From Proteinivorax tanatarense (lineage in GTDB: Bacteria > Bacillota > Proteinivoracia > Proteinivoracales > Proteinivoracaceae), in assembly GCF_040267685.1 (NCBI RefSeq), contig NZ_CP158367.1, positions 2,666,001 through 2,730,000 of the forward strand: a DNA stretch of 64,000 bases, given 5' to 3'. A program made the translations under genes and the position numbers. The stretch's first letter is position 1, and the number at the start of each line of letters is the position of its first letter. This document shows, one piece after another, positions 1-64,000 of this stretch. Below the pieces are notes generated by a model. That model had not been told where the DNA came from. It saw nothing but the letters and a program-made list of their open reading frames with translations, and did no database searches.

Positions 1-742
1 ATAACTGCTAAACTTCCTCCACTTTCAGGAAAGGCTGCTGGAAGAACAAGTCCTGCAATTAAGCCTACAATACCGGAAGCCATAACTGGTCCATGACCTA
101 AACGATGAGATATGGCATAGGTTATAACACCTGCAAATACTGAACATATTATTATTTTCACCATCATATCTACGTTAGGAATTTCTGCACTTAAAAATTC
201 CTGACCTGTTAACAACCCGGTAACTATGCACCCTGTAAAGGCAATGGTACCAAATTTACCACCAAACCCGTTAAAGACTATTTTAGATATGACAAATACT
301 ATACCTGCAATTGCTCCTGCAACAATTATTGAAATATAAGAAGAGAGCAGTGCCTCCGAAGCCATACCCACAAAAGCTCCTGTATATAATGGTGCACCTA
401 GTTTGGGAACTACCAAAGCCGCTAAAACCCCCACAGCCCCTGCAGCTACCACTGCACCAAGTTGAAGCTCTACACTTAAAAAGTACGTTATAACAGCTCC
501 TATAACTATTGAAAGAAAGTTATAAAAGTCATTGACATCAAACTTAGTTGTCTCATAATTACTAACTAGATTTAACGATATTTCTTTTTTCATTGCGTAT
601 ATAATACCTACAATCGCGATAGTTAAAACCGAAGAAGTAAAGAAGTGGTTTGCAGCAAAGGCAGCATAAAGCCCTGCAGTATATAAAATTAAACACATAA
701 CAACTAAAATTACATAGCCTAAAGTCCAAATTGCTTTTTGCA
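1..742 (-). CDS. Polytopic membrane protein, fused form (3' end off the window)
   Basis: An open frame begins at ATG 740-742, after a TTTAGGAGGC-like ribosome site, and runs without a stop off the left edge (247 codons visible). It is very hydrophobic, with many Ala/Gly/Val/Ile membrane segments. Near residue 160 it carries FGGKLGTIA. I cannot name the family with certainty. Its first half resembles the small protein at 31581-31952 and its second half (HRLGHGPVMASGIVGLIAGL) resembles the protein at 31149-31568, so this is a fused version of that pair. It is the last visible gene of the NuoF-like/hydrogenase/formate dehydrogenase operon; its paralogues sit beside fdhD. A role in formate or ion movement linked to formate dehydrogenase is an inference from context only. 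Confidence 0.75.
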
Positions 743-761
743 TAGTTTGCCTCCTTTTTTT

Positions 762-808
762 AATTTTCAACAATGCGGCTCAACGATAGAGCCACATTGT
801 TGAAAATT
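762..808 (-). other. 20-bp intercistronic stem-loop after fdhF
   Basis: Arms 762-781 and 789-808 pair over 20 bp. The only imperfect pair is a G-U wobble in the minus-strand RNA (it would be A-C in a plus-strand RNA), which argues for function in the fdhF transcript. It begins 2 nt after the fdhF stop. It is followed by A-rich sequence and the next ribosome site rather than a U run, so it looks like an mRNA-stabilising or processing element rather than a simple terminator. Confidence 0.6.
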
Positions 809-810
809 TT

Positions 811-3507
811 TTAACCCAGTTTTTCTATATTAACACCTGTAACCTTCAAACTTGGAATACTAGCTTTAGCATCTAATAGTTCGGAGTTAGTTAACACGTT
901 TGCTCCATCTTTAAAGTGGAAAGGTACGCTAACTACTTTGTCAGAAACTAACTCTGTTATAAACGCTCTAGGTTTTATTTCACCTCTTGGTGAAGTTACC
1001 TTTACCACTTCTCCATTTTCTATCCCAAGCTTTTCTGCTGTGTTAGGACTGATTTCTACAAAGGTTTCATTGACAAGTTTGTTTACGCCCTCTGTTTTAC
1101 CAGTCATTGTCGAGGTGTGGTATTGATATAGGACACGGCCGCTGGTCATAATATAAGGATAATTACCTTTATCAGATAACTCCGGCGTTTCTTCAAATTC
1201 AACCGGCACTAGCAAGCCCTTACCCCTTGCTGGCTGGTTTGAGTGTAAGAATTTGGTACCTGGATGCTCTTCATTTGGACAAGGCCACTGAATTCCTTCA
1301 TCTTTAATGCGTTCGTATGTGATACCAGCATAAGATGGAGTTACAGCTCTTATTTCTTCGAATACCTCTTCTGCAGTTTCAAAGTTATTCTCATATCCTA
1401 AAGTTCTCATTAGTTCAACAAATATTTGCCAATCTGGTTTTGCTTCTCCAGGAGCGCTCACTGCTTTTCTTACCCTTTGGACTCTTCTTTCGGTATTAAC
1501 AAAAGTTCCATCTTTTTCTGCAAAGGCAGCAGCTGGTAAAACAACATCAGCAAGCTCTGCTGTCTCCGTTAAAAATATATCCTGTACAACTAAGAAACTT
1601 TCTTTTAGCCCCTTAATTACATGGTTTGTATCGGGATCGGATAACACAGGGTTTTCTCCCATAATGTAAAGCATTTTAATTTTTCCGCTTTCTGCATGTT
1701 TCATCATATGGGTCATGGTCATTCCATTTTCCCCAGATAGCTTTGTTCCCCAAGCCTTTTCAAACTTTTCCTGAGCTTTTTTATCGGCAACAGGCTGATA
1801 TCCAGTATAAACGATAGGTAAAGCACCCATATCACAGGCTCCCTGTACGTTGTTTTGACCCCTTAGCGGGTTAATTCCTGTTCCTTCTCTCCCCAAGTTG
1901 CCAGTAACCAAAGCTAGATTAGATAGACTGATAACACCGTCTGTTCCTTTATGATGTTGAGTTATTCCCATGCAGTACATAATACTTCCTCTATCGTATT
2001 TAGCGTACATTCTGGCAGCTTTTCGGATATCTTCTGCATCTACCTCACAGATCTCTGCTACCTTTTCTGGGGTGTATTTTTTCAATACTTCTTTCAACTG
2101 CTGGAAATCTTCAGTATTTTTCTCAATATACTCTTTGTCCTCTAGACCTTCCTCTAAAATCACATTTAGCATTCCATTTGATAATGCAATACTGGTACCT
2201 GGTTTAATTTGCAAAAATACATCAGATACATCCTCCAGTGAAATTTTGCGAGGATCAGCTACTATTAATTTGGCGCCTTTTTTAACGGCTCTTCTAATAC
2301 GCGCTCCAATAACAGGGTGATTTTCTTCTGTATTTGTACCTGTTAAGAATATAACTTCTGCCTTGTCTATTTCTTCGATACTATTTGTCATAGCTCCACT
2401 TCCAAGTGTAGTTGCAAGACCTGCAACTGTAGAGCTGTGTCAGAGTCGAGCACAGTGATCAACGTTGTTTGTACCGATACCTGCCCTAAAAAACTTAGTC
2501 ATCATATAATTATCTTCTGTTAAAGCTCTAGCGGAAGAAAATCCACCGATAGCATCGGGTCCATCTTGTTCTTTAATTTCAGTTATTTTATCCGCTATTT
2601 TTTGGTAAGCTTTCTCCCAAGTTGCTTCTATAAGCTCACCATTTTCTCTTACAAGTGGTTTGCTTAGTCTATCAGGGTGGTTAATAAAATCAAAAGCGAA
2701 CTTGCCTTTTACACAAAGTAAACCTTGATTCAACTTGCCTTTTACGGGATTGACCTCTACTATCTTGTCATCCTTAGTGGAAAGTTCTAGCTGACAACCA
2801 ACTCCACAGTACGAACAGGTAGTTTCAACTTTTTCTGTTTCCCAGTACCTATATTTATGCTTTGCTTTGGGCATCAATGCCCCTACTGGACAGTTTGAAA
2901 CACAGTTTCCACAGGATACACAATCTGTCTTGGTTAACTCTCTCTCAATGTTTTGGGGAGCTTTAACATACCCCTGTATTCCTTGTCTTACTAGAGATAA
3001 CCCTTCTACACCCTGTAACTGCGTGCAGATTTCTACACATTTTCCGCAGGCGATACATTTCTCTCTATCAATGTAGTAAAAAGGATTTTTGTCGAAAAGT
3101 TCCTTTGGAGCTATATTTTCTCTGAAATAGTCAGGGCCTTGAACATCGTATTTATAGCAATACGTTTGCAAATCACAATGCCCCGACTTTTCACAGGTTA
3201 AACAATCTAAAGGATGATCAGCTAAAATCTCTTTAAGAATCTCTTGTCTAGCTCTAACTACATTGTCCGATTCTGTCCAAATTTCCAAATTATCCTTTAC
3301 TATTACATCAGTAGAATCAACTAAACTCTCTTCTCCTTTTATTTCAACAATACTTAAGTCAGCCCCACTATCTACAGTTTTCATATCAAAGCGTTCGTCA
3401 TAATTTAAAGTTGGTATATTTATGTCGTTTAAGCGAGCTGCATTAAAAACACTTATTCCCTCTTCACATTGAACAGGTCGTCCGTTAATTTTAATCGTTA
3501 TCATCAT
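811..3507 (-). CDS. fdhF: Selenocysteine formate dehydrogenase, NuoG-like N-terminus
   Basis: Molybdenum/tungsten bis-MGD formate dehydrogenase catalytic subunit of about 898 residues, read through an in-frame UGA at 2440-2442 (residue 356) in the motif DHCARL-U-HSSTVAGL. The two open frames on either side of the UGA are one gene. Order of parts: a ferredoxin-like fold that has lost its [2Fe-2S] cysteines, a His-Cys3 [4Fe-4S] site (HPLDCLTC..GHCDLQ), two ferredoxin [4Fe-4S] motifs (CIACGKC, CVSCGNC), the FDH [4Fe-4S] (CSYCGVGC), then the MGD domains. I chose ATG 3507, which lies 5-6 nt after AGGGG; the GTG at 3513 lies in the ribosome site. It overlaps the end of hydA. Expected to be cytoplasmic and to form a complex with the hydrogenase encoded upstream. 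Confidence 0.95.
2410..2428 (-). promoter_or_regulatory. SECIS element of fdhF
   Basis: Eleven nt after the UGA the mRNA can form AGTTGCA-GGUCU-TGCAACT, a stem with the GGUCU apical loop also present in the E. coli fdhF SECIS that binds SelB. It supports reading the UGA as selenocysteine. Confidence 0.85.
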
Positions 3508-5260
3508 ATTCACCCCTTACATCAATATTTTTCTTTGAGCGATCAATATAGTGGGTATGAAGTAAATCATGAGCTTTATGTCCACCAGGCTGTCCTAAAT
3601 AATTATCATACAATTTGCTAATTAGAGGATTCTCATGAGAACGGCGCAAGATAGAGCTTCCGTCTGTTTTATAAATACCTGCCATTCTCTTTTTGACTGT
3701 TTCCATAGAATCTGGGATAGGAGCTCCTCCTCCGTTAATGCAACCTCCTACACATCCCATTATTTCAACAAAGTGGTATTTTTTTTCACCATTATCAATC
3801 TTTTTCATTAGCTCCTTTGCAGCAGCTGTACCATGGACAACAGCAATTTTAACCTTCATATCTGCTATTTTAATCTCTGCTTCTTTAGCATTTGTCAGTC
3901 CTCTTACACCTTCATACTCTATTTTGTCTAGTTCACCATCACTAAGTTTCCAAGCAACTGTTCTTAAAGCTGCTTCCATAACTCCACCTGTTGTACCAAA
4001 AATTCTTCCAGCACTAGTGTGATCTCCTAAAAAGTTGTCAAAACTTTCTTCGTCAAGCTTTGCAAACTGAATTTTTTCCATTTTTATCATTTTTGCTAGT
4101 TCTCTCGTTGTCAGTACCGCATCTACATCTTTTAGGCCGTTGACTTTTAGTTCTTCTCTATCTGCTTCGAATTTTTTAGCAGTACAAGGCATTATAGATA
4201 GGCTAAATATTTTTTGAGGATCTAAATCATTAATCTCTGCATAATAGGATTTAGACAAAGCACCGAACATTTGTTGTGGTGATTTACAAGAAGATACATT
4301 TTCCAATAAGTGGGGATAATTATGTTCTACATACTTTACCCAACCTGGAGAGCAAGATGTTAACAACGGAAGCTTTTCACCTTTTTGGACTCTGTCAATA
4401 AACTCAGTTCCCTCTTCCATTATTGTCAAGTCTGCTGTAAAATCGGTGCTAAATACTTTGTCTACACCTAGCTTCCTTAAGGCTGCGTTGGTTTGTCCTG
4501 TAACATCAGTGCCAGGCTCCAACCCAAACTCTTCACCCAAAGTGTGTTTAACAGCTGGTGCTGTTTGTACCACTACGTGTACATTAGGATCATTTATAGC
4601 TGTACGTACTCTTTTGATGTCATTTTTCTCTACTAACGCCCCTACAGGACATACTTTTATACATTGACCACAGTTTATACAATCGGTTTCTAAAATAGGT
4701 TCCTTTTCTTTAGTGTTAATGACTGTGTCATGTCCTCTTTCAGTATAATCATAAATGCCTATGTCCTGTGTTTCCGAACAAACTCTAACACAGTTTCCAC
4801 ATACTATACATTTATTTACATCTCTAGTAATCGAAGTACTTGATAAATCAAGGACTTCTTTTTGTGGCAAAGTCTCCAGCAATTGCTCTTTTCTATTAAC
4901 ATCATATTGATAACAAAGGTTTTGCAATTCACAATCGCCAGCAACTTTATCGCAAGTCAAGCAATCATTTGGGTGATTGGCAATTAAAAGTTCTAACGTC
5001 GCTTTTCTAGAATCTTTAATTTTCTCTGTTTCTGTGCGCACTATCATTTTATCTTTTACTTTAGTATTACAGGAAGCCAAAAGTTCCTCTTCTCCATCAA
5101 CCTCCACAACACACATCCTACAATTTCCCTCATTATTCAAATCGGGATGAGTACATAAAGTAGGGATGTTAACTCCATTTTTCTTACATACATCCAAAAT
5201 TGAATTATCTTCCGTAGCAACTACATTTTTATCGTTTATAGTTAATCCAACTGTTGCCAT
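3491..5260 (-). CDS. [FeFe]-hydrogenase catalytic subunit, M3 type
   Basis: About 589 residues. It has a plant-type [2Fe-2S] domain (Cys 36, 47, 50, 64), a His-Cys3 [4Fe-4S] (HPNDCLTC..GDCELQ), two ferredoxin clusters (CIVCGNC, CINCGQC), then the H-cluster domain with TSCSPGW, MPCTAKKFE and EIMGCVGGCINGGG, and a small-subunit-like tail ending near LYDNYLGQPGGHKAHDLL. Ser stands where C. pasteurianum hydrogenase I has the proton-relay Cys 299 (TSCCPGW). It catalyses reversible H2 oxidation/proton reduction. I chose ATG 5260, 7 nt after AAGGAGG, over the ATG at 5266 which abuts the ribosome site. It lies between the NuoF-like gene and fdhF, so the three products probably form one complex. Confidence 0.95.
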   Translation of the reverse strand: MATVGLTINDKNVVATEDNSILDVCKKNGVNIPTLCTHPDLNNEGNCRMCVVEVDGEEELLASCNTKVKDKMIVRTETEKIKDSRKATLELLIANHPNDCLTCDKVAGDCELQNLCYQYDVNRKEQLLETLPQKEVLDLSSTSITRDVNKCIVCGNCVRVCSETQDIGIYDYTERGHDTVINTKEKEPILETDCINCGQCIKVCPVGALVEKNDIKRVRTAINDPNVHVVVQTAPAVKHTLGEEFGLEPGTDVTGQTNAALRKLGVDKVFSTDFTADLTIMEEGTEFIDRVQKGEKLPLLTSCSPGWVKYVEHNYPHLLENVSSCKSPQQMFGALSKSYYAEINDLDPQKIFSLSIMPCTAKKFEADREELKVNGLKDVDAVLTTRELAKMIKMEKIQFAKLDEESFDNFLGDHTSAGRIFGTTGGVMEAALRTVAWKLSDGELDKIEYEGVRGLTNAKEAEIKIADMKVKIAVVHGTAAAKELMKKIDNGEKKYHFVEIMGCVGGCINGGGAPIPDSMETVKKRMAGIYKTDGSSILRRSHENPLISKLYDNYLGQPGGHKAHDLLHTHYIDRSKKNIDVRGEYDDND

Positions 5261-5280
5261 TTTCATACCTCCTTTAGCTT

Positions 5281-6438
5281 TTATTCCTTATGTTGAAGAC
5301 TCGCCATAATTGGATTTATAGCTTTATTTCCAAACCCACATAAAGAAGAATCTTTTATTGCTTTTGCAAAAAGCTCCACTAGTTTAACCTTATCCCGCTC
5401 TCCTTCAAAGACGGCTGGCACAAGATCCCCCATTCTCTTTAGTCCCTCTCTACATGTGGAACATTTGCCACATGATTGCTGTGAATTATGTTGCACTGAG
5501 TTAACAATAAGTTCTGTTAACCTTTTTTTATCTTCTATAACTTCTACAGGGCTCGCCCCAAGTAAAAAACCTTCCTTCTTTGAGGTTGCATAATCAATCT
5601 TTGTTGTTTTTAGTTGTTCCTCGGTTAAAACTCCACCTAAACTTCCCCCAACATTTATAGCATACAGGTTGGGAATGTTTATTCTTTCACTTGCTTTTTT
5701 AATTAGTTCTTCGAAGTTAGAGCCCAGCTCCATAGTAACTAGACAACCTTCCTGACCATTATTTACATAAAATACTTTGCATCCATAATTATCTGCTTCC
5801 CCCATAGTCTTAAACCATGAGCTTCCATTTTCCACTATTAAAGATATATTAATTAAAGTTTCTACGTTAGCAATAAATAGCTTGCTTTGCTGCCATGTAT
5901 TTTTGGCTTCTAAAAATGGGTAACGTCCGTGACTTAAATTTTCTTTATAATTAGTTAAAAGTGCTATGTCATTATTAAAAAAAATATTCTTTTCATCTAC
6001 ATCAATAATGTCAATTTTTAACTCTTTAGCCTTAAAATAACCCATTTTCCCCATTTGTTTAATAGTTAGTTTTAACATTCTACTAATCAACTGGTGGCTT
6101 TCGTTTATAAAAATGCTAACTTTTGATGCTTTTACCGCTTTTGCAGATAAAACTAAACCTTGAACTAAGTGGTAGGTATTCGATGAAGCTAAGCCATTAT
6201 CTAACTTTGAATTGCCGATATGCAAAACTACTTCTTTAGAGCCAGTATATTTTGCTACCTCTTCCATATAATTACCGATAAATATTTTTCTACCATCCCT
6301 GCTGAGCAGCTCAGCTTCTTTTATCTCTTTAATAACTTCTTCGCCTTTACTTTCTACGACAGCCATTGAGTCAAAAGCGAGTTTCTCCACATCATATTTT
6401 TCTAAATCTTGTTCGTTTAGAGATAAAACTCTTTCCAT
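5281..6438 (-). CDS. NuoF/HydB-like iron-sulfur subunit lacking visible flavin and NADH motifs
   Basis: 385 residues. The C-terminal [4Fe-4S] site of NuoF-type subunits is intact: SCGKCSTCREG followed about 40 residues later by LCGFG. The N-terminal half keeps only loose resemblance to the NuoF flavin domain: I cannot find the glycine-rich GRGGAGFPTG loop nor the ADEGEPGTFKDR-type stretch, and the protein is shorter than complex I NuoF (about 430-450) and much shorter than HydB. It is the first gene of the operon, with AAGGAGG well placed before ATG 6438. It may have become a structural or electron-wiring subunit that does not use NAD(P)H; this is inference from missing motifs. Confidence 0.8.
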   Translation of the reverse strand: MERVLSLNEQDLEKYDVEKLAFDSMAVVESKGEEVIKEIKEAELLSRDGRKIFIGNYMEEVAKYTGSKEVVLHIGNSKLDNGLASSNTYHLVQGLVLSAKAVKASKVSIFINESHQLISRMLKLTIKQMGKMGYFKAKELKIDIIDVDEKNIFFNNDIALLTNYKENLSHGRYPFLEAKNTWQQSKLFIANVETLINISLIVENGSSWFKTMGEADNYGCKVFYVNNGQEGCLVTMELGSNFEELIKKASERINIPNLYAINVGGSLGGVLTEEQLKTTKIDYATSKKEGFLLGASPVEVIEDKKRLTELIVNSVQHNSQQSCGKCSTCREGLKRMGDLVPAVFEGERDKVKLVELFAKAIKDSSLCGFGNKAINPIMASLQHKE

Positions 6439-6538
6439 CTTAAAACCTCCTTAAATTTCGTTTATAGATATCTCCCTGTAGCTACAGTACTTTTCCATCA
6501 CCTCCAAATACCTTTAAAATATTTATTGTTATATAAAG

Positions 6539-6554
6539 AGCAATTGTCATGCCA
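6539..6554 (-). promoter_or_regulatory. Sigma-54 promoter of the hydrogenase/formate dehydrogenase operon
   Basis: On the minus strand TGGCATGACAATTGCT matches the sigma-54 consensus TGGCAC-N5-TTGCW, with GG and GC separated by exactly 10 nt. It would start transcription about 90 nt before the NuoF-like gene. No good sigma-A promoter is visible in this leader. A perfect palindrome CTGTAGCTACAG lies in the leader at 6476-6487. Confidence 0.8.
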
Positions 6555-6608
6555 AAAATATAATTCTTAAAACCCGCCAAACATAGCCATGCACCTAACA
6601 TTTCAACC

Positions 6609-6723
6609 GTCCTAATTTTAGGACAAAATTCGAGCTATTTCATTTTTTTTCGCCTCAATCGCTTTATGCCAGTGAAGCAATTGAGAGTGTCTTTGTTTTC
6701 GGACATCGTCTTTAAACTAGGAC
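6609..6723 (-). promoter_or_regulatory. Three 16-bp enhancer-like sites (upstream activating sequences)
   Basis: Site 1 (6609-6624) is the perfect palindrome GTCCTAATTTTAGGAC. Sites 2 (6689-6704, GTCTTTGTTTTCGGAC) and 3 (6708-6723, GTCTTTAAACTAGGAC) match it at 12 and 11 of 16 positions and keep GTC at one end and GGAC at the other. They lie about 55-185 bp upstream of the sigma-54 promoter, the usual place for activator binding. The Fis-type HTH of the activator at 8875-11121 is the likely reader. Confidence 0.65.
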
Positions 6724-6741
6724 ACCTTTTTATCCCATGAT

Positions 6742-6797
6742 TTTAAACTAAAAAATGGTACCTGCTAGTAATAGCAGATACCATTTTTTAGTTTAAA
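6742..6797 (-). terminator. Intrinsic terminator of the MCP-fused sensor gene
   Basis: A long inverted repeat (arms 6742-6760 and 6779-6797, core TGGTATCTGCTA) with flanking A/T tracts. Its right arm overlaps the last codons and stop of the sensor gene. Confidence 0.8.
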
Positions 6798-8680
6798 TTG
6801 TTTTTTCCAGTTAGTTCAGAAGAAGTATTAGATAAATCTTCTAATGACGAATTTGTTTCCTCAGATATAGCCATAACGTTTTCCATTTTTTCTCCTACAA
6901 TGCTAATAACTTTATTAAGTTTATCTACTGAATCTTCTATGGTTTTTACACTCTTTACTCCACTACTATTATTTTTTTCTGTTTGGGATACCACAACCTC
7001 AGATTGTTCTGCAAGCTTTCTAACTTCCTCAGCAACAACGGCAAACCCCTTACCCGCGTCTCCTGCTCTGGCCGCTTCTATAGATGCATTTAAAGCAAGC
7101 AAGTTAATTTGTTCTGCAATTTCTACAATTTTGTTTGACATTTCTTCATGCTCCGAAAAAGTTTTCGTCAATAAATCAACGCTGTTAATAGTATCTTGAG
7201 ATGCAGTTTCTATATCTCCCATCTGACTGTTTATTTCATACATATCTTTAGCCGTCTCTTCTGAAACTTTGGTCAAATCATTAATAATGCTGTTTATATT
7301 TTCTGCCCCTTGCTTTATGTTTTCCAATAACATCTCTTGTTTTCGGGAGTTTTTTCTAGTTAACTCTGCATTTTGTCGTTCTTCATTTAACAACTTTTCC
7401 TGTTTGATTTCCCCTTCTCTTCTATTATATTCTATACAGTTTTCTAAAACGTTGTAATTTAAGGCAATAACTTTAACCATATCTTCACAACTTTTATAAC
7501 CACAAGCAGCACAATCAAAATTTTTATCTTCATCGGTTTTTTTGTGAAGTTTACTGTAAATTATATCCTTTTGATTTTGTTCAACCTCCTTCTCTTTCCA
7601 TCTATTATTATAAGTTACTTTAAAGTCATCTACCCGTAGCTTTTTCTCGAATTTTTTCATCATATCTCTTGGAGAAACTTTCGAAAAAAGCCCTTTCTTT
7701 TGTGCAGTTATTTTTTTAGTCTTCTCATACAAAATAGCATCCATTTCATCAGGGCTCATCATGTCTTCGGTAGCAGTTCCCAGCAAACATCCTTCTGAGC
7801 AATTAAGTATATCTATAACAAAAGGAAGCTTCCCCTGTTTTTTGTTGATACCAGATAAATAGTTTTGAACTAATTTAGGCCCTTCAATTTTTTTAATATG
7901 AAATCCCTTTCCATAAACCTGCTCAATACTTTCTTTTAATCCCCCAGGAGTGGGATACCAAAACCCTACTAAACTTTCAGGAGAGTCAAAGTTTTCTTCT
8001 TTTTCCCATTCCCCTTCTTTTCTATACAGCTCCATAATTTTCTTAAATGTAATGTTATAATCAATATGCTTATGTCTTCTGAATTCGTCGGTTTTTGCTA
8101 TACAAGGCGACAGTGCAGCTATATTCCCCTCAAACCCTTCATATTTTTTCAAATATATAGCTGCACAAGACATAGGTGAACCAACCGGGCTTAAATATTT
8201 TAATAAATTTGGATAATATCGTTCGATACTGTTCACAATCACAGGACATGGTTGAGAAATGATAGTTTGTATACTTTTTTCTTCAAAAATTTTCATATAA
8301 AGAAATGTAGTGATATCTGCCCCAAAGCTAACATCATAAATCAATTGGATTCCTTTACTCTTTAACCAAGCAAACACCTTTTTGTACTCATCGGGATAAT
8401 TTAACATAAAAGCAGGGGCAACTACTATGGATATTTTTTTGTTTTGCTGAAGATCTGTTAAAAGCTGCTCTATATCGTCTTGATAATATCTGGCTTGATG
8501 GGTACAAGCTTTTATACACTCTCCACATGTTATACACTCCTCATTTGCTATATCAACTTTTATTGCCCCAGATTCATCTTTAAAGGCTTTATTGGCCAAT
8601 ACTTGAGGGCATTCCCTAATACATTTATCGCATCCTGTACATTGTTCTTTATCGGTTTTTATTATTTTTTCTCCTAACAT
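6788..8680 (-). CDS. H-cluster-domain sensor fused to a chemotaxis (MCP) signalling domain
   Basis: 630 residues, no membrane segment, so cytoplasmic. Order: two [4Fe-4S] ferredoxin motifs ([23 protein letters not shown]), an [FeFe]-hydrogenase-like domain (about 65-330) that keeps the four H-cluster cysteines in [16 protein letters not shown] and NCSEGC, a C-x2-C-x4-C-x16-C cluster domain (CAACGYKSC), a coiled coil, then the MCP hairpin tip ([21 protein letters not shown]). It probably converts H2 or redox state into a chemotaxis-type signal. The RBS AGAGGAGG precedes ATG 8680. It has its own sigma-54 promoter and sits between the hydrogenase operon and the sigma-54 activator gene. Whether it binds a real H-cluster is unknown. 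Confidence 0.9.
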
Positions 8681-8740
8681 ATTTGTCCTCCTCTAAAGCT
8701 AATATAATATAGATCATTTAATTATATAAACAAATAATAT

Positions 8741-8756
8741 AGCAAATACTGTGCCA
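8741..8756 (-). promoter_or_regulatory. Sigma-54 promoter of the MCP-fused sensor
   Basis: TGGCACAGTATTTGCT on the minus strand is a full match to TGGCAC-N5-TTGCT, about 60 nt upstream of the start codon. I see no clear copy of the GTCC..GGAC sites in the 100 bp upstream; a short palindrome CTTAAAAATTATTAAG lies at 8801-8816. Confidence 0.85.
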
Positions 8757-8823
8757 GTAAAAAACAAGCTGCTTTCCCCTTATTTACTCCGCCCCATTAA
8801 CTTAAAAATTATTAAGTAAAAGA

Positions 8824-8862
8824 GGCTGCACCATTATAGGATAATCCTATGATGGTGCAGCC
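8824..8862 (-). terminator. Intrinsic terminator after the sigma-54 activator gene
   Basis: Arms 8824-8841 and 8845-8862 (GGCTGCACCAT..) form an 18-bp stem with a 3-nt loop and one mismatch, followed on the minus strand by TCTTTTACTT. It lies 12 nt after the stop codon of the activator. Confidence 0.85.
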
Positions 8863-8874
8863 ATTGTCATATCT

Positions 8875-11121
8875 CTAAGATTTTTCTGTTGTTAAGTTAT
8901 ATTTTTTTAGTTTTTCATAGAAATTTGATCGGGATATATTTAAAAGCTTAGCAGCTTTAGTCCTGTTATTATTAGATCGTTTTAGTGCATTAATCAGTAC
9001 CTCTTTTTCCACTCGCTCTAAAATTTCGTCTAAAGGTTTGTTAGGATCAGTTATATTAGTGCCTTGACTTTGATTTTCCCAAATAGATTCAGGTAAATGT
9101 TCTGGTAAAATGGTATCTTCCTCTACAAGATTTAACAATCTCTCTAATAGGTTTTCTAATTCCCTTACATTACCAGGCCAACTATAGTTGCACAACATTT
9201 CTTTTGCCTTTGCGCTAATGGATTTGCAAGGCAATTTATGTTCTTTAGAAATCTTATCTTTGAGTGAATCAATTAGTAAATTTATATCATCTTTATGCCT
9301 CTGCCTTAAAGCTGGAATGGTAAAGGTAAGCACGTTCAGTCTGTAAAATAGGTCTTCTCTAAAGCCACCTTTATTTATTTCTTGTTTTAAATCTTTATTA
9401 GTAGCAGCTATAATTTTAACATCTAGTTTTATTGATTTATCCCCACCAATCCTCATAACTTTTTTATCTTGTATTACCTGCAAAATTTTAGCTTGCATGA
9501 CAGGACTCATATCGCCTATTTCATCTAAGAAAATGGTGCCTTTATTTGCCTGTTCAAATTTCCCTATTTTACCACCTTTTTTAGCTCCTGTAAACGCTCC
9601 TTCTTCATACCCAAATAATTCCGACTCTAAAAGCTCATGGGGTATGGCGCTACAGTTAATTTTAACAAAGGGTTTGTCTTTTCGTTCTCCAAACCTATGA
9701 ATAGTTTCGGCAAAAAGACCTTTACCTGTTCCACTTTCACCTAAAAGTAACACTGTAGAGTCGCTTTTGCTGGCTTTAAAAACAAAGTTCTTAGCTGCCA
9801 GTATTGACTGGGAGCAGCCAACTATGTTTTGGTCTATTTCGTTATACAGTTGCAATAGATTCTGAGCCTTTTTCTGATAGTGAGTCACTCTATTCTCAGT
9901 TAGCTTCAGCAAATAAGGAAGACACATCTCCACCTCAGCAACACCGTGATATACAGCCACTGCTTTATCTCTACAAGTTTCATAACCACAGGCTCCACAG
10001 TTTAGTTCGTCCTGTTTCTCAAATTTCTCACTATATTCTAAAATTCTTACTATTTCTTTTTCTGAAGGGAAACGTTTTTTCTTTTTTAAAACACGAAATT
10101 CTCTCGACAAGTCAATTTCAACGTAATAATCTGGAGATTTGGGGGCCTTTTGCTTTTTTTCTTTTGCAAAATTAACAACTTTATTTTTTTTATATTGATT
10201 AGTACTTTTATCATCATAAAAATCCGGTCCATTTATACATCCTTTACAATATAAGATATCAATAAGTGCCGGTTTGAGCTCATTATTTTCAATACCGTTT
10301 AAAGTTTCTAAAACTTCCTCTTTTCCTTCTACCACAGACACATCATTATTTAGTAAATCGGTATCAATATTAGCTGCTTTTAGCAGCCCACCAGATATAG
10401 GAAACAACTGACCTAAATACTCTTCACTAAGATAGTCCAGGGGTGCTTTCTGACAATCTTCTATATTAATTTTTTTCTTTTTTAATAAGCCCTCTAATTC
10501 AGAAAACAACAGCGCATAATCTACTTTTCCATCTACAGACTCATGGGTAATTTCTGACTTTTTGGCAACACATGGGCCTATAAAAACAACTTCTACCTGT
10601 TCATCCCAACTTTGTTTTACAAGATCAGCCATGGCTATCATTGGTGAAACAATATGAGCTAGATTATCAATTAATTTAGGATAATGTTTTTTGACTATAT
10701 TAATTACGACTGGACAGGGAGATGTTAATATAGGTTTATCCAACGGCTTTTGATAAAGTCTTTTGTACTCTTGTGCTACAATCTCGGCTCCTTGGGCTAC
10801 TTCATAAACTTGACTAAACCCCAGTTTTTTTAATGCTCCCACTAGTTTAAAGGGGTCTTGCTTAAAAGAGGCCACAAAAGATGGAGCCATTAAAGCTACA
10901 GTTTTTGTATTTTTATTGTTAAGAGATGTTTCTACATCAATAACAAAATCCTTTAAGACTTTATTGCTCTGGCTACAGGCTTTTACACAAAAGCCGCAGC
11001 TTACACATTCTTCTTCAATTAAGTTTGCTTGCTCACCTTTAAAACTAATAGCATTTACTGGGCAATGACGCACACAGCAATAGCATCTTTTACATTTTTT
11101 GTCTTGAGATGCTATTATCAT
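8875..11121 (-). CDS. H-cluster-domain sensor fused to a sigma-54 AAA+ activator
   Basis: 748 residues. Order: ferredoxin-type [4Fe-4S] motifs (CKRCYCCVRHCP, CVSCGFCVKAC; 1-60), a hydrogenase-like domain (about 70-340) with TSPCPVV, GPCVAKKSE and YCKGCINGP, a C-x2-C-x4-C-x16-C cluster domain (CGACGYETC, near 385), AAA+ ATPase with Walker A GESGTGKG, the sigma-54 contact loop GAFTGA and Walker B FLDEIGD, and a C-terminal Fis-type HTH. The third H-cluster loop has Cys-x2-Cys rather than Cys-x3-Cys. It probably senses H2 or redox state and opens sigma-54 promoters; two such promoters lie immediately downstream. RBS CTAGGAGG precedes ATG 11121. It follows hydF and may also be read from the maturase operon. 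Confidence 0.93.
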   Translation of the reverse strand: MIIASQDKKCKRCYCCVRHCPVNAISFKGEQANLIEEECVSCGFCVKACSQSNKVLKDFVIDVETSLNNKNTKTVALMAPSFVASFKQDPFKLVGALKKLGFSQVYEVAQGAEIVAQEYKRLYQKPLDKPILTSPCPVVINIVKKHYPKLIDNLAHIVSPMIAMADLVKQSWDEQVEVVFIGPCVAKKSEITHESVDGKVDYALLFSELEGLLKKKKINIEDCQKAPLDYLSEEYLGQLFPISGGLLKAANIDTDLLNNDVSVVEGKEEVLETLNGIENNELKPALIDILYCKGCINGPDFYDDKSTNQYKKNKVVNFAKEKKQKAPKSPDYYVEIDLSREFRVLKKKKRFPSEKEIVRILEYSEKFEKQDELNCGACGYETCRDKAVAVYHGVAEVEMCLPYLLKLTENRVTHYQKKAQNLLQLYNEIDQNIVGCSQSILAAKNFVFKASKSDSTVLLLGESGTGKGLFAETIHRFGERKDKPFVKINCSAIPHELLESELFGYEEGAFTGAKKGGKIGKFEQANKGTIFLDEIGDMSPVMQAKILQVIQDKKVMRIGGDKSIKLDVKIIAATNKDLKQEINKGGFREDLFYRLNVLTFTIPALRQRHKDDINLLIDSLKDKISKEHKLPCKSISAKAKEMLCNYSWPGNVRELENLLERLLNLVEEDTILPEHLPESIWENQSQGTNITDPNKPLDEILERVEKEVLINALKRSNNNRTKAAKLLNISRSNFYEKLKKYNLTTEKS

Positions 11122-11138
11122 ATTATACCATTCCTCCT

Positions 11139-11159
11139 AGGTTTTATTTTTAAACCTAT
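11139..11159 (-). other. Short inverted repeat in the activator leader
   Basis: TAGGTTT and AAACCTA flank a 7-nt spacer directly upstream of the activator ribosome site. It could be an operator or a leader hairpin limiting translation. A TATAAT-like box lies further upstream near 11190. Confidence 0.35.
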
Positions 11160-11204
11160 TAGATTAATACTTTAAAGTGATGTTTTTGTTATTATAACAT
11201 AGTA

Positions 11205-12416
11205 CTATAAATTTTTAGCTGGAGATTTTAGGTTAAAGAATTCAACACATCGAGGAAAGGCACCAGTAAAATAAGCTAAAACGATTCCATAGTTTGTGAT
11301 AGAAATGTTTTTTTCCAGACAATGCTTTATTCTGTTTGTCATAGTTTTTTTATTTAACATACAGGAACCACAGTGTATAACTAAATCATAGCTATCCATA
11401 TTTTCAGGAAAATCACTTCCCATTTTAAAATCGAATTTAATATTTTCATCGATATGCTTTCTGATTAGATTAGGTATTTTTACTCTCCCAATATCTTCAT
11501 GAGAATGATTGTGAGTGCAGCTTTCTGAAATAAGGATTTTAGATTCACTATTCATTTCTTTTAATTTTTCTAACCCCTCTATAAATATTTGTAAATCCCC
11601 TTTGTATCTCGCATATAGCACCGAAAAGCTAGTTAAGTTCATATCTTCAGGTATAATCTGTGTAACTTTTCCAAAAGCCTGAGAATCCGTAATAACTAAG
11701 TCAATGTTTTGAATTTCTTGTAGGGATTCCGCTAGTTCTGTATCCCTAACTACGTGACATTTAATGCCATGGTCTAGGCAGTCCCTTAACACTTGTACTT
11801 GCGGTAATATTAACCTTCCTTTAGGGGCTTCAGAATCTATAGGAACCACCATTACCACATTACCCCCATAAGGAATTAAATCACCGATAATAGGAGGATC
11901 TGTTTCTTTTTCCTGCAACCTATTGATAATCTCTTCTTTTAATCTTAGGATGTTCTCCTGGTGTAGTGCTGAAACAGTTAAAGGGTTATCTAATTTCTGA
12001 GTAAAAGCATCTAAGGCATCCTTATTTACGCAATCTATTTTGTTAACCACAGTAAGGAATGGAATATTATATTTTTTAAATTTTTTTATTGCCTTATGGT
12101 AAGATTTCAAGTCAACATCACTGCCATCCAAAACATAGATAGCAAAGTCTGTCCGCTGCAATATTTTTAATGTTTTACTTACTCGCAAGTTTCCTAATTC
12201 ACTATCATCGTTTAACCCTGCTGTATCAATAAATACAACAGGCCCAAATGGAATAAGCTCCATACTCTTAATTACAGGGTCGGTAGTAGTCCCTTTAATA
12301 TCAGAAACTATTGAAATTTCTTGACCTATTATAGCATTTAGTAATGTTGACTTTCCTGAATTGGTCTTTCCATAAATAGCGATGTGTTTTTTACTTCCCC
12401 TTGGTGTGTTTTGCAT
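11205..12416 (-). CDS. hydF: [FeFe]-hydrogenase maturation GTPase HydF
   Basis: GTPase and scaffold on which the 2Fe subcluster is assembled before transfer to hydrogenase. GTPase motifs: GKTNSGKS (P-loop), GTTTDP, DTAGL and NKID; the C-terminal cluster-binding Cys are in ESCTHNHSHED and HCGSCML. I chose ATG 12416 because it sits after AGGAGAGG and 13 nt beyond the hydG stop; an upstream in-frame start at 12458 would overlap hydG and lacks a ribosome site. About 403 residues, normal for the family. Last of the TM1266-like/hydE/hydG/hydF operon. Confidence 0.95.
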   Translation of the reverse strand: MQNTPRGSKKHIAIYGKTNSGKSTLLNAIIGQEISIVSDIKGTTTDPVIKSMELIPFGPVVFIDTAGLNDDSELGNLRVSKTLKILQRTDFAIYVLDGSDVDLKSYHKAIKKFKKYNIPFLTVVNKIDCVNKDALDAFTQKLDNPLTVSALHQENILRLKEEIINRLQEKETDPPIIGDLIPYGGNVVMVVPIDSEAPKGRLILPQVQVLRDCLDHGIKCHVVRDTELAESLQEIQNIDLVITDSQAFGKVTQIIPEDMNLTSFSVLYARYKGDLQIFIEGLEKLKEMNSESKILISESCTHNHSHEDIGRVKIPNLIRKHIDENIKFDFKMGSDFPENMDSYDLVIHCGSCMLNKKTMTNRIKHCLEKNISITNYGIVLAYFTGAFPRCVEFFNLKSPAKNL

Positions 12417-12429
12417 ATAGTATCCTCTC

Positions 12430-13806
12430 CTATAAGAAAATATCTCTTTTACCGTCATATACCATTTTCAAACAATTAAGTGTACGCCTTCTAAGCTCAT
12501 TGCTGCTGATCTCTTTTACTTTGGAATAAACTAGCTTTTCACCTTTTTCCAAAAGCTCTCTATCCCCGTAGTTTAGTATAAATTCCATAAAAGTAATTAA
12601 GGCATTAGGGGTACAAACGTTCTGAATCTCTCCTTCTTTAGCCATTTTTGCAAATTTTTCACCTGTTCTTCCTTTCCTGTAACACGACGTACAATAGCTA
12701 GGGATATGTCCACAGTCTACAAGTTCTTTTAAAACTTCGATGGGTGCTCTGTTATCGTCAACATCAAACTGTTTATTTTCACCACCTTCAGCTGAATTTT
12801 TATAGGCATTAACACCGGTACATGAGCCTGCACTAATCTGAGATACCCCATACTCGATAACTTCCTTCCTCATCTCAGGTGTCTCTCTAGTGGAAAGAAT
12901 TAACCCAGTATATGGCATAGCTAACCTTAAAATTGCCACTATCTTTTTAAATGATTCATCATCTAAAATATGGGGAAAATCATTAATATCCATCCCTTCG
13001 GCTTTCTTTAATCTAGGTACGGATATAGTGTGAAAACCGACACCATATTGGTTTTCTAAGTGCAGATTGTGCATCATCAAAGCTAAAATTTCAAATTTGT
13101 AATCAGCTAAACCAAATAGCACTCCACCACCTACATCATCTATTCCTGCCTCCATTGCCCTATCGAATGCTTTTAAGTGATAATCATAGTTGCCTTTTTT
13201 TGAGTTTGCATGGACTCTTTGAAAGGTTGGCTTGTGATAGGTCTCTTGAAACAAAATATAGGTTCCAATGTCTGCTTGTTTAAGTTTTTTATAGTTTTCT
13301 ACAGAAGTGGCAGCTATGTTTACATTTATCCTTCTTATATCTCCTTGTTTAGAATAGGTTGAGTATATTGTTTCAATCCCTTCTAAAACGTAGTCAATGT
13401 CACAATTTACTGGATCTTCCCCAACTTCTAAGGCTAACCTTTTATGCCCCATATTCTCCAAAAGAATAACCTCTTCTTCAATCTGTTTTTGATTGAGTCT
13501 CTGCCGCTTAAAATTATTATCCCTTTTATATCCACAATACAAACAGTTATTCACGCAATAATCACTAATATATAGAGGTGCAAAAAGCACTATTCTGTCG
13601 CCATAAATATCCTTCTTTATTTTTCCAGCCGCTTTATAAATCTTATCTAATTGTTTTTTTTCTGAAACTTGCAACAAAGTTGCTACATCCCTGTATGATA
13701 ACCCCTTTTTCTCCAAACCTTTTTGTAGAATTTCATCGATATCTCTTTTGCCATGCCCTATAGTTTCTTCAAGAATATCTTTAATAATATCTGCTTTAAT
13801 ATAAAT
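12430..13806 (-). CDS. hydG: [FeFe]-hydrogenase maturase HydG (tyrosine lyase), probable ATT start
   Basis: Radical-SAM enzyme that makes CO and cyanide ligands from tyrosine. The SAM-cluster motif is CVNNCLYC and the C-terminal cluster has CTSC with a third Cys about 22 residues later. The only conventional start is TTG 13716, which has no ribosome site and cuts off the family's N-terminal helix. In-frame coding continues upstream (YIKADIIKDILEETIGHGKR) to ATT 13806, 6 nt after GGAGGAG and overlapping the hydE stop as TAATT, exactly like the common TAATG junction. From there the protein is 458 residues, the usual length. No ATG/GTG/TTG exists between. Confidence 0.93.
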   Translation of the reverse strand: MYIKADIIKDILEETIGHGKRDIDEILQKGLEKKGLSYRDVATLLQVSEKKQLDKIYKAAGKIKKDIYGDRIVLFAPLYISDYCVNNCLYCGYKRDNNFKRQRLNQKQIEEEVILLENMGHKRLALEVGEDPVNCDIDYVLEGIETIYSTYSKQGDIRRINVNIAATSVENYKKLKQADIGTYILFQETYHKPTFQRVHANSKKGNYDYHLKAFDRAMEAGIDDVGGGVLFGLADYKFEILALMMHNLHLENQYGVGFHTISVPRLKKAEGMDINDFPHILDDESFKKIVAILRLAMPYTGLILSTRETPEMRKEVIEYGVSQISAGSCTGVNAYKNSAEGGENKQFDVDDNRAPIEVLKELVDCGHIPSYCTSCYRKGRTGEKFAKMAKEGEIQNVCTPNALITFMEFILNYGDRELLEKGEKLVYSKVKEISSNELRRRTLNCLKMVYDGKRDIFL

Positions 13807-14852
13807 TATAATCTCCTCCAGTTTTTATGATCTCCGCGAGACATATCTAAAGAGTAACCTATGTTTCTCACCTTCCCCTCAATACACTGTCGACATTCAG
13901 CAGCCTCATCTCCAACACAAATCTTCCCATCATAAAGTGCATATTTTTCTCTAACGCTAGTAGGTGATAAGTTAGGCATTACAACATTTGCGCCAAACTT
14001 TATACCTTGCTCACGTCCTGTAGGATCAATACTACCTAGAGCAGTGGTTGCAGGCAGGAGGACCTTGGGTAGCATAAGTCGTACAATGGCTAGCAAAGTT
14101 ACAACTTGAGTAATAGAGCCATTGGATGCTCCCTCCAGCGGGGTATTTTCATGAGCAATAAAAGGACCTATCCCTACCATTTCTGGTTGCAACTTCTTTA
14201 AAAACAACAAATCTTCCACATAATCTTCGTTAGATTGCCCTGGTAAACCCACCAAAAAACCAGCCCCTACTTGAAATCCAATTTTTTTCAAATCCCAAAG
14301 GCATTTTTTTCTACTTTGAAGACACATGTTAGGATGATACTTATTATATATAGTGGGTGAAGCGGTTTCGTGCCTTAAAAGGTACCTATCCGCCCCTGCT
14401 TCATAGTATTGTTTTAGAGAACTAAAGTTTTTCTCTCCTAAAGATAACGTTAAAGCACATTCAGGAAAAGTCTTTTTAATAGATTTTACTAAGTCAACTA
14501 TTCTTTCATCTGAGTAATAGGGGTCTTCTCCACCTTGTAGCACAAAGGTTCTGTATCCAAGCTTATAACCAAGTTTGCAGCAATCCAAAATTTCTTCTAA
14601 ACTAAGCCTGTACCTGTCTGCATTTTTATTATCATACCTTATTCCACAATAAACACAGTTTTGGATACAATGGTTAGTAAATTCTATAAGCCCTCTGGTA
14701 TAAACTGCCTTCCCATACTCTTGAACTCTTCTTTCATTAGCTTTGTCCCTTAAATAAGTAAGGCTATCCCCGTCCATGTTATTTAACAAATATAAAAACT
14801 CGTCTCGACTTAAAGTTGTTTCCTTAAAAAGCTTGTCTATAGTTGTTTTCAT
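13806..14852 (-). CDS. hydE: [FeFe]-hydrogenase maturase HydE (radical SAM)
   Basis: 348 residues. Radical-SAM motif CIQNCVYCG, then a TIM-barrel pattern typical of HydE/BioB (QGGEDPYY, GFLVGLPGQS). HydE takes part in building the azadithiolate-bridged di-iron unit. A C-terminal ECRQC pair may bind an accessory cluster. Its ATG overlaps the stop of the preceding small gene (ATGA), and its stop overlaps the start of hydG. Confidence 0.95.
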   Translation of the reverse strand: MKTTIDKLFKETTLSRDEFLYLLNNMDGDSLTYLRDKANERRVQEYGKAVYTRGLIEFTNHCIQNCVYCGIRYDNKNADRYRLSLEEILDCCKLGYKLGYRTFVLQGGEDPYYSDERIVDLVKSIKKTFPECALTLSLGEKNFSSLKQYYEAGADRYLLRHETASPTIYNKYHPNMCLQSRKKCLWDLKKIGFQVGAGFLVGLPGQSNEDYVEDLLFLKKLQPEMVGIGPFIAHENTPLEGASNGSITQVVTLLAIVRLMLPKVLLPATTALGSIDPTGREQGIKFGANVVMPNLSPTSVREKYALYDGKICVGDEAAECRQCIEGKVRNIGYSLDMSRGDHKNWRRL

Positions 14853-15106
14853 ACCATAACCTCTTTCTTTGATATAGCTGTTTTTACCGTTACGCTGTCT
14901 ATGCTACCTAATTTCCCTGTAAAACTATTGATTTCATTTAAACTTCCCACAACTGTAATTGAAACTACTGAAATTCCCTGCTCATTAAAAGGGATACCCA
15001 TTCTTCCTCTAACAATTCTACCGTAATTTGAAACAACTCTATTAAACTGTTCTTGACACTTTTGAGGCTCCTCTAAAATAGAGCTTATAACAGCTATTTT
15101 TTTGAT
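14849..15106 (-). CDS. TM1266-like iron-only hydrogenase system regulator, ATC start
   Basis: 85 residues with the signature of the TM1266 family found with hydEFG: KKIAVISSILEEP, GRIVRGRMGIPF, GISVVSITVVG, TGKLGSIDSVTVKTA. The fold is ferredoxin-like (ACT/NikR-like). The frame has no ATG, GTG or TTG between an upstream in-frame TGA and the middle of the gene. ATC 15106 lies 7 nt after GGAG and gives the family's normal N-terminus (initiator-KKIAVI). Alternative: a slip or sequence error in the run of seven A at the start, which would let GTG 15115 be used. Its stop overlaps hydE. Confidence 0.8.
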   Translation of the reverse strand: MKKIAVISSILEEPQKCQEQFNRVVSNYGRIVRGRMGIPFNEQGISVVSITVVGSLNEINSFTGKLGSIDSVTVKTAISKKEVMV

Positions 15107-15150
15107 GAGACCACTCCCTTTTCTGAATTTTCAATCTTATTAAACAAAAT

Positions 15151-15178
15151 AAAACAACTCCTAAAAAGAAGTTGTTTT
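15151..15178 (-). terminator. Attenuator-like hairpin in the hyd maturase leader
   Basis: AAAACAACT and AGTTGTTTT (15151-15159, 15170-15178) form a 9-bp stem followed on the minus strand by ATTTTGTTT, about 45 nt before the TM1266-like gene. It looks like a weak leader terminator. Confidence 0.45.
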
Positions 15179-15257
15179 CAAAAGACGCAACTTATCGAAA
15201 ACTCCCTTTTAGATCAGATTGACTTGAATCTTTTCTTTTAGGTGTTTTATTTTGTTG

Positions 15258-15331
15258 ACCAAATTTAAAAGGTGCCCCTAAGTAAATTTGGTGATTGTGA
15301 ATAGTTTAACAATCATTTCATTTGTTGTCAA
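15258..15331 (-). promoter_or_regulatory. Sigma-A promoter and palindrome of the hyd maturase operon
   Basis: Minus-strand -35 TTGACA (15326-15331) and -10 TAAACT (15303-15308) with a 17-nt spacer. Just past the expected start site lies ACCAAATTTA (15258-15267) and its exact complement TAAATTTGGT (15283-15292), separated by 15 nt: an operator with two half-sites or a leader stem. The leader before the first gene is about 190 nt. Confidence 0.7.
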
Positions 15332-15372
15332 TAACTTTTTTCTTCCTCTATTTTACAACCTCTCCTAAAGGT

Positions 15373-15777
15373 TTAATCCTTAACCAAAGACCTCATTAAA
15401 ACTATGCCTGCTGCTACATTTATTAGATAATTACTAAGTGCTCCTTGTAAGATTTTTGCTGGCCCATATGTGGCGATACTAACCCATTCAAACCAAAGGT
15501 TTTGAGGAATAATGCTTATGATAATCAAAATACAGCTTAAAACTAGCAAAGATATATCAACAGAAAATCCCTCTTTAAACAGTTTTAAAACCCTACGCCA
15601 TTCGATAAGCACACCAAAAAGGATAACTAAAGTTTTTAGGAAAATAATATTCAATATTGGAACCTCATAGGTTGAACCAGCTATTTCTCTAATCTCATTT
15701 TGCTGCCAATTTATTAAAGTTAATAATACATAACCTATGCCAAGTAACAAAACAAACTTTAAAATTTTTTTTTGCAC
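15373..15777 (-). CDS. Small integral membrane protein of unknown function
   Basis: About 134 residues with four likely membrane helices (KFVLLLGIGYVLLTLI, IIFLKTLVILFGVLI, ISLLVLSCILIIISII, LINVAAGIVLMRSL). I do not recognise the family. I prefer GTG 15777, about 8 nt after AGGGGG; a start at 15861 would place that ribosome site inside the gene. It stands alone between the maturase operon and guaA. Confidence 0.6.
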   Translation of the reverse strand: MQKKILKFVLLLGIGYVLLTLINWQQNEIREIAGSTYEVPILNIIFLKTLVILFGVLIEWRRVLKLFKEGFSVDISLLVLSCILIIISIIPQNLWFEWVSIATYGPAKILQGALSNYLINVAAGIVLMRSLVKD

Positions 15778-15890
15778 AATAAATCCCCCTTTTAAAATTT
15801 TAGCACTAGTAAACCTACTTCTATATTTTATTAAAATCTCCTTCTTATAATTTATACTCAAATAAGCATTAAGTTTTTACATAAACAAAA

Positions 15891-15929
15891 AGATGGTTAA
15901 AAAAGCTTTAAGAGCTTAATTAACCATCT
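15891..15929 (-). terminator. guaA terminator
   Basis: AGATGGTTAA and TTAACCATCT with an inner AAGCTT-type stem, followed by TTTTTG on the minus strand, 17 nt after the guaA stop. Confidence 0.8.
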
Positions 15930-15946
15930 TCTCATTTTTTGCTAAG

Positions 15947-17485
15947 TTACTCCCACTCAATGGTTCCAGGCGGTTTTGATGTTATGTCATAAACGACACG
16001 GTTTACACCATCCACCTCATTAACTATCCGCTGAGATATTTTATCTAAAACCTCATAAGGGAGGTGAGACCAACTTGCTGTCATGCCATCTTCGCTTCCT
16101 ACAGCTCTAACTGCAACTACCTGCTGATAGGTACGATCATCTCCCATCACACCTACACTATAAGATCCAGGAAGAACTGCAAAGTATTGCCACACTTTAT
16201 TTTCTTTATCATATGCTTTAATTTCTTTTCTAACTATGGCGTCGGCTTTTCGCAATAAGTTTAATCTGTCTTCGTTTACTTCTCCCATAACTCTTATAGC
16301 CATACCAGGCCCTGGAAAAGGTTGTCTATTTACTAAATGCTCCGGAAGACCTAGTTTCCTACCAACTTCTCTAACTTCATCTTTAAATAATTCCTTAAGG
16401 GGTTCACAGAGCTTAAAAGTCATATCTTCTGGAAGTCCACCTACATTATGGTGTGTTTTGATAGTGGTAGCTGTTTTAGTGCCACTTTCCACAATATCTG
16501 GATACAATGTGCCTTGTACTAAGAATTCACCTTCTCCGTACTTGGCAGCCTCTTTTTCAAATATATTTATGAATTCATTGCCTATTATTTTGCGTTTACG
16601 TTCAGGATCTATAACACCTTTTAACCTACTTAAAAAGTGTTCCCCTGCATCAACTTTAATTACATTTAAACCAAGTTTTCCTTCAAAAGCTTCCATAACT
16701 TCTTCTGCTTCATTAAGCCTTAACAGACCATGGTCAACAAAAATACAAGTTAGGTTATCTCCTATTGCTTTGTGGACTAAAAGAGCTGCAACAGCAGAAT
16801 CAACTCCACCGCTTAAGCCACATACCGCTTTTTTATTTCCAATTTGTTTAGAAATATTCTTTACAGTTTCTTCGATAAAAGAATCCATATTCCAATCTGG
16901 TAATATTCCAGCAATTTCAAACAAAAAGTTTTTTATTACTGTTTTACCACACTCCGAATGAACAACCTCAGGATGAAATTGTATCCCATAAAGTTGTTTT
17001 TCATCACTTTCAATAGCAGCGGTGGGAGTATTTTTGCTTGTAGCAGTAACTTTAAAATTCGCTGGAGGAATTGGGATAAAGTCGCTATGACTCATCAAAA
17101 CTTTAGTAGGAGAAGAAATATCCTTCAATAACTTTGATTGCTCTTGTAAGATTTTTAAATCCATTACCCCATACTCACGGCTTTCAGCTCGTTGCACTTT
17201 TCCCTTAAGCTTATGTACCATTAGCTGCATTCCATAACATATTCCTAATACCGGCCATTTTCCGCTAAAAATTATATTGTTACAGTCCGGCGCTCCTTCT
17301 TTATAAACACTAGCTGGCCCTCCTGATAATATAATTGCTTTAGGATTAAAATCCTCTATTTCCTGTGGTGAAATATCATAAGGCTTAATCTCACAATATA
17401 CTTTATTTTCTCTAACTCTCCTGGCTATCAATTGGCTATATTGCCCACCAAAATCCAGTATTAATACTTTGTTCTTTTCACTCAA
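15947..17485 (-). CDS. guaA: GMP synthase (glutamine-hydrolysing)
   Basis: 512 residues, the usual length. Converts XMP to GMP with glutamine and ATP. Class I amidotransferase with the nucleophile in GICYGMQ and the HPEV histidine/glutamate, then the ATP pyrophosphatase loop SGGVDS and the C-terminal dimerisation domain ending TIEWE. Only about 100 bp separates it from the upstream gene's stop and that gap is filled by a terminator; I see no purine riboswitch. Confidence 0.97.
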
Positions 17486-17532
17486 GTCTACACATCTCCT
17501 TTTTGCCTAGTTTGGGTTTATATTTAAAAATA

Positions 17533-17565
17533 ATGTATCCTAAGACAAGTTTTCTTAGGATACAT
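17533..17565 (-). terminator. Intrinsic terminator between the transglutaminase cluster and guaA
   Basis: ATGTATCCTAAG and CTTAGGATACAT (12-bp perfect stem), followed by TATTTTTAA on the minus strand. Confidence 0.85.
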
Positions 17566-17582
17566 CCTTTTTTAAGATGATT

Positions 17583-17843
17583 TTAAATATTTTGATTATC
17601 ATTAGTGTGTTTCTTGCTGCAGAACTTATCAATTACTGTAACAAAAAACAACATTGCAGCAATAACTAAGAATATAGTTAACGTTTGACTCTCATAAGCA
17701 ATTGCAGTGTCAGGATGATTTGCTATCAAAAAAAATGTCCATCCCGCTATATTTGTAGCAATAACCAATAAAATCAACATTCCAGTTGCACCTATAACTT
17801 TATATATTTTTTTAACTATATCAGAAAATTTATGTTTATTCAA
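17583..17843 (-). CDS. Small two-helix membrane protein
   Basis: 86 residues with helices near 17-40 (GATGMLILLVIATNIAGWTF) and 55-70 (IFLVIAAMLFFVTVI). Family not recognised. The start is a TTG at 17843; the strong ribosome site AAAGGAGGTG lies about 30 nt upstream, separated from the start by a hairpin. It is last in the transglutaminase/DUF58 cluster. Confidence 0.55.
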   Translation of the reverse strand: MNKHKFSDIVKKIYKVIGATGMLILLVIATNIAGWTFFLIANHPDTAIAYESQTLTIFLVIAAMLFFVTVIDKFCSKKHTNDNQNI

Positions 17844-17849
17844 GTTATT

Positions 17850-17884
17850 ATCCGTAACTTAGCTACGGATTTTCACCTCCTTTC
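17850..17884 (-). promoter_or_regulatory. Ribosome site with a hairpin between it and the start codon
   Basis: AAAGGAGGTG (17875-17884) is followed by ATCCGTA-N7-TACGGAT (17850-17870), a 7-bp stem, and then AATAAC-TTG. Folding the hairpin leaves about 9 nt between ribosome site and start, the ideal spacing. Confidence 0.5.
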
Positions 17885-17898
17885 AGTTTTTGATATCC

Positions 17899-19983
17899 TT
17901 ATTCGCCTTTGCCCATTTTTCTAAAGTTAATTATTCTATTATATACAATTTTAATATAATTAACCTTTTTAAAATCAGTTTTGATTCCTTTAACCTCTCT
18001 TTCACTTACGCTGGATCCTCCATAGTATATACTTTGAAATAGATAAGTTATTTTTTTGACAGGTTGCTGTGGCAACCACTGATACCTTTTCAACCTTGCT
18101 CTATATTCTAATGGAGTTTCATTATTTTTTCTGCCCAATCCTATCCATTTAAACTTCGACAGCATTGAATTGTATAATGCTATTACTGCTTTATCACTGC
18201 CTATATCTTTTTTTCGTCTTCTATCCAAAAAGTAAAAAGTGTATAACCCCAAAAACAATAACATGCCTCCACCTAAATATAAAATGAAGTTTATATCTTC
18301 TTCTTTCCCATCGTCACCTTCTCCTTGTTCAAGTTCATACTGTTGATCAGCGCCAACCTCTTCGTCCGTTTCTTCCTCTTCTATATCTATATCGGACAGG
18401 TCTTCATCTTCTGTCGCAGTACCATGATGAGTAAAGCCAGGAGTAGGCTCAAAGGGAACCCAGCCACTATTAGCAATATAAACTTCTGGCCATGCATGGG
18501 CATTTTTACCTCTGACAATATAATGCTCATCTTCGATAGTTCCGTTGCTAAATCCTGAAACCCAACGAGCTTCTAGCCCGGCTAATCGTGCCATTACCAC
18601 AAAAGCAGTGGAAAAGTGAACACAATACCCTTGTTCTTGAGTAAAAAGAAATTCTTCAACAAGGTCTTGATCTTCCTTTGGAGGATATACATCTAAGGAG
18701 TATCTATAGTTTCTACGCAAATATGATTCAATAGCTTTTGCTTTATTATAGGGCCCCTCATAACCTTCTATTATTTCATCTGTCAACTTTGATACAGGGC
18801 CATTTTCATATCCATCTGGCAACTGCAAAGCCTTGGGCTCAGGGTTCCGATTAAATGGTTGTTCTTCTAAAAATTCTACACTAAAGTTTGGTACATGGCT
18901 TACAAAACCATAGCTATCCCCAACGGTTAGCCTATTGCTTATTTCTAGTTCTCTGTAATTGCTTGTGGTTATAGATGGATTTTTTTCCATATAAATGGCT
19001 TCTGTATTACCGGGAGTAAATAACACATTGTATCTTCCGCTTAAAACTTCAACTTCACCTTCTACAGTTGTATATTCAACCCCCTCTTTTTTTTGCACCG
19101 GCAAAGAGGTGGGAAAATAAACTTCTGATTCTATTGAATGTGGTTCCGACCATCCTCTACCGTTATATTTATATCTATAATGACCTCTAAGGTAATGGGG
19201 AGTATCGGTGCTGATTTTTAAAACCTCAGTATCATCCATTTCCATAGCAAATCCTAACACTTCATCACTTTCACTATACCCTGATCTTTTAGTATCACCT
19301 TTACCCGTAGAGCTTTTTCCTGAGCCCCCTTGACCATGCATATCTATTTCGTTAACAATATCTTCAAAAGTTTGTATCCCTTGTAAAGGGCGATCTATAG
19401 ACCAGCTAAAAGCGAAAAAAATAAAAATAATCAGCAAAACCATTGCGCTAACTTTTTGACTTTGTACCGTTAAGTATCTTTTTTCTATGTTGTTTTCTGC
19501 TATTAGATATAATCCCAAAACGATAAATAACCCCAAAAATGGTTTGCTTGTATAAATGTTAAGACCAATTAAAATCGCGCTACCAGCAAGCGTCCCAATT
19601 AGTAAAGCTCCTCTATTAGCCTGTTTTAAATACACTTTTTGAAGCAAAAACGCCATTAGAACGCTACAACCTCCATTAAATAGAGCAGAAACTTCGCTGA
19701 ACTGTCCAAAATAGATAGCAGAAAAATCGGAACTTAGTACATCACCAATGTTTGCCATACTAGCTGTAGACATGCCCTGAAGGTAAACGATTGATAAAGT
19801 TATCTGCAAAACTATAGTTGCCAGTTTATTTTTTATCAATTTTTCTATAACCCAAAATAGAGTTGTTAGCAAAAGTACTGCACCAAGTCCAGGGTTTGTT
19901 TTGGGAAACTGATGAAAAAATGACATAGAAAATAACATAAACCAAAATAGAAGTAATAATTTATTAAACCTTATTTTCAACAT
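17899..19983 (-). CDS. Transglutaminase-like membrane protein, copy A (TgpA/DUF3488 type)
   Basis: 694 residues: about seven N-terminal membrane helices, an extracytoplasmic transglutaminase-like domain, one more helix near residue 590 and a cytoplasmic tail with DUF4129-like ETPLEYRARLK. The papain-type triad is visible: Cys in QGYCVHFSTAF, His in NAHAWPEVYI, and the acidic region GWVPFEPTPG. An acidic Asp/Glu-rich stretch precedes the last helix. It belongs to the MoxR-DUF58-transglutaminase module; the substrate is unknown. It overlaps the DUF58 gene upstream by 20 nt and is a diverged duplicate of the protein at 22203-24260. Confidence 0.88.
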   Translation of the reverse strand: MLKIRFNKLLLLFWFMLFSMSFFHQFPKTNPGLGAVLLLTTLFWVIEKLIKNKLATIVLQITLSIVYLQGMSTASMANIGDVLSSDFSAIYFGQFSEVSALFNGGCSVLMAFLLQKVYLKQANRGALLIGTLAGSAILIGLNIYTSKPFLGLFIVLGLYLIAENNIEKRYLTVQSQKVSAMVLLIIFIFFAFSWSIDRPLQGIQTFEDIVNEIDMHGQGGSGKSSTGKGDTKRSGYSESDEVLGFAMEMDDTEVLKISTDTPHYLRGHYRYKYNGRGWSEPHSIESEVYFPTSLPVQKKEGVEYTTVEGEVEVLSGRYNVLFTPGNTEAIYMEKNPSITTSNYRELEISNRLTVGDSYGFVSHVPNFSVEFLEEQPFNRNPEPKALQLPDGYENGPVSKLTDEIIEGYEGPYNKAKAIESYLRRNYRYSLDVYPPKEDQDLVEEFLFTQEQGYCVHFSTAFVVMARLAGLEARWVSGFSNGTIEDEHYIVRGKNAHAWPEVYIANSGWVPFEPTPGFTHHGTATEDEDLSDIDIEEEETDEEVGADQQYELEQGEGDDGKEEDINFILYLGGGMLLFLGLYTFYFLDRRRKKDIGSDKAVIALYNSMLSKFKWIGLGRKNNETPLEYRARLKRYQWLPQQPVKKITYLFQSIYYGGSSVSEREVKGIKTDFKKVNYIKIVYNRIINFRKMGKGE

Positions 19984-21166
19984 TCATCCCCCTTCTGCTA
20001 CCCTTGTGTAGCTCCTCTAGGGAACTTATATTCTTGACAAAAGGCAGGTTAACCCCTTTTTTATCACCAATAATAAATACTTTCACCAATACTTTTTTAT
20101 TGAGAAGTTTGGCAATTACTTTTCTTAATTTCGTGTCAAAGCTTTCAGATACAATAATCACATTTGTTCCCTTTTCGAATCTGAAACTATTTTTATCACA
20201 AAAAACCTCTATAGGTACTGAACCATCTTTTTGAACAAAGGCCAACTTTCTCATAGCTTGTGATAAAAATTGACCTGGTTTTCTTTTGTCAACCTCCCAG
20301 CGGTAATTATTATTCATTAAAAGACTAAAAGGTTCATTAGAATTACCAAAAGCATAGGTAATACTGGCAGCCACACTCACGCTTAATTCAAATAAATCAA
20401 TACTATCTTTTTCATTTCCTACTCCTTTAAAACAGTCTAAAATTAAATAACTTTTACGACTTAATTTTGGAGTAAATTCTTTGCTCATTAAAATATTATT
20501 TTTTGCGCTAGCCTTCCAGTGAACTAAACTTAACTTATCACCATGTTGATATTCTCTCAAGCCAGTTATCTGTGAAGTATCCTGTTTTTTGTATTGCTTT
20601 TTTTCACCCTGGCACTGCTGCCTGATGCCGACTATGGATTCAGGGTTTACAATTGTATACTTAGGATATACTAGAACACTTTCTGTCCGTTTAATGTGCT
20701 TCTTCATTTCCACAAACCCAAACAAATCTTTTTTGCTAATATTAATATCGCTAAATAACAATTGTCCTCTGGGAATATTATATAGACAATATTTTAATGA
20801 TTTTTCTTTTGCTACTAAAGGCAGTACAGCTTTTACATCATTTTTTTCATTATGTCGCAACTTGTAACTTAACGGTAAGGAGTCAACTATTTCTGGCAGA
20901 AATATTGGTATATATATTTTATTTTTAAGTTTAACCTTAATCTCCATATCATCGCCAGCAAAAAAACGCTTTTTACCAACTATACTTCTCTCAGCTGACA
21001 GTCCATAAAAACCTCGCAACAAAGTAATAATAGGGAATATCAAAATTAGAGTAGTAAGCCAAAAAAGTTGTCTAATCACTTCATAATCTAAAAATAAAGA
21101 CCATATATAAATAAAAATAATGGCTGACAACAATATATATACTTCTTTGTTATACTTGATTCGCAT
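19964..21166 (-). CDS. DUF58 membrane protein, copy A
   Basis: About 400 residues, two N-terminal membrane helices followed by a beta-rich region and a von Willebrand A-like DUF58 domain with the hallmark YQHGDKLSLVHWKASAK. Partners of MoxR ATPases and transglutaminase-like proteins. ATG 21166 overlaps the moxR stop as TGATG, with AGGTGG upstream, so the two are translationally coupled. Function beyond the module is not known. Confidence 0.88.
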   Translation of the reverse strand: MRIKYNKEVYILLSAIIFIYIWSLFLDYEVIRQLFWLTTLILIFPIITLLRGFYGLSAERSIVGKKRFFAGDDMEIKVKLKNKIYIPIFLPEIVDSLPLSYKLRHNEKNDVKAVLPLVAKEKSLKYCLYNIPRGQLLFSDINISKKDLFGFVEMKKHIKRTESVLVYPKYTIVNPESIVGIRQQCQGEKKQYKKQDTSQITGLREYQHGDKLSLVHWKASAKNNILMSKEFTPKLSRKSYLILDCFKGVGNEKDSIDLFELSVSVAASITYAFGNSNEPFSLLMNNNYRWEVDKRKPGQFLSQAMRKLAFVQKDGSVPIEVFCDKNSFRFEKGTNVIIVSESFDTKLRKVIAKLLNKKVLVKVFIIGDKKGVNLPFVKNISSLEELHKGSRRGMNVENKV

Positions 21167-22131
21167 CAACCCACCTGTTTTCCAATTGGAACGCTAGTGT
21201 CATTTAAAATTTTTTCCAGCACAGCGTCTGCCTTTTCCCCTTGTATTACTTCGTCTGTATGAAGAATTATTCTATGACATAACACCTGTTTAAACATACC
21301 TTTTACATCATCAGGTATCACATAAGTTCTATCCAACAACATAGCTTTAGCCTTAGAGGCTTTTATTAGAGCAAGTGCTGCTCTAGGGCTGCCTCCTAAA
21401 TATATAGATGGATACTCTCTTGTTTTCCTGACTAAGGTAACAATATAGTCTATTATTTCATCATTGACCTTTATGCTGTCCACTTGATTTTGCAACATCA
21501 TCAGCTGGTCTGCACTTATAACCTGGCCAGAATCTAGTTTATCTAATGGATGCTCTCCATTTAATTGTGAGTTAATTATTTGTTTTTCACCTTCAGAAGA
21601 AGGATAGCCTATAGAACATCGAATCATAAACCTATCTAGTTGGGCCTCTGGCAAATTATAAGTCCCTTCATGTTCTATAGGGTTTTGAGTAGCAAAAACC
21701 ATAAATGGTTCTGGCAGCTTATAAGTGCTCCCATCCACAGTGACCTGTCTTTCTTCCATTGCTTCTAGCAGACTTGATTGAGTTTTAGGTGAAGTTCGGT
21801 TAATTTCATCTGCCAAAACTATGTTAGCCATTATAGGGCCGGGTCTAAATTCAAACTCGGAGGTTTTTTGATTGAATATAGAAACACCTGTAACATCTGA
21901 AGGTAATAAATCAGGGGTAAACTGAATTCTTCTATTGCTGCACCCTAAAATTCTTGACAAGCCTTTCACTAACACAGTTTTACCAATCCCTGGTATATCT
22001 TCTAACAGAACATGTCCTCTAGCTAAAGTTGCTACTAGGATATCTTCTATAACATCTTCTTTGTCAATTAAAATTGTTGATAGCTGATTCTTAAGATTTT
22101 TGATAGCTTCTTTTTGTTCTTCGTTTTTCAT
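21166..22131 (-). CDS. MoxR-family AAA ATPase
   Basis: About 321 residues. Walker A region is GIGKT within DIPGIGKTVLVKGL, Walker B LADEINR, sensor ATQNP and arginine-containing QLDRFMIR. MoxR proteins act as chaperone-like ATPases for a von Willebrand-type partner, here the neighbouring DUF58 protein. I chose ATG 22131, 9 nt after GGAGGG; the longer frame to 22197 adds a hydrophobic stretch upstream of that ribosome site. It is the single ATPase between two DUF58/transglutaminase pairs. Confidence 0.93.
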   Translation of the reverse strand: MKNEEQKEAIKNLKNQLSTILIDKEDVIEDILVATLARGHVLLEDIPGIGKTVLVKGLSRILGCSNRRIQFTPDLLPSDVTGVSIFNQKTSEFEFRPGPIMANIVLADEINRTSPKTQSSLLEAMEERQVTVDGSTYKLPEPFMVFATQNPIEHEGTYNLPEAQLDRFMIRCSIGYPSSEGEKQIINSQLNGEHPLDKLDSGQVISADQLMMLQNQVDSIKVNDEIIDYIVTLVRKTREYPSIYLGGSPRAALALIKASKAKAMLLDRTYVIPDDVKGMFKQVLCHRIILHTDEVIQGEKADAVLEKILNDTSVPIGKQVG

Positions 22132-22202
22132 ATTATTGCTCCCTCCATATAAACTTAAATTTATCATAGCATAAATCAAAAAAATTAGAAAGTTCATTAT
22201 TG

Positions 22203-24260
22203 TTACTTAAGGCGACCTACCAACTTTGATTTAAGTAAAGAAAAAAATGATATTGATTTTCTACCCGCTAATAATTTTGTTCTCACCTTATCATTAGCTT
22301 TTGCTTTTCCGTAATGTACTTCTATAAATTTGTTAGTCAAGTACAGTGCAACTTCTTTAGGAACCCAAGCATACACCTTTATTCTATTATAATATTCTAA
22401 AGGCGTTTCACTCGGTGCCCTAGAGACTTTAAACAGGTCCAGCCTTTTTAAGAAAGTATGATAATTTTTTATCACAAATAGTTCATTCGTTAACTTATTT
22501 TCCTTAAACAGTTTTTTTATCGATATAATCGCTGACAATGCTGCACCTAATAACAGAAATATCAAGGGATAAAAAATTGAAATTCCATTATAACGGTCAC
22601 TTTCCTCTAAAGATATTTCCCCTCTTTGCCCTTCTTCATCCCAATCTCCCGCGTATAGTTCTGCAAGTCCTTGTTCATGTTGAACATGCTCTCGTTCTGT
22701 TTCAGAACTCACTATAACATTGTTTCTAAAACCCGGGGTAGGCTCAAAAGCAACCCAACCGGCATTATCTATATAAATCTCTGGCCAAGAATGTGCATGT
22801 TTTTGTTTAATAATGTAAGAGTCACCATCGGGGGTTCCTTGAGCAAAACCGGAAACCCACCGCGATTCAATATCTGCCAATCTTGCCATAATTACAAATG
22901 CACTGGAAAAGTGAACGCAATACCCTTGTTGTTGATTAAATAAAAAGTCCTCCACAAAATCTTTACCTTGGTTGGGTGGCTCTACTTCTAAAGAGTAGTT
23001 GTAATGTAGTCTTAAATAATTTTCTATAGTCTTAGCTTTATTATAAGGTCCCTCAACACCTTCCAATATATCATCTACTAAATCAGAAACAGGACCATCT
23101 TGATAATTTTCAGGCAGTTCAAGGGCTAATCTTTTCCTTTTATCTGGTCTTGGCTGGTTGCTAAGAAAATCCTCACTCCAGTTTGGAACTTTGCTATAAT
23201 ATTTATAGCTATCTCCGGTTCCAAGATATTCAACAGGGTCTTTTATCTCAAGTTCTCTATAAGAACTATGATACAAATGAGTTATGCCATCTACCTTTAC
23301 TTTTTTAGTATTTCCAGGGGTAAAAATGACATCATATTGTCCCCTTAATACCTCCACCTCTCCTTTTACAGTTGTATAATCTATAGCTTCCTTCTGTTTT
23401 ATAGGCAAATTGTCAATGGAATAACTTGTGGGATGAAATATCTGTCCTCCATACCATCCCCTACCGTTATAAATGTATCTAAAGTGCCCTTTTAAATAGT
23501 GATTCTGATCAGCAGTGATTTTCAATACTGGAGTTTCATCTAACTCCATTGGGTGGCCAAGCTCTTCATCATCTGTTCCATACCCAGATGTTCTGCTTCC
23601 ACCTGAACCAAATTCAGGTAAACTTTCAATGGTTGCCTTGATATCACCAAAGCCAGCAACTTGATAATCCATCGACAACCCTAAAGTTACCATTAGTATA
23701 ATTGCTAAAGTAACATAGTTATTTTTCTGGTATTTAGACTTTCCCGACAAATCTTTTTCTGAGTTTAAATTAGATAATATATAAAAGCCCATAACCATAA
23801 AAATTCCTACATGCACTTTAGAAACGAATCCAACATATATAATAGCCCATGTTATAAGAATTGCACCTAAAAAAGTCCCTATAACAACAGCAACTCTTCT
23901 TGTTTTTTTTAAAAAAACATAAGTAAATATAAATGCCAAAATCACACAGTATATTGCACTAAAAAAAGTGGAAACTCTATCTAAGTTGCCTAAAACCAGA
24001 GTTGTAAAGTCATTTTTCAAGGTGTTAATCACAAGATTTATAGGTGGCATATTAACTACAATAAATATGGCTGAAGTCAAAAGCTGAGTTAATAATGCTA
24101 ATGTTCTATTCTTAATATACTTATCCGCAGTAAAAAAGAGTATCACTAAAAGAATAATCGCAGATAACCCAGGGTTGCTAACCGGAAAAGGAGAGGTAAA
24201 AATCAATGTAAAATATGCTAACCACAAGATAGTCACTACTTTGTTAACACTTATTTTCAC
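22203..24260 (-). CDS. Transglutaminase-like membrane protein, copy B
   Basis: 685 residues with the same layout as copy A: N-terminal helices, extracytoplasmic transglutaminase-like domain (Cys in QGYCVHFSSAF, His in HAHSWPEIYI, GWVAFEPTPG), a late helix and the ETPLEYYNRIK tail. It starts at GTG 24260, overlapping the DUF58 B stop as GTGA. Copies A and B are similar along their whole length, so a DUF58-transglutaminase pair was duplicated on either side of moxR. Confidence 0.87.
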   Translation of the reverse strand: MKISVNKVVTILWLAYFTLIFTSPFPVSNPGLSAIILLVILFFTADKYIKNRTLALLTQLLTSAIFIVVNMPPINLVINTLKNDFTTLVLGNLDRVSTFFSAIYCVILAFIFTYVFLKKTRRVAVVIGTFLGAILITWAIIYVGFVSKVHVGIFMVMGFYILSNLNSEKDLSGKSKYQKNNYVTLAIILMVTLGLSMDYQVAGFGDIKATIESLPEFGSGGSRTSGYGTDDEELGHPMELDETPVLKITADQNHYLKGHFRYIYNGRGWYGGQIFHPTSYSIDNLPIKQKEAIDYTTVKGEVEVLRGQYDVIFTPGNTKKVKVDGITHLYHSSYRELEIKDPVEYLGTGDSYKYYSKVPNWSEDFLSNQPRPDKRKRLALELPENYQDGPVSDLVDDILEGVEGPYNKAKTIENYLRLHYNYSLEVEPPNQGKDFVEDFLFNQQQGYCVHFSSAFVIMARLADIESRWVSGFAQGTPDGDSYIIKQKHAHSWPEIYIDNAGWVAFEPTPGFRNNVIVSSETEREHVQHEQGLAELYAGDWDEEGQRGEISLEESDRYNGISIFYPLIFLLLGAALSAIISIKKLFKENKLTNELFVIKNYHTFLKRLDLFKVSRAPSETPLEYYNRIKVYAWVPKEVALYLTNKFIEVHYGKAKANDKVRTKLLAGRKSISFFSLLKSKLVGRLK

Positions 24261-25468
24261 CTTGCTACCCCCTTTAAATTTTTATCATTATAGCCTAAAT
24301 CATTTAGTGATTTAATCCTTTTAACATAAGGTAGCTTCTTTTCCGCTGTACTATTTCTTCCAATCAAATAAACCTTTACAATTATCTTTTTTGCTGTTAA
24401 TTGCTCGATAATTTTCTCCATATTATCATCTATATTTGAAGTTACAATAAACAGTAAAGTTTCTGGTTCAAAAAAAACTGAGTTTTCTTTGCAAAAAACT
24501 GAAATAGGTTTTTCTCCGTTTTCCCGAACTAAAGCTAGCTTTTGCATCATTTCTTTTAGAAATTGAGTGTTTGACCTCTTTTCACTATTAAACCCTTCTC
24601 GGTTATTCATTCTCAAGACAAATGGTTGGTTGCTTTTACCAAAAGAGTAAGCAATAGAGGCTGTAACACTTACAGCTAATTCAAATTCATCAGAGTACGT
24701 TATTTGGTCATCTTTATTATAACAATCAAGTATAAGATTGCTTTTTTTAATCAGATATGGCGAGAACTCTTTACTCATCAACTTTTGTTTTTTTGCAGAC
24801 ACCTTCCAGTTAATTAAGCTAAGCTTGTCACCTTTTTGGTATTCTCTAACCCCGGTTATCTGAGAGTTTTCTCGTCCCAGATACTTTTTATATGATCCAC
24901 GTTGCTGTAATTCATTGCCAACCACTGATTCCACTGATAAGTTCAAGTGTCTAGGATATACCAACATTCTCTTTTTCGACTCTACTTCTTTTTGGATCTC
25001 AACAAAGCCCAACAAGTCGCGCTTTATAAGTTTTATATTTTCAAAATTTAAAGGACCTCTAGGAACATTTCGCAAGGTATACACCATAGACTTTTTACCG
25101 AAGACTAAAGGAAACACCTTGATTTGATCAACTTCTTCTGTGTATCTTATCTTGTAGTTTTCTGGCAAGGGGTCTAAAACCATAGGAAACAAGTTTGGTA
25201 TGTGATATTTATTTTTAACTTCTATTTTCACATCGACGTCATCATTTACGTAGTATTGATTTTTTTCATACAGCATTTTTCGACTCACTACTGTTCCAAA
25301 AAGTTGCCTTGAGAAAGCAAGAATGGGTAATATTAAAGTTATAACTAAAACCCAAAACAAGTTTAATATCATAGGACTATCCAGCATAAAAGACCAAAAA
25401 TAAGTTACTAAAATAGCTAATAGCAAAACAGATAGCTCTCCATACCTAATCTTGTATTTTTTTGTCAT
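24257..25468 (-). CDS. DUF58 membrane protein, copy B
   Basis: 403 residues, two N-terminal helices, then the DUF58 domain with YQKGDKLSLINWKVSAK. First gene of the five-gene module (DUF58 B, transglutaminase B, moxR, DUF58 A, transglutaminase A). It overlaps the next gene by 4 nt. Starts at ATG 25468. The 130 bp upstream is AT-rich and contains the groEL terminator on its far side. Confidence 0.87.
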   Translation of the reverse strand: MTKKYKIRYGELSVLLLAILVTYFWSFMLDSPMILNLFWVLVITLILPILAFSRQLFGTVVSRKMLYEKNQYYVNDDVDVKIEVKNKYHIPNLFPMVLDPLPENYKIRYTEEVDQIKVFPLVFGKKSMVYTLRNVPRGPLNFENIKLIKRDLLGFVEIQKEVESKKRMLVYPRHLNLSVESVVGNELQQRGSYKKYLGRENSQITGVREYQKGDKLSLINWKVSAKKQKLMSKEFSPYLIKKSNLILDCYNKDDQITYSDEFELAVSVTASIAYSFGKSNQPFVLRMNNREGFNSEKRSNTQFLKEMMQKLALVRENGEKPISVFCKENSVFFEPETLLFIVTSNIDDNMEKIIEQLTAKKIIVKVYLIGRNSTAEKKLPYVKRIKSLNDLGYNDKNLKGVAR

Positions 25469-25598
25469 AGTCCACCTACTCTCATAAGTAAAATTTGTCT
25501 AGTCTAGTGATAACTTTTTTATATAATATCATAAATTTGGCTGTCGCACTATTATTTTCAGAAAATATTTAAAATCCTTAATATAAATTTAAAAAAAA

Positions 25599-25628
25599 AT
25601 GGAGTTTCCTTTTTAAGGAAACTCCATT
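25599..25628 (-). terminator. groESL terminator
   Basis: AATGGAGTTTCCTT and AAGGAAACTCCATT, a 14-bp stem with a 2-nt loop, 9 nt past the groEL stop and followed by a long T run on the minus strand. Confidence 0.9.
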
Positions 25629-25636
25629 GATATTTA

Positions 25637-27295
<1,659 letters not shown>

Positions 27296-27302
27296 TCAAA
27301 TT

Positions 27303-27587
27303 TTATAAAATCGCTAATACGTCTTTTTCGCTTAAAATGAGGTACTCTTCACCATCAATTTTTACCTCAGTGCCTGCATACTTAGAATACATTACAGTAT
27401 CTCCAACAGATACCTCCATATCTACTTTACTACCATTTTCTAGCACTCTACCACTTCCAATGGCCATAACCTCACCTTTTTGAGGTTTTTCTTTAGCGTT
27501 GTCTGGCAATACAATGCCACTAGCTGTTTTTTCTTCACCTTCTACGGTTTTAATTACAACTCTGTCTCCTAAAGGTTTGATGTTCAT
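27303..27587 (-). CDS. groES: Co-chaperonin GroES
   Basis: 94 residues, [13 protein letters not shown] at the start and the mobile loop near [12 protein letters not shown]. Lid of the GroEL ring. First gene of the groESL operon under CIRCE control. Confidence 0.99.
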
Positions 27588-27629
27588 TTTTATGTACCCC
27601 TCCTTATTGATTTATTTATTTTTGTTTTG

Positions 27630-27697
27630 TTAGCACTCACCAATAACGAGTGCTAACATCTACTACATATTTTAGCCAATTTTTTTCCCAAAATCAA
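27630..27697 (-). promoter_or_regulatory. groESL promoter with CIRCE operator
   Basis: CIRCE is perfect: TTAGCACTC-N9-GAGTGCTAA at 27630-27656, the HrcA heat-shock repressor site. Upstream on the minus strand are -35 TTGATT (27692-27697) and -10 TAAAAT (27669-27674), 17 nt apart, placing the operator at the transcription start. Confidence 0.95.
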
Positions 27698-27719
27698 GTA
27701 TTTTTCTAAAAAATTTTAG

Positions 27720-29612
27720 TTATTTTTTTTTACTACCTTCAATGGATATAATGTTCCCACAATCCTTTAAATTATACCCACCTAATTTATTTACTTCTTG
27801 TTTAAAACTAGTACTAGTGATGACACTGTGTAAAACCTTAAACCCTTCTGACTTATAGAACTCTTCGGTTATTAGTAAGTCATAGCTTTCTTCAAACACA
27901 GGTACGAAGTCTATTTCCATAGCCTTACTAGCTGCATAAATCCCCATACCAGCTTGTACACGACCACTTTTTACTTGAGCAGCCACGTCTAAGTGAGTAA
28001 AATATTCTTTATTATATCCAGATATTTCTTTTGGTGATATTCCATTCTGATATAAAAGGTAGTCAAGTAAAACTCTGGTCCCTGCACCTTTTTGTCTATT
28101 GGCAATGCTAATTTTGGTTAGATCTCCAATTTGCTTAATATTTAAAGGGTTTCCCTTTTGTACCATTATCCCCTGAGTTCTTTTCGCCAAGCTTAATAAA
28201 TATACTTTTTCATCAGAAATATATCTTTTTATATAAGGTATATTATATTTTCCGGATTCAGGATCTAAAAGATGTACACCAGCCATATGAGCTTGCCCTT
28301 TTTTGATTGCCATTATTCCTCCTAAACTTCCTACATGGGCAGAATTCAAGGAATATTTAGGAGTAACCCCTTTTGCTATTAAGTCAAGGCAAAGATCATG
28401 GCTTCCTACTGCCATAATAGTTTTTTCCAAATCTAATTGTTTAAAAAGTTCTATCTCTACATCTTCACCAGCTCTATGCCCTTCAGAGTTTGAAGGTACT
28501 GTAAGAAGTCCATCTCCATGGACGATAGTATTCATAAGAGCTGAACCTCTGCCTAATGGAGTAGCTACTACCTTCCCCTTAACTTTTCCCACCTTTACAC
28601 GAATGAATTCTTTATGTTTAAGGTCAGAAACTGCAGGCTTAGTTAATCTAGCTTTTAAGGTAATGCTGGGAACAGAGGTTATTTCCATTAAAGAATGATA
28701 AATTTCTTTTATAATTTTCTCCATAACTATAAATCCAGAAACAGGGTATCCCGGCACTCCAATAATAGGTTTATCAAACGCTTTTCCTAAAATTGTAGGC
28801 TTGCCAGGTTTGATTGCAACTCCATGATAATAAACCTCTCCTAAAGTATTGATAACTTCTGACGAGTAGTCATCTTTACCAGCTGATGAACCAGCATTTA
28901 GCAGCACCATATGACATTTTGCAGCTGCGTCTTTTACAGTTTCTTTTAAAGCTTTAAAGTCATCCTTTACAATTGGATAAACTACAGGGTTAGCTCCCCA
29001 TTTTTTCAAAAGAGCTGCAAATAAATGAGAATTGCTATCTACTATTTCACCTATTTGGGGGTTGTTTTTATGTGATACGATTTCATCCCCTGTGGGAATA
29101 ATAGCTACCTTTATCTCAGAAGTGACTAGCACTTTTTTAGTTCCACTTGCTACCATTACTGCCACGTCCATAGGTTCGATAGTCTTCCCTTTTGGCAAAA
29201 GCAGTTCATGGGCTACTATATCCTCACCGATAGGCCTTATATGTTGCCCTTTAAATGCAGCTCCTATAATTTCAATACCATCCTGCAATTTATTAACATC
29301 TTCTATTTTTATCACAGCATCAAAACCGTCTGGCACAGCATCCCCAGTGTCAACATAAACTGCCTGCTTATCAAATTTAAGCTCCACTGGCTTATCAACG
29401 TTTGCACCAACTGTTTCTTCAGCCTTTACAGCATATCCATCCATAGCAGAGCTAACATAATGGGGTACAGAGCGTGTCGCATACACATTATCAGCACAAA
29501 CTCTCCCTAACGAATCTTCTGGCTCAATTTTGTCAATTTCTATTAGCTTAGAAAACTCTTTTTTATAACTGTCAAGGCATTCTTCTAAAGGCGTATTTTT
29601 TAAATAAACCAT
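27720..29612 (-). CDS. MoeA-like molybdenum cofactor protein fused to a periplasmic-binding-protein-like domain
   Basis: 630 residues. Residues 1-400 are MoeA: SAMDGYAV, PTGDEI, GSSAGKDDY, PGYPVSG. Residues about 400-625 form a PBP-like domain (AVGSHDLCLDLIAK, GTRVLLDYLLYQNGI, VKSGRVQAGMGI) of the type that binds small anions. MoeA inserts Mo or W into molybdopterin; the extra domain may sense or select the metal, but that is inference. Its start abuts the stop of the second MoeA, so both are made together, near fdhD and the formate dehydrogenase that needs the cofactor. Confidence 0.93.
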   Translation of the reverse strand: MVYLKNTPLEECLDSYKKEFSKLIEIDKIEPEDSLGRVCADNVYATRSVPHYVSSAMDGYAVKAEETVGANVDKPVELKFDKQAVYVDTGDAVPDGFDAVIKIEDVNKLQDGIEIIGAAFKGQHIRPIGEDIVAHELLLPKGKTIEPMDVAVMVASGTKKVLVTSEIKVAIIPTGDEIVSHKNNPQIGEIVDSNSHLFAALLKKWGANPVVYPIVKDDFKALKETVKDAAAKCHMVLLNAGSSAGKDDYSSEVINTLGEVYYHGVAIKPGKPTILGKAFDKPIIGVPGYPVSGFIVMEKIIKEIYHSLMEITSVPSITLKARLTKPAVSDLKHKEFIRVKVGKVKGKVVATPLGRGSALMNTIVHGDGLLTVPSNSEGHRAGEDVEIELFKQLDLEKTIMAVGSHDLCLDLIAKGVTPKYSLNSAHVGSLGGIMAIKKGQAHMAGVHLLDPESGKYNIPYIKRYISDEKVYLLSLAKRTQGIMVQKGNPLNIKQIGDLTKISIANRQKGAGTRVLLDYLLYQNGISPKEISGYNKEYFTHLDVAAQVKSGRVQAGMGIYAASKAMEIDFVPVFEESYDLLITEEFYKSEGFKVLHSVITSTSFKQEVNKLGGYNLKDCGNIISIEGSKKK

Positions 29613-30829
29613 TATCCTCTCTCCTTTAAGTAAATTTTTACTTTTTCTCCCTTCGCTAGCCCTTCACTATGAATAGGAACAATTATATAGCCATCCATTT
29701 TTGTTAGCACACCAATCGAATTCGATTTTGCAAATAAAGGTTTAACTTCAATTTTATCTTTCACTTGGTTTACCTTTACAGGTACATAGTCCTGCCTTCC
29801 ACCTGCTGAAGGTATGTTTTGATTAAGGTACCCAATTAAAGTCTTTTCTTCTGTATAATTATTTAATAAAGGCCGGACAAACAGCTTAAAGCAAAGCATC
29901 GCCGACACAGGGTTTCCAGACAAGCCAAATACAGGTGTATTATCAATTTGTCCTATTATAGTCGGCTTTCCCGGTTTCAGCGCAATACCATGAATTAAAA
30001 CCCCAGGGGTTCCTATACTTTCTATAGCTTCTGCTACATAGTCCTTTTTCCCTACTGATGTGCCACCGGTTAACAGAACTATTTCGCATTCATTAACGGC
30101 CTTTTTTAAAGTAGATTTTACATCATTAAATTGATCTTTTACAATACCATAATACTCAGGAATTCCACCCCATAACTTACAAGCTGCCATTAGACCAGGT
30201 CCATTACTGTTTGGAATTTCACCTAAGCACCATTCTTCCCCTGTTTCCACAAGCTCATCACCAGTAGATATTATCCCCACCCTTACTGGTTTAACTATAG
30301 AGACTTTTGTTACACCTAATGAAGAAAGAAGGTTTATGCTCTCCGGCAGCACTTGATCTCCTTTATTCATAATAACCTCACCTTTTTTAATATCTTCACC
30401 TTTTATAATAACATTCTCACCTGATGCCACACTTTTATGTATTCCAACCTCATGGTCAGAAAAATTTTCCGTATACTCCACCATTACAACTGAATCTGCA
30501 TTTTTAGGCAACATTCCCCCGGTGGGAACTTCTACACAACTACCGGGCTTTAGTTCATTAGTTGGTGCAGTTCCCATTTCCAGCCGTTCTATAACCTCCA
30601 AAAGTGAGGGTAGAGATTCACTAGCACCTGATACATCTTCCCACCTGACAGCATATCCATCTACAGCAGACCTGTTAAATTGCGGCAGATCATATGGCGA
30701 GTAAATATCTTCGGCTAGAGTTTTCCCTACAGCATCCACGATATCAACAATTTGTTCCCCAGGATTCACTTTAAAAGAATTAATTACTTTATATACTTCT
30801 TCTACAGATTTTACATTTAAAAAAGCCAT
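29612..30829 (-). CDS. moeA: Molybdopterin molybdenumtransferase MoeA
   Basis: 405 residues with all MoeA motifs: RSAVDGYAV, PTGGMLP, STGDELVE, LTGGTSVGKKDY and SGNPVSA. It ligates molybdate (or tungstate) to adenylylated molybdopterin. First gene of a two-MoeA operon and one nt overlaps the next start. ATG 30829 follows AAAGGGAGTG. The 170-nt leader upstream is discussed separately. Confidence 0.95.
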   Translation of the reverse strand: MAFLNVKSVEEVYKVINSFKVNPGEQIVDIVDAVGKTLAEDIYSPYDLPQFNRSAVDGYAVRWEDVSGASESLPSLLEVIERLEMGTAPTNELKPGSCVEVPTGGMLPKNADSVVMVEYTENFSDHEVGIHKSVASGENVIIKGEDIKKGEVIMNKGDQVLPESINLLSSLGVTKVSIVKPVRVGIISTGDELVETGEEWCLGEIPNSNGPGLMAACKLWGGIPEYYGIVKDQFNDVKSTLKKAVNECEIVLLTGGTSVGKKDYVAEAIESIGTPGVLIHGIALKPGKPTIIGQIDNTPVFGLSGNPVSAMLCFKLFVRPLLNNYTEEKTLIGYLNQNIPSAGGRQDYVPVKVNQVKDKIEVKPLFAKSNSIGVLTKMDGYIIVPIHSEGLAKGEKVKIYLKERG

Positions 30830-31036
30830 AAAATCACTCCCTTTAATGCGAAATTTTATAGTTCCTAGTTATAAAGGAACTTTGTCATAGCAATATCTCT
30901 TACCTTTTTACAGAACTTTTCCCCGGATGAATCAGGTTTCAGACTCCACCCTATACAATCAATAGATTAGAGGTTTGAGTTATGGGTTCAAAAAAACTAT
31001 TAATACGATTATACCTTTTATTACCACGGGACACAA
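30830..31036 (-). promoter_or_regulatory. moeA promoter and long leader, possible structured RNA
   Basis: A -10 TATAAT (31008-31013) with -35 TTGTGT (31031-31036), 17 nt apart, gives a leader of about 170 nt. It contains GTTCCTTTATAACTAGGAAC, a 6-bp hairpin near 30861-30880, and ACCC/ACUC segments that could pair with GGGU/GAGU further on in a crossed fashion. It does not match the Moco riboswitch or other families as far as I can see. Confidence 0.4.
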
Positions 31037-31046
31037 ACTAAACACT

Positions 31047-31098
31047 AAAAAGGCTGTATCAATCAGGATATATAGTCCTGTTTTGATACAGCCTTTTT
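31047..31098. terminator. Bidirectional terminator
   Basis: AAAAAGGCTGTATCAA and TTGATACAGCCTTTTT (31047-31062, 31083-31098) with an inner AGGATATATAGTCCT stem. It ends the fdhD/membrane-protein operon ahead of the moeA promoter. Confidence 0.9.
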
Positions 31099-31148
31099 AG
31101 TAAGCTCAATCAATTGTGGTCAAAGGGTGAACTACCTCTATACTATGT

Positions 31149-31568
31149 TTATTCGGTAGCTTGAGCACCTTTGGTGCCACCTGATATCTGGCGATAAACG
31201 GCCTTAGCTCCATATAAAGAAAGTACTGATATACAAGCAATGGTACCAAGTTTTCCACCTATACCAGCAAAAGCATTAATTGACACCACAAAGATAATAC
31301 TCAAAAATATTAACGCTACAGTCATTTCTTTAAAGTTTCTCACACGGTTTTTACCTGACATTCCGGCATAAGATGCAGCAGTAACTGCAGTAGCTAAAGT
31401 CATCCCTGTATCCGCTCCAAAGATTGCTGGAAAAGTTATACCGCTTAATAACGCAAGCACCGCTGAGGCGAAAACAGGTCCTTTTTCGAGATTATGGTTT
31501 ATATAGAAAGTTAAAAGCCCTCCTAAGATTGTCAAAGCAAAAACTTGAATTATCATAAAGCCTTCCAT
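31149..31568 (-). CDS. Membrane protein, split form, second half
   Basis: 139 residues, about four membrane helices. It contains the motif GGKLGTIA and NHNLEKGPVFASAVLALLSG, which aligns with the second half of the fused protein at 1-742. ATG 31568 follows GGAGGGG. It lies 12 bp after its partner at 31581-31952, and the two probably form a hetero-oligomer equivalent to the fused protein. Family not certain; function unknown. Confidence 0.75.
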   Translation of the reverse strand: MEGFMIIQVFALTILGGLLTFYINHNLEKGPVFASAVLALLSGITFPAIFGADTGMTLATAVTAASYAGMSGKNRVRNFKEMTVALIFLSIIFVVSINAFAGIGGKLGTIACISVLSLYGAKAVYRQISGGTKGAQATE

Positions 31569-31580
31569 TTAAACCCCTCC

Positions 31581-31952
31581 TTAAGAGATACTGAAAATTC
31601 CCATGGTTATAAGCACAGCTAATGCTGCAATAGTTCCCAGTTTTCCACCGAATCCATTATAAATAGGTTGTACTAAAATAAATATAAGCCCCACTAAAAG
31701 ACCAGCTAAAATTACCATTCCATAGTTTGTTAAAACAGCGGCGGAAGACATGCCAGCAAAAGCTGCTGTATATGCCACCACAGCAAGGTCTTTAGGCAAA
31801 AATAGAGCTGCTAAAAGCCCCACTATTCCAGAACCTACCATAGCATTAAGACCTAAAGCGGGTGCTCCTAGGACGTCTGGATCAGCACCTAAAAAGAATG
31901 TAAAAAAAGTCCCAAATACAGCTGAAAGTAAAATTTGAGTACGTTTATCCAT
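31581..31952 (-). CDS. Membrane protein, split form, first half
   Basis: About 123 residues, four membrane helices, ending in YNGFGGKLGTIAALAVLITMG. It aligns with the first half of the fused protein at 1-742 (NGFGGKLGTIA). I chose ATG 31952, 8 nt after AGGAG, over GTG 31961. Both halves share GGKLGTIA, so the fused protein is itself a two-repeat structure. Part of a short operon behind fdhD. Confidence 0.75.
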   Translation of the reverse strand: MDKRTQILLSAVFGTFFTFFLGADPDVLGAPALGLNAMVGSGIVGLLAALFLPKDLAVVAYTAAFAGMSSAAVLTNYGMVILAGLLVGLIFILVQPIYNGFGGKLGTIAALAVLITMGIFSIS

Positions 31953-31963
31953 GTTTTCCACTC

Positions 31964-32143
31964 CTATCCATCATTTTTTATTTCTTGCACATGATGATAA
32001 ACACCTATAGCATACAGTATAGCTACAACTGCTAAAAGAACCAGAAAAATGCTGTTACCCTCCCAAGTAATAACAGATCGGTAAATTAGAAGCACACCTG
32101 TTCCTATTAATAATAAAAAGGCTGGTAAATTTTTAGTCACCAT
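31964..32143 (-). CDS. 59-residue two-helix membrane protein
   Basis: A small frame starting at ATG 32143 with a very good ribosome site (AAGGAGGTGA) inside the end of fdhD, overlapping it by 11 nt. The product has two hydrophobic stretches (LPAFLLLIGTGVLLI, IFLVLLAVVAILYAIGVY) and ends HHVQEIKNDG. It stops 12 nt before the start of the split membrane pair, so the genes are translationally linked. Function unknown; a small subunit of that membrane complex is the simplest guess. Confidence 0.65.
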   Translation of the reverse strand: MVTKNLPAFLLLIGTGVLLIYRSVITWEGNSIFLVLLAVVAILYAIGVYHHVQEIKNDG

Positions 32144-32933
32144 AGGTCACCTCCTTTAGCCTGTAGTGGTGAGTATAACAATTAAGCTTTTTCCCTCTAA
32201 CAAACCCTATTAAGGTCAGTCCTCCCCGTTCCGCCAAGCTAATTGCCAGAGAACTGGGCGCCGATCTAGATACTAAAATGGGAATCTTTGCCTTAATTAC
32301 TTTAAGCACTATTTCTGAAGAAAGTCTCCCGCTAGAAAGCAATATCTTATCTTCCACGGCCATCTCATCAAGAAATGCCCTACCTAAAATCTTGTCTACA
32401 GCATTATGCCTCCCTATATCTTCTCTTGTGTAAAGCAGATTTTCTCCATCAGATAAACTTGCTGTGTGAACTCCACCAGTTTCTTTATATAATTGTGATA
32501 CTTTTTGGACTTGATGCATTTGTTCCATTATCTTTTGAGCTGAAACCTCAACATCTTTATTCAATTTATGCCCCTTGTTATTTAAAGAGTCCAACACGTT
32601 ATAAAATATAGTCCCTTTGCCACATCCTGTAGTAATGGTTCTCTTACCGTATAACTTCTTCTTTAATGGACTGTAATTAGGGATGCTCACTTCCACAACG
32701 CCGTTATCTTTGTCCAAATCTATAGCTTCAATCTCATCAACTTTAGAAATTAAGGATTCCGACAAAATAAACCCTATAACAAGCTCTTTTTGGTTATAGG
32801 GTGTAGAAAGTAATGTTATAAATTGGTCACCATTGATATAAATTGTTAAAGGAGTTTCCTCCACCACACAATCTTCCATACTTTTATACTCATTATTTAC
32901 AAACCTAACTATATCAACTTTTTTCTTAGCCAT
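32133..32933 (-). CDS. fdhD: Formate dehydrogenase accessory sulfurtransferase FdhD
   Basis: 266 residues. FdhD passes sulfur from a cysteine desulfurase to the bis-MGD cofactor of formate dehydrogenase. The active-site loop is TTGCGKGTIF, with one Cys where the E. coli protein has two (CGVC). Other motifs: FILSESLI, GGVHTASL, EDIGRHNAVDKILG and VSRSAPSSLA. Preceded by a TATAAT box about 40 nt upstream. Its end overlaps a small membrane-protein gene. Confidence 0.95.
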   Translation of the reverse strand: MAKKKVDIVRFVNNEYKSMEDCVVEETPLTIYINGDQFITLLSTPYNQKELVIGFILSESLISKVDEIEAIDLDKDNGVVEVSIPNYSPLKKKLYGKRTITTGCGKGTIFYNVLDSLNNKGHKLNKDVEVSAQKIMEQMHQVQKVSQLYKETGGVHTASLSDGENLLYTREDIGRHNAVDKILGRAFLDEMAVEDKILLSSGRLSSEIVLKVIKAKIPILVSRSAPSSLAISLAERGGLTLIGFVRGKKLNCYTHHYRLKEVTYGD

Positions 32934-33011
32934 TTTTCCGCCCCCTATTAGATTGTATATTATACATTATAATATATTTGGCGTTTAGATAAAACGTTTA
33001 GAAAAAAGCTT

Positions 33012-33037
33012 ATAGTGAATGATATATCTTTCACTAT
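33012..33037 (-). terminator. selC terminator
   Basis: ATAGTGAA and TTCACTAT stem with a 10-nt loop, followed by AAGCTTTTTTCT on the minus strand, 12 nt after the tRNA 3' end. Confidence 0.75.
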
Positions 33038-33049
33038 GTTGTTCTAAAA

Positions 33050-33146
33050 TGGCGGGAGTGCATGGGAATCGAACCCACCATGGACATTACTCATGCCCAC
33101 TGTTGGATTTGAAGTCCAAAGAGCCCACCAGGACTCATCCACTCCC
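33050..33146 (-). tRNA. selC: tRNA-Sec (anticodon UCA)
   Basis: 97 nt. Acceptor GGGAGTG pairs with CACTCCC, discriminator G then encoded CCA. The anticodon loop ACTTCAAA gives UCA for UGA, there is a long variable arm (CAGTGGGCATGAGTAATGTCC region), and the T arm is GGTGGGTTCGATTCCCATG. The length and long arm are typical of tRNA-Sec. Confidence 0.95.
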
Positions 33147-33153
33147 AGTTATC

Positions 33154-33183
33154 ATTATATATTGCACAGTTACAATCTGTCAA
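33154..33183 (-). promoter_or_regulatory. selC promoter
   Basis: Minus-strand TTGACA (33178-33183) and TATAAT (33154-33159), 18 nt apart, between the selD stop and the tRNA 5' end. The tRNA can therefore be made independently of the selD operon. Confidence 0.85.
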
Positions 33184-33197
33184 TAACATAATTTTAC

Positions 33198-34232
33198 TTA
33201 GATAATAGTTATGTTACCCTCACCTTTGGAGGTTATGCCGATAATACATCCATATACCCCATTTTTTTGAAGCTCATATACAATGTCATCGCTCTTTTCT
33301 TTAGAACAGGAGAACAATAGTCCACCAGAGGTTTGAGGATCAAATATAATATCTTGAATTTCTTGTGGCACCGTATTCTCAACAGAAACTCTATTAGAAA
33401 AATGCTCCTTGTTTCTATAGGCACCAGCTGGAATCAGTCCAAACTGGGCATACTCAAGTGCTTCCTCGATAATAGGGATATTGGTATTATTAATAGTTAT
33501 ATCTACCTTAGACCCCATCGCTATTTCGGCGCAATGACCTCCAAGACCAAACCCTGTTATATCAGTACAACACTTTATATCATACGAAGATAACACCTCT
33601 TTTGACTTTTTGTTCAATTGAGCCATAGTACTTACAGCTTTATTATAGGCTTGTTCACTGGCCATATCACCTTTTAAAGCAGTAGTTATAACCCCTGTTC
33701 CCAGCGGTTTTGTCAAAATAAGATGTTCATCAGGACTAGCAGCTGTATTTTTCCAAATACCATTTTCTGATACAAACCCAGTTACAGATAGGCCATATTT
33801 AGGTTCAGGATCTTCGATGCTATGCCCTCCTGCTAAAGTAACTCCAGCTTCCTTTAGCACTGAGCTCCCCCCTGCCAAAATTTGTGCTAAAGTCTTTTTA
33901 GGTAAACAACTCATAGGAAAACCTACTAGATTAAGAGCATATTTAGGATCTCCTCCCATAGCATATACATCACTTAGAGCATTAGCAGCGGTTATTTTCC
34001 CAAAGATAAAAGGATCATCCACCATAGGTGTAAAAAAATCAACAGTTTGTACCACCAGTTTGTTCTGTGGCACCCTAAATACAGCGGCATCGTCTCCGCT
34101 ATGGTAACCCACAATTAAATCATCATTATGTTCAAATTTAATATCATCTAGTATGTTTTGTAGATCCCCCGGACCTATTTTAGCCCCTCAGCCAGCAGCT
34201 TTAACCATCTGTGTCAACCTTACATCATCCAT
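33198..34232 (-). CDS. selD: Selenophosphate synthetase, itself a selenoprotein
   Basis: About 344 residues including Sec at position 15 (UGA 34188-34190) in KAAG-U-GAKIGPGDL, the catalytic Cys/Sec position of SelD. Makes selenophosphate from selenide and ATP. Downstream motifs include SGDDAAVF, DFFTPMVDDP, NALSDVYAMGG, AGGHSIEDPEP. A frame search starting after the UGA misses the first 40 residues; ATG 34232 overlaps the end of the LysR gene and follows GGGAGGTAACC. Placed between selC and selB. Confidence 0.95.
34161..34177 (-). promoter_or_regulatory. SECIS element of selD
   Basis: Ten nt past the UGA, TAGGTC-CGGGG-GATCTA can form a 6-bp stem (one G-U). It is a short SECIS-like hairpin in the right place. 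Confidence 0.6.
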
Positions 34233-35121
34233 TTTGGTTACCTCCCTTTGCCAAATAATTTAAAAAGAGTTTAAAAATATTAGAACCTGCATAGTCTCTT
34301 CTAAATATATAGAATAAATCCCTTTTAACTTCCATAGGACATTTGATAATCTTTATATCTCTAGAACTTTCTGCTCTTTTTGCAGCAACTTCAGAAATAA
34401 AAGCAACCCCTAAGTTAGCCTCAACAGCAGATATTATACCTTCAGTCCCATTCGATTCCATAACAACATTAAGGTCATTTATACCAAGATTAAAGTGGTT
34501 TCGTAAATTATCCAATAACACCTCTCTGGTTGCTGAACCTTTTTTTCTCAACACTAATGGAACTCTTTGTAAGTCTTTTGCATTTTTAAGATTATCAAAA
34601 GGAAACTCCGTGCTGGATATAGCTACAAAACTATCAGTCACCCATCTACAAGATGTTATCTCTTTTGATTTCACTCTTTTTCCCACAAAACCAATATCCA
34701 ACTCACCCATGCTAACTCCATCTATAACCCAATCGGAATCTCCCATTATTACACTTATGTCGCCTTTAGGTACATCTCTTTTAAATTTTTTCACAAAAGA
34801 TGGCAAAAAGTATTGACCTGGTATTGTGCTAGCACCTAACTTAAGTTTTCCAGAGACCTGTTCTTGATAATTACTTAACATACCTTCAGTATTCTCCCAT
34901 ATCTGAAGTATTTTCACAGATTCATTGTAAAGTATTTTTCCTGCATCTGTAAGATGCACCCGTTTACCTACTCGCAAAAATATCTCCACTCCTATTTCCC
35001 TAGATAAACTTTGCATTTGCATGCTAACCGCAGGTTGGGATAGGTGCAGTTTCTCAGATGCTTTGGAAAAATTTCCTTCGTCAACTACTGTAACAAACGT
35101 TTTTAAAGTAGTTAAGTTCAT
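34225..35121 (-). CDS. LysR-type regulator linked to selenium metabolism
   Basis: 298 residues: N-terminal winged HTH (NFSKASEKLHLSQPAVSMQMQ), then a two-lobed effector domain. It overlaps selB by 4 nt and selD by 8 nt, so it is made as part of the selA-selB-selD operon. LysR regulators in this position are known in selenium gene clusters of anaerobes. The effector and targets are not visible from sequence. Confidence 0.9.
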   Translation of the reverse strand: MNLTTLKTFVTVVDEGNFSKASEKLHLSQPAVSMQMQSLSREIGVEIFLRVGKRVHLTDAGKILYNESVKILQIWENTEGMLSNYQEQVSGKLKLGASTIPGQYFLPSFVKKFKRDVPKGDISVIMGDSDWVIDGVSMGELDIGFVGKRVKSKEITSCRWVTDSFVAISSTEFPFDNLKNAKDLQRVPLVLRKKGSATREVLLDNLRNHFNLGINDLNVVMESNGTEGIISAVEANLGVAFISEVAAKRAESSRDIKIIKCPMEVKRDLFYIFRRDYAGSNIFKLFLNYLAKGGNQNG

Positions 35122-37028
35122 AGGTTAATCTCCTTCCCTTTTGAACCTAATATCCTTAAATCTCCAACTCTTTTAGTTATTCCTTCTCCATCTAAATATT
35201 CTAAAATTGGAACAACATATTTCCTGGATGTATTGAATAAATCACGACATTGGGCCAAAGTAATTCCTTGTGGATTATCTTTAATAAGCTTTATCAGCTT
35301 TTTTACACCGTTAGACAATACTTCTTTGCTGATTACCATGTCATCACTTATCCTAACTATTCGATTCGATTGATATAAGTAATCCCACAGGTTTTTATCT
35401 AAAGGCAGTTCCTTTTTAGGAGGCGGTTGAAAGGCACCATTATCCAAAATTTCCATCACCATCTCAATATTTTGTCTCTGCTCTTCAGTAAGGGTTACTT
35501 CAAAGTCACAAAGCTTTACGAAAAGACCATCGGTTTTTATTTTCCCCCTATAAGTTAGAACTGAGAGCAAGTCTGAAAGTCTCTTGTTGGACAATTCTAT
35601 ATCAAGATTATGTTTTAATTCTTCTTTATTTACCCCCCACCTAAACGGGTTATTTTGATGATATTTCTGTAAAAAGTTAGCCATATTTTCAGAAAGTGTT
35701 TTTAGGTTTTTTTCACTTATGGCTACATATTCATCACTGTCAAGTAAAACAATATCCCCGCGCTTTCTTAAAGTTAATATACAACTTCGTATCTCATCAT
35801 TTGATTGCTGCAGTTCTTTGGAAAGTTCCTGTAGGGTTATTCCATAAACACCCTGTTCTTCAACAACCTGCTTTACAACCTCTAAAAGCGGCTTCTCATC
35901 TCTTATTTTTAGTCCATTTAAAGCTTTTTCATCATATCTTTTTATTCTTTTATTGGTAGCCCCTAAAACTTTACCTCCTCCAATTGTTGTTACAGGAGAC
36001 ATCGCTCTAATCACAAAAGGGTCATCTTTTGCCACAACTACCTTTTCCTTTAATCTTATTTGACAAAAAGAGCTTTCCCCCCCATTAATTTCTTCTTGAT
36101 CTAACAAAACTAACCTACCTATACTCTCTTGAGTTCCCACATGAAGCCTAACCATAGTTCCTGTTTTTACTTTACTGCAATTTTCCAAAAGGTTTAACTT
36201 GCAATTAACTTTGTTTTTAGGTGAAAAATAATTCTTAGTAGCTAGCATTGAACCTAGGCTTAACTGCTCCTTTTCAAGACCAGCTATATTAATAGCCACC
36301 CTTTGCCCTAAATAAGCCTCATGAACCGGAGCTTTGTGAACTTGGATTTGCCTTACCTTTCCATTAATTTCCCCTGGAAAGACTTCAACTGTGTCCCCCA
36401 CTTTCACTATCCCATCTTTTAAGGTTCCGGTAACCACTGTTCCTATACCTTTTAAACTAAAACTTCTATCTATAGGTAATCGAAAAAAATTCTTGGGCTC
36501 AGGTTTTTTTGCATTTTTCACCGTTTCGGTTATCAACAACTTTAAATCGTCAATTCCCTCCTGTGTATAGGTGGAAACCATTGCTACAGGAGCATCCTCT
36601 AAAAATGTGCCTGCAACTTCCTCCAATATATCATCTTTAGCTAATTCTAAAAGTTCATCATCAACTAAATCTTTTTTGGTTATCACAATAATCCCGTTTT
36701 CTACATGAAGAAGTCTTAGTATGTCTAAATGCTCTCTAGTTTGAGGCATAACCCCTTCGTCAGCAGCTACAACTAGCAGCACTACATCTAAGCCGCCCAC
36801 ACCTGCTAACATGTTTCTAACAAACCTTTCATGGCCTGGTACGTCCACAATTCCAGCCTTATCACCATTGGGCAACTCAAAATACGTGAATCCCAGTTGT
36901 ATTGTTATACCCCTACTCTGCTCTTCTTTAAGCCTATCAGTGTCCACACCGGTTAAACTTTTTATTAAACTTGTTTTGCCATGATCAACATGGCCAGATG
37001 TACCAATAACTATATGTTTATTCTCCAT
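35118..37028 (-). CDS. selB: Selenocysteine-specific elongation factor
   Basis: 636 residues. EF-Tu-like GTPase: GHVDHGKTSL, DVPGHERF, TKKDL; beta-barrel domains; then winged-helix repeats in the C-terminal third (GITLQELSKEL, NPQGITLAQCRDLFNTSRKYV) that bind the SECIS hairpin. It brings Sec-tRNA to UGA codons such as those in fdhF, selD and the MerT-like gene in this window. Overlaps selA by 11 nt. Confidence 0.97.
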   Translation of the reverse strand: MENKHIVIGTSGHVDHGKTSLIKSLTGVDTDRLKEEQSRGITIQLGFTYFELPNGDKAGIVDVPGHERFVRNMLAGVGGLDVVLLVVAADEGVMPQTREHLDILRLLHVENGIIVITKKDLVDDELLELAKDDILEEVAGTFLEDAPVAMVSTYTQEGIDDLKLLITETVKNAKKPEPKNFFRLPIDRSFSLKGIGTVVTGTLKDGIVKVGDTVEVFPGEINGKVRQIQVHKAPVHEAYLGQRVAINIAGLEKEQLSLGSMLATKNYFSPKNKVNCKLNLLENCSKVKTGTMVRLHVGTQESIGRLVLLDQEEINGGESSFCQIRLKEKVVVAKDDPFVIRAMSPVTTIGGGKVLGATNKRIKRYDEKALNGLKIRDEKPLLEVVKQVVEEQGVYGITLQELSKELQQSNDEIRSCILTLRKRGDIVLLDSDEYVAISEKNLKTLSENMANFLQKYHQNNPFRWGVNKEELKHNLDIELSNKRLSDLLSVLTYRGKIKTDGLFVKLCDFEVTLTEEQRQNIEMVMEILDNGAFQPPPKKELPLDKNLWDYLYQSNRIVRISDDMVISKEVLSNGVKKLIKLIKDNPQGITLAQCRDLFNTSRKYVVPILEYLDGEGITKRVGDLRILGSKGKEINL

Positions 37029-38385
37029 CTATAATCTCCTCCCCTAAAAGCCCGCACACTTTAGATAAATATGGGATGTCTTCTTCATAAACTGTCTTTA
37101 AATCTAAATAAAGTGTCTCATTTCGTATCCTACCCACAATTGGCACCTGTTGTTTTCTAAGAAACTCAGCAATTAGCTGAGGCTTGTGATAGTTTATTTT
37201 TATTGCAACTGTTTTTAGTTGATGTAATGGCATCGCTCCCCCGCCGATGAATGAGGCATCTTCAACAACTTCATAATATTTAGAATCAAGTGTTGCTGTA
37301 ATCTCACTGGCAATATCTTTAAGTTTATCTATTTCTCTATCTAAAAAATAATAAAAGGGAATCTCTTCTACATATCTCTCTTTTAGATAAATATCCAATG
37401 TACTTTCCAAAGCTGACAAAACCAACTTATCGCAACGTAGAGCCCGCATTAAAGGATGTTTTTTCAACTTTGTTATTAACTCCTTTTTTCCTAGCACAAT
37501 TCCACATTGTGGGCCACCAAGAAGTTTATCACCACTTAAAGTAACTACATCTGCTCCCTGTTGAATAGAGTCAATTACAGTAGGTTCATATAGTCCCCAA
37601 CGTTCAAGACTTATTAACGTTCCGCTTCCTAAATCGTCAATCAGGGGTAATCCACTATTTTTCGCTAATTGCGAAAGATCAGCTAAAGATGTTTCGTGAT
37701 TAAACCCCACCACTCTAAAGTTGCTGGGATGAACACGCATAATAGCACCTGTATTTTCATTAACAGCATGTTTATAATCGTCTATATATGCTTTATTAGT
37801 AGTTCCTACCTCTTTTAAAATAGATCCACTTTGCTCCATTACTTCTGGTATTCTAAATGAACCTCCAATTTCAACTAACTGTCCTCTAGACAGAATCACT
37901 TCCTTGCCCGATGTCAAAGCACTTAGAGTAAGTAACACCGCAGCAGCATTATTATTCACAACAACGCAATCTTCAGCTCCAGTAAGCTGCCTAAACTTTT
38001 CTTCAATAGAAGCTGTCCTTTTCCCCCTCTTTCCAGTAGTTAAATCAAACTCTATGTTACAGTAAGGGGTGGATAATTTTTTCACTTTGTCAGCCACAAC
38101 TTTGGGCAACGGTGCCCGCCCAAGATTAGTGTGAAGTATAGTGCCTGTTAAGTTAATAACTTTTTGTAACCCCTTTCGTTCACTATCCTCTAGCGAACTT
38201 TTTATAAGCTGAAGCACAAGATTTTCGCTAATATTTTCGTGATAGTTGGCAAAATCTTTTCTTATTTGCTCAAGAACTATTTTTGAGGTATCCAAAAAAG
38301 GGTCTCGCCCAAACTTAGAAACTAACTTAACACCTTTTTCATTTTTTAATAAATTTGTTACACTTGGTATTTTACTATAGTCCAT
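37018..38385 (-). CDS. selA: L-seryl-tRNA(Sec) selenium transferase
   Basis: 455 residues, PLP enzyme that turns Ser-tRNA-Sec into Sec-tRNA. Motifs: NLTGTILHTNLGRAPLP, VVNNNAAAVLL, PLP lysine in LSGDKLLGGPQCG. I chose ATG 38385 after AAGGAGGAAA; the longer frame to 38481 overlaps the upstream permease. Confidence 0.97.
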   Translation of the reverse strand: MDYSKIPSVTNLLKNEKGVKLVSKFGRDPFLDTSKIVLEQIRKDFANYHENISENLVLQLIKSSLEDSERKGLQKVINLTGTILHTNLGRAPLPKVVADKVKKLSTPYCNIEFDLTTGKRGKRTASIEEKFRQLTGAEDCVVVNNNAAAVLLTLSALTSGKEVILSRGQLVEIGGSFRIPEVMEQSGSILKEVGTTNKAYIDDYKHAVNENTGAIMRVHPSNFRVVGFNHETSLADLSQLAKNSGLPLIDDLGSGTLISLERWGLYEPTVIDSIQQGADVVTLSGDKLLGGPQCGIVLGKKELITKLKKHPLMRALRCDKLVLSALESTLDIYLKERYVEEIPFYYFLDREIDKLKDIASEITATLDSKYYEVVEDASFIGGGAMPLHQLKTVAIKINYHKPQLIAEFLRKQQVPIVGRIRNETLYLDLKTVYEEDIPYLSKVCGLLGEEIIDGE

Positions 38386-38402
38386 TATCTTTTCCTCCTT
38401 AA

Positions 38403-39641
38403 TTAAGGCATCATATAAGGCATAATATAAATTATAATTACCGTCACAATAGTCATAGCCAAACCTGGCTGGATAAACCACTTATAAAATTCAAAAAAAT
38501 CAAAGTCAAAATAATCTTTAGTAAGCACTAAGCAAAGATGAATCGGCGATAGCACATAAGCCCAAAGAGAAGTCATAAACATCAACAAAACATAAGGCAA
38601 TGGATTATATGCGATTGCTGAAGCAAAAATTGGTATAGTTATTCCCAACGCCGCTGAGTTAGAACCTGTTACCAAACCGCTAATTCCAGAAGCTAGCACA
38701 ACTAATAGAGTCAAAGGCAGCCCTAAGCTCTGAAGTTCTAGCATTAAATCCTCCACCACTGAGCTGGCTTCTAAAATTTCCTTAAAAAAGAAAATACCAA
38801 ATATAGTAATAGCTAAAGTATAGTTAATGCCTGGCAGAATGTCTTTTTTAATTTTTTTAACTGGTTTTTGCCAACTGTGTAAATTATCTTTTGCATCTAT
38901 GAGCAGTACCCAAATAACTGCAATAAATATAGCAATCGGAAATAATAATGAAAAACCTAACGATAGTATTAAAGCCAAAAGTATGGGAGATATACTTAAT
39001 ATAAATTTTCCAAAAACTTTACTCTTACTCTCACTTTTATCATTATTTTTAATTGGTGTAATACCTTTAAACATTGTCAAAAAGGATACCAATACACCAC
39101 TTAAAACAATGGGAAAACTAACTAAAATGATATGTTTAATTTCTACATCGGTCATAGCGGCTACCAACAAAAATGGAGGGTATAAAGGATAGATAGGAAA
39201 CCACATATGTCTAAAAAATATATTTATAGCTCCCATCTGACATTTTTTCAAACCCAACCTTTCTCCAGATTCACCCACCATAGGTGCGGAAAGGGCAGCC
39301 CCACCAGGGACAGTTAGCAGCCCTATCAGACTAGGAATGGAGGCCATCAACAACTTTGTTCCCCCTAGTAATGAAATCAAAGAAGAAATCATAGTATCCA
39401 AAAAACCTACCTGTTTCATAACAAAGCCTAATAACGATATCATCAAAACAACTAATGCAAGCTCAATAAACTCTGGTGTAACAAACACTCCTATAAAAAT
39501 ATTTAATCCTTCTTTATATGATATTCCGCTGGTAGCAGTTACAATAACTGCTCCTAAAATCATTGCTAAGCCAATATTAACTTTTTTTCTACTTAATGCA
39601 ACAACTAGAATTAAACTAACTATTACACCTAATATACCCAC
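38403..39641 (-). CDS. DUF401-like integral membrane permease, first gene of the selenium operon
   Basis: About 412 residues and about ten membrane helices; SLIGLLTVPGGAALSAPMV and RHMWFPIYPLYPP resemble the DUF401 family of ion-transporter-like permeases. GTG 39641 is preceded by GGAGAGG and lies downstream of the TATAAT box at 39681-39686; the longer frame to 39710 would start before the transcript. Being first in the operon with selA-selB-lysR-selD, it is a candidate transporter for a selenium compound, which is inference. Confidence 0.75.
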   Translation of the reverse strand: MGILGVIVSLILVVALSRKKVNIGLAMILGAVIVTATSGISYKEGLNIFIGVFVTPEFIELALVVLMISLLGFVMKQVGFLDTMISSLISLLGGTKLLMASIPSLIGLLTVPGGAALSAPMVGESGERLGLKKCQMGAINIFFRHMWFPIYPLYPPFLLVAAMTDVEIKHIILVSFPIVLSGVLVSFLTMFKGITPIKNNDKSESKSKVFGKFILSISPILLALILSLGFSLLFPIAIFIAVIWVLLIDAKDNLHSWQKPVKKIKKDILPGINYTLAITIFGIFFFKEILEASSVVEDLMLELQSLGLPLTLLVVLASGISGLVTGSNSAALGITIPIFASAIAYNPLPYVLLMFMTSLWAYVLSPIHLCLVLTKDYFDFDFFEFYKWFIQPGLAMTIVTVIIIYIMPYMMP

Positions 39642-39680
39642 CCAATCCTCTCCAATCAAGCTAAATTTTTTGTTATCTTC

Positions 39681-39709
39681 ATTATAATATATACTTATAT
39701 ATTTAACCA
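39681..39709 (-). promoter_or_regulatory. Promoter of the permease-selA-selB-lysR-selD operon
   Basis: Perfect -10 TATAAT (39681-39686) and weak -35 TGGTTA (39704-39709), 17 nt apart. The divergent plus-strand deacetylase gene has its own TATAAT-like box near 39797. Confidence 0.6.
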
Positions 39710-39833
39710 CAGTGAAAACAAAAAAAACCTTAAGTTATAGGCATTAATTAACACCTTCTTTTTAATTTAAAGTGTATCTCTGTTAGCATAATTGGTATAT
39801 AATTAATTAAAAAGAGGAGGGGACTAGTTTAAA

Positions 39834-40898
39834 TTGAAAAAATATGTGACTCTATTTATACTAATTATTTTAGCGTTAATTCCACTGGGTTGTTCCGATA
39901 GTGAAACCGTTGATAACAAAGCTAGTAGCGAGATCATTGATGAAGATAAAGAAAATCAACAAACAGAAATTAAGTCTGAATTAGACTATGCTAAAATTCA
40001 GCCTAATGAGGCAGGACAAATCATGGTGTTGATGTACCATAGCATTGCCCCTGAAGAAGGAACATGGACAAGAACTCCTGAAAATTTTAGAAATGATTTA
40101 GAAAATCTTTATCACGAAGGGTATAGGCTCGTTCCCTTACGCGATGTGATATTAGGGGATATCGATATCGAGGCAGGTAAAACTCCTGTTGTGTTAACTT
40201 TTGATGACGGTACACTGGGTCATTTTAATTATATTAAAAAAGACGGAGAACTTGTAATAGACCCTGATAGCGCTGTTGGGATAATTTTAGAGATAAATGA
40301 AAAGTACCCTGATTTTGGAACAGCAGCCACATTTTATATTAATTCTAACCCTTTTAGACAACCAGAATTTGCTGAGCGAAAATTAAGAGATTTGGTAAAT
40401 TTCGGTATGGATATAGGCAATCATACTTATAACCATATGAATATGAGTGAGCACGGTTCAAAAGAAATTCAAAAACAGATGGCCAAGGTACAGGAACTGG
40501 TAAATAAATCCCTTCCAGATTACTCCGTAGATACTTTAGCACTTCCTTTTGGAATTTGGCCTCAAGAACAATACCGTCGTTTCGCAATTTCTGGAGAGTA
40601 TGAAGGCATAACTTATGAAAACATAGGAGTATTAGAAGTAGGCTCCCACCCTAGTTTTTCACCTTTCCATAAAGATTTTGACCCACTGTCTATACCTAGA
40701 GTAAGAGCTAGCTATGAAGAGGGGTACGGCCACTTCAAATTTTTCTTTAATAACTATCAAAAAGATCCTTCAAATCGATATATCAGCGATGGTGATTCAG
40801 ATTATATTACAGTCCCTGAAGAACTTGAAGATAAAATCGATATGGATAGATTTCCTGACAAAAAACTAAGAACTTATAATCTAGATAAAGAACAATAA
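39834..40898 (+). CDS. Polysaccharide deacetylase lipoprotein
   Basis: 354 residues. Lipoprotein signal ending LIPLGC (Cys near 20), an acidic linker, then the NodB-type domain: MVLMYHSI, metal-binding Asp in LTFDDG, and HTYNHMNMS. Anchored outside the membrane; probably removes acetyl groups from a cell-wall polymer. It starts at TTG 39834 after AGAGGAGGGG. Alone on the plus strand. Confidence 0.9.
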   Translation: MKKYVTLFILIILALIPLGCSDSETVDNKASSEIIDEDKENQQTEIKSELDYAKIQPNEAGQIMVLMYHSIAPEEGTWTRTPENFRNDLENLYHEGYRLVPLRDVILGDIDIEAGKTPVVLTFDDGTLGHFNYIKKDGELVIDPDSAVGIILEINEKYPDFGTAATFYINSNPFRQPEFAERKLRDLVNFGMDIGNHTYNHMNMSEHGSKEIQKQMAKVQELVNKSLPDYSVDTLALPFGIWPQEQYRRFAISGEYEGITYENIGVLEVGSHPSFSPFHKDFDPLSIPRVRASYEEGYGHFKFFFNNYQKDPSNRYISDGDSDYITVPEELEDKIDMDRFPDKKLRTYNLDKEQ

Positions 40899-40900
40899 CC

Positions 40901-40941
40901 AAAAAACCCTTTAGGACTTTTAAAATCCTAAAGGGTTTTTT
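40901..40941. terminator. Bidirectional terminator
   Basis: AAAAAACCCTTTAGGA and TCCTAAAGGGTTTTTT, 16-bp stem. It serves the deacetylase and, from the other side, the membrane protein whose stop codon lies in the right arm. Confidence 0.9.
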
Positions 40942-41443
40942 TAACCACTAATTTGTACAATAAAATACTTGTTAATGCACCTATGCAGAAAGTTAAAATC
41001 GATAGCAACAACATCGAAGTAATTGTTAAAAAATCAAACTCTAACAAAAATTTAACCCACAATATCCCCATAGGTACATGTAATGCAGAATATAGCGCTG
41101 AAATAGTTACCTTTTGGGTAAAACTACTTTCTTTAAATAGAAGCTGGTTGATAATATCTGTTAGTACCCCAGAGCAACTTACTATTAGAAACATAACGGG
41201 ACTAAAAAAACTAAGTAAACTTCCTTTAATAATTGAAAGAAAAGTTATTGCCCCTTTTTTGTCAGTTTTTTCTAAAAGCACCATTACAATTAGAGAAAAC
41301 AGCGGTGCTAGCACTATGGGTTTGAAAATTGGAAGGGGGAGTGACATTAGTACAGGCAAAACAGCAATGCCCAATACTACACATAAAGATGCTAATATAC
41401 CTATTAGTGCTATATCCTTAGAAATTACCGCCTTACCATTCAT
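40928..41443 (-). CDS. ECF-transporter S-component-like membrane protein
   Basis: 171 residues, five to six membrane helices (ALIGILASLCVVLGIAVL, IVLAPLFSLIVMVLL, FFSPVMFLIVSC). Size, topology and small-residue pattern fit a substrate-binding S component of an energy-coupling factor transporter, but I cannot name the substrate. ATG 41443 follows GGAGGGAT. The 200-bp leader may be a riboswitch, which would suit a vitamin or metal transporter. Confidence 0.55.
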   Translation of the reverse strand: MNGKAVISKDIALIGILASLCVVLGIAVLPVLMSLPLPIFKPIVLAPLFSLIVMVLLEKTDKKGAITFLSIIKGSLLSFFSPVMFLIVSCSGVLTDIINQLLFKESSFTQKVTISALYSALHVPMGILWVKFLLEFDFLTITSMLLLSILTFCIGALTSILLYKLVVKKTL

Positions 41444-41481
41444 CCCTATCCCTCCTGTTAAACTTTTCCTTGAATAAATGA

Positions 41482-41545
41482 TGTCATTGTAGCAGTTAAC
41501 CTAAATTTTTATCCTAACCACTCTCAGCCTTTGGAGTTTATGACA
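41482..41545 (-). promoter_or_regulatory. Possible riboswitch-like leader of the S-component gene
   Basis: TGTCAT and ATGACA close a region of 64 nt that contains ACTC/GAGT around CAAAGGCTGA and a GGTTA/TAACT pairing. The string GGCTGAGA recalls a TPP aptamer piece but the rest of that motif is absent. Structured leader, class unknown. Confidence 0.35.
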
Positions 41546-41662
41546 ACAATACTTTAACATTACTTTGCACTTCACCCAAAAGCTATTCTAATTTTAATAT
41601 TTTTTCTTATTCCTAATTATATTATATAAACGCAAATTTTATAATAGTATAATAGCTTTTAA

Positions 41663-41965
41663 TTAAAGTTTTTTCTTGTAGATTGTCACCAATATACCAT
41701 GGAGTATCATAAGGCTGGTAACTAAAAACCAAACTGCCCATTTATACTCTTCTAGGCTAAACGGTCTTACATATTTGTCAAAAAGATGTAAGACAAACCA
41801 CCCAAAGGGCACTAATGGAAAAATAAAGCCATAACTCTTATTCATAATTTCTTTTCCCCGCTCATCCTGCCCTTCTTTACTCCAGTCGAACTTGAAAACA
41901 ACAAAAATAGCTGCAAAAAAAATAACTACATAAACCAGCTTAAAAATTGACATAAGTTCTGTCAT
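41663..41965 (-). CDS. Small membrane protein paired with an XRE regulator
   Basis: 100 residues with three membrane helices and a cytoplasmic DERGKEIMNKSYGF motif typical of small DUF2178-like proteins. It follows the XRE gene by 17 bp. Such pairs are common in Firmicutes; function unknown. Confidence 0.7.
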   Translation of the reverse strand: MTELMSIFKLVYVVIFFAAIFVVFKFDWSKEGQDERGKEIMNKSYGFIFPLVPFGWFVLHLFDKYVRPFSLEEYKWAVWFLVTSLMILHGILVTIYKKKL

Positions 41966-41982
41966 AGTTAATCATTCCTTTC

Positions 41983-42198
41983 TTAAATTTTATATTGAAA
42001 AACCTTATTTATGTCTACACCAAAAGCATGGGCAATCTCAAAAGCTAACACTAAAGACGGTGTGTATTTACCTTTTTCTAAAGAACTAATAGTCTGTCGA
42101 CTCACTCCAACTTTTAGTGCTAAACACTGCTGCGTCATTTTTTTTTCCGCTCTAAAAACACTTATTCTATTATTCAGCTGTCCAGCTTTATTGCTCAT
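41983..42198 (-). CDS. XRE-family HTH regulator (YozG-like)
   Basis: 71 residues consisting almost only of the helix-turn-helix domain: [27 protein letters not shown]. Probably represses its own promoter, where a perfect 8-bp inverted repeat sits between -35 and -10. Confidence 0.9.
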
Positions 42199-42229
42199 AA
42201 CATTACCTCCTTGTTTTTAACTCACCTTT

Positions 42230-42258
42230 ATTGTAAAGTATTTTTTACAATATGTCAA
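42230..42258 (-). promoter_or_regulatory. xre promoter with overlapping operator
   Basis: -35 TTGACA (42253-42258), -10 TACAAT (42230-42235), 17 nt apart. ATTGTAAA-N6-TTTACAAT (42230-42251) is a perfect inverted repeat covering the spacer, as expected for autorepression. Confidence 0.75.
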
Positions 42259-42411
42259 GCAAACTTTACTTTTTGTCATTTTTTATGTACTAAAAGCCAT
42301 TTGTAAAAAAAAGGACAAAAAAGCTCAGCGTAGAATATAGAATATATGCAATTTTCTGGTTAACTTTTAGAACCTTTATAGTTATTGAAATTATCAGTAA
42401 AGGGTGATGAT

Positions 42412-44628
42412 GTGATAAAAAAAGATTGGTTAAAATTAGAAAAGGCCTATTTAGAAAAAACTGTTAAGATTATAAAAGATAGGTTGGAAAGAGAGCAGGA
42501 TAGCATGGCTGGTAAAAAGAAAGACCTAGTGGCTACACGTGCAGATATGTATGAAAATACCGCCAAAACACCGAATGATATCGGAAGACTTACTGAAATG
42601 GTTCAGCATTTAACTCCTATGCAAATACAAACCTCTGATTATAAGCAAACTACAAAAAGGATAACTAAATATGAAAAACTGCTAAAGTCTCCATACTTTG
42701 CTAGAATAGATTTTATTGAGGAAGGATACGACAAGGAAAGCATATACATAGGAATTGGCAATTTGGAAGATAACAATGATATATATGTTTACGATTGGCG
42801 AGTGCCTATTTCAAGTATATTTTATCGATATGAACTTGGAGAAGCTTGTTACCAAGCTCCTTCTGGGATTATTAAAGGAAAGGTTACTCTAAAGCTTCAA
42901 TATGAAATCAAAGATGGACAGCTGGAATATTTCTTTGATTCAAATGTAAGTGTAATGGATAACATACTCAAAAAGGCATTGTCTAGCAACACTTCATCTA
43001 AAATGAAGAACATTGTTGAAACCATTCAAAGGGAACAAGATAAAATAATACGAGACATTGAAAATGACCTTATAATTGTTCAAGGAGTTGCTGGCAGCGG
43101 CAAAACTTCTATAGCCTTACATAGAGTAGCTTTTTTGTTGTACCAAGGTCTCAAAGAAAAATTAAGTCATAATAACATCATTTTAATCTCGCCCAACTTT
43201 CTATTTGGTGAATATATCGAGAATGTTCTTCCTGAACTGGGCGAAGAAAACATAACATCCTGTACCTTTGAAGATATTTTTTCCACAGCTTTACAAAACA
43301 CAGTAACCATAAAAAGTAGAGATTCACTATTAGAAAGTATTATTACATGTAAATCTGAAAATCATAAACAGCTACTCAAGAGCAACCTAAATTTTAAATT
43401 ATCTAAAACTTTCACTACAATACTGGAGCGCTTTATAAAGCATTATGAGTACAAAGCAATTGGTTTTAAGGATATTCAATTTGATGGTCAAATAATCGCC
43501 AATAGACATTTGTTAAAAATGGATTTCTTGAAAAGGCAAAAGAGCTCTGTATCCATTGAAAAACGTTTAAAGCACACAGAAACCAAAATACTAAATAAGA
43601 TTTTAGAGCTTAGGAAAAATAGGCTTTCAAAAATAGAAAAAATAGTATATGAAAAGCACCCTTTTGATTCAAAAGCTTTTGCAAGACTAATGCACACAAA
43701 GCAAAGTAAATCTTTAATTAGAGATATTTACAGTTTTACAAGAATAGACTATCTATCTTTATACCGAACTTTATTTCAAGACAAGGAATTATTTCTTCGC
43801 CTTGCATCCGGACTTAATTTGCCACCAAATATTATTGAAATACTAAATTTTTCAAATAAAAGACTAGCGGAAAATAGCTTGCATTATGAAGATGGAATTG
43901 CTTTATTGTATTTAAATTTAAAAATAGCAGGTTGTTCTGCATATTCAAACATTAAGCAAGTTGTAGTAGACGAAGCACAGGACTACCATCCTATTCATTA
44001 TGAGATTTTAAAAATTCTCTTTCCTGATGCAAGGTATACAGTTACTGGCGATATCAATCAGACAATCGAAAAAAAAGCCAACCTTTCTATATATGACGAC
44101 ATTAAGAGAATTTTAGATAAACCTAAAGCTTCAACTGCATATATAAATAAAAGCTTCCGTTGTTCCCATGAAATCATCGCTTTCAGCCAAAAGTTTATCG
44201 AAAATGACATAAGTATAGAGAGTTTTGACAGACATAGTATCCCACCAAAAGTAGTCCACAGACCAACAGTAAACCAATTAATAAATGCCATGCTAGAAGA
44301 TATAGATAACAGCAAAAACTTAGGATATTCTTCCATAGCCATTATATGCAAAAGTATGAAACAAGCGATAAAACTCTACAATAGCATAAAAGAGCGGATT
44401 GATGTACACCTAATAGATAAAGATACCCCTTATACTTTAACAGGTATACTAGTAGTTCCCATTTATATGGCAAAGGGCCTGGAGTTTGATGCGGTAATTG
44501 TAGCTGATACCGACGATAATAATTACAAAACTAGCGATGATAAAAATTTGCTTTACATAGCCTGTACTAGGGCACTTCACAAGTTATCACTATATTACAC
44601 AGGCAACAAAAGTAAATTTTTACAATAA
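42412..44628 (+). CDS. HelD-type RNA polymerase recycling ATPase (UvrD/IV helicase-like)
   Basis: About 738 residues. N-terminal coiled coil that reaches into RNA polymerase, then a superfamily I ATPase: GVAGSGKTS, VVDEAQDY, VTGDINQTI, MAKGLEFDAVIVAD. HelD frees stalled RNA polymerase from DNA. I chose GTG 42412 after AAAGGGTGATG; TTG 42385 is possible. Single gene with its own terminator. Confidence 0.88.
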   Translation: MIKKDWLKLEKAYLEKTVKIIKDRLEREQDSMAGKKKDLVATRADMYENTAKTPNDIGRLTEMVQHLTPMQIQTSDYKQTTKRITKYEKLLKSPYFARIDFIEEGYDKESIYIGIGNLEDNNDIYVYDWRVPISSIFYRYELGEACYQAPSGIIKGKVTLKLQYEIKDGQLEYFFDSNVSVMDNILKKALSSNTSSKMKNIVETIQREQDKIIRDIENDLIIVQGVAGSGKTSIALHRVAFLLYQGLKEKLSHNNIILISPNFLFGEYIENVLPELGEENITSCTFEDIFSTALQNTVTIKSRDSLLESIITCKSENHKQLLKSNLNFKLSKTFTTILERFIKHYEYKAIGFKDIQFDGQIIANRHLLKMDFLKRQKSSVSIEKRLKHTETKILNKILELRKNRLSKIEKIVYEKHPFDSKAFARLMHTKQSKSLIRDIYSFTRIDYLSLYRTLFQDKELFLRLASGLNLPPNIIEILNFSNKRLAENSLHYEDGIALLYLNLKIAGCSAYSNIKQVVVDEAQDYHPIHYEILKILFPDARYTVTGDINQTIEKKANLSIYDDIKRILDKPKASTAYINKSFRCSHEIIAFSQKFIENDISIESFDRHSIPPKVVHRPTVNQLINAMLEDIDNSKNLGYSSIAIICKSMKQAIKLYNSIKERIDVHLIDKDTPYTLTGILVVPIYMAKGLEFDAVIVADTDDNNYKTSDDKNLLYIACTRALHKLSLYYTGNKSKFLQ

Positions 44629-44639
44629 CATTGCTACAA

Positions 44640-44684
44640 ATAGAAACCAGCTATCAAAACTTAATTTTGATAGCTGGTTTCTAT
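44640..44684. terminator. Bidirectional terminator
   Basis: ATAGAAACCAGCTATCAAAA and its complement form a 20-bp perfect stem with a 5-nt loop between the convergent helD-like gene and sfsA. Confidence 0.9.
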
Positions 44685-44693
44685 TTGTATATT

Positions 44694-45398
44694 TTATACT
44701 ACAACCTCAACTTCATTGCTCAACTCTATAGTGTTTCCGATGTTGCAGATATAAGCATGTATTGATACTTCTTCGTTGTAAGCTTCTGTTAAAGCTTTGC
44801 TAAACAATGGGTCTGTTTTTAAGTTAGGTGAAAAGCTTTTGGCGTCATTACGTTGTATCATAAACAGGACTTTTGCCTTATATCCTTCTTTTATACTTTG
44901 TGTTAATTCTTGTAGATGCCTTGTACCCCGAGATGTTGGTGCATCAGGGAATTTAGCTATGCCATTTTCAACTAAAGTAACCGATTTAACTTCTATAAGA
45001 GTCTTTTCCCCTGTTTCTTCTTCGACCAAAAAGTCCATCCTACTTTTCCCATAGGTATATTCACGTCTAATATTTGTTAGTTGATCAAAGCCAGGCATTT
45101 TGTTTTCTGTAAGCAGGTTTTCCACAAACCTATTTGGCATTTGGGAATCCAGCGAAACCCTTACCCCATCAACAGTATCAACCTGCAAAAGATCAAACTT
45201 TGTTTTTCTATTGTCCGCCCGTTCAGCCTTGCGAACATACACAGTTGCATCTGGTAATAAAAGCTCTTTTAATCTTCCCGAGGTAGGAAGATGGCAGGTC
45301 AGTATCTCACCGTTATAAAGTACATCACAGCTAAACCTATTGTTACGTTTGACAAAGGCAGCTTTTAACAGCTGCCCTTTTATTTTTAAACTACCCAT
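44694..45398 (-). CDS. sfsA: SfsA family DNA-binding/nuclease-like protein
   Basis: 234 residues, full length. Typical motifs: FVKRNNRFSCDV, CHLPTSGRLKELL, EVKSVTLVENGIAKFPDAPTSRG, which places the acidic residues of a nuclease-like fold. Its cellular role is poorly defined. It begins directly after the stop of the MerT-like selenoprotein gene (no gap), so the two form an operon. Confidence 0.93.
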   Translation of the reverse strand: MGSLKIKGQLLKAAFVKRNNRFSCDVLYNGEILTCHLPTSGRLKELLLPDATVYVRKAERADNRKTKFDLLQVDTVDGVRVSLDSQMPNRFVENLLTENKMPGFDQLTNIRREYTYGKSRMDFLVEEETGEKTLIEVKSVTLVENGIAKFPDAPTSRGTRHLQELTQSIKEGYKAKVLFMIQRNDAKSFSPNLKTDPLFSKALTEAYNEEVSIHAYICNIGNTIELSNEVEVVV

Positions 45399-45704
45399 TT
45401 ACAGCAACCTCTCTATGACAAAGTAGATCGTAGGTGATATCATTAAGGTAATTGATACAACAGCTAACACCAGCACAAAGTTCTGTAATTTTTTGTTGTT
45501 TTGTTTTTCGGCCCTTGTGTAAGCATAGTAAAGCATACCTGCTGAAAGCAGAACAAAAAACGGCCTATAAGGTGCTATACTGGACACAAACGATAGTGTT
45601 ACTCCACTGAGACCCAGGGAGATAATTATTACTGGTCCTAGTCAACATAACATGGCAAAAAAAGATGGTATCAAGGATAATATCGCTGATATTTTTTCTT
45701 TCAT
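45399..45704 (-). CDS. MerT-like membrane transporter with selenocysteine (Cys-Sec pair)
   Basis: 101 residues read from ATG 45704 (after AAAGGAGG) through an in-frame UGA at 45642-45644 (residue 21). The first helix reads FFAMLC-U-LGPVIIISLG, and the loop and second helix LSFVSSIAPYRPFFVLLSAGMLYYAY. MerT, the mercuric-ion membrane transporter, has the matching CC-x-GP..LG..G and EPYRP patterns, with the vicinal Cys pair binding Hg(II). Here the second Cys is Sec. Three helices in total. A SECIS hairpin with the GGUCU loop follows the UGA. The shorter ORF at 45399-45587 is only the part after the stop. No merA or merP is seen nearby. Confidence 0.85.
45602..45621 (-). promoter_or_regulatory. 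SECIS element of the MerT-like gene
   Basis: Twenty nt after the UGA, CTCCCTG-GGTCT-CAGTGGAG folds into a 7-bp stem with one bulged U and the GGUCU apical loop, the SelB-binding features shared with the fdhF SECIS in this window. Confidence 0.8.
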
Positions 45705-45720
45705 TAAATTGCCTCCTTTT

Positions 45721-45749
45721 TTGACAACAAATATGAATTGCCTTAATAT
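45721..45749 (+). promoter_or_regulatory. Promoter of the ABC-F gene
   Basis: TTGACA (45721-45726) and TAATAT (45744-45749) with a 17-nt spacer, 33 nt before the ABC-F start and divergent from the MerT-like gene. Confidence 0.75.
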
Positions 45750-45781
45750 ATTTTTAACGGCATATTTACGGAGTGATTAAA

Positions 45782-47686
45782 ATGATTGTACTACAATGTA
45801 AAGATATAGTTAAATATTTTGATGGTGAACCGTTATTTTCTAACGTTTCCCTTCAAATACATCAAGGAGAAAAAATAGCACTTGTTGGTGAAAATGGTAG
45901 CGGCAAAACTACACTCTTTAATATTTTAAATGGTACATTAGATTGCGATGACGGTCAAATCTTTTCTGCTAAAAATATTACCACAGGTTTTCAGACTCAA
46001 CACCACGATTTAGACCAAAACCTTACTCCTATTGAAGAATTGCGCAAAGTTTTCAAGCACTTAATTCAGTTAAACAATGAAATCCGAGTTATAGAGCAAC
46101 AGATGTCTACCGCAAAAAGTGAAAACTTAGAAAAATTAATGGAAAAATACGGGGCTCTTACTGAAAAGTTTGAAAATCATGGAGGATATAGGTACGAAAG
46201 TGACATTGTAGGAGTCTTAAGAGGTTTAGGCTTTTCACAAAATGAGTTAAATAAAAAAATACATCAATATAGTGGCGGTCAACAAAGCAGAATTTCATTA
46301 GCTAAGCTTTTGCTAAAAAAACCTGACTTGCTTTTTCTAGATGAACCTACCAACCACCTTGATATCAACGGGGTGCTGTGGCTAGAAAACTTTCTGAAAG
46401 AGTATAAGGGTGCAGTATTTTTGATTTCCCACGATCGCCAGTTTCTAGATAACATAGTAAGCAAAACTCTGCATTTACACGGTGGAGACCTTATGAGCTA
46501 TGCTGGGAATTACTCTTTTTATATTAGGGAAAGAAAAGCCTGGGAACAAAGGTTAATTAAAGAACATCAAAAACAACAACAACACATAAAAAAAACAGAA
46601 GAATTTATCAGACGTAACATTGCTGGCCAAAAAACTAAACAGGCCCAAAGCAGACGAAAACAGTTAGAGAAGTTAGAAAAGGTTAACCTCTTTTCTAACG
46701 AACATACTACAGACTTCTTCTTTAACATAGATTCAAGCAGCGGACGCTTTGTGGCCACCGTCAAAAACCTTTGTTTTTCTTATAATCACATACCCATTTT
46801 CAATGATATTAATTTTAACATAGAACGTAATGACAAGGTAGGTCTTGTAGGTCCAAACGGATGCGGAAAAACCACTTTGCTCAACTTATTGGCTCAAAAG
46901 CTTTCCCCTGATAAAGGAGAAATCATTATTGGACATAATGTGCAAATAAGCTACTTCAGTCAGCAAAGAGATGATCTTACACCATCAAATACAGTCATCG
47001 AAGAAATTTGGAGTGTAAAACCTGGCTGGAAAGAGGGTCAGGTACGGGCATATATGGCAAAATTTTTGTTTACTCAAGATGATGTTTTCAATCACATTTC
47101 TTCTTTGAGTGGTGGTGAACAAAGTAGGTTAGCTCTAGCAAAGTTGATTTTAGGAAAAAGCAATTTTATTATACTTGATGAACCCACTAATCATCTAGAT
47201 ATAAAAAGTAAAGAAGTTTTGGAAGATGCTTTGCAAGATTATCCTGGAACACTATTAGTTGTTTCACATGATAGATATTTTTTAAATAAAATCACAAATA
47301 AAACTATTGCTTTAAAAAATGGAAATGCTCGAACTTTTTTAGGTGACTTTGATTATTACCAACAAAAAATAGCTGAAGAACGCTGGGAAAAAGAACAAAA
47401 ACAAAAACGTGTCGAAAAATCTACAAAAACTAAAACTAAGCCAACGAAAAGCATAGTTAAAAAAATCAAGGACCAGATCTCTCAAGTAGAACAGAGTATT
47501 TTTGAAACTGAAGAACAAATAAAAAGCCTAGAAGCTGAACTATGTAAAGAAGAGGTTTATAAAAATCACAAAAAAAATCTAGATGTTAATAAAAAATATG
47601 AAGCACAAAAAGAAAAATTATCGTACCTTTTTTCTCGTTGGGAAGAGCTAGAAGATCAACTATCTAAAACGGTCGCCCAAGATTGA
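45782..47686 (+). CDS. ABC-F ATPase (ribosome-associated type)
   Basis: 634 residues, no membrane segment, two ABC cassettes: GENGSGKTT with SGGQQSR and LFLDEPTNHLD, then GPNGCGKTT with SGGEQSR and IILDEPTNHLD. A charged linker separates them and a C-terminal coiled coil follows (about 545-634). ABC-F proteins act on the ribosome in translation or antibiotic protection; sequence alone does not tell which. ATG 45782 lies 6 nt after GGAGTG. Confidence 0.93.
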   Translation: MIVLQCKDIVKYFDGEPLFSNVSLQIHQGEKIALVGENGSGKTTLFNILNGTLDCDDGQIFSAKNITTGFQTQHHDLDQNLTPIEELRKVFKHLIQLNNEIRVIEQQMSTAKSENLEKLMEKYGALTEKFENHGGYRYESDIVGVLRGLGFSQNELNKKIHQYSGGQQSRISLAKLLLKKPDLLFLDEPTNHLDINGVLWLENFLKEYKGAVFLISHDRQFLDNIVSKTLHLHGGDLMSYAGNYSFYIRERKAWEQRLIKEHQKQQQHIKKTEEFIRRNIAGQKTKQAQSRRKQLEKLEKVNLFSNEHTTDFFFNIDSSSGRFVATVKNLCFSYNHIPIFNDINFNIERNDKVGLVGPNGCGKTTLLNLLAQKLSPDKGEIIIGHNVQISYFSQQRDDLTPSNTVIEEIWSVKPGWKEGQVRAYMAKFLFTQDDVFNHISSLSGGEQSRLALAKLILGKSNFIILDEPTNHLDIKSKEVLEDALQDYPGTLLVVSHDRYFLNKITNKTIALKNGNARTFLGDFDYYQQKIAEERWEKEQKQKRVEKSTKTKTKPTKSIVKKIKDQISQVEQSIFETEEQIKSLEAELCKEEVYKNHKKNLDVNKKYEAQKEKLSYLFSRWEELEDQLSKTVAQD

Positions 47687-47777
47687 CGAAGGCATGGAGG
47701 TTTAGGGTTTATTATCAGTGCAGCAGTAAAAGAGTTTGCTGGCTGTTGAGCAGAGGAAATAATAATCTGAAATTTTA

Positions 47778-47812
47778 AAGCAGCAAAAGTCTTAAAAGAC
47801 TAGCGCTGCTTT
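47778..47812. terminator. Terminator between convergent genes
   Basis: AAAGCAGC and GCTGCTTT outer stem with inner AGTCTT/AAGACT, followed by TTTTT. Confidence 0.75.
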
Positions 47813-47822
47813 TTTGTTGCTA

Positions 47823-49967
47823 TTATTGTTTGAACGGTAACTTTTCAGAGCACAAACAATATAATATTGGTAAAGTTAAAAAAAGCATAGAAATAGCTGC
47901 AGTAACAATTCCTGAATCGTTTAATAATAAAGCTGTAAAGCTACCAGCTAAAATCCCTCTTATAGCTAAATAGTATTTTTTCTCTTTATGGTATAACAAT
48001 TTTTGAGGTGGATAAAAACCCAAAAATATTATCGCTATCAATAACACAAAAAACACTCTACTCCAAATGCTATACTGAATTAGTTTGAAATTCATGGACA
48101 GTTTTCTTGAGGCGGTCATTATAACATCTTCTATAACATTCTCGCCCGCAAATAAGTTGCCTATATGAGTTGGATTACTGCTAGTTATATTAAAAAATAT
48201 CAAAAGCATTAGAATTATAAGGCCTGCTGCTCCTATAGTGGCCAATGTCTTTAGCAATCCTTTTTTTCGGTTATAATCAACTAATACCATTGCAAAACCA
48301 ACAGCCAAGGCTAATGTTCCCCCAAAATTTGTTCCCCAAAACGGAGCCATGGTTACAAAAAGTACACCGGAATATATTATATACAACCAGAAACTTTTTT
48401 GTTTTTTATACAAAGGATAGGTGGCTAAAATTGTTCCCCCCAAGAGAACACCAATATATTCATTACCTATACCATAAAACCTAGCACCACCTATAACATC
48501 GTATCCTAGTACTGACTGTTTTTGTAGAAAATTATCTAAAAAAGTGTCAATAATAACCACAACCACTGTAGCTGTCGCCGTAAAAACCAACCTGTTAATT
48601 GGCTCGTTATAAACAATTGTAGTTGTATAAGCTAATATAATGCTGATTAGAATAAATATTACAGTAGATATATAAATAGGGGCAACTGGTAAAAAAGCCA
48701 TAATTAAAAATGCCAAAGGCCCCCATAGTAGTGTTAATATAGGTAAAAGTAATAGCTCTAGTTTAATAGCTTTTATTTTAAAGTTTAGCATAATAAAAAT
48801 AACTAAAATCATTATCAAAGTCACGTAGAAATGTACTAAAAAGGGACGTTGACTATAAACTGTGTTTATTCTTTTAACCATTGACATAACTTCTTCTTTT
48901 TGCTCTGCCTGACTTTTAGCAGTAGCAACCTGCCCAAACATATTATCAGCTTTAATATCATAAAAACTTAATAATGTTGGTGCTATATCCAAACTTGTTA
49001 CAACCCCTGGCCGCTTTGTAGACCCAGAAGTTAATAGGCCTGCCTCTCCACCTTGGTTATAGTGGTATATTGTGGGGATAAACTCATTGTACTCCTCTTG
49101 TCTCCAGCGAGGAACGTTAAATGTCAAAATCAATATATTATCATCTTCATTAAACTTAGATAGTATATACTCAAAAAGAGGGTCCATCCTTTGAATGCTA
49201 TCCTTTGTCAAATTCTCCACTGTTTGCTGTGTATAGTTAAAATAATGTTCATCCAATCTATATGTGTCACCAGTATCTATTAAATATATATCAGCACTAT
49301 TTTGATGCTGATCTAGATAATTAACCATTCGGTTATAATCGGTTTTTTTACCTCCAACAAATTTTTGAGTATCAATCAAAATATTTTCATCTACCTTGCC
49401 TATAGGAACTTGGCCAGCATTATCAGCCACTATCCAGGCAGCGTGCCTTTGCTGCTCAATTGAGTCAGAATTTCCTACGACTAAAGGCACTAAGTGGTGC
49501 TTTTTAAGCTTTTCGCCCAATGCACCGACTTTCACAGGATGCATTAGTTCATCATTCTGATGCTTCACATGATTTATAAACGGATTAACTACACCATCTA
49601 CTGGTACAGATACACCAGGGTTAAATGTTAAGTATAAAGAAGAGGCTAACATCTCATCTTTTTTTTCTTGACTGTTAAAAAAAAGCTCCCCTTGAGCTCC
49701 TACCGCTCTGCTTGACGCTCCTATTGTAAGCGCATTGTTTATGCTACTCCTACCACTGGCTGTATTATTAGCCATTATACCCCAGCTGCTATTTTCCAGT
49801 ATATAAGATAGATTTTCACCAGCATATTCCTCTAGTTGTTCAGGTGAGACCCTATCTATAATAACTACATAAGTCTTAGGCACATTTTTATTTTCTGCAA
49901 CAACATCTAAGGCTGTAAAGTTTACAAGGAGAAACATTAATAATACTATAAAAGCTATTCTTTTCAA
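47823..49967 (-). CDS. Membrane-anchored alkaline-phosphatase-superfamily-like protein
   Basis: 714 residues. Signal peptide (FIVLLMFLLVNFTALDVVA), an extracytoplasmic domain of about 330 residues with features of the phosphatase/sulfatase superfamily (VVIIDRVSPEQL near the start, RPGVVTSLDIAPTLLSFYDI later, as in phosphoglycerate-mutase-like enzymes), then about ten membrane helices. Metal ligands are not obvious and one early Asp-Thr/Ser nucleophile is replaced by RVS, so activity is unclear. Its neighbour is a glycosyltransferase, suggesting a cell-surface polymer role. Confidence 0.6.
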   Translation of the reverse strand: MKRIAFIVLLMFLLVNFTALDVVAENKNVPKTYVVIIDRVSPEQLEEYAGENLSYILENSSWGIMANNTASGRSSINNALTIGASSRAVGAQGELFFNSQEKKDEMLASSLYLTFNPGVSVPVDGVVNPFINHVKHQNDELMHPVKVGALGEKLKKHHLVPLVVGNSDSIEQQRHAAWIVADNAGQVPIGKVDENILIDTQKFVGGKKTDYNRMVNYLDQHQNSADIYLIDTGDTYRLDEHYFNYTQQTVENLTKDSIQRMDPLFEYILSKFNEDDNILILTFNVPRWRQEEYNEFIPTIYHYNQGGEAGLLTSGSTKRPGVVTSLDIAPTLLSFYDIKADNMFGQVATAKSQAEQKEEVMSMVKRINTVYSQRPFLVHFYVTLIMILVIFIMLNFKIKAIKLELLLLPILTLLWGPLAFLIMAFLPVAPIYISTVIFILISIILAYTTTIVYNEPINRLVFTATATVVVVIIDTFLDNFLQKQSVLGYDVIGGARFYGIGNEYIGVLLGGTILATYPLYKKQKSFWLYIIYSGVLFVTMAPFWGTNFGGTLALAVGFAMVLVDYNRKKGLLKTLATIGAAGLIILMLLIFFNITSSNPTHIGNLFAGENVIEDVIMTASRKLSMNFKLIQYSIWSRVFFVLLIAIIFLGFYPPQKLLYHKEKKYYLAIRGILAGSFTALLLNDSGIVTAAISMLFLTLPILYCLCSEKLPFKQ

Positions 49968-49991
49968 ATTAACACCTTCTTTAAACTCACA

Positions 49992-50984
49992 TTAATTTTT
50001 TTTTTGATTATAAACCTGCATGGTTTCTTTATACATTGCTTCTAATGAGAAGTTATTTTTTACATACCCTCTGTTTACTCTTAATCTTTCCCTTTGTTTT
50101 TTTTGTTGGATTAACTTCTGTAATGCATCCTTTAAATTGTCAATATTATTTTTTTCCACTATCAAACCATTTTTATTATGCATAATTATTTCCTTTAATC
50201 CACCGGCGTCACTGGCTATTACTGGTATATCTAAAGCCATAGCTTCAAGCACAGTTATGCCAAAACCTTCGCTCAACGAAGGTTGTACAAAAATATCAAA
50301 TCTTGACATCTTGACATAAGGACTGTTTAAATATCCATAAAAAACAACTCTATCTTTGACTGGCTGAGCTTGCTTTTGCAGAGTAGTTTTACCTGGCCCA
50401 TCACCAATTATATGAAGATAAATATTGCGGTGCTCCTTGGAAAGTTTGATAAAAGCATCAACTAAAATATGTATTCCTTTAATCTGAGTTAAGCGCCCAC
50501 AACAACCTATATTAACAGCATCGGTTGTTTCTTTGTTAATTAAAGGGGGAAGAGATATGCCGTTATAAATAACTTTTACCTTCTTTTTTTTAGCGAGAGG
50601 TTTTATATATTCTTTCAAGTGTTTAGATACACATATAATTTCATCAACACCCTTCACGCTCTGAGAAAACCCTCTAGCAATAAATCCTTTCTTTTTACCT
50701 TGGAGATGTTCTAGGTCATTGTGAACAGTGACTATTTTATTAGCTTTTTCAAAGGGATACAAAGCATAAAGAGTAGCCTTAAAGCCATGAAAATGAATTA
50801 TATCTGGAGAAAAGTTATCCACCATTTTTATGTAACTATATATCGATTTAAGCCCACCTTTAAAATCTAGCTTAACCTTGATTGTCTCAGTCTGATGACC
50901 TTCTTTTTCTAAAAAATAGTTAAGGTCTTTTATGTGCTTTTCAATTCCACCCACAGCATCACTTTTAACAATTAACACCTTCAT
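49992..50984 (-). CDS. Glycosyltransferase family 4
   Basis: 330 residues, GT-B fold: HFHGFKATLYALYPF, INIGCCGRLTQIKGI-like hinge, and the nucleotide-sugar motif SLSEGFGITVLEAMALDIPVI. Cytoplasmic retaining glycosyltransferase of unknown acceptor. ATG 50984 follows GGGGGA; 50999 is less likely. Precedes the membrane protein at 47823-49967 by 24 bp, probably one operon. Confidence 0.9.
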   Translation of the reverse strand: MKVLIVKSDAVGGIEKHIKDLNYFLEKEGHQTETIKVKLDFKGGLKSIYSYIKMVDNFSPDIIHFHGFKATLYALYPFEKANKIVTVHNDLEHLQGKKKGFIARGFSQSVKGVDEIICVSKHLKEYIKPLAKKKKVKVIYNGISLPPLINKETTDAVNIGCCGRLTQIKGIHILVDAFIKLSKEHRNIYLHIIGDGPGKTTLQKQAQPVKDRVVFYGYLNSPYVKMSRFDIFVQPSLSEGFGITVLEAMALDIPVIASDAGGLKEIIMHNKNGLIVEKNNIDNLKDALQKLIQQKKQRERLRVNRGYVKNNFSLEAMYKETMQVYNQKKN

Positions 50985-51152
50985 AATAAAGTCCCCCATA
51001 TTTATATATACTCATTATATTCTAGCCTAGCAAGAATAATTTATACTACAATTGGGTACAGCAAAATAAAAAAACATCGTTTTGCATTTTTACACTTACT
51101 TATACAAGTCGATAAGTCTAAAATTTTGGTATTTTTCTAACAAAAATAAGTG

Positions 51153-51210
51153 AAAGGATAAATGTATTAAAATAGACCATTACTGGTCTATTTTAATACA
51201 TTTATCCTTT
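51153..51210 (-). terminator. 27-bp perfect inverted repeat at the end of murC
   Basis: Arms 51153-51179 and 51184-51210 are exact complements with a 4-nt loop. The right arm encodes the last codons of murC and the stop lies in the loop/stem junction. The U-rich exit fits a terminator, but the stem is far longer than usual. Confidence 0.7.
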
Positions 51211-52568
51211 AATTCTTTAGAAATGCTATGGGAGATTTTCCAAACATCTCCCGCTCCCATTGTAACTATAATACATTTTTTGAGTAAGTCTTTTTGTATC
51301 ATCTCTATGCATTGGTTATGTGTATCAGTATATACAACTTGTGTAGTTTTGCGCTGTTTTATTACCTGAGCAAGGTTTTTTGATGTTATTTTTTCAATTG
51401 TCTTTTCTCCTGCTGAAAATATCGGTAGCAAGTAAACTTTATCCGCATAATCAAATGCTTCGCTAAACTCCTTAAATAAAAAAGAAGTTCTGGTATACCG
51501 TTGCGGCTGAAATATAGCTATAACAGGTGCATTAAATTCCTTTGCCGCTGTAAGAGTAGATTGGATTTCCGTCGGGTGATGGGCATAGTCATCTACTATT
51601 ATTTTTTCTTCGTTTTTATACAGTATCTCAAACCTTCTTTTAACACCTTTAAAGTTTTTTAAAGTTTCGGCCATATTTTTTACGCTTACTCCTAGCTGAT
51701 AACATAACGCAATCGCAGCTAAAGAGTTTAAAACATTATGTCTCCCGGGAACATTGAGCTTTATCCTCCCTCTAGGAGTTCCTTTAATAAACAAATCAAA
51801 AGACGCTGTTCCTCTATAAAATGAACAATTAGCAGCTGAGAAATGATTTTTCTCATTCAGCCCAAATGTTATTATTTCTCTATCTAGGATATCTAATTCT
51901 TTTATAACTGGATCGTCACCGTTTACGACTAAATACCCTAATTTTGCAATATTTCCGATAAACTTTTCGTATGATCTTATTAGCCTACCAAAACTTCCTC
52001 CATAGTTGTCTAAATGATCTGCCTCAATATTAGTTAGCACTGCGGCATAAGGCCTATACTGTAAAAATGAGCGATCGCTTTCACAGGCTTCAGCTACTAT
52101 ATAACAAGAACTGCCCACCCTAGCGTTTCCGTTAAAATGCTCAATTTCTCCCCCTATAAAAGCTGTAGGGTCCATACCAGCCTTTGCCAAAATAAGTGAA
52201 ATCATTGAAGTAGTGGTAGTCTTCCCGTGGGCCCCTGCAATGGCAATACCTTTTCTGCTATTTAAAAACTGTGCTAATACATCAGCCCTGTGATATATTG
52301 GTAACTTTCTTTTTTTGGCTTCGAGAAGCTCGACGTTATCATCTCCTATGGCTGTTGAATATATCACCGCATCTGCATCTTGTAAGTTTTTCGCTTCATG
52401 TTCAAAGTAAATTTTTGCCCCATCTTCCTCGAGTCCTTTAGTCAATGCCGACTGTTTTATATCTGAACCAGAAACTTTATGCCCCCATGCAAGCAATATT
52501 TTGGCAATCGCACTCATTCCATATCCGCCTATGCCAATAAGGTGTATTTTATCGTAGGGAATAGTCAT
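51180..52568 (-). CDS. murC: UDP-N-acetylmuramate--L-alanine ligase
   Basis: 462 residues. Adds L-Ala to UDP-MurNAc in peptidoglycan synthesis. Motifs: GIGGYGMSAIAKIL (nucleotide fold), GAHGKTTTTSM (ATP loop), AEACESDRSFL, NIEADHLDNY and VDDYAHHPTEI. Its last ten codons lie in a long inverted repeat. Cytoplasmic; no other mur genes in view. Confidence 0.97.
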   Translation of the reverse strand: MTIPYDKIHLIGIGGYGMSAIAKILLAWGHKVSGSDIKQSALTKGLEEDGAKIYFEHEAKNLQDADAVIYSTAIGDDNVELLEAKKRKLPIYHRADVLAQFLNSRKGIAIAGAHGKTTTTSMISLILAKAGMDPTAFIGGEIEHFNGNARVGSSCYIVAEACESDRSFLQYRPYAAVLTNIEADHLDNYGGSFGRLIRSYEKFIGNIAKLGYLVVNGDDPVIKELDILDREIITFGLNEKNHFSAANCSFYRGTASFDLFIKGTPRGRIKLNVPGRHNVLNSLAAIALCYQLGVSVKNMAETLKNFKGVKRRFEILYKNEEKIIVDDYAHHPTEIQSTLTAAKEFNAPVIAIFQPQRYTRTSFLFKEFSEAFDYADKVYLLPIFSAGEKTIEKITSKNLAQVIKQRKTTQVVYTDTHNQCIEMIQKDLLKKCIIVTMGAGDVWKISHSISKELKDKCIKIDQ

Positions 52569-52697
52569 CCTTAACCACCTCTTTTTAATATTTAACTTTC
52601 TTTATGTTATTAAGGTATGATATTTGCCTAAGTATGTTCATGAGAATAAAAGGTAATTTTATAAATTTAAATAAAGTAAAGAGCGCTAGTTGGATAG

Positions 52698-53190
52698 GGT
52701 TGATCATAATAAGTTCTGCTGGGAGCACTGTAGTGCTCCCATACGCATTCGCTCTGTACATCATATGGGGGACTTCTATATTAGCAGCCACTTTCTGATG
52801 GGTCGGCACGGAGGCACGACCCCTACCTTCGCGAGGGGAATGGCTGTCGTTAGAAGCTTCTGTACTGCATACTGAAGGCGCTCATAATATTATTGGAGGG
52901 TTTGATTGGCGGGAAGCGTTTTGGAACCATGTGAAGGCTTTTATGGCGTTGGCCATCCCAAATTGATTTAGCAGAGCCAGTATCCAACCTTACTGGCGAC
53001 CCATAAGCCATAAAAGACAAGCATTGGTGAAACAGCTGATCACCACCCCAAAGCCCGGAGATAATATTATGAGCGCCTCAACTGACTGACGGTCAAGACT
53101 CGCCACCTAATTGGCCACGGTAGTTGGATAGGAGATGGTTGGATGGTTTTTGGTTATTATTAAAACCTAAGGGTCAATTTTACTCCAGTG
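52698..53190 (+). repeat. Tandem repeat unit 1 (about 490 bp), structured
   Basis: Noncoding unit starting at GTTGATCATAATAAGTTCTG. In order: hairpin GGGAGCACT-GT-AGTGCTCCC (52731-52740 region), a GGGTCG..CGACCC element (52800-52822), then a nested fold closed by GGCGCTCATAATATTAT (near 52878) and its complement ATAATATTATGAGCGCC (near 53061), enclosing CTTTTATGGC/GCCATAAAAG and GCCAGTA/TACTGGC stems. Short ORFs in it are not real genes. No transposase. Confidence 0.85.
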
Positions 53191-53711
53191 GTTTGACATA
53201 ATAAGTTCTGCTGGAGCACTTTAGTGCTCCCCTACAAATTCGGCTGTGGCAGGGTTTGTGGGGGTATAACCTCCATATTAGTAGTCATATGCTGATGGGT
53301 CGGCACGGAGGCGCGACCCCTACCTCTGCGAGGGTGTTAGCTGTTGTTAGAAGCTTCTGTACTGCATACTGAAGGTGCTCATAATATTATTGGAAGGTTT
53401 GATTGGTGGAAAGCGTTTTGGAACCATGTGAAGGCTTTTATGGCGTTGGGCCATCCTAAGTTGACTAGCAGAGCCAGTATCCAACCTTACTGGCAACCCA
53501 TAAGCCATAAAAGACAAGCATTGGTGAAACAGCTGATCACCACCCCAAATCCCGGAGATAATATTATGGGTGCCTGAACTGACGTTGGCTGGTGAGTAGG
53601 TGCAGATGTTGGTTAGTCAGAAGATGGTCGGATAGTCTTTGGTTATTCTTCAAAGCTGAAGGACTAATTATACTCCAGCCTAGAAACTCGGCTGTGGTAG
53701 GGTTTGTGGGG
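53191..53711 (+). repeat. Tandem repeat unit 2 and start of a third
   Basis: Second copy of the unit, about 85-90% identical to the first. The closing stem is GGTGCTC/GGGTGCC where copy 1 has GGCGCTC/GAGCGCC: every change keeps pairing through G-U wobbles in the plus-strand RNA. After it, 53684-53711 repeats the internal string CGGCTGTGG-AGGGTTTGTGGGG, a fragment of a third unit. Confidence 0.8.
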
Positions 53712-53720
53712 ATGTTTTTA

Positions 53721-55046
53721 TCAGGCTTTCTTACCTGCCATAACTAAATCTTTCCTACGATATATACCCAATAATACCCCTATCAAAGCCATATTTATAA
53801 CAAAACTAGTTCCCCCGTAGGAAATCAGAGGTAAGGAAAATCCTAAGTGTGGCATCAACCCAACGCTCATTAAAATATTGCCTAGACCTTGTATTGTAAA
53901 TAAAACTACAATTGCCGAGGCTAAATATCTTCCGTAAGAGTGACGAATTGATCGCGTTGCCATAAACATCCTTGTTAGCACACACACCATTATCCCTAAT
54001 GTGACCAGCCCTATTAGCAGGCCAAAAGTGGAGATAATGTATGTAAAAATGTAATCCGTATGAACATCGGGTAGGATAAGCTTATTCGCACCGTCTTGCC
54101 AATAGTATAAGCTATCGCTCCTTCCGATAAGTTCAGCATTAGATACTGCATCTCTAGAAATGGAGATAATCCAACCACTTGAATTCTGGGATGAATCAGG
54201 ACGGATGATAGCTAAAAACCTTGACATCCTATAAGACGTTAGATGTCCTGCTAGCAGGAGGATTTTCGCTAGTAGTGCGCCTCCATATATCGAGAAGATA
54301 AACCTACTTTTATTTCCAGCAAAATCCTTGCTCATTATTGCTAATGTAAGTACAGTTAAGAGTCCAGCACCAAAGAGCAAAACAAACCCAAAGGATCGTA
54401 CGTGTGTATTAGAGATAAGCACCATAGCTAACATTGCTAAACCTACAAGCTTTAACATATCTTTTATATTCCCGCTCCCCCATCTCTTTGCAAGCCCTGC
54501 AAAAGCAATAATAAAAAGAGTCATGGTGAGAACAATTATTCCTGAAGGATTATTTATTACACTATTACTCATCCAAATGCCAATTGCAGCACCAAAAATA
54601 AGCAAAGAATGCTTTTCTATTTTTGTATAATCAAAGAAATAGCACCCTATACAAACCCCTATACCCATTGGCAAATAAGTTAAATAGGTTCGCAGGATCT
54701 GGCTATGATTAAGTGGAATCTGACCTTGGTTTTGTATTGACTCAGTGCTTAAAATAGTAATTAGTGTTAACCCTCCAATTAACACCAACGCACCAACCAA
54801 CCCGATAATTGACCATTCAGTCTTTGGTCTATGTGTTTTATTCAGCTCTTTACCTATTTGGATAGGATCCCCCATCTGAGTTATAGCTTTTTGAATGGCC
54901 TCATCTTCGTCCATTCCCGTCTCGATATAACTGTCCGCTATTTCACATATATGGCTTTCAATTTCTTCGGAAATATCATCAGTTACTCCTTTATATTTTA
55001 TTTCCCCACATACTTTGCTTAAATATTGACAAATGTATTTATTCAA
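53721..55046 (-). CDS. HAAS domain fused to an FtsW/RodA-type membrane protein
   Basis: About 441 residues. Residues 1-75 are a DUF1700/HAAS-like helical domain (SEEIESHICEIADSYIETGMDEDEAIQKAI), the rest has ten membrane helices with FtsW/RodA/SpoVE features: HTDYIFTYIISTFGLLIG and GLMPHLGFSLPLISYGGTSF. FtsW relatives are peptidoglycan polymerases; the fusion to a HAAS domain, usually a PadR-linked regulatory domain, is unusual. I prefer TTG 55046 after GGGGGTG. It overlaps the PadR gene by 8 nt. Confidence 0.8.
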   Translation of the reverse strand: MNKYICQYLSKVCGEIKYKGVTDDISEEIESHICEIADSYIETGMDEDEAIQKAITQMGDPIQIGKELNKTHRPKTEWSIIGLVGALVLIGGLTLITILSTESIQNQGQIPLNHSQILRTYLTYLPMGIGVCIGCYFFDYTKIEKHSLLIFGAAIGIWMSNSVINNPSGIIVLTMTLFIIAFAGLAKRWGSGNIKDMLKLVGLAMLAMVLISNTHVRSFGFVLLFGAGLLTVLTLAIMSKDFAGNKSRFIFSIYGGALLAKILLLAGHLTSYRMSRFLAIIRPDSSQNSSGWIISISRDAVSNAELIGRSDSLYYWQDGANKLILPDVHTDYIFTYIISTFGLLIGLVTLGIMVCVLTRMFMATRSIRHSYGRYLASAIVVLFTIQGLGNILMSVGLMPHLGFSLPLISYGGTSFVINMALIGVLLGIYRRKDLVMAGKKA

Positions 55047-55377
55047 AACAAACACCCCCTATCACCTTATTAACAGTACGACTATAAACTTCCCACTCTT
55101 TTTTCTTCTCCTGCAAAAGTTTATCACCTTTATCTGTAATGTTATAATATTTTCGCTTTCGACCGGACTCGCCTACATCCCAATATGACTGAACCATCCC
55201 TTCGCTTTCTAAGGCGTGTAAAATAGGATACATCGTTCCTTCCTTTAAAGTAAAGGTTTGGTCAGACTTTTCTTCAAGCTCTTTAACCATCTGATAACCA
55301 TACATATCTCCAGTGCTCAAAAGATTAAGTATCAACATCTTTGTACTACCCTTCATAAGATCCTTATCAATTTTCAT
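55039..55377 (-). CDS. PadR-family transcriptional regulator
   Basis: 112 residues. Winged HTH (KGSTKMLILNLLSTGDMYGYQMVKEL..LKEGTMYPILHALE) and C-terminal dimer helix. ATG 55377 follows GGAGGTG; the upstream start at 55410 lacks a ribosome site. PadR-HAAS gene pairs control stress or cell-envelope genes; the target here is likely the fused HAAS-FtsW gene itself. Confidence 0.93.
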   Translation of the reverse strand: MKIDKDLMKGSTKMLILNLLSTGDMYGYQMVKELEEKSDQTFTLKEGTMYPILHALESEGMVQSYWDVGESGRKRKYYNITDKGDKLLQEKKKEWEVYSRTVNKVIGGVCFE

Positions 55378-55450
55378 ATTAGACACCTCCTTTTTTTGGG
55401 TATGGGCCACTTACAACTCCTAAATTGTTGAAGTAGGGTGCTTGCACTAG

Positions 55451-56038
55451 TTAACCTTCGATAAACTTATGTACCCATTTACTTAACGCTATTTTGTAAA
55501 AACAAAACCCTATAACCCCACCTAATGTGTTTAAAATAATATCATCTATATTAGATGTACGCATGAATACAAGTCCATAGTAAGAAAAGATTGCTTGGTA
55601 AATTTCTATGGTTAATGATGTAAGCATTACCCAGATAGTAACTCTTTTTATATTCCTTACATTAAATAGGACAGGTAGATAAATCCCTAACGGCAGTAAC
55701 AGTATGACATTATAAAGGGAAAGCCTCACAGAGTTCCAAAAAAACCAATCTGCTCCTCTATGCACGTATAATTGATACCAGTCAGCTATAAATTTAAATG
55801 GTATAAGCTGAATATAAACTGTCCCTCCTAACCTGTCCCTTGAGAATATATGTATATTTCCTGTTGTAACCTCAAACACTTTTACCATATAAATCAAAAA
55901 ACTATAAAACAACAACCTACCTATAATATTTTTTGACTTGTTTCTTATAATATCGATCACGATGAAAATAATTACCCCTAAAACCCCTAATAACGCAATC
56001 AATTCCCTCAACCTCCTATACCTATATAAACTATGCAT
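55451..56038 (-). CDS. VanZ-family membrane protein
   Basis: About 195 residues, five membrane helices, with the VanZ signature DDIILNTLGGVIGF and an RxSLYNVILLLPLG segment. VanZ proteins modify sensitivity to glycopeptides; the exact reaction is not known. The promoter at 56054-56082 puts the transcript start only a few nt before ATG 56038, so it may be leaderless. Confidence 0.85.
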   Translation of the reverse strand: MHSLYRYRRLRELIALLGVLGVIIFIVIDIIRNKSKNIIGRLLFYSFLIYMVKVFEVTTGNIHIFSRDRLGGTVYIQLIPFKFIADWYQLYVHRGADWFFWNSVRLSLYNVILLLPLGIYLPVLFNVRNIKRVTIWVMLTSLTIEIYQAIFSYYGLVFMRTSNIDDIILNTLGGVIGFCFYKIALSKWVHKFIEG

Positions 56039-56053
56039 CGTCAACCTATGTAT

Positions 56054-56082
56054 AGGATAACCCTGCAGTTTTTATCTGTCAA
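56054..56082 (-). promoter_or_regulatory. vanZ-like gene promoter
   Basis: -35 TTGACA (56077-56082) and -10 TATCCT (56054-56059), 17 nt apart, with an unusually short 5' leader. Confidence 0.6.
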
Positions 56083-56149
56083 CCTGTTTTTAACAAATAA
56101 AAATAGTAGGGTAGTATCACTATAAGTTATACTTTTTAGGAGCCATTTA

Positions 56150-56530
56150 CTAACGGGTTGACACAGAAGAGCTTCTAAGTTATCATCTAGGTGGCAATTG
56201 ACTGAACATTAATGAAAAACTTATTTAAATTGGTTAGCTATGAGGGACGGGGCGACACAGAAGCCTCCCCCCTACCCTCTTTGAGGGAAAGGGCTGTTTT
56301 TATTGGTTTTAGTCTCAATATAAATTGTTTAATTTCTGCCTTCTGCCTACTATGATAGCAGGTGACAATTTCTTTTAATTTATTTAAGATGCTTACATGT
56401 TAGTGTTAGCGGGGTAAATTGGCAGGAAAATAAACTTCCTCCACAAATGTATGGTAGGGTAAATCATTTGCTGATGTCGCCACAGTGGTCAACCTCTAAA
56501 TCTTTGAGGGTGTTTACGCCTACTATTGAA
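56150..56530 (+). repeat. Degenerate relative of the 53-kb repeat
   Basis: This 500-bp stretch has no gene. It contains GGGGCGACACAGAAGCC..CCCCTACCCTC..GAGGG near 56249-56290 and TTTGCTGATGTCGCCACAG..CTTTGAGGGTGTT near 56467-56515, both decayed matches to the GGGTCGGCACGGAGG..GACCCCTACC..GAGGG part of the tandem repeat. Confidence 0.5.
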
Positions 56531-56590
56531 TATATACTCCTATTACTGTTTTACTTTTTACTCAAAGTAGTTGTTACAATATTAAAGCAA

Positions 56591-56633
56591 AAAATAAGAT
56601 GCAGGGGCCTTTATGACTCCTGCATCTTATTTT
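56591..56633 (-). terminator. Terminator of the ABC permease operon
   Basis: AAAATAAGATGCAGG and CCTGCATCTTATTTT, a 15-bp stem, 32 nt past the permease stop. Confidence 0.9.
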
Positions 56634-56664
56634 ATCTAAAACATTACCCTTTTACCCACAAAAT

Positions 56665-59196
56665 CTATTCTTCTCTAAGTGTCTCAATTATATTCATCTT
56701 TTTTACCCTTTGTACTGTAGCCCTAGAAGCTAACAACGACATCATAATGGCTGCTACTATTACAATAATATTTGCAGTCCATGGAAAATCCCATGGAACG
56801 TGCCTTACATCACTCATTAGTTTGTAGAGCCAATACCCTAACAAGTTTCCGATTATACACCCATAAATAACCCCTATTAATCCGCTTAATATAGCTTCGT
56901 ATCTAATCATGTTAACTAAACTTTTAGGCCCCATCCCTACAGCCCGTAACATAGCGAATTCTTTAGTTCGTGTTAAAAGATTAGTGCTTATAGTATTTAT
57001 TATATTTAGCGCTCCAATAAAACTAATTAGCACAATAAACCCATATATAAATACCGAAGCTTCAATTATTAGCTGCCTCTCTCTACGCACTGCATTATAA
57101 GCATCAAAAAACCTTCCGTCCTCGGATCTATAAGAAATATTAGCTAACTGTTGGGAAAGCTCCATGTGAGTTTCATTATCTAGGTCTTCCACCCCATTTA
57201 CATAAAACATATCGTACCCTTCCCTTACTTGACCCACATAAAAATCTTCTGCTGTAATAAAGTTTAAGCCGTTAGCATTGAAAAAAGGATCTTTCTCTAA
57301 TATACCCATAACAGTTAATGTAGTTATTTCCAATGCTTCTAACTCAATTTGCTCTTCTCTATATAGTTGTATTTCGTCGGAATCTAGCACAAGGTCTATC
57401 TTATCACCTACGGCATAATCTGTTACCTGATATTCTATTTTTTCATTATCGTGATATACTAATTTATTTTGTATCAATAAAACTCCATTATCCTGAGCCA
57501 GCATTTCCTTGTCTATTTTACCGCCTAGCAAGTACTCTTCAGCAGAATCTAATTGGTCTTGGGTATATCCGAAAATCTCGCCCCCAATTATATTAGAATC
57601 TTCATTTGAAAACCAAGGGACATTCTTATATTCATCTGTAATTTTATCCATGTCAACTATCCCAATTGCCTGTTGTCGCCTTACTGGCTTAACTTCCTTA
57701 ATTTTGGGCAAGCTTTTTATTTCTTCATAATCCTCTTCTGTATATGGATTCCCATGTCTTCTTTGAATTTCAAAGTCATATTCAAAACCACCGAAATCGT
57801 CTTGTATATTGAGTGCATAATAACTAAAAACATAGAAAACAATAAACAGAATTACGCTGATACTCAAAGCAAAAGCAGTTAATATAGATCTCTTTTTGTT
57901 TCTTTGAAGGTTTTTATAAGCTAATGCTTTTTCCGCCGCAAGAAACCTTTTAACTATAAAACCTTTTCTCCTTTTAAACTTTTTTCTTTTTACCTTTGGC
58001 CTGTAAAATATTGCTTCTAGCGGTTTCTTTTTGCCCGCTAGAATTGCAGGAATAAGTGCTGATAAAAAAACCGTAAATGCTCCTATTGCTGCACATGCCA
58101 CCAACACTTTTGTGGAGTAAAATATCGTTATTTCACTAAAGCTTGAATAGGCACTTATTGATAGCAAATAAAAAACTACATGCATAGCCATAATTCCCGA
58201 AACAATCCCCAGCGGTATAGCAATAAGAGTTTGAACCCCAGCCTCCACAAATACGATTCTACGTATTTGCCTAGGTGTAGTTCCAACAGAACCTATGATA
58301 CCAAATTGCCTTATTCGCTCTAATACTGATATATTAAAGGAATTATAGATAACTGCTATTGTAGCTCCACAAACCACTAGCACTAAAAACACAACTACAG
58401 CTACTAGAGATGCCATAGTTTCAATATTATGTTCTTGAACAGGTTGTCTCTGCAAGGTCAGTAACCTGTCGTTATATCTAAAGCTTTGGTCATCTAGTCC
58501 CGTTTGGATGTCTTCCACTACATCTTTAACAATTAACCCATCTTTTACGGTAAAGTAAACATCTTTAAAACTGTTTTCATTACTTCTCTGAACAGCATAA
58601 TCATGAGAAGTAAATGCTATATCCTTGCTTGTTCCTCTGAATAAACTCATATCCTCCAGCAGGCCAACTACTTTAAATTGTTTATCATCCCTGTGCTCAA
58701 AGCTTTGTTCCCAAACACCTTCTTCTACTTCATCTTCTTCAACAAAACCCACTGGCATTTCCAAAGTATCTCCTATAGTAAGCCCCAATTTCCTAGCTAC
58801 TGTTGCATATAAAGCAATTTCATCATTTTTTTGTGGCTCCCTACCTTCACTCAAACTAAGACTATTAAGATAAAAGTAATCTCCTTTATAACCATAAAGG
58901 TCAATAACAGTTTCGTCGTCAAAAACCCCATTTTCAACAAACATTGAGTAAGCTATTTTGTCTATCTGAGGGTTTGAAATAATTTTTTCATAGCCCTTTT
59001 GGTCGACAAAGGTTGCGGCCTGAAAAGCCCCTAGTGTCTCTTTTTGTCTCTCTATCTCACTTTCCCAAAAACTAAGCAAAAGGATGCCAATAGATGTTAG
59101 CATAGAAACAGATATAATAATTCCCAATATCGTTAAAGCTGTTCTTTTCCTTTGTTGCCATAAATACCTTAAAGCCAAGGTGGTTATACATTTCAT
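56665..59196 (-). CDS. FtsX-type ABC permease, copy 1
   Basis: 843 residues. Helix, extracytoplasmic MacB-like domain, three-helix FtsX core (near 260-390), a charged linker (KRKKFKRRKGF), another helix-extracytoplasmic domain-three-helix FtsX core at the C-terminus ending LASRATVQRVKKMNIIETLREE. Permease of a LolCDE/MacB-like exporter or envelope-stress sensor. The start overlaps the ATPase stop as ATGA. It resembles the two permeases at 60058-62538 and 62797-64000 along its length. Confidence 0.92.
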   Translation of the reverse strand: MKCITTLALRYLWQQRKRTALTILGIIISVSMLTSIGILLLSFWESEIERQKETLGAFQAATFVDQKGYEKIISNPQIDKIAYSMFVENGVFDDETVIDLYGYKGDYFYLNSLSLSEGREPQKNDEIALYATVARKLGLTIGDTLEMPVGFVEEDEVEEGVWEQSFEHRDDKQFKVVGLLEDMSLFRGTSKDIAFTSHDYAVQRSNENSFKDVYFTVKDGLIVKDVVEDIQTGLDDQSFRYNDRLLTLQRQPVQEHNIETMASLVAVVVFLVLVVCGATIAVIYNSFNISVLERIRQFGIIGSVGTTPRQIRRIVFVEAGVQTLIAIPLGIVSGIMAMHVVFYLLSISAYSSFSEITIFYSTKVLVACAAIGAFTVFLSALIPAILAGKKKPLEAIFYRPKVKRKKFKRRKGFIVKRFLAAEKALAYKNLQRNKKRSILTAFALSISVILFIVFYVFSYYALNIQDDFGGFEYDFEIQRRHGNPYTEEDYEEIKSLPKIKEVKPVRRQQAIGIVDMDKITDEYKNVPWFSNEDSNIIGGEIFGYTQDQLDSAEEYLLGGKIDKEMLAQDNGVLLIQNKLVYHDNEKIEYQVTDYAVGDKIDLVLDSDEIQLYREEQIELEALEITTLTVMGILEKDPFFNANGLNFITAEDFYVGQVREGYDMFYVNGVEDLDNETHMELSQQLANISYRSEDGRFFDAYNAVRRERQLIIEASVFIYGFIVLISFIGALNIINTISTNLLTRTKEFAMLRAVGMGPKSLVNMIRYEAILSGLIGVIYGCIIGNLLGYWLYKLMSDVRHVPWDFPWTANIIVIVAAIMMSLLASRATVQRVKKMNIIETLREE

Positions 59197-59873
59197 CTTA
59201 CCACCTCATTTTTTACTACCCTGCCATCTTCTATGCGAATTATTCTATCAGCTTGTTCTGCGATAGACATCTCATGGGTTATCATAATCAACGTTTGCTG
59301 ATATCTAGCAACGGACAATCTAAGAAGATCTATTACTTCTTTGCTTGTCTTGCTATCTAAGTTACCTGTAGGCTCATCAGCTAGCACAACTGCTGGCTTG
59401 TAAATAATTGCTCTACCTATGGATGTTCGCTGCTGCTGCCCACCGGAAAGCTGAGAGGGAAAATGATTTTTTCTATCCTTTAACCCAAGTAAATTTATCA
59501 CTTCATCAAAATATGATTTATCAACTTTTTTCCCATCTAGCATCAATGGCAAAGTTATATTTTCTTCCGCGGTAAGAACCGGCACCAAATTGTAAAATTG
59601 AAAAATAAACCCTACTTGACGGCGTCTAAAGATAGCCAGTTTTTCCTCTTTCATTGTATAAATATCTACACCGTCAACAAAAACTCTGCCCTCAGTAGGT
59701 CTATCTAACCCACCTAGCAAATGAAGCAAAGTACTTTTCCCCGACCCCGAAGGCCCTACCACTGCCACAAATTCACCCTTTTTTATAGAAATACTTACAT
59801 CCTTTAAAGCCTCTACTTTTTCTTGCCCACTTTCATAAATCTTAGATAAATTTTCTGTACGTAAAATTTCCAT
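59193..59873 (-). CDS. ABC transporter ATPase (MacB/LolD/BceA type)
   Basis: 226 residues: Walker A GPSGSGKST, Q-loop FIFQFYNLVP, signature LSGGQQQR, Walker B VVLADEPTGNLDS, His switch ITHE. It powers the neighbouring FtsX permease and may also serve the other two permeases, whose own ATPase gene is decayed. Start ATG 59873 after AGGGGGTG. Confidence 0.95.
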   Translation of the reverse strand: MEILRTENLSKIYESGQEKVEALKDVSISIKKGEFVAVVGPSGSGKSTLLHLLGGLDRPTEGRVFVDGVDIYTMKEEKLAIFRRRQVGFIFQFYNLVPVLTAEENITLPLMLDGKKVDKSYFDEVINLLGLKDRKNHFPSQLSGGQQQRTSIGRAIIYKPAVVLADEPTGNLDSKTSKEVIDLLRLSVARYQQTLIMITHEMSIAEQADRIIRIEDGRVVKNEVVR

Positions 59874-59905
59874 TTACACACCCCCTTCTTTTCCTTCTGT
59901 ATACC

Positions 59906-59960
59906 ATTATATCTTTTTAACCTTACTACTAAGTGAATATCTTTCTTACATTTTTGTAAG
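59906..59960 (-). promoter_or_regulatory. Promoter and BceR-like operator of the ABC ATPase
   Basis: CTTACA-TTTT-TGTAAG at 59945-59960 is a perfect 16-bp inverted repeat and matches TNACA-N4-TGTAA, the site of BceR-type response regulators. A TATAAT box lies at 59906-59911, placing the operator about 50 bp before the transcript start. No bceRS-like genes are in the window. Confidence 0.65.
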
Positions 59961-60057
59961 ATATAAAACTTCTTAACTTTAAACACTCTATTAATATTAG
60001 CCGTTAACATCACTTACATTTTTAGTCATTCGATGACCTTTTGACATGTAAATACAG

Positions 60058-62538
60058 CTATTCCTCCCTCAGTGTTTCTATTATGTTCATCTTCTTTACC
60101 TGTTGTACTGTAGCCCTAGAAGCTAATAATGATACCATTATAGTAGCTATTATAACAGTTATATTTGCAGCCCATGGAAACTTCCATGCTATTTCTGTTA
60201 CATCATTCATTAAAAGATACAACAAATAACCTAATAAATTTCCAATAATACATCCATATATTACTCCTATAAGGCCGCTCATTATTGCCTCCCATCTAAC
60301 CATTCTTGCCAAACTTTTTGGTCCTATGCCTACAGACATTAACATGGCAAACTCCTTAGTCCTTGTTAGCAAGTTTGCGTTAACAGTGTTTATTATGTTT
60401 AATGCTCCTAAAAATCCTATCAAGGCTATAAAACCATATGCAAATACAGATGATTCAGTAAATATTTGCTTATCCCTTCTCACATTATAAAAGTAATCGG
60501 TAAACCTACCTCCTTTAGATTTTCTAGATATATCTTCTAGCTGTTCAACAAGCTGCATATGGGTATCAGTATCTAAATCATCAACTGCATTAACATAAAA
60601 TTTATCGTACCCCTCTTTTAAATTGGTCTTATAATAATCATCTAAAGCTATCAAATGTATTCCTTCATTATTTAAATTAAATAGATCTTTTTCTAATATG
60701 CCTTTAACAGTTAAAGTAATAAACTCCTCACAGTCATAATCCTCTGGGTTTTGTATGTGCAATTCAGCTTCTGCTTTATCTAGGAAAATTTTTATTTGAT
60801 CGCCAACTTCATAATCTATTAGCCGAGTATTAGATTGTCTGTTGTTTATACTTTGAACAAGTAAAACTCCATTTTCATTCATCATTTGCTTTTTGTTAAC
60901 TTCTCCCTTTAACAAATGGTCTTTAGCTGCATTTAGTTGACTTTCACTATACCCTGAAATTTTTCCGCTGATAACGTTAGAGCCTCCATCAGCTAAACAA
61001 GAATAACTTTTACTTTCATTTTTCACTTTATCTGGTTCAACTACTGCAAACACGGAATGATTTCTATGAGCTTGAACTGTTTTAATTCCTTCTAGCTGTT
61101 CAATTTGATTTAAGGTTTCTTCGGGATAAGGATCTCCATATGTTCTAGTTATTTCAAAATCATTATCATACATATTCCTAGTGTTTTTAACATCATATGA
61201 ATAATAGCTAAAAACACTAAAAACAATCAATAAAATTACACTAACACCCAGAGAAAGCGCTGTTAGCACAGTTCTTTTTTTATTTCTTTGAAGATTTTTA
61301 TAGGCTAATGTTTTTTCAGCAGAAAAAAATCTTTTAATTATAAAGCCTTTTCGCTTTCTAAATATTGGGCTCACCTTAGGCCTATAAAAAATTGCTTCTA
61401 ACGATCGCTTTTTACCTGCCAAGATTACCGGTGTAAGTGCTGATAAAAAGACCGAAAAACAACCTATAGCTGCACATATCAATAGCATTTTTATCGAATA
61501 GGATAATGACACTCCAGTAAAGCTGGTGTAAGCACTTATTGATAATAGGTAAAAGACTATATGCATAGCCACAACTCCGAAAATCAACCCTAAGGGAATA
61601 GCAATTAGAGCTTGAACTCCTGCTTCAACCAAAACTATTCTTCGTAGTTGCTTTGGTGTAGCGCCAACAGAAGAAATAATTCCAAACTGTCTTATTCGCT
61701 CTAATACTGAAATATTAAATGAATTATAGGTAACTGCTACGGTAGCTCCACAGACCACAAGCACTAACAGCATAACTATAGCTGCAACGCTTATGAAAAG
61801 ACCTTTGTAGTAATCACTTTGTACCCGTCCCTGCAAAATTAACAGAGTATTATTATAGTTAATCATACCGTTATTTGGAGCTATATCCTCTACTACATCT
61901 CTCACAGCTAAACCATCTTTAACGGTAAAAAGAACATTCCCTTGGTTCCTCTCAACATAGTCATGTGAAACATAAGCTGTTTGATGATGGTTATCACTTT
62001 CTATTAAGCCAGAAATTTTAAATTCTTTTTCCCCTAAATAGTGATTCTCATTCATCCAGCTTCCGTCATCATTGCGGTAATTATAAATGCCGTCCACTGA
62101 CATCAAAAGAGTATCTCCTACAGAAAGTTCCAGCTTCCGTGCGACCTTTGTGCTTAACACTATCTCGTTTGTTTTTTGGGGCTCCCTTCCTTTACTGAAC
62201 GAAAGATTTTTTAAATATAAATAATCTCCCTTGTAGCTATAAAGATGAATGGGGTAATCATATACATATCCACGTCCAACAAAATAAGAGTATGCTACTT
62301 TGTCTATGTGGGGATTCAAAGCAATATTTTCATATTGTTTTTTGTGGCTAAATAAACTAGCATGGTGCACTCCTTTAACTTCCTTTACTCTTTTAAGCTC
62401 TGCATCTCTAAAGCTTAACATTAAGGTTGCAATAGATGTAAACATGGAAACAGATATTATTATCCCCAATATAGTTAATGCTGTCCTTTTCTTTTGATAC
62501 CATAGATACCTCATTGCTAAGGTGCCCATAGACTTCAT
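60058..62538 (-). CDS. FtsX-type ABC permease, copy 2
   Basis: 826 residues, same two-FtsX-core layout as copy 1 (ends LASRATVQQVKKMNIIETLREE). It begins at ATG 62538, overlapping the stop of the decayed ATPase as ATGA, so it once had its own ATPase. Between its end and the intact ATPase lie 184 nt with a promoter, so it is not simply part of that operon. Confidence 0.92.
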   Translation of the reverse strand: MKSMGTLAMRYLWYQKKRTALTILGIIISVSMFTSIATLMLSFRDAELKRVKEVKGVHHASLFSHKKQYENIALNPHIDKVAYSYFVGRGYVYDYPIHLYSYKGDYLYLKNLSFSKGREPQKTNEIVLSTKVARKLELSVGDTLLMSVDGIYNYRNDDGSWMNENHYLGEKEFKISGLIESDNHHQTAYVSHDYVERNQGNVLFTVKDGLAVRDVVEDIAPNNGMINYNNTLLILQGRVQSDYYKGLFISVAAIVMLLVLVVCGATVAVTYNSFNISVLERIRQFGIISSVGATPKQLRRIVLVEAGVQALIAIPLGLIFGVVAMHIVFYLLSISAYTSFTGVSLSYSIKMLLICAAIGCFSVFLSALTPVILAGKKRSLEAIFYRPKVSPIFRKRKGFIIKRFFSAEKTLAYKNLQRNKKRTVLTALSLGVSVILLIVFSVFSYYSYDVKNTRNMYDNDFEITRTYGDPYPEETLNQIEQLEGIKTVQAHRNHSVFAVVEPDKVKNESKSYSCLADGGSNVISGKISGYSESQLNAAKDHLLKGEVNKKQMMNENGVLLVQSINNRQSNTRLIDYEVGDQIKIFLDKAEAELHIQNPEDYDCEEFITLTVKGILEKDLFNLNNEGIHLIALDDYYKTNLKEGYDKFYVNAVDDLDTDTHMQLVEQLEDISRKSKGGRFTDYFYNVRRDKQIFTESSVFAYGFIALIGFLGALNIINTVNANLLTRTKEFAMLMSVGIGPKSLARMVRWEAIMSGLIGVIYGCIIGNLLGYLLYLLMNDVTEIAWKFPWAANITVIIATIMVSLLASRATVQQVKKMNIIETLREE

Positions 62539-62752
62539 AGTGTCACCACCTTGTCACCTTCCTTGAAGAATTTTTCTGCAAAAATCATTCTAGTCCATTT
62601 AGGTCTATCCAGTCTACTTAACAAATAATATAAAGTGCTTTTCTCTAAACCAGTAGTTAGAGCCACCTTTTAGATACAAACATCTTCATCTTTAACCCCA
62701 CTTTTTTTGACTACTTCCATAAACTTTGATATATTGTCTGTGCCCAAAATTT
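62535..62752 (-). pseudogene. Remnant of an ABC ATPase gene
   Basis: Reads ILGTDNISKFMEVVKKSG, a TAA, VALTTGLEKSTLYYLLSRLDRP and then jumps to RMIFAEKFFKEGDKVVTL. These match ILRTENLSKIYE, VAVVGPSGSGKSTLLHLLGGLDRP and ADRIIRIEDGRVVKNEVV of the intact ATPase. So it has a stop codon, a ruined Walker A (GLEKST) and a deletion of about 350 nt covering the Q-loop, signature and Walker B. The final stop still overlaps permease 2. Confidence 0.85.
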
Positions 62753-62796
62753 GCCACTTGTTGAATCAACGGTTCTATCAAGCTGCTTTTAACAAC

Positions 62797-64000
62797 TTAT
62801 TCTTCTTTAAGTGTTTCTATAATATTTAGGCTCTTCATTTTTCTTACAGTAGTGAAAGAAGCAGAGAGAGAGATAACAAACACAGATATAACTATAATTA
62901 AATTTGCCAACCAAGGAAATTCCCATGGTATATCTCTTAAATCAATTATAATTTTATATAACCAGTAACCCAATAAATTTCCAACAATGCATCCATAAAT
63001 TACACCCAGCAAACCATTAAAAAGAGCTTCATACCTGATCATTTTACATAGTCCTTTTGTACTAAGACCCACTGCTTTTAACATTGAAAACTCTTTTGTT
63101 CTAGTAAGTATATTTGTGTTAACTGTATTTAAAATATTTATAGCCCCGATTAAACTGATTAAAGCTATAAATCCATATACAAAAACATAAACCTCTAACT
63201 TATATTGCCGTTGCATTCTTGCTTCTTTAACACCGTCACGGACGGCTCCTTCTTTGACCTGATCTTTTATTTCCCACAGCTGACTGGATATCTTTTCATA
63301 CTCTTCATTGCTCAAATCATCTTCTACATTTGCAAAAATTTTATTATACCCTTCAACTCCTAAATAGTTCAACACTTCATCAGTAGTTATCAAATAAACT
63401 AAATGACCATCTGGATAATTTAAGTGGTAAATAGGAACCCTATCCACTATTCCCATAACTGTTAATGACTCCAGTTCTTCTTCCTCGTCATGCTCCCTTT
63501 TATTAATTATTATTTCATCCCCTATTTCAAAATCTGTAACTGGAAGAACAGAGCTATTGCTTCCCTCATAAAACAGATTGTTTTGTACAACAAAAACGCC
63601 ATTAGTTTCTAATACATCGTACCATCTTGCTTCAACATCAAACTCATCCTTTAACAGCTTTTGTATCTGCACTTGGGGATAGCCTATGATTTTTGAATAC
63701 TGTAATAATTCTTGCCTATCAGGGAATTTCCTCAGATACTCTTCGCTATAATCATCTAAAGAAAGGTAGCTTTTTCTGGTAACACTGTTGATGGGATTGA
63801 CTTTTGTAATACCTTCTATAGATTTTATTTTATCAACATCCTCTACAGAAAATCTATCATTATAAGCATAAACAGTATAATCAGCTATATGTCCCGTTCG
63901 ACTTTCTTCTAACTTAATTATATAGTTAGTAAATACACTAAAAACTATAAAGAGAATCACACTTATACTCAACGAGAAAGATGTTAGAATAAACCTCTTT
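62797..64000 (-). CDS. FtsX-type ABC permease, copy 3 (5' end off the window)
   Basis: The frame is open through position 64000 (KRFILTSFSLSISVIL), so this is the C-terminal half of a permease like copies 1 and 2: extracytoplasmic domain, then the last FtsX core and the tail FTTVRKMKSLNIIETLKEE. Its start and any ATPase partner lie outside the window. Confidence 0.9.
   Translation of the reverse strand, partial: KRFILTSFSLSISVILFIVFSVFTNYIIKLEESRTGHIADYTVYAYNDRFSVEDVDKIKSIEGITKVNPINSVTRKSYLSLDDYSEEYLRKFPDRQELLQYSKIIGYPQVQIQKLLKDEFDVEARWYDVLETNGVFVVQNNLFYEGSNSSVLPVTDFEIGDEIIINKREHDEEEELESLTVMGIVDRVPIYHLNYPDGHLVYLITTDEVLNYLGVEGYNKIFANVEDDLSNEEYEKISSQLWEIKDQVKEGAVRDGVKEARMQRQYKLEVYVFVYGFIALISLIGAINILNTVNTNILTRTKEFSMLKAVGLSTKGLCKMIRYEALFNGLLGVIYGCIVGNLLGYWLYKIIIDLRDIPWEFPWLANLIIVISVFVISLSASFTTVRKMKSLNIIETLKEE

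Follow-up and report, generated by a model that had tools for sequence, protein, structure and literature searches.

A membrane protein of predicted inverted-repeat architecture encoded in fused and split form near formate dehydrogenase genes of Proteinivorax tanatarense

Gene content of the two loci

The window (the whole stretch of 64,000 nucleotides from Proteinivorax tanatarense that was analysed) carries the same type of membrane protein twice. The first copy is a single fused gene at the left edge of the window, downstream of fdhF, hydA and a NuoF-like gene. The features of this cassette are as follows:

1..743, minus strand: 5' part of the gene of the fused membrane protein (N-terminal two helices, unit A, start of unit B)
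811..3513, minus strand: fdhF, N-terminal iron-sulfur domains of the NuoG type; the selenocysteine position coincides with an in-frame TGA (2440-2442)
3491..5266, minus strand: [FeFe] hydrogenase HydA (NCBIfam NF040763, group A6)
5281..6438, minus strand: NuoF-like subunit; SCGKCxxCREG 4Fe-4S motif kept, GRGGAGF flavin/NADH motif absent

The fused reading frame starts with the ATG at 743 (minus strand), which is preceded by a good Shine-Dalgarno sequence. It overruns the window edge by 244 bp and ends at genome position 2665757, and when the remainder was taken from the genome sequence, a complete protein of 328 amino acids was obtained. Further downstream, beyond the window (L006 3033-9727), we found a complete Mrp operon, which includes an ND5-type subunit. 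This operon is preceded by an ECF-S-like gene (161 amino acids), and an ECF-S-like protein is also encoded near hydA and the membrane protein in Fermentithermobacillaceae (L045, L055, L196). A stable hairpin follows the in-frame TGA of fdhF (2380-2445, minus strand) and constitutes a plausible bacterial SECIS element; Rfam reported no SECIS at this site at the gathering threshold.

The match of the NuoF-like gene to Complex1_51K was below the Pfam cut-off. The GRGGAGF motif is kept in nearly all other NuoF neighbours of the family, and among the loci read its loss is particular to the genus of the window. The flavin-less subunit suggests an NAD-independent formate-hydrogen enzyme, and judged by its genes the cassette looks like such an enzyme placed beside a sodium/proton antiporter. 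In gene content it is comparable to a cluster of Thermococcus onnurineus (PMC8965080), which also combines formate dehydrogenase, hydrogenase and Mrp-type antiporter genes. However, the window has an [FeFe] instead of a [NiFe] hydrogenase, its NuoF-like subunit lacks the flavin motif, and the unnamed membrane protein lies between the enzyme and the Mrp modules. A protein of 630 amino acids (6788-8680, minus strand) combines a hydrogenase-like iron-sulfur domain with a signalling domain of the methyl-accepting type and is perhaps an H2 sensor for the hydA/fdhF operon.

The second copy is split into short genes that follow fdhD:

31045..31105, minus strand: long hairpin (-31.5 kcal/mol) plus T-run behind B; the tRNA-Sec/fdhD/X/A/B unit likely terminates here
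31149..31568, minus strand: split unit B, 139 amino acids; five helices (AF2 model, pLDDT 89.8), C-terminus cytoplasmic by charge
31581..31952, minus strand: split unit A, about 123 amino acids; five helices predicted by homology, N-terminus cytoplasmic by charge
31964..32143, minus strand: two-helix reading frame X, 59 amino acids; corresponds to the pair of N-terminal helices in the fused protein; overlap with the fdhD 3' end
32133..32933, minus strand: fdhD, for formate dehydrogenase maturation; leads the protein genes of the split operon
33054..33146, minus strand: selenocysteine tRNA (RF01852, 76.5 bits)
33154..33183, minus strand: promoter-like site TTGACA-18-TATAAT directly upstream of the tRNA (12/12 matches)

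The X, A and B genes are tightly spaced, and the split copy probably shares a transcript with the selenocysteine tRNA and fdhD. For unit A, the ATG at 31952, which the sequence-only reading had chosen, is a better start than that of the longer call (31581-31961). The sequence-only reading had listed units A and B correctly, but it had missed the third gene, X, whose counterpart in the fused protein, by both position and size, is the pair of N-terminal helices. In a sister species, the two-helix piece and unit A form one fused gene, and thus one-, two- and three-gene versions of the membrane protein exist.

Homology, membrane orientation and distribution

The initial proposal that the same membrane protein occurs fused beside fdhF and split beside fdhD was confirmed by pairwise alignment. 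The first half of the fused protein aligned to split unit A (31581-31961) with a Smith-Waterman score of 221 (shuffled mean 43.5, z 22), and the second half to split unit B (31149-31568) with a score of 229 (shuffled 35.3, z 31), so that the alignments of the left-edge gene to the 31581-31952 and 31149-31568 products are far from background. Shuffle tests also related unit A to unit B, both in the split pair (z 11.6) and between the two halves of the fused protein (z 13.4). When profiles were compared, hhalign yielded E-values of 3.9e-31 for fused A versus fused B and of 2.4e-26 for split A versus split B, whereas reversed-sequence decoys reached only 0.2-0.3. Since the pairwise scores are far above those of shuffled sequences and the profile E-values far better than those of the decoys, the internal duplication is real. 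An ancient duplication had been suggested before on the basis of three units; the duplication is strongly upheld, but the number is four, since the fourth GGKLGTIA copy lies just beyond the window edge and all four units are mutually homologous (profile E 1e-26 to 1e-40).

For structural modelling, AlphaFold2 was run on a family member from Halobacteroidaceae with 51 natural relatives as input. Here, we obtained a confident model (pLDDT 95.4, pTM 0.93) with 2+5+5 helices, a count that takes the long second helix of unit A as two. Unit B of the window was also modelled by itself with five helices (pLDDT 89.8). To define the orientation of the units, we counted lysine and arginine residues in the loops of 51 fused and 18-19 split proteins. 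In fused unit A, the mean K+R content was 1.84 before the unit, 0.10 past its first helix and 0.14 between helices two and three. The matching loops of unit B contained 0.73 and 1.80, and the C-terminus 2.36. Among the split genes, the corresponding means were 2.0 for the N-terminus of A, 0.06 for the N-terminus of B and 4.8 for the C-terminus of B. This alternation of loop charges indicates that A enters the membrane from the cytoplasm and B from outside, and each half carries an odd number of helices (five), as needed for a fusion to invert the second half. Taken together, the model and the charges argue that the protein very probably has an inverted-repeat architecture with two homologous five-helix units in opposite orientation. 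The data support that the fused and split forms are one protein. Homology, the five helices per unit and the opposite charge bias of the products further lead us to infer that split A and B pair as an antiparallel heterodimer.

Antiparallel homologous membrane pairs and their fusions have been reviewed for DUF606 and YdgQ/YdgL (PMC3962082). These systems share with the present one the homologous units, the adjacent genes of opposite charge bias and the existence of a fused version. However, we found no sequence relation between them and the membrane protein of the window, and the extra two-helix N-terminal piece and the formate dehydrogenase/hydrogenase/Mrp setting are particular to the present family, in which no single-gene dual-topology form was seen. 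That one genome carries the split as well as the fused form makes this family a good case for the evolution of inverted repeats.

A profile search had been recommended to name the family, but no name was obtained, since no Pfam or NCBIfam family exceeded its cut-off and the Mrp antiporter subunit families of these collections did not match either. There was no PHROG match for unit B, no PDB sequence match for the membrane protein and no description of the family in open-access literature text. A similarity to phage holins (Pfam E 0.002, under the cut-off, 3/51 members) was taken as chance. Kinship with ThrE/YjjPB, to which similar short motifs had drawn attention, was rejected (ThrE_2 PF12821, hhalign probability <=5%). 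Searches of PDB folds with the whole protein and with unit B gave nothing convincing. The urea transporter/Amt-Rh/NqrB fold group, which is also built as an inverted repeat, yielded weak matches (best Z 5.9) in which the two halves were aligned one after the other, but Z-values of 5-6 over 160-190 residues at an rmsd of 4-6 are too low to be meaningful for helical bundles. With unit B alone, urea transporters and NqrB recurred among weak Foldseek matches, and these two proteins resemble each other (PMC10643135). NqrB/RnfD (PF03116) showed no kinship (hhalign probability <=6%, E 0.006 in a single comparison), and NqrB carries a flavin, whereas the membrane protein of the window shows no such site. 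CLC chloride channels were matched weakly (Foldseek E 0.006, TM-score 0.17).

When 84,980 species genomes were scanned, 190 loci were found, of which the best 80, leaning to relatives near the query, were kept. According to the record names, from which the lineages were taken and which include many metagenome-assembled genomes, the kept loci belong to Bacillota, Chloroflexota, Spirochaetota, Thermotogota, Synergistota, Atribacterota, Bipolaricaulota, Mycoplasmatota, Bacteroidota, Omnitrophota and Actinomycetota, and also to haloarchaea. In the phylum of the window, 24/348 genomes carry the family. No relative was detected on the viral contigs searched, and the only one on plasmids belongs to the haloarchaeon Natrinema zhouii and has no formate dehydrogenase neighbours. 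A contig with two fused copies of the family one behind the other was reported by the genome search (L195, G288:C94). In a tree of 72 proteins, nearly all fused forms were separated from the split forms with high support: a split set of 17 rows was supported with 100/99 and a branch with 99/97 parts 49 fused rows from the rest. The two copies of the window fall into different deep lineages of this tree, which rules out a recent duplication within the genome and indicates that they are deep paralogs.

Gene neighbourhood and conserved residues

The sequence-only reading had linked both copies to formate dehydrogenase and had called for a survey of the genomic context. Among the best 80 of the 190 loci, 77 were readable, and their neighbours were labelled according to blastp hits among the genes of the window (e-value 1e-5), with Pfam/NCBIfam used for spot checks. 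Genes of the FdhF/NuoF/HydA type occupied 34/403 slots within three genes of the membrane protein but only 1/336 slots at a distance of six to nine genes (odds ratio 31; Fisher p 1.6e-8, which is a guide only because the loci are related). This adjacency was found in Bacillota, Chloroflexota, Spirochaetota, Bipolaricaulota and Atribacterota, at about eight places on the tree, but most of the 77 loci have neither formate dehydrogenase/hydrogenase nor Mrp genes nearby. At the genome level, fdhD was present in 6/12 carriers outside the class of the window versus a background of 49%, and Mrp genes in 5/12 versus 33%, which is only slightly more frequent. Genome-wide presence of fdhD or MnhE was therefore dropped as evidence for a link. 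Strong local adjacency at background genome-level frequencies means that the link is local and repeated, not obligate. The proposed association with formate dehydrogenase thus holds for gene neighbourhoods in five phyla, but neither as genome-level co-occurrence nor as a formate-only relation. At L045, L055, L059 and L071, the membrane protein adjoins an NADH-type [FeFe] hydrogenase with no formate dehydrogenase nearby. Mrp genes adjoin it in Alkaliphilus, L046, L097, L086 and G342, and in several relatives they are the sole such partner. The copies of haloarchaea, Flavobacteriaceae and Mollicutes are located beside neither hydrogenase nor Mrp genes.

The main rival to a transport function, possible though rather doubtful in our estimate, is that the protein serves as membrane anchor or coupling subunit. 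It would then hold the NuoEF-FdhF/HydA module, which is otherwise soluble, at the membrane and connect it to Mrp if there is one, with redox energy driving the movement of ions. This is consistent with an exchange of partners even inside Fermentithermobacillaceae, where HydA (L045/L055/L059/L071) alternates with FdhF (L060) and the NuoF module is kept throughout. It also agrees with the gene order at L086 (membrane protein-NuoE-NuoF-FdhF-Mrp) and with the position of the complete Mrp operon right behind the fused gene in the window's genome. However, copies that stand alone or have only Mrp beside them lack a redox enzyme that could be docked, and a 5+5 inverted repeat exceeds the needs of an anchor.

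In the class of the window, the order around the split pair is fixed (selA-selB-LysR-selD-fdhD-X-A-B), and moeA is often next. In the window itself, moeA, a moeA fusion (PRK14498) and groES-groEL (25637-30829, minus strand) follow the sel/fdhD cluster, and the same order is seen in several genera of this class. Such a locked position, together with the selenocysteine tRNA at the head of the same probable operon in the window, would fit a protein that imports the selenium, molybdate or tungstate needed to mature formate dehydrogenase, an explanation that ranks next after the anchor among the rivals. We consider this explanation quite improbable, since other copies lie beside [FeFe] hydrogenase or Mrp genes without selenium or molybdenum genes and fdhD was not detected in 7/24 carrier genomes.

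The GGK-x-GT motif is kept in each unit, with K154/T157 and K284/T287 being invariant or nearly so, and S214 and R253 are further conserved polar residues. The 5+5 core has no well-conserved acidic or histidine column (best acidic column 61%). An acidic residue where the second N-terminal helix ends, E50, shows 86% conservation. One cysteine per unit (Cys112 and Cys242) is common in fused copies (88% and 80%), but the split A and B of the window lack cysteines at these positions. With no conserved histidine and no cysteine common to all copies, there is no redox cofactor site, which again speaks against an anchor that couples redox energy. The same residues bear on an intramembrane electron conduit of the RnfA/RnfE (NqrD/NqrE) type, in which an antiparallel homologous pair would hold an iron-sulfur cluster. 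In favour of such a conduit are the NADH/ferredoxin enzymes next to the pair and the frequent cysteines of the fused copies. However, NqrD/E supply four conserved cysteines (PMC10643135), two in each subunit, whereas the present family offers at most one per unit. PF02508 profile similarity was absent (hhalign probability <=2.2%). The conduit is thus largely refuted by the window's own split copies, and we regard it as highly improbable.

Possible function

Adjacency to formate dehydrogenase or hydrogenase genes in five phyla suggests that the protein probably moves an ion or a small molecule for these enzymes. We therefore favour, with middling confidence, a channel or carrier that would serve formate dehydrogenase/hydrogenase and the Na+/H+ circuit by transporting an ion or small solute. 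According to this proposal, the protein would be made either as one chain (beside fdhF) or from three short genes (after fdhD), the A and B products of which would pair in antiparallel fashion. Its two N-terminal helices would precede two oppositely oriented five-helix units of a transport-type protein, with two lysine-containing loops related by inverted symmetry. The fused copy may serve a formate-hydrogen enzyme, in which FdhF and HydA would be wired by the flavin-less NuoF-like subunit, beside the Mrp Na+/H+ antiporter. Counting against a channel or carrier is the lack of a sequence match, or of a convincing fold match, to any known transporter family.

A more far-reaching version is that of a dedicated ion- or anion-conducting module, which ties the flavin-free [FeFe]-hydrogenase/selenocysteine formate dehydrogenase (formate hydrogenlyase-like) to a complete Mrp Na+/H+ antiporter in an energy-conserving assembly so far undescribed; this appears unlikely to us. 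The membrane protein family is widespread and unclassified, and gene order conserved in several phyla ties it to anaerobic energetics based on formate, H2 and Na+/H+. Should NAD-type formate dehydrogenases and [FeFe] hydrogenases have in it their missing transporter or coupling subunit, the view of how such 'soluble' enzymes come into contact with the membrane would have to be revised.

As to the substrate of the favoured channel or carrier, the lysine loops and the lack of a well-conserved acidic residue in the core would favour an anion (formate, bicarbonate) over cation antiport. Formate is one candidate only, and a formate-only role does not fit the copies with hydrogenase alone, Mrp alone or neither partner. 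The formate channel FocA of the FNT family (PF01226) is an inverted repeat, and a role beside formate enzymes is what the present protein would share with it. At E 10, PF01226 was absent from the Pfam matches that were listed for 51 members, and its hhalign probability was <1%. Kinship with RnfA/E, NqrB and FNT was rejected, since there was no profile signal. The genome of the window encodes no FNT-type formate channel, and such channels were rarer in carriers of the family (3/24) than in other genomes (21/55; p 0.03, phylogenetically confounded).

Follow-up and report, generated by a model that had tools for sequence, protein, structure and literature searches.

What controls the transcription of a hydrogenase and formate dehydrogenase operon in Proteinivorax tanatarense, and which signal does the regulator read? 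The question arises from a stretch of 64,000 nucleotides (the window). In a sequence-only reading of this stretch, it had been proposed that a sigma-54 promoter and three enhancer sites precede the operon, and that the sensor-activator encoded at 8875-11121 joins them into a local circuit responding to H2.

A sigma-54 promoter ahead of the operon

The operon and its promoter are arranged as follows:

6539..6554, minus strand: sigma-54 promoter (-24/-12) TGGCATGACAATTGCT, serving the nuoF-like/hydA/fdhA operon
5281..6438, minus strand: nuoF-like, first gene of the operon, 385 aa (PF10589 matched; PF01512 at 22.0 bits, under the cut-off of 31.2)
3491..5266, minus strand: hydA, catalytic group A [FeFe] hydrogenase (NCBIfam A6), 591 aa (NF040763, 826.8 bits, cut-off 765)
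811..3513, minus strand: fdhA, formate dehydrogenase with a NuoG-like N-terminus (TIGR01591, 626 bits for the C-terminal part alone)

The promoter TGGCATGACAATTGCT has the GG-N10-GC core, with TGGCAY..TTGC, of sigma-54-dependent promoters. The spacing claimed for it earlier was borne out: it matches TGGCAYGN4TTGCW with 0 mismatches and is the sole exact match in the 64-kb window. Exact matches number five in the 3.09-Mb genome, this one among them, and a comparison of coordinates placed all five within about 6 kb of some sigma-54 activator domain. When up to one mismatch was allowed, 51 matches were found genome-wide, compared to 9 for a reversed-pattern control. The genome encodes rpoN. The promoter stands about 100 bases from the start codon of the first operon gene (6438), and it is unchanged in G001, a genome of the same genus.

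The operon may encode a formate hydrogenlyase or H2-dependent CO2 reductase, as judged from its gene content. In its NuoF-like subunit, the glycine-rich FMN/NADH motif is gone (SRDGRKIFIGNYM, compared to GRGGGGFPTGLKW in another NuoF of the genome), and the alignment shows that the 4Fe-4S site SCGKC..CREG...CG is retained; together, these two traits suggest a nucleotide-free bridge between FdhA and HydA. Relatives of this subunit with more than 31% identity were found in the same genus only, and some match was present in 50 of 61 genomes (E <= 1e-25). In fdhA, an in-frame TGA at 2440-2442 (minus strand, context ARL*HSST) probably encodes selenocysteine; a search of window positions 1-16000 gave no Rfam match over threshold for a selenocysteine-insertion element.

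Three candidate enhancer sites upstream of the promoter

Three inverted repeats lie 54-170 bp upstream of the promoter, and all read TGTC-N10-GACR on the minus strand:

6608..6625, minus strand: proximal candidate enhancer site TGTCCTAAAATTAGGACG (core palindrome GTCCTAATTTTAGGAC at 6609-6624; identical in G001)
6688..6705, minus strand: distal-doublet candidate enhancer site TGTCCGAAAACAAAGACA (core GTCTTTGTTTTCGGAC at 6689-6704; identical in G001)
6707..6724, minus strand: distal-doublet candidate enhancer site TGTCCTAGTTTAAAGACG (core GTCTTTAAACTAGGAC at 6708-6723; 19 bp from its neighbour)

The three 16-bp GTC..GGAC sites announced by the sequence-only reading are thus found at 6609-6624, 6689-6704 and 6708-6723, and the first, GTCCTAATTTTAGGAC, is indeed a perfect palindrome. 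A feature overlooked at that time is their layout, a doublet plus one, with spacings of 19 and 80.

When the 233-bp upstream stretch was shuffled 5000 times with its dinucleotides preserved, TGTC-N10-GACR matches averaged 0.0022 per shuffle and never reached three; this pattern, like GTCYTN7GGAC below, was picked post hoc from the sites themselves. The form GTCN9GGAC gave 6 strand-matches in the window (4 places) compared to 1.38 expected, a number reached in 0 of 100 shuffles. For GTCYTN7GGAC, the 3.09-Mb genome has 12 distinct places, and these 115 bp account for 3 of the 12.

The nine other GTCYTN7GGAC places were weighed as members of a larger regulon. Six of them were read (all except 133221, 1309259 and 1345468), and none of the six had a sigma-54-like promoter within 1.5 kb. 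Four of the six lie inside ORFs, and a larger regulon by way of these places was set aside. By the patterns used, neither a sigma-54 promoter nor a GTC..GGAC site was present at L124-L126, the remaining hydrogenase loci of the genome. The comparison with G001 was also considered as a footprint. The region differs at 17 positions, of which one, base 6708 in the TGTCCTAGTTTAAAGACG site and the sole difference among the three sites, falls in the 64 bp of elements. As this is not significant (even 0 would correspond to P = 0.03), the comparison was dropped; the region is too similar between the two genomes to give a clear footprint.

HydR combines a hydrogenase module and a sigma-54 activator

The 748-aa candidate activator is named HydR here:

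8875..11121, minus strand: hydR, two [4Fe-4S] ferredoxin motifs, Fe_hyd_lg_C, a Cx2Cx4Cx16C FeS motif, sigma-54 AAA+ and HTH_8

By its domain content, HydR is a complete sensory-type [FeFe]-hydrogenase module joined to a sigma-54 AAA+ domain and a Fis-type HTH. The AAA+ sigma-54 interaction domain has the Walker A, Walker B and GAFTGA motifs of an enhancer-binding protein; the Fis-type HTH_8 is present, as are upstream inverted repeats, which are clade-specific. The N-terminal part has the traits of sensory group C/D [FeFe] hydrogenases: two N-terminal [4Fe-4S] motifs, an H-domain, a C-terminal Cx2Cx4Cx16C and no C299. In an alignment (A1) of 31 of the 41 HydR sequences introduced below, C136, C184, C292 and C295, the four cysteines of Cx2Cx4Cx16C and the eight ferredoxin-type cysteines are invariant, as are K187 and E190; conservation also extends to the Walker and GAFTGA residues.

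A predicted model of HydR (mean pLDDT 83, pTM 0.55) agrees with this division. Residues 1-345 superpose on the [FeFe] hydrogenase CbA5H (Z 38.4, 2.6 A, 338 aligned), and residues 428-684 on FleQ (Z 30.2, 1.5 A, 252 aligned).

HydR departs from CpI at two points. The last two H-cluster cysteines of CpI are spaced Cx3C, a spacing also seen in the six other PF02906 proteins of the genome; in HydR this motif, L3, is Cx2C in 41 of 41 rows, and the geometry of the H-cluster may therefore differ. In addition, the proton-transfer cysteine (C299 of CpI) is replaced in all HydR rows. The output domain, sigma-54 AAA+/HTH, places HydR outside HydDB types C1, C2 and C3. HydR as an equivalog of NorR, NifA, PrdR or FhlA was excluded by the NCBIfam cut-offs.

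Promoter and enhancer layout accompany hydR in other genomes

Full-length relatives of HydR (E <= 1e-120) were found in 43 of 398 genomes from the phylum. Beyond the window's own, there were 48 HydR places, of which 40 were fetched and 8 left out, so that 41 loci were available with the window included. A TGGYAYN5TTGC promoter was present on the same strand, at most 450 bp downstream of hydR, at 31 of the 41 loci, where 0.0069 per locus is expected; both the reversed pattern and the stretch upstream of hydR gave 0 of 41. Among the ten loci without the standard match, L088 and L100 have TGGAAT instead, and L087 has TGGCAAGG; the promoter is 1.3 kb further on in L085, divergent in L086, deeper inside the operon in L099, and located before a hydA-like gene about 5.6 kb off in L108 and L109. 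L098 and L115 had no sigma-54 promoter at the expected place behind hydR.

The genes directly downstream, identified by Pfam on ten example proteins, were [NiFe] hydrogenase subunits at 15 of 40 loci, hydA operons on the same strand at 6, peptidase U32 at 10 (mostly with mutS2), and other, cut off or differently arranged genes at the remaining 9. The targets of HydR would then include hydrogenases of two unrelated kinds, [NiFe] or [FeFe]. Non-hydrogenase genes also follow hydR-linked promoters: the U32 peptidase genes of the 10 loci just mentioned, and others in L101, L105 and L118. At L106, L107, L110, L112, L113 and L119-L122, which we take to be Moorella-like, as are the f16-type loci, the first reading frame after the hydR-linked promoter is a conserved one of about 60 codons, and peptidase U32 comes next. 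In L106 the small ORF reads MAQVLAKVEY...LNEAYARLDERYNCLRSNWDWY; the small protein is a possible hydR target.

Palindromes of the form TGT..ACA (17-18 bp) were then sought between hydR and the promoter in 32 stretches. At least one was present in 19 stretches and at least two in 16, for a total of 47 sites; the corresponding means after shuffling were 1.30, 0.04 and 1.34. By the rule used, 13 of the 32 stretches had none, including all nine U32-type loci scanned, and the Moorella-like loci (f16 and similar) had no clear enhancer palindrome. The sequence of the palindrome is clade-specific (TGTCTAAAAAATAGACA in family f51, TGTAAAGAAA-TATACA in f14, TGTTCAA-TTGAACA in f45), and its layout is constant: at the 11 loci with at least three sites, a distal doublet spaced 17-18 bp is accompanied by a third site 58-83 bp nearer to the promoter. 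L111 has a fourth site. The nearest relatives of HydR, at L084 and L085 (54% and 52% identical), have spacings of 19 and 69, and the paralogue at L087 has 20 and 78; in these three loci, the sites were chosen by eye. In all, the doublet-plus-one layout was seen in the window and at 14 other loci (doublet 17-20 bp, third site 58-83 bp) belonging to at least five families, in counts that are not independent because several of the loci are close relatives.

The link that had been drawn between activator, three sites and promoter is well supported by the promoters at 31 of 41 loci, by the palindromes in 19 of 32 stretches (1.3 when shuffled), and by a spacing in the window that matches that of relatives. 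Two other explanations must be weighed against it. The operon could be mainly transcribed by sigma-A, the sigma-54 motif and the repeats being fortuitous; this is extremely unlikely, since promoter and repeats exceed chance, are retained in G001 and fit the layout of the family. Alternatively, the promoter could be sigma-54-dependent and the sites bound by another enhancer-binding protein, for instance one responding to formate or nitrogen. Strong sigma-54 activator domains other than that of HydR number about a dozen in the genome, and sites of the TGT-N-ACA type are common to many such activators (PMC6615313). Against this, HydR is the sole activator domain within 10 kb, hydR and the promoter stay together in G001, the doublet-plus-one layout recurs before other hydR-linked operons, and no sigma-54-like promoter lay within 1.5 kb of the UAS-like places read (6 of 9 others). 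We therefore regard a different activator as quite improbable. The reading that we retain, and hold to be probable, is that HydR docks on the three sites and switches on the nuoF-like/hydA/fdhA operon as a one-component activator that would read H2, CO or redox state through an H-cluster and accessory clusters.

The signal read by HydR

An indication of the signal comes from the maturases of the H-cluster. In the window, hydE, hydG and hydF stand in this order immediately before hydR, on the same strand:

13806..14852, minus strand: hydE, H-cluster maturase (TIGR03956, 525.5 bits, over cut-off)
12430..13716, minus strand: hydG, H-cluster maturase (TIGR03955, 577.4 bits, over cut-off)
11205..12458, minus strand: hydF, H-cluster maturase (TIGR03918, 534.7 bits, over cut-off), immediately upstream of hydR

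In three other genomes, G059 (one contig, 99% complete), G097 (99%) and G131 (94%), HydR is the only PF02906 match and HydE, HydF and HydG all score over their cut-offs. At L104, L114 and L116, hydG-hydF directly precede hydR, ahead of [NiFe] hydrogenase operons. That the three maturases are maintained with HydR as their only visible client speaks for an H-cluster in HydR, and for H2 or CO as its signal. We infer, as did the sequence-only reading, that the HydR circuit responds to H2.

HydR could play the same role at the enhancer and yet sense redox state (or O2) through its [4Fe-4S] clusters, its hydrogenase fold lacking the two-iron subcluster. The shortening of L3 to Cx2C and the replacement of C299 in all rows would agree with this, as would the invariance of the eight ferredoxin-type cysteines and of the fifth cluster motif. 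A further point in its favour is that four genomes of family f14, G022, G106, G139 and G192 (99% complete), encode HydR and have no HydE, HydF or HydG over cut-off. However, these maturase-poor genomes also have a catalytic HydA, with canonical motifs in the three that were read (G022, G139 and G192, at L134-L136), so that the missing maturases are not decisive against an H-cluster in HydR; their absence from HydA-bearing genomes would be a separate puzzle. In addition, the four cysteines that ligate the cubane never vary, nor do K187 and E190, and C299 is also absent from TamHydS, which is characterised and active with H2 (PMC8163306). Given the three genomes in which HydR is the sole PF02906 protein beside HydE/F/G, we consider a purely redox-sensing HydR unlikely.

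The sign of the response is a separate matter. H2 might keep HydR inactive, with activation at low H2, or HydR might repress in one of its states, which would amount to negative feedback. Either sign would agree with the sequence, and the operon could both make and consume H2. Tat-type [NiFe] hydrogenases, on the other hand, are usually uptake enzymes and are induced by H2 in other systems, and HydR also precedes enzymes of this type (15 of 40 loci). Negative feedback, a variant that overlaps the favoured explanation, is somewhat unlikely.

Proposed mechanism and known systems

The promoter, the protein architecture and the pairing, across the family, of hydR, promoter, palindromes and hydrogenase operon can all be read directly from the sequences. 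On this basis, HydR would act as a one-component bacterial enhancer-binding protein. Its N-terminal module would bind H2 (or CO), or read the redox state, by means of the H-cluster and the accessory [4Fe-4S] clusters, and the Cx2Cx4Cx16C cluster domain would relay the signal to the sigma-54 AAA+ ATPase. HydR dimers would occupy the three TGTC-N10-GACR sites, whose arrangement as a distal doublet and one proximal site is observed, and three dimers would supply the six subunits of an AAA+ hexamer. The hexamer would then remodel the sigma-54 RNA polymerase at 6539-6554, and the operon would be turned on.

FhlA of E. coli is a sigma-54 activator of formate dehydrogenase and hydrogenase whose GAF domains sense formate. 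HydR would resemble it as a sigma-54 activator acting on formate dehydrogenase and hydrogenase genes, and it scores 255.7 of 830 bits with the FhlA NCBIfam model, below the cut-off. NorR of E. coli, an NO-sensing one-component activator, also joins a metal-centre sensor to AAA+ and HTH domains; it senses through a GAF domain that contains non-haem iron, whereas HydR has a hydrogenase module in this place. With the NorR model, HydR scores 299.4 of 476 bits over the AAA+/HTH part only, again below the cut-off. Three enhancer sites are described as necessary for NorR, whose oligomer they scaffold (PMC2941729).

In Cupriavidus necator, the HoxBC-HoxJ-HoxA cascade likewise connects a hydrogenase-type sensor to a sigma-54-dependent activator of hydrogenase genes (PMC10073562). 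The Hox system is made of separate parts, with a [NiFe] sensor and a kinase, whereas in HydR a single chain comprises both the activator and a sensor of the [FeFe] type. The sensor module resembles the group C/D proteins TmHydS and TamHydS, with two N-terminal [4Fe-4S] motifs, an H-domain without C299 and a C-terminal Cx2Cx4Cx16C (PMC8163306); unlike these, and unlike HydDB types C1-C3, HydR is tied to a sigma-54 activator and its L3 is Cx2C. The sensory types described for HydDB are histidine-kinase (C1), chemotaxis (C2) and phosphatase (C3) only. How group C/D [FeFe] hydrogenases transmit their signal is stated to be open (PMC8163306), and their sensory role has been called putative (PMC8924675).

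As for the regulatory side, sigma-54 regulons of Clostridiales are described as having a local enhancer-binding protein and inverted-repeat UASs, several per operon and mostly 100-250 bp upstream (PMC6615313). The proposed HydR circuit resembles them in its local activator and multiple inverted-repeat upstream sites; Table 1 of that study has no hydrogenase/formate dehydrogenase target group. A full-text search of the open-licence literature found no published sigma-54 activator with an [FeFe]-hydrogenase sensor, and no sigma factor is named in the relevant parts of PMC12905484 and PMC13040438.

What appears to be new is the linkage in cis of a sensory [FeFe] hydrogenase to a sigma-54 activator. 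We lean slightly towards the view that HydR is the founding member of a class of sigma-54 activators that sense H2 as one-component proteins. This class would be present in many families of the phylum, with an H-cluster pocket modified to Cx2C and with [FeFe] or [NiFe] targets, and would act through fast-changing enhancers whose doublet-plus-one layout is fixed; HydE/F/G of one family would be kept solely for the H2 sensor of a transcription factor. With sensor, ATPase and DNA-binding domain in one chain, and promoter and candidate enhancer sites at hand, H2 signalling would become accessible to a reporter or in-vitro transcription assay. If the proposal is true, it would define a route of H2 sensing without a [NiFe] sensor-kinase cascade, and it could provide a compact H2 biosensor.

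Other loci in the window and in the same genus

A second sigma-54 promoter, absent from the earlier reading, lies between hydR and an MCP-hydrogenase gene:

8741..8756, minus strand: second sigma-54 promoter TGGCACAGTATTTGCT, 1 mismatch, before the MCP-hydrogenase gene (TGGCATAGTATTTGC in G001)
6788..8680, minus strand: MCP-linked sensory [FeFe]-hydrogenase-like protein, HydDB C2-like (Fe_hyd_lg_C and MCPsignal)

By domain content, the product of 6788-8680 belongs to HydDB C2 (chemotaxis). No enhancer palindrome was recognised in the 118 bp between hydR and the promoter at 8741-8756, which may use the same three sites, 2 kb away, or none.

The second HydR paralogue of the genus, L087 (G001:C1:2451001-2471000), has its own TGTAGACGAAAATCTACA-type sites, which precede genes for a molybdopterin oxidoreductase, an FeS protein and a 1007-aa HydA fusion.

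Elsewhere in the window, 17899-19983 and 22203-24260 (minus strand) presumably encode a pair of similar membrane proteins whose C-terminal parts are transglutaminase-like; each lies beside a DUF58-like gene. From their ORF translations, the two clusters look like a duplication.

Follow-up and report, generated by a model that had tools for sequence, protein, structure and literature searches.

Introduction

AUC and AUU start codons have been documented mainly for infC, the IF3 gene, and for a few other genes. It is established for infC that initiation at AUN codons proceeds from a normal Shine-Dalgarno (SD) sequence and fMet-tRNA, at a low level and under discrimination by IF3 (PMC5472188). 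The start codon of the Streptomyces infC gene is ATC (PMC5472188). Thus, AUC can serve as a start codon. In the same genus, the sigR gene has a GTC start which is repressed by IF3 and which sets protein ratios (PMC5472188). Among [FeFe] hydrogenase maturation genes, the hydG gene of C. bescii is known to be regulated by Rex (PMC6391272).

Here I describe a TM1266-like gene of Proteinivorax tanatarense which has an ATC codon at its start. It resembles infC in combining a noncanonical AUN start with a good SD sequence. However, infC autoregulates through IF3, while the TM1266-like gene sits in a hydrogenase-maturation operon and its ATC is not common to the congener (G001, the sole genome of the same genus). 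The likeness to sigR is that a regulatory gene (putative in the present case) with a noncanonical start heads a series of genes that are transcribed together and adjoin in translation. Conservation across Streptomyces has been described for the sigR GTC, and this start is proven experimentally, but neither holds for the ATC of the TM1266-like gene. Within the TM1266 family (TIGR03959, PF21699; PDB 2NZC), the gene conforms in sequence, in length, and in its association with hydE, hydG, and hydF, but it is the only one of 77 checked that has no canonical start. As in C. bescii, a Rex-like operator (putative here) lies at the promoter of a hydG-containing operon, while the present operon adds a structured leader with a terminator after the operator. 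A literature search found nothing relevant on the function of TM1266.

Results and Discussion

The TM1266-like gene and its start codon

The window analysed is a stretch of 64,000 nucleotides of the P. tanatarense genome (contig NZ_CP158367.1, positions 2,666,001 to 2,730,000), and coordinates refer to it unless a locus is named. The gene and its start region comprise the following features.

14849 to 15106, minus strand: TM1266-like gene (TIGR03959/PF21699), 85 codons from the ATC, with a TGA stop codon that overlaps the hydE ATG
15104 to 15106, minus strand: ATC start codon, aligned with an ATG of the congener
15114 to 15120, minus strand: SD sequence AAGGGAG, 7 nt before the ATC
14999 to 15001, minus strand: first canonical in-frame codon, an ATG at residue 36, inside the conserved RGRMG motif

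The initial annotation had proposed a TM1266-like gene here without stating its strand. The proposal is confirmed, with the gene on the minus strand, where the uninterrupted translation of 14849-15106 is IKKIAVISSILEEPQ...KKEVMV*. The product exceeds the cut-offs of both family models, with 91.5 bits against TIGR03959 (cut-off 60.8), matched over essentially the whole model (positions 1-75 of 76), and 82.1 bits against PF21699 (cut-off 27). The profile match starts at residue 3, and the closest solved structure is PDB 2NZC (E 5e-8). The hydrogenase association of the family is also seen, as hydE, hydG, and hydF lie directly downstream and each scores above its NCBIfam cut-off. The congener protein is 89% identical, and the P. 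tanatarense protein keeps every residue that does not vary among the other aligned members of the subfamily. The coding sequence is intact, with a dN/dS of 0.045 (dS of about 1) against the congener, a pairwise value that reflects constraint over the history of both species and cannot date a G-to-C change. No second TM1266-like copy was found in a search of the genome, which rules out that this copy is dispensable because of a paralogue.

On the minus strand, GGAG at 15117-15114 is followed by a 7-nt gap and by the ATC at 15106-15104, in agreement with the spacing first reported; the SD sequence is thus normally spaced before an AUN codon. It was likewise confirmed that there is no ATG, GTG, or TTG from the upstream in-frame stop codon (TGA at 15133) to the ATG of codon 36 (15001). 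As in the infC kind of gene, a canonical start compatible with the conserved N-terminus is absent. The gene had been expected to be missed by standard finders, and a program listing ORFs of at least 60 aa from ATG, GTG, or TTG indeed does not report it; AUN starts escape gene finders limited to these three codons. A point against use of the ATC is that the SD sequence is overlapped by a weak 4-bp hairpin (-3.0 kcal/mol). Could translation start at the internal ATG (15001) and yield a fragment of about 50 aa? A GAGG lies a few nucleotides upstream, and an SD-like AGAGGAAG precedes this ATG. However, the fragment would lack the first 35 residues, most of which are within the family domain, and the stretch upstream is also conserved as protein. 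Moreover, AGAGGAAGAATGGG codes for the conserved RGRMG motif, which accounts for the SD-like bases. An internal start is very improbable.

The start regions of orthologues were compared, a check that had been proposed with the annotation, and both the congener and other relatives support the ATC position as the start. The congener has ATG exactly at this codon, with the same SD spacing and without an indel (AGAGGTGGTCTTATGAAAAAGATA against GGGAGTGGTCTCATCAAAAAAATA), and subfamily members more distant than the congener carry ATG, GTG, or TTG there or ATG one codon earlier. Among the 77 family members, which are the distinct ones from the loci analysed, 76 start canonically at this position or close to it (49 ATG, 16 GTG, and 11 TTG) and one, the present gene, does not. 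The observation thus goes beyond chance. In a published survey of 61,358 reconstructed ancestral AUG starts, one switch to AUU and none to AUC was reported (PMC5622118). With an equally spaced ATG and an A run of unchanged length in the congener, the ATC is most simply derived from an ancestral ATG by one base change. The congener ATG also means that conservation of the ATC across species is not supported. The codon is carried by one genome only, and it is thus counted not as an established member of the infC kind but only as working like one.

These alignments also bear on an alternative raised in the initial annotation, namely that a frame started at GTG or TTG is fused to the gene by slippage on the seven A residues after the ATC. 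An upstream frame does open with GTG at 15114 and TTG at 15147, but this frame is not conserved. The congener reads GTG GTC TTA TGA, which stops at once, and the stop codon overlaps the real ATG. The A run has the same length in both species, and the GTG sits directly on the SD sequence (0 nt). With the ATG match and the unchanged A run, the slippage idea falls; the congener alignment contradicts a frameshift there, and I give this reading next to no weight. A sequencing error in the A run that restores a GTG start does not fit either, and any error would concern one base of the start codon.

The ATT start of hydG and other starts in the genome

In the operon, the TM1266-like gene is the first, followed by hydE, hydG, and hydF.

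13806 to 14852, minus strand: hydE; its ATG overlaps the TM1266-like stop codon, and it has its own GAGG 7 nt before the ATG
12430 to 13806, minus strand: hydG; ATT start at 13806-13804 overlapping the hydE stop codon (TAATT), SD sequence GGAGG at 13819-13815
11205 to 12458, minus strand: hydF ORF; the family match begins near the second ATG, at about 12416

The hydG gene also lacks a canonical start. The SD sequence GGAGG in the end of hydE and the N-terminus IYIKADIIKDILEET point to the ATT at 13806. The bases are identical in the congener, that is, in two separate assemblies, and the noncanonical codon is thus conserved between relatives as in the infC kind; other relatives have ATG-TTT-ATA there. 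The sole canonical codon is a TTG at residue 31, while the HydG family match begins at residue 19. Starting at this TTG would remove part of the family domain. The ATA one codon before the ATT is a possible start of hydG and is noncanonical too. In another locus (L124 of genome G018, at about 1500-1620), the hydG frame is broken in an A run near the start, possibly by a sequencing error.

Are such starts common in this genome? Start codons were compared between 264 kb of the genome and 360 kb of the congener genome, in which 143 conserved genes were paired; genes whose conserved frame extends well upstream of the first canonical start were looked at individually and classed by eye. In this 264-kb sample, only the TM1266-like gene and hydG, two of the 143 pairs, are without a canonical start. 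Three selenocysteine genes, genes with a good ATG, GTG, or TTG just inside the alignment, and short opposite-strand ORFs were set aside on inspection. The infC gene of P. tanatarense has an SD sequence and ATT, as expected. The initiator tRNA search found ordinary copies with the anticodon CAU only, and no special initiator tRNA with the anticodon GAU was matched.

Three likely selenocysteine genes have an in-frame TGA and encode SelD (AAG-U-GAK), a MerT-like protein (LC-U-LGP), and a formate dehydrogenase-like protein (about 34187, 45641, and 2439 (-) of the window, respectively). Gene finders would shorten them at the TGA. It was also found that an 11.2-kb block (window 1-11221), ending at the 3′ end of hydF, is 96% identical to the congener, while the regions after it are mostly 66-77% identical. 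The block possibly results from a recent transfer between the two species.

How the AUC codon may be used

The reading that I favor, with slightly better than an even chance, is that the TM1266-like gene is a real, expressed gene whose AUG became AUC by one G-to-C change, that AUC is used at low efficiency, and that HydG is made from AUU by reinitiation. It rests on what the sequence offers: the identity of the gene, the ATC/ATG match, the coding constraint, the hydG ATT in two species, and the ordinary initiator tRNAs. From these I infer the use of AUC, the low protein level, the IF3 sensitivity, the reinitiation, and any benefit. Ordinary fMet-tRNA(CAU) would initiate at AUC with low efficiency, aided by the well-placed SD sequence and by the A-rich sequence that follows. 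Such a start would be subject to discrimination by IF3, and the TM1266-like protein would thus be made in small amounts relative to HydE. HydG would be translated from its AUU by reinitiation after the HydE stop codon. It is probable that weak start signals limit the amounts of protein made from the operon. Were the TM1266-like protein a dose-sensitive regulator, it would be tuned by the weak start; were it dispensable, the change to ATC would amount to mild damage. Regulated translation of the gene, which had been called likely, may be supposed and is made more plausible by the conserved hydG ATT and the infC ATT. If this reading is true, a single metabolic operon contains two AUN starts, of which one is conserved between the species, and the use of AUN extends outside the genes of translation factors.

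The uniqueness of the ATC among the 77 members and its absence from the congener would also be expected if a recent G-to-C change left the gene of this strain largely silent while its frame is still intact. Because hydE keeps an SD sequence of its own, translation of the downstream genes need not depend on the first gene. However, the gene shows no other damage, with the SD sequence and all invariant residues kept, and the genus keeps ATT in the hydG of the same operon. Such a start loss is unlikely, but it deserves consideration. The other concern is that the true base is G and that the gene starts with ATG, since the codon differs from the congener by a single base in one assembly of one strain. 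This assembly is one contig with a completeness of 98.4%, and the conserved-gene comparison shows few broken frames. An error would have to hit the third base of a start codon, and it would leave the hydG ATT, present in two assemblies, unexplained. I consider a sequencing or assembly error rather unlikely. Because the species is represented by one assembly, a base-calling error and a recent null mutation taken jointly retain an appreciable probability, somewhat below even.

The promoter and the leader RNA

The neighbourhood of the gene is more interesting than the single ATC codon. The region upstream of the gene has the following features.

15303 to 15331, minus strand: sigma-A-like promoter, TTGACA-17-TAAACT
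15295 to 15312, minus strand: putative Rex-like operator TTGTTAAACTATTCACAA over the -10 element, conserved in the congener
15258 to 15292, minus strand: 5′ leader hairpin with a 9-bp stem and an AGG-GNNA-CCT apical part, read from the sequence and conserved in relatives
15196 to 15244, minus strand: conserved structured leader element of about 45 nt (covariance model R1), not in Rfam 15
15151 to 15178, minus strand: intrinsic terminator; its 5′ arm can also pair with AAAGGGAGTT in the element above, forming an antiterminator

The sigma-A promoter is a good one, and the putative operator over its -10 element resembles the Rex consensus. The leader (window 15292-15151, minus strand; also in loci L082-L089 and L031-L034) is strongly conserved in the congener and is recognisable in Clostridia MAGs and in Soehngenia. 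Its core, CCTAACAG-AAAAGA-loop-TCT-AT-CTG-AAAGGAA-GTTAGG, is modelled as three stacked helices with covarying pairs. In 12 leader sequences, 77% of the cells pair against 71% in shuffles, and the covariation score is 0.19 against 0.11, a value reached by none of 500 shuffles; relatedness alone can lift unstructured sequences above shuffles, and the same sequences had served to draw the model. The fit of the window's own copy to the outer helix is poor. All 13 leaders checked have a candidate terminator downstream, and AAGGRA(G)TT can pair with its 5′ arm. This antiterminator pairing exceeds most shuffles in nearly all of the 13, the weakest being L032 and L033. Most simply, the leader is read as an attenuator of this operon.

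The R1 model gave 10 strong matches in 398 genomes of the phylum, all before TM1266 genes of the subfamily to which the present gene belongs, and no match in 58 loci of other TM1266 subfamilies. A widespread riboswitch was rejected, as weak extra matches elsewhere adjoin unrelated genes where examined. Rfam gave no match at gathering score at the leaders of the loci searched, only weak ones to unrelated families (window, L031, and L033), and no report of a leader before hydrogenase-maturation genes was found in the literature. From the co-occurrence of the leader with one TM1266 subfamily, I conjecture that the TM1266-like protein is a candidate for its ligand. The leader element is a concrete, testable partner for a family termed a putative regulator. 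By extension, the weak starts (AUC for the TM1266-like protein and AUU for HydG) might be purposeful, setting ratios in an IF3-sensitive manner, with the TM1266-like protein as an autogenous RNA-binding attenuator that acts on the leader (terminator versus antiterminator). I regard this fuller scheme as speculative and doubtful.

A weaker second copy of the leader, with its own terminator, was found before hydG in locus L088 (1843-1883, plus strand). In addition, a cobalamin riboswitch lies downstream of the TM1266 gene in a C. thermobutyricum MAG (L031 4361-4549, plus strand).

Follow-up and report, generated by a model that had tools for sequence, protein, structure and literature searches.

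A predicted selenoprotein of the MerT family encoded next to sfsA in Proteinivorax tanatarense

The gene at 45399..45704 and the selenocysteine genes of the window

On the minus strand of the window, by which we mean the whole stretch of 64,000 nucleotides that was analysed, an ATG at 45704-45702 begins a frame of 101 codons in which the only UGA is codon 21 (45642..45644), directly preceded by the UGU of Cys20 (45645-45647). The frame closes with a TAA at 45401-45399, which the ATG of sfsA at 45398 adjoins without a gap (sfsA, 44694..45398, minus strand, PF03749/TIGR00230), and a Shine-Dalgarno sequence, GGAGG (45712..45716, minus strand, read from the sequence), lies 7 nt 5' of the start codon; G-rich sites of this kind also precede the starts of most homologues. 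Translation with TGA read as U, the PF02411 match and the homologues that conserve the TGA together delimit the gene (45399..45704, minus strand, TAA included), whose product of 101 residues reads MKEKISAILSLIPSFFAMLCULGPVIIISLGLSGVTLSFVSSIAPYRP...ERLL. A sequence-only reading of this DNA had proposed here an unannotated selenoprotein resembling a MerT metal transporter; its coordinates for an ATG with a strong ribosome site, a UGA at codon 21 and a frame running to sfsA are correct, the strand being minus, and the residues that it singled out around the UGA (MLC-U-LGP...SLGLSG...APYRP) are seen in the 101-residue translation. The plus strand of 45399-45704 was considered and discarded, as it has many stops and no open frame.

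The same reading held that the full selenocysteine machinery is in the window, and all four components were found on the minus strand: tRNA-Sec (33054..33146; RF01852, 76.5 bits), selD (33198..34259; TIGR00476, 349 bits), selB for the Sec-specific elongation factor (35118..37028; TIGR00475, 364 bits) and selA for Sec synthase (37018..38481; TIGR00474, 535 bits). The selD frame, which was read from the sequence, has an in-frame UGA of its own (AAGUGAK), and the open reading frame listed for it covers only the part after this codon (33198-34112); with this UGA near its start, in VKAAGUGAK, SelD itself is probably a selenoprotein. Elsewhere in the window, a 901-codon frame at 811-3516 (minus strand) with one UGA, in NVDHCARLUHSST, looks like the alpha subunit of a selenocysteine formate dehydrogenase, and genes for FdhD (32133-32933) and MoeA (29612-30829) are also present.

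Conservation of the UGA and covariation of the hairpin that follows it

A protein search of 61 related genomes returned 10 further homologues in 9 genomes, each with exactly one TGA, and all ten hold that TGA at the codon-21 column, which is more than chance would give. When the search was made with a profile against 398 genomes of the phylum, 34 matches were obtained in 27 genomes, 31 with TGA at the codon-21 column and three with Cys (G068, G372, G216c), so that every homologue presents either Sec or Cys at the residue that the sequence-only reading had asked to be compared. Because this profile had been built from Sec members, the survey was redone with Pfam's own MerT model, which gave 26 matches, 24 of them with TGA. 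The window protein alone as query found no named relative in the genome contigs. tRNA-Sec scored above the Rfam cut-off in all 25 genomes that hold a UGA-form MerT; it also did so in two genomes with only the Cys form and in one relative without the gene, so that this agreement tests consistency but does not set genomes with the UGA form apart from the others.

The codons beyond the UGA, when compared with those of a homologue from the same genus, comprise 35 that are identical, 28 that differ synonymously and 18 that differ non-synonymously, with 15, 8 and 36 differences at the first, second and third codon positions, respectively. Because these differences fall mostly on third positions, the frame 3' of the UGA is, on this comparative evidence, a working reading frame with no sign of decay. 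Such a pattern bears on one objection to a selenoprotein, namely that the UGA is a true stop and that what precedes sfsA is either a decayed MerT gene or a leader of 20 residues. The TGA does interrupt the frame, and undecodable UGA copies can exist, given that five hosts of a mobile mer operon (described below) have no tRNA-Sec above cut-off; against this stand the conserved frame after the UGA, the UGA in the same column of 31 homologues reaching down to about 26% identity, the covariation of the hairpin described next, the full machinery in the genome, and the failure to find any of the additional lesions that a decayed gene might be expected to carry and that the earlier reading had named as a check. 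We consider a true stop very improbable, and reject the decayed gene on the conservation of the UGA, the covariation and the third-position bias.

The sequence-only reading had also placed a hairpin with a bulged U and a GGUCU loop 20 nt past the UGA, and we locate this element at 45602..45621 (minus strand), within the coding region: it is a bacterial SECIS-type hairpin of 4+3 pairs, CUCC-CUG-[GGUCU]-CAG-U-GGAG, with the bulged U at 45606, the loop at 45610-45614 and a predicted folding energy of -8.0 kcal/mol. In the homologues, its innermost pair forms between the third position of a Leu codon and that of the codon two further on (CTx GGT CTy AGT), both being synonymous sites in most of them, and among 29 homologues it occurs as C-G in 10, A-U in 6, G-C in 4, U-A in 4 and G-U in 1, and is unpaired in 4. 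In a test of all 1278 column pairs within the 57 nt that start at the UGA, this pair had the top covariation (1.01, the next being 0.70). The six-pair register without the bulge has 88.5% paired cells, as against 34-60% in slid registers, and the mean folding energy of the 29 homologues is -9.6 kcal/mol versus -5.6 (SD 0.44) for synonymous recodings of the same peptides; the hairpin of the window has the bulged form, for which the fraction of its own synonymous recodings that are equally stable is 0.027, and in several relatives the stem forms without a bulge. The fold, the covariation and the stability relative to recodings support a SECIS-type hairpin in this region; the Rfam models gave no SECIS match in the window at the gathering threshold.

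Taken together, the conserved UGA, a SECIS hairpin whose synonymous positions covary, and the presence of the Sec machinery strongly support the proposal that this is a real and intact selenoprotein gene, as the sequence-only reading had claimed. Decoding of the UGA as an amino acid other than Sec, for instance Trp or Cys through near-cognate readthrough, has against it a GGUCU-loop hairpin with a covarying stem just past the UGA, the occurrence of tRNA-Sec in every UGA-form genome and the Cys found in this column of the non-UGA homologues; we regard it as the least probable of the alternatives.

MerT family membership, cysteine position and gene neighbourhood

The window protein matches PF02411 (MerT) with 43.4 bits, above the gathering cut-off of 32.9, while its matches to the stricter NCBIfam MerT models, NF045683 among them, stay below their cut-offs. 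A tblastn search of plasmids with a lax threshold (E<=10) hit 4117 records, and among the matches listed those with an annotation are MerT; the top match is a MerT encoded by a plasmid of Cytobacillus firmus (E=2e-10, 38.5% identity over 88% of the query), and proteobacterial merT genes on plasmids are also matched. When the protein is aligned with proteobacterial MerT encoded in merR-merT-merP operons, the UGA takes the column of the second residue in their CC pair. The Pfam match, the tblastn match and this alignment agree with the earlier assignment of a MerT-like protein with its UGA at the second of two vicinal Cys. The Cys pair in the first helix of MerT is needed for Hg(II) transport, and the route ascribed to Hg(II) leads from MerP by way of Cys24/Cys25 and next Cys76/Cys82 to MerA (PMC5715351). 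The Tn21/Tn501-type MerT (NF010314, for which the window protein scores 43 of the 150 bits needed) shares with the window protein the LGP..LG.SG and PYRP motifs and, tentatively, three predicted helices, its CC aligning with CU; it differs in having Cys where the window protein has Sec, and in the cytoplasmic loop between helices 2 and 3 with Cys76/Cys82, which the window protein lacks, so that in the alignment Cys20-Sec21 is its only thiol/selenol. As this loop is also absent from the MerT of the C. firmus mer operon, its lack does not exclude mercury, nor does the loop define the wider family. A single-sequence structural model of moderate confidence (pLDDT 71) places helices at 2-32, 37-67 and 71-100, with C20-U21 in the first; a fold search of the PDB with this model gave no significant match, and neither did a PDB sequence search, in which the best match was MerF (E=0.26).

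Sec-MerT is not a new kind of protein, having been predicted since 2007, and the window protein adds a member to it. Two reviews (PMC13188914, PMC9312934) credit the prediction to Zhang and Gladyshev 2007 and describe, under PF02411, a selenoprotein family with the motif C/SxxU that is named 'putative mercuric transport protein' (ABB16073.1); Sec forms of the mercuric transport protein and of MerP are also listed in the GOS survey of 2008 (PMC2398784). The window protein shares PF02411 and one Sec with the ABB16073.1 family but has the vicinal arrangement MLCU, in which position -3 is neither Cys nor Ser, in place of the published C/SxxU. It likewise resembles NF045683, a MerT/CopZ fusion-like heavy metal transport selenoprotein, in its MerT-like N-terminal part, but the latter is a fusion of 235 residues; the window protein has no second domain and reaches 30.6 of 375 bits with this model. 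In the literature that we searched, mainly later reviews, we found neither CU without C/S at -3, nor the class split by rhodanese that follows, nor the wobble covariation, and for none of them do we claim priority; an experimental test of any Sec-MerT was not found there either.

Each of the 31 Sec-MerT proteins has one Sec and a Cys either at -1 (CU, 16 of 31, including the window protein with MLCU) or at -3 (CxxU, 15 of 31). A lipoprotein with a rhodanese domain (PF00581) is encoded directly downstream of all 15 CxxU genes and of none of the 16 CU genes (examples of the former are L035 after 1818, L038, L049 and L051), and most of these rhodaneses carry an active-site Cys loop, e.g. CATGSRS, which suggests sulfur (sulfane sulfur) or selenium as the ligand of the CxxU class. 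In two CU members, G050 and G381, a rhodanese frame lies some 4-5 kb upstream, and both stand beside CxxU rows in the tree, which did not yield a strict CU/CxxU split (2 changes for CxxU, 4 for CU); given that sequences from the same genus are not independent and that the tree, made from short proteins, is weak in its forks, Cys position and rhodanese neighbour are in strong association and not a proven division into clades. The recognisable neighbours of CU genes are ArsR/MerR regulators, CopZ-like zinc/2Fe-2S proteins, MerP-like UxxC lipoproteins and, once, a MerB with a UGA of its own. In the latter genome (G100; L092, 1-3400) the order is ArsR, ferredoxin-like protein, MerT (CU), MerP (UxxC), MerB, an ABC permease nearest to SaoP, and a CopZ-like protein, with in-frame UGA codons in four genes, MerT (CU), MerP (UxxC), MerB (CTU) and CopZ-like (UC); this cluster is possibly a Sec-rich organomercury operon.

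Plasmids of C. firmus and of E. faecalis ATCC 29212 carry a CU Sec-MerT with the same hairpin, as do ten genome contigs from Aerococcus, Marinilactibacillus, Ruoffia, Cytobacillus, Alkalibacterium, Aquibacillus, Geomicrobium, Alkalihalophilus and Halalkalibacter; on both annotated plasmids the order is merR-merF-merT-merP-merA, and on these as well as in 9 of the 10 contigs the frame that follows Sec-MerT is a MerP that itself contains a UGA (FTUxxC). The two plasmid proteins (WP_250634606.1, WP_252100557.1) are like the window protein in their length of about 100 aa, in Sec at the same residue, in the vicinal Cys-Sec and in the position of the SECIS, and RefSeq already reads through the UGA of the C. 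firmus gene (300-base CDS); they differ in lying between merF and a Sec-MerP gene, with merR and merA in the operon, whereas the window gene has no mer neighbours. From these operons with Sec-MerT, Sec-MerP and MerA, we infer that the vicinal Cys-Sec form is tied to mercury. The FTUxxC MerP-like lipoprotein (L101:4304-4630, L102:4298-4624, L105-L110, L112-L114) is stopped by RefSeq at its UGA as a 156-base 'hypothetical protein', which is probably a missed Sec-MerP. tRNA-Sec was found above cut-off in 4 of the 9 searchable hosts of the mobile mer operon and not in the other 5, mostly drafts; the latter belong to Aerococcus, Marinilactibacillus, Ruoffia, Alkalibacterium and Geomicrobium (L105, L107, L108, L110, L112), and their UGA-bearing mer genes are near-identical. 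In such hosts the mobile UGA-bearing genes may be unreadable, with MerF perhaps doing the work.

Proposed function and significance

We think it probable that the window gene encodes a selenoprotein of the MerT family that uses its C-U pair to bring Hg(II), or a soft metal like it, into the cell. Ribosomes would insert Sec at the UGA of codon 21 by means of the SelA, SelB, SelD and tRNA-Sec of the window, guided, as the comparative evidence suggests, by the hairpin at 45621-45602. The product would be a membrane protein of three helices in which Cys20-Sec21, in helix 1, takes the place that Cys24-Cys25 has in the aligned MerT; this pair would accept a soft ligand, most likely Hg(II) or a similar soft metal, and pass it inward, and, since the protein lacks the Cys76/Cys82 pair and there is no recognisable MerA, the ligand would probably be handed to small cytoplasmic thiols and not to a mercuric reductase.

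The case for mercury comes from CU relatives that sit in mer operons, and several observations on the window gene itself speak against it. It is flanked by sfsA and by the divergently oriented gene of an ABC-type ATPase, and sfsA is downstream in all four genomes of the family that have the gene (G000-G003); merR, merP and merA are absent from its flanks, no HMA protein with a TGA was found in the genome, and the best MerA score in the genome, 374 bits, falls short of the cut-off of 454, for which reason the substrate is only inferred. Import of Hg(II) without a reductase being harmful by itself, a MerT-family selenoprotein with another ligand, be it a sulfur or selenium species, or with a role as a membrane redox protein, is a serious rival, and the lack of a MerA, MerP or MerR partner, the fixed position beside sfsA in four genomes, unlike mobile mer operons, and the constant rhodanese lipoprotein of the sister CxxU class all argue for it. 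The window protein, however, belongs to the CU class, and the genes that could be identified beside other CU members concern mercury or soft metals; we hold this alternative to be clearly the less likely of the two. A broader picture, which we advance only tentatively, is that of a two-class family of Sec-dependent carriers in which CU proteins would handle soft metals with their vicinal Cys-Sec pair and CxxU proteins, fed by a surface-anchored rhodanese, would relay sulfane sulfur or selenium, not mercury, across the membrane, the CU protein of the window's family having left the mer pathway for a house-keeping role beside sfsA.

To a family so far known from predictions alone, these results contribute one well-supported selenoprotein. 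They also give strong comparative evidence for it, namely a SECIS base pair that takes all four Watson-Crick combinations while lying at synonymous sites. The match between the position of the Cys and the rhodanese neighbour, in turn, leads to a testable division of ligands within the family, between metal on the one hand and sulfur or selenium on the other.
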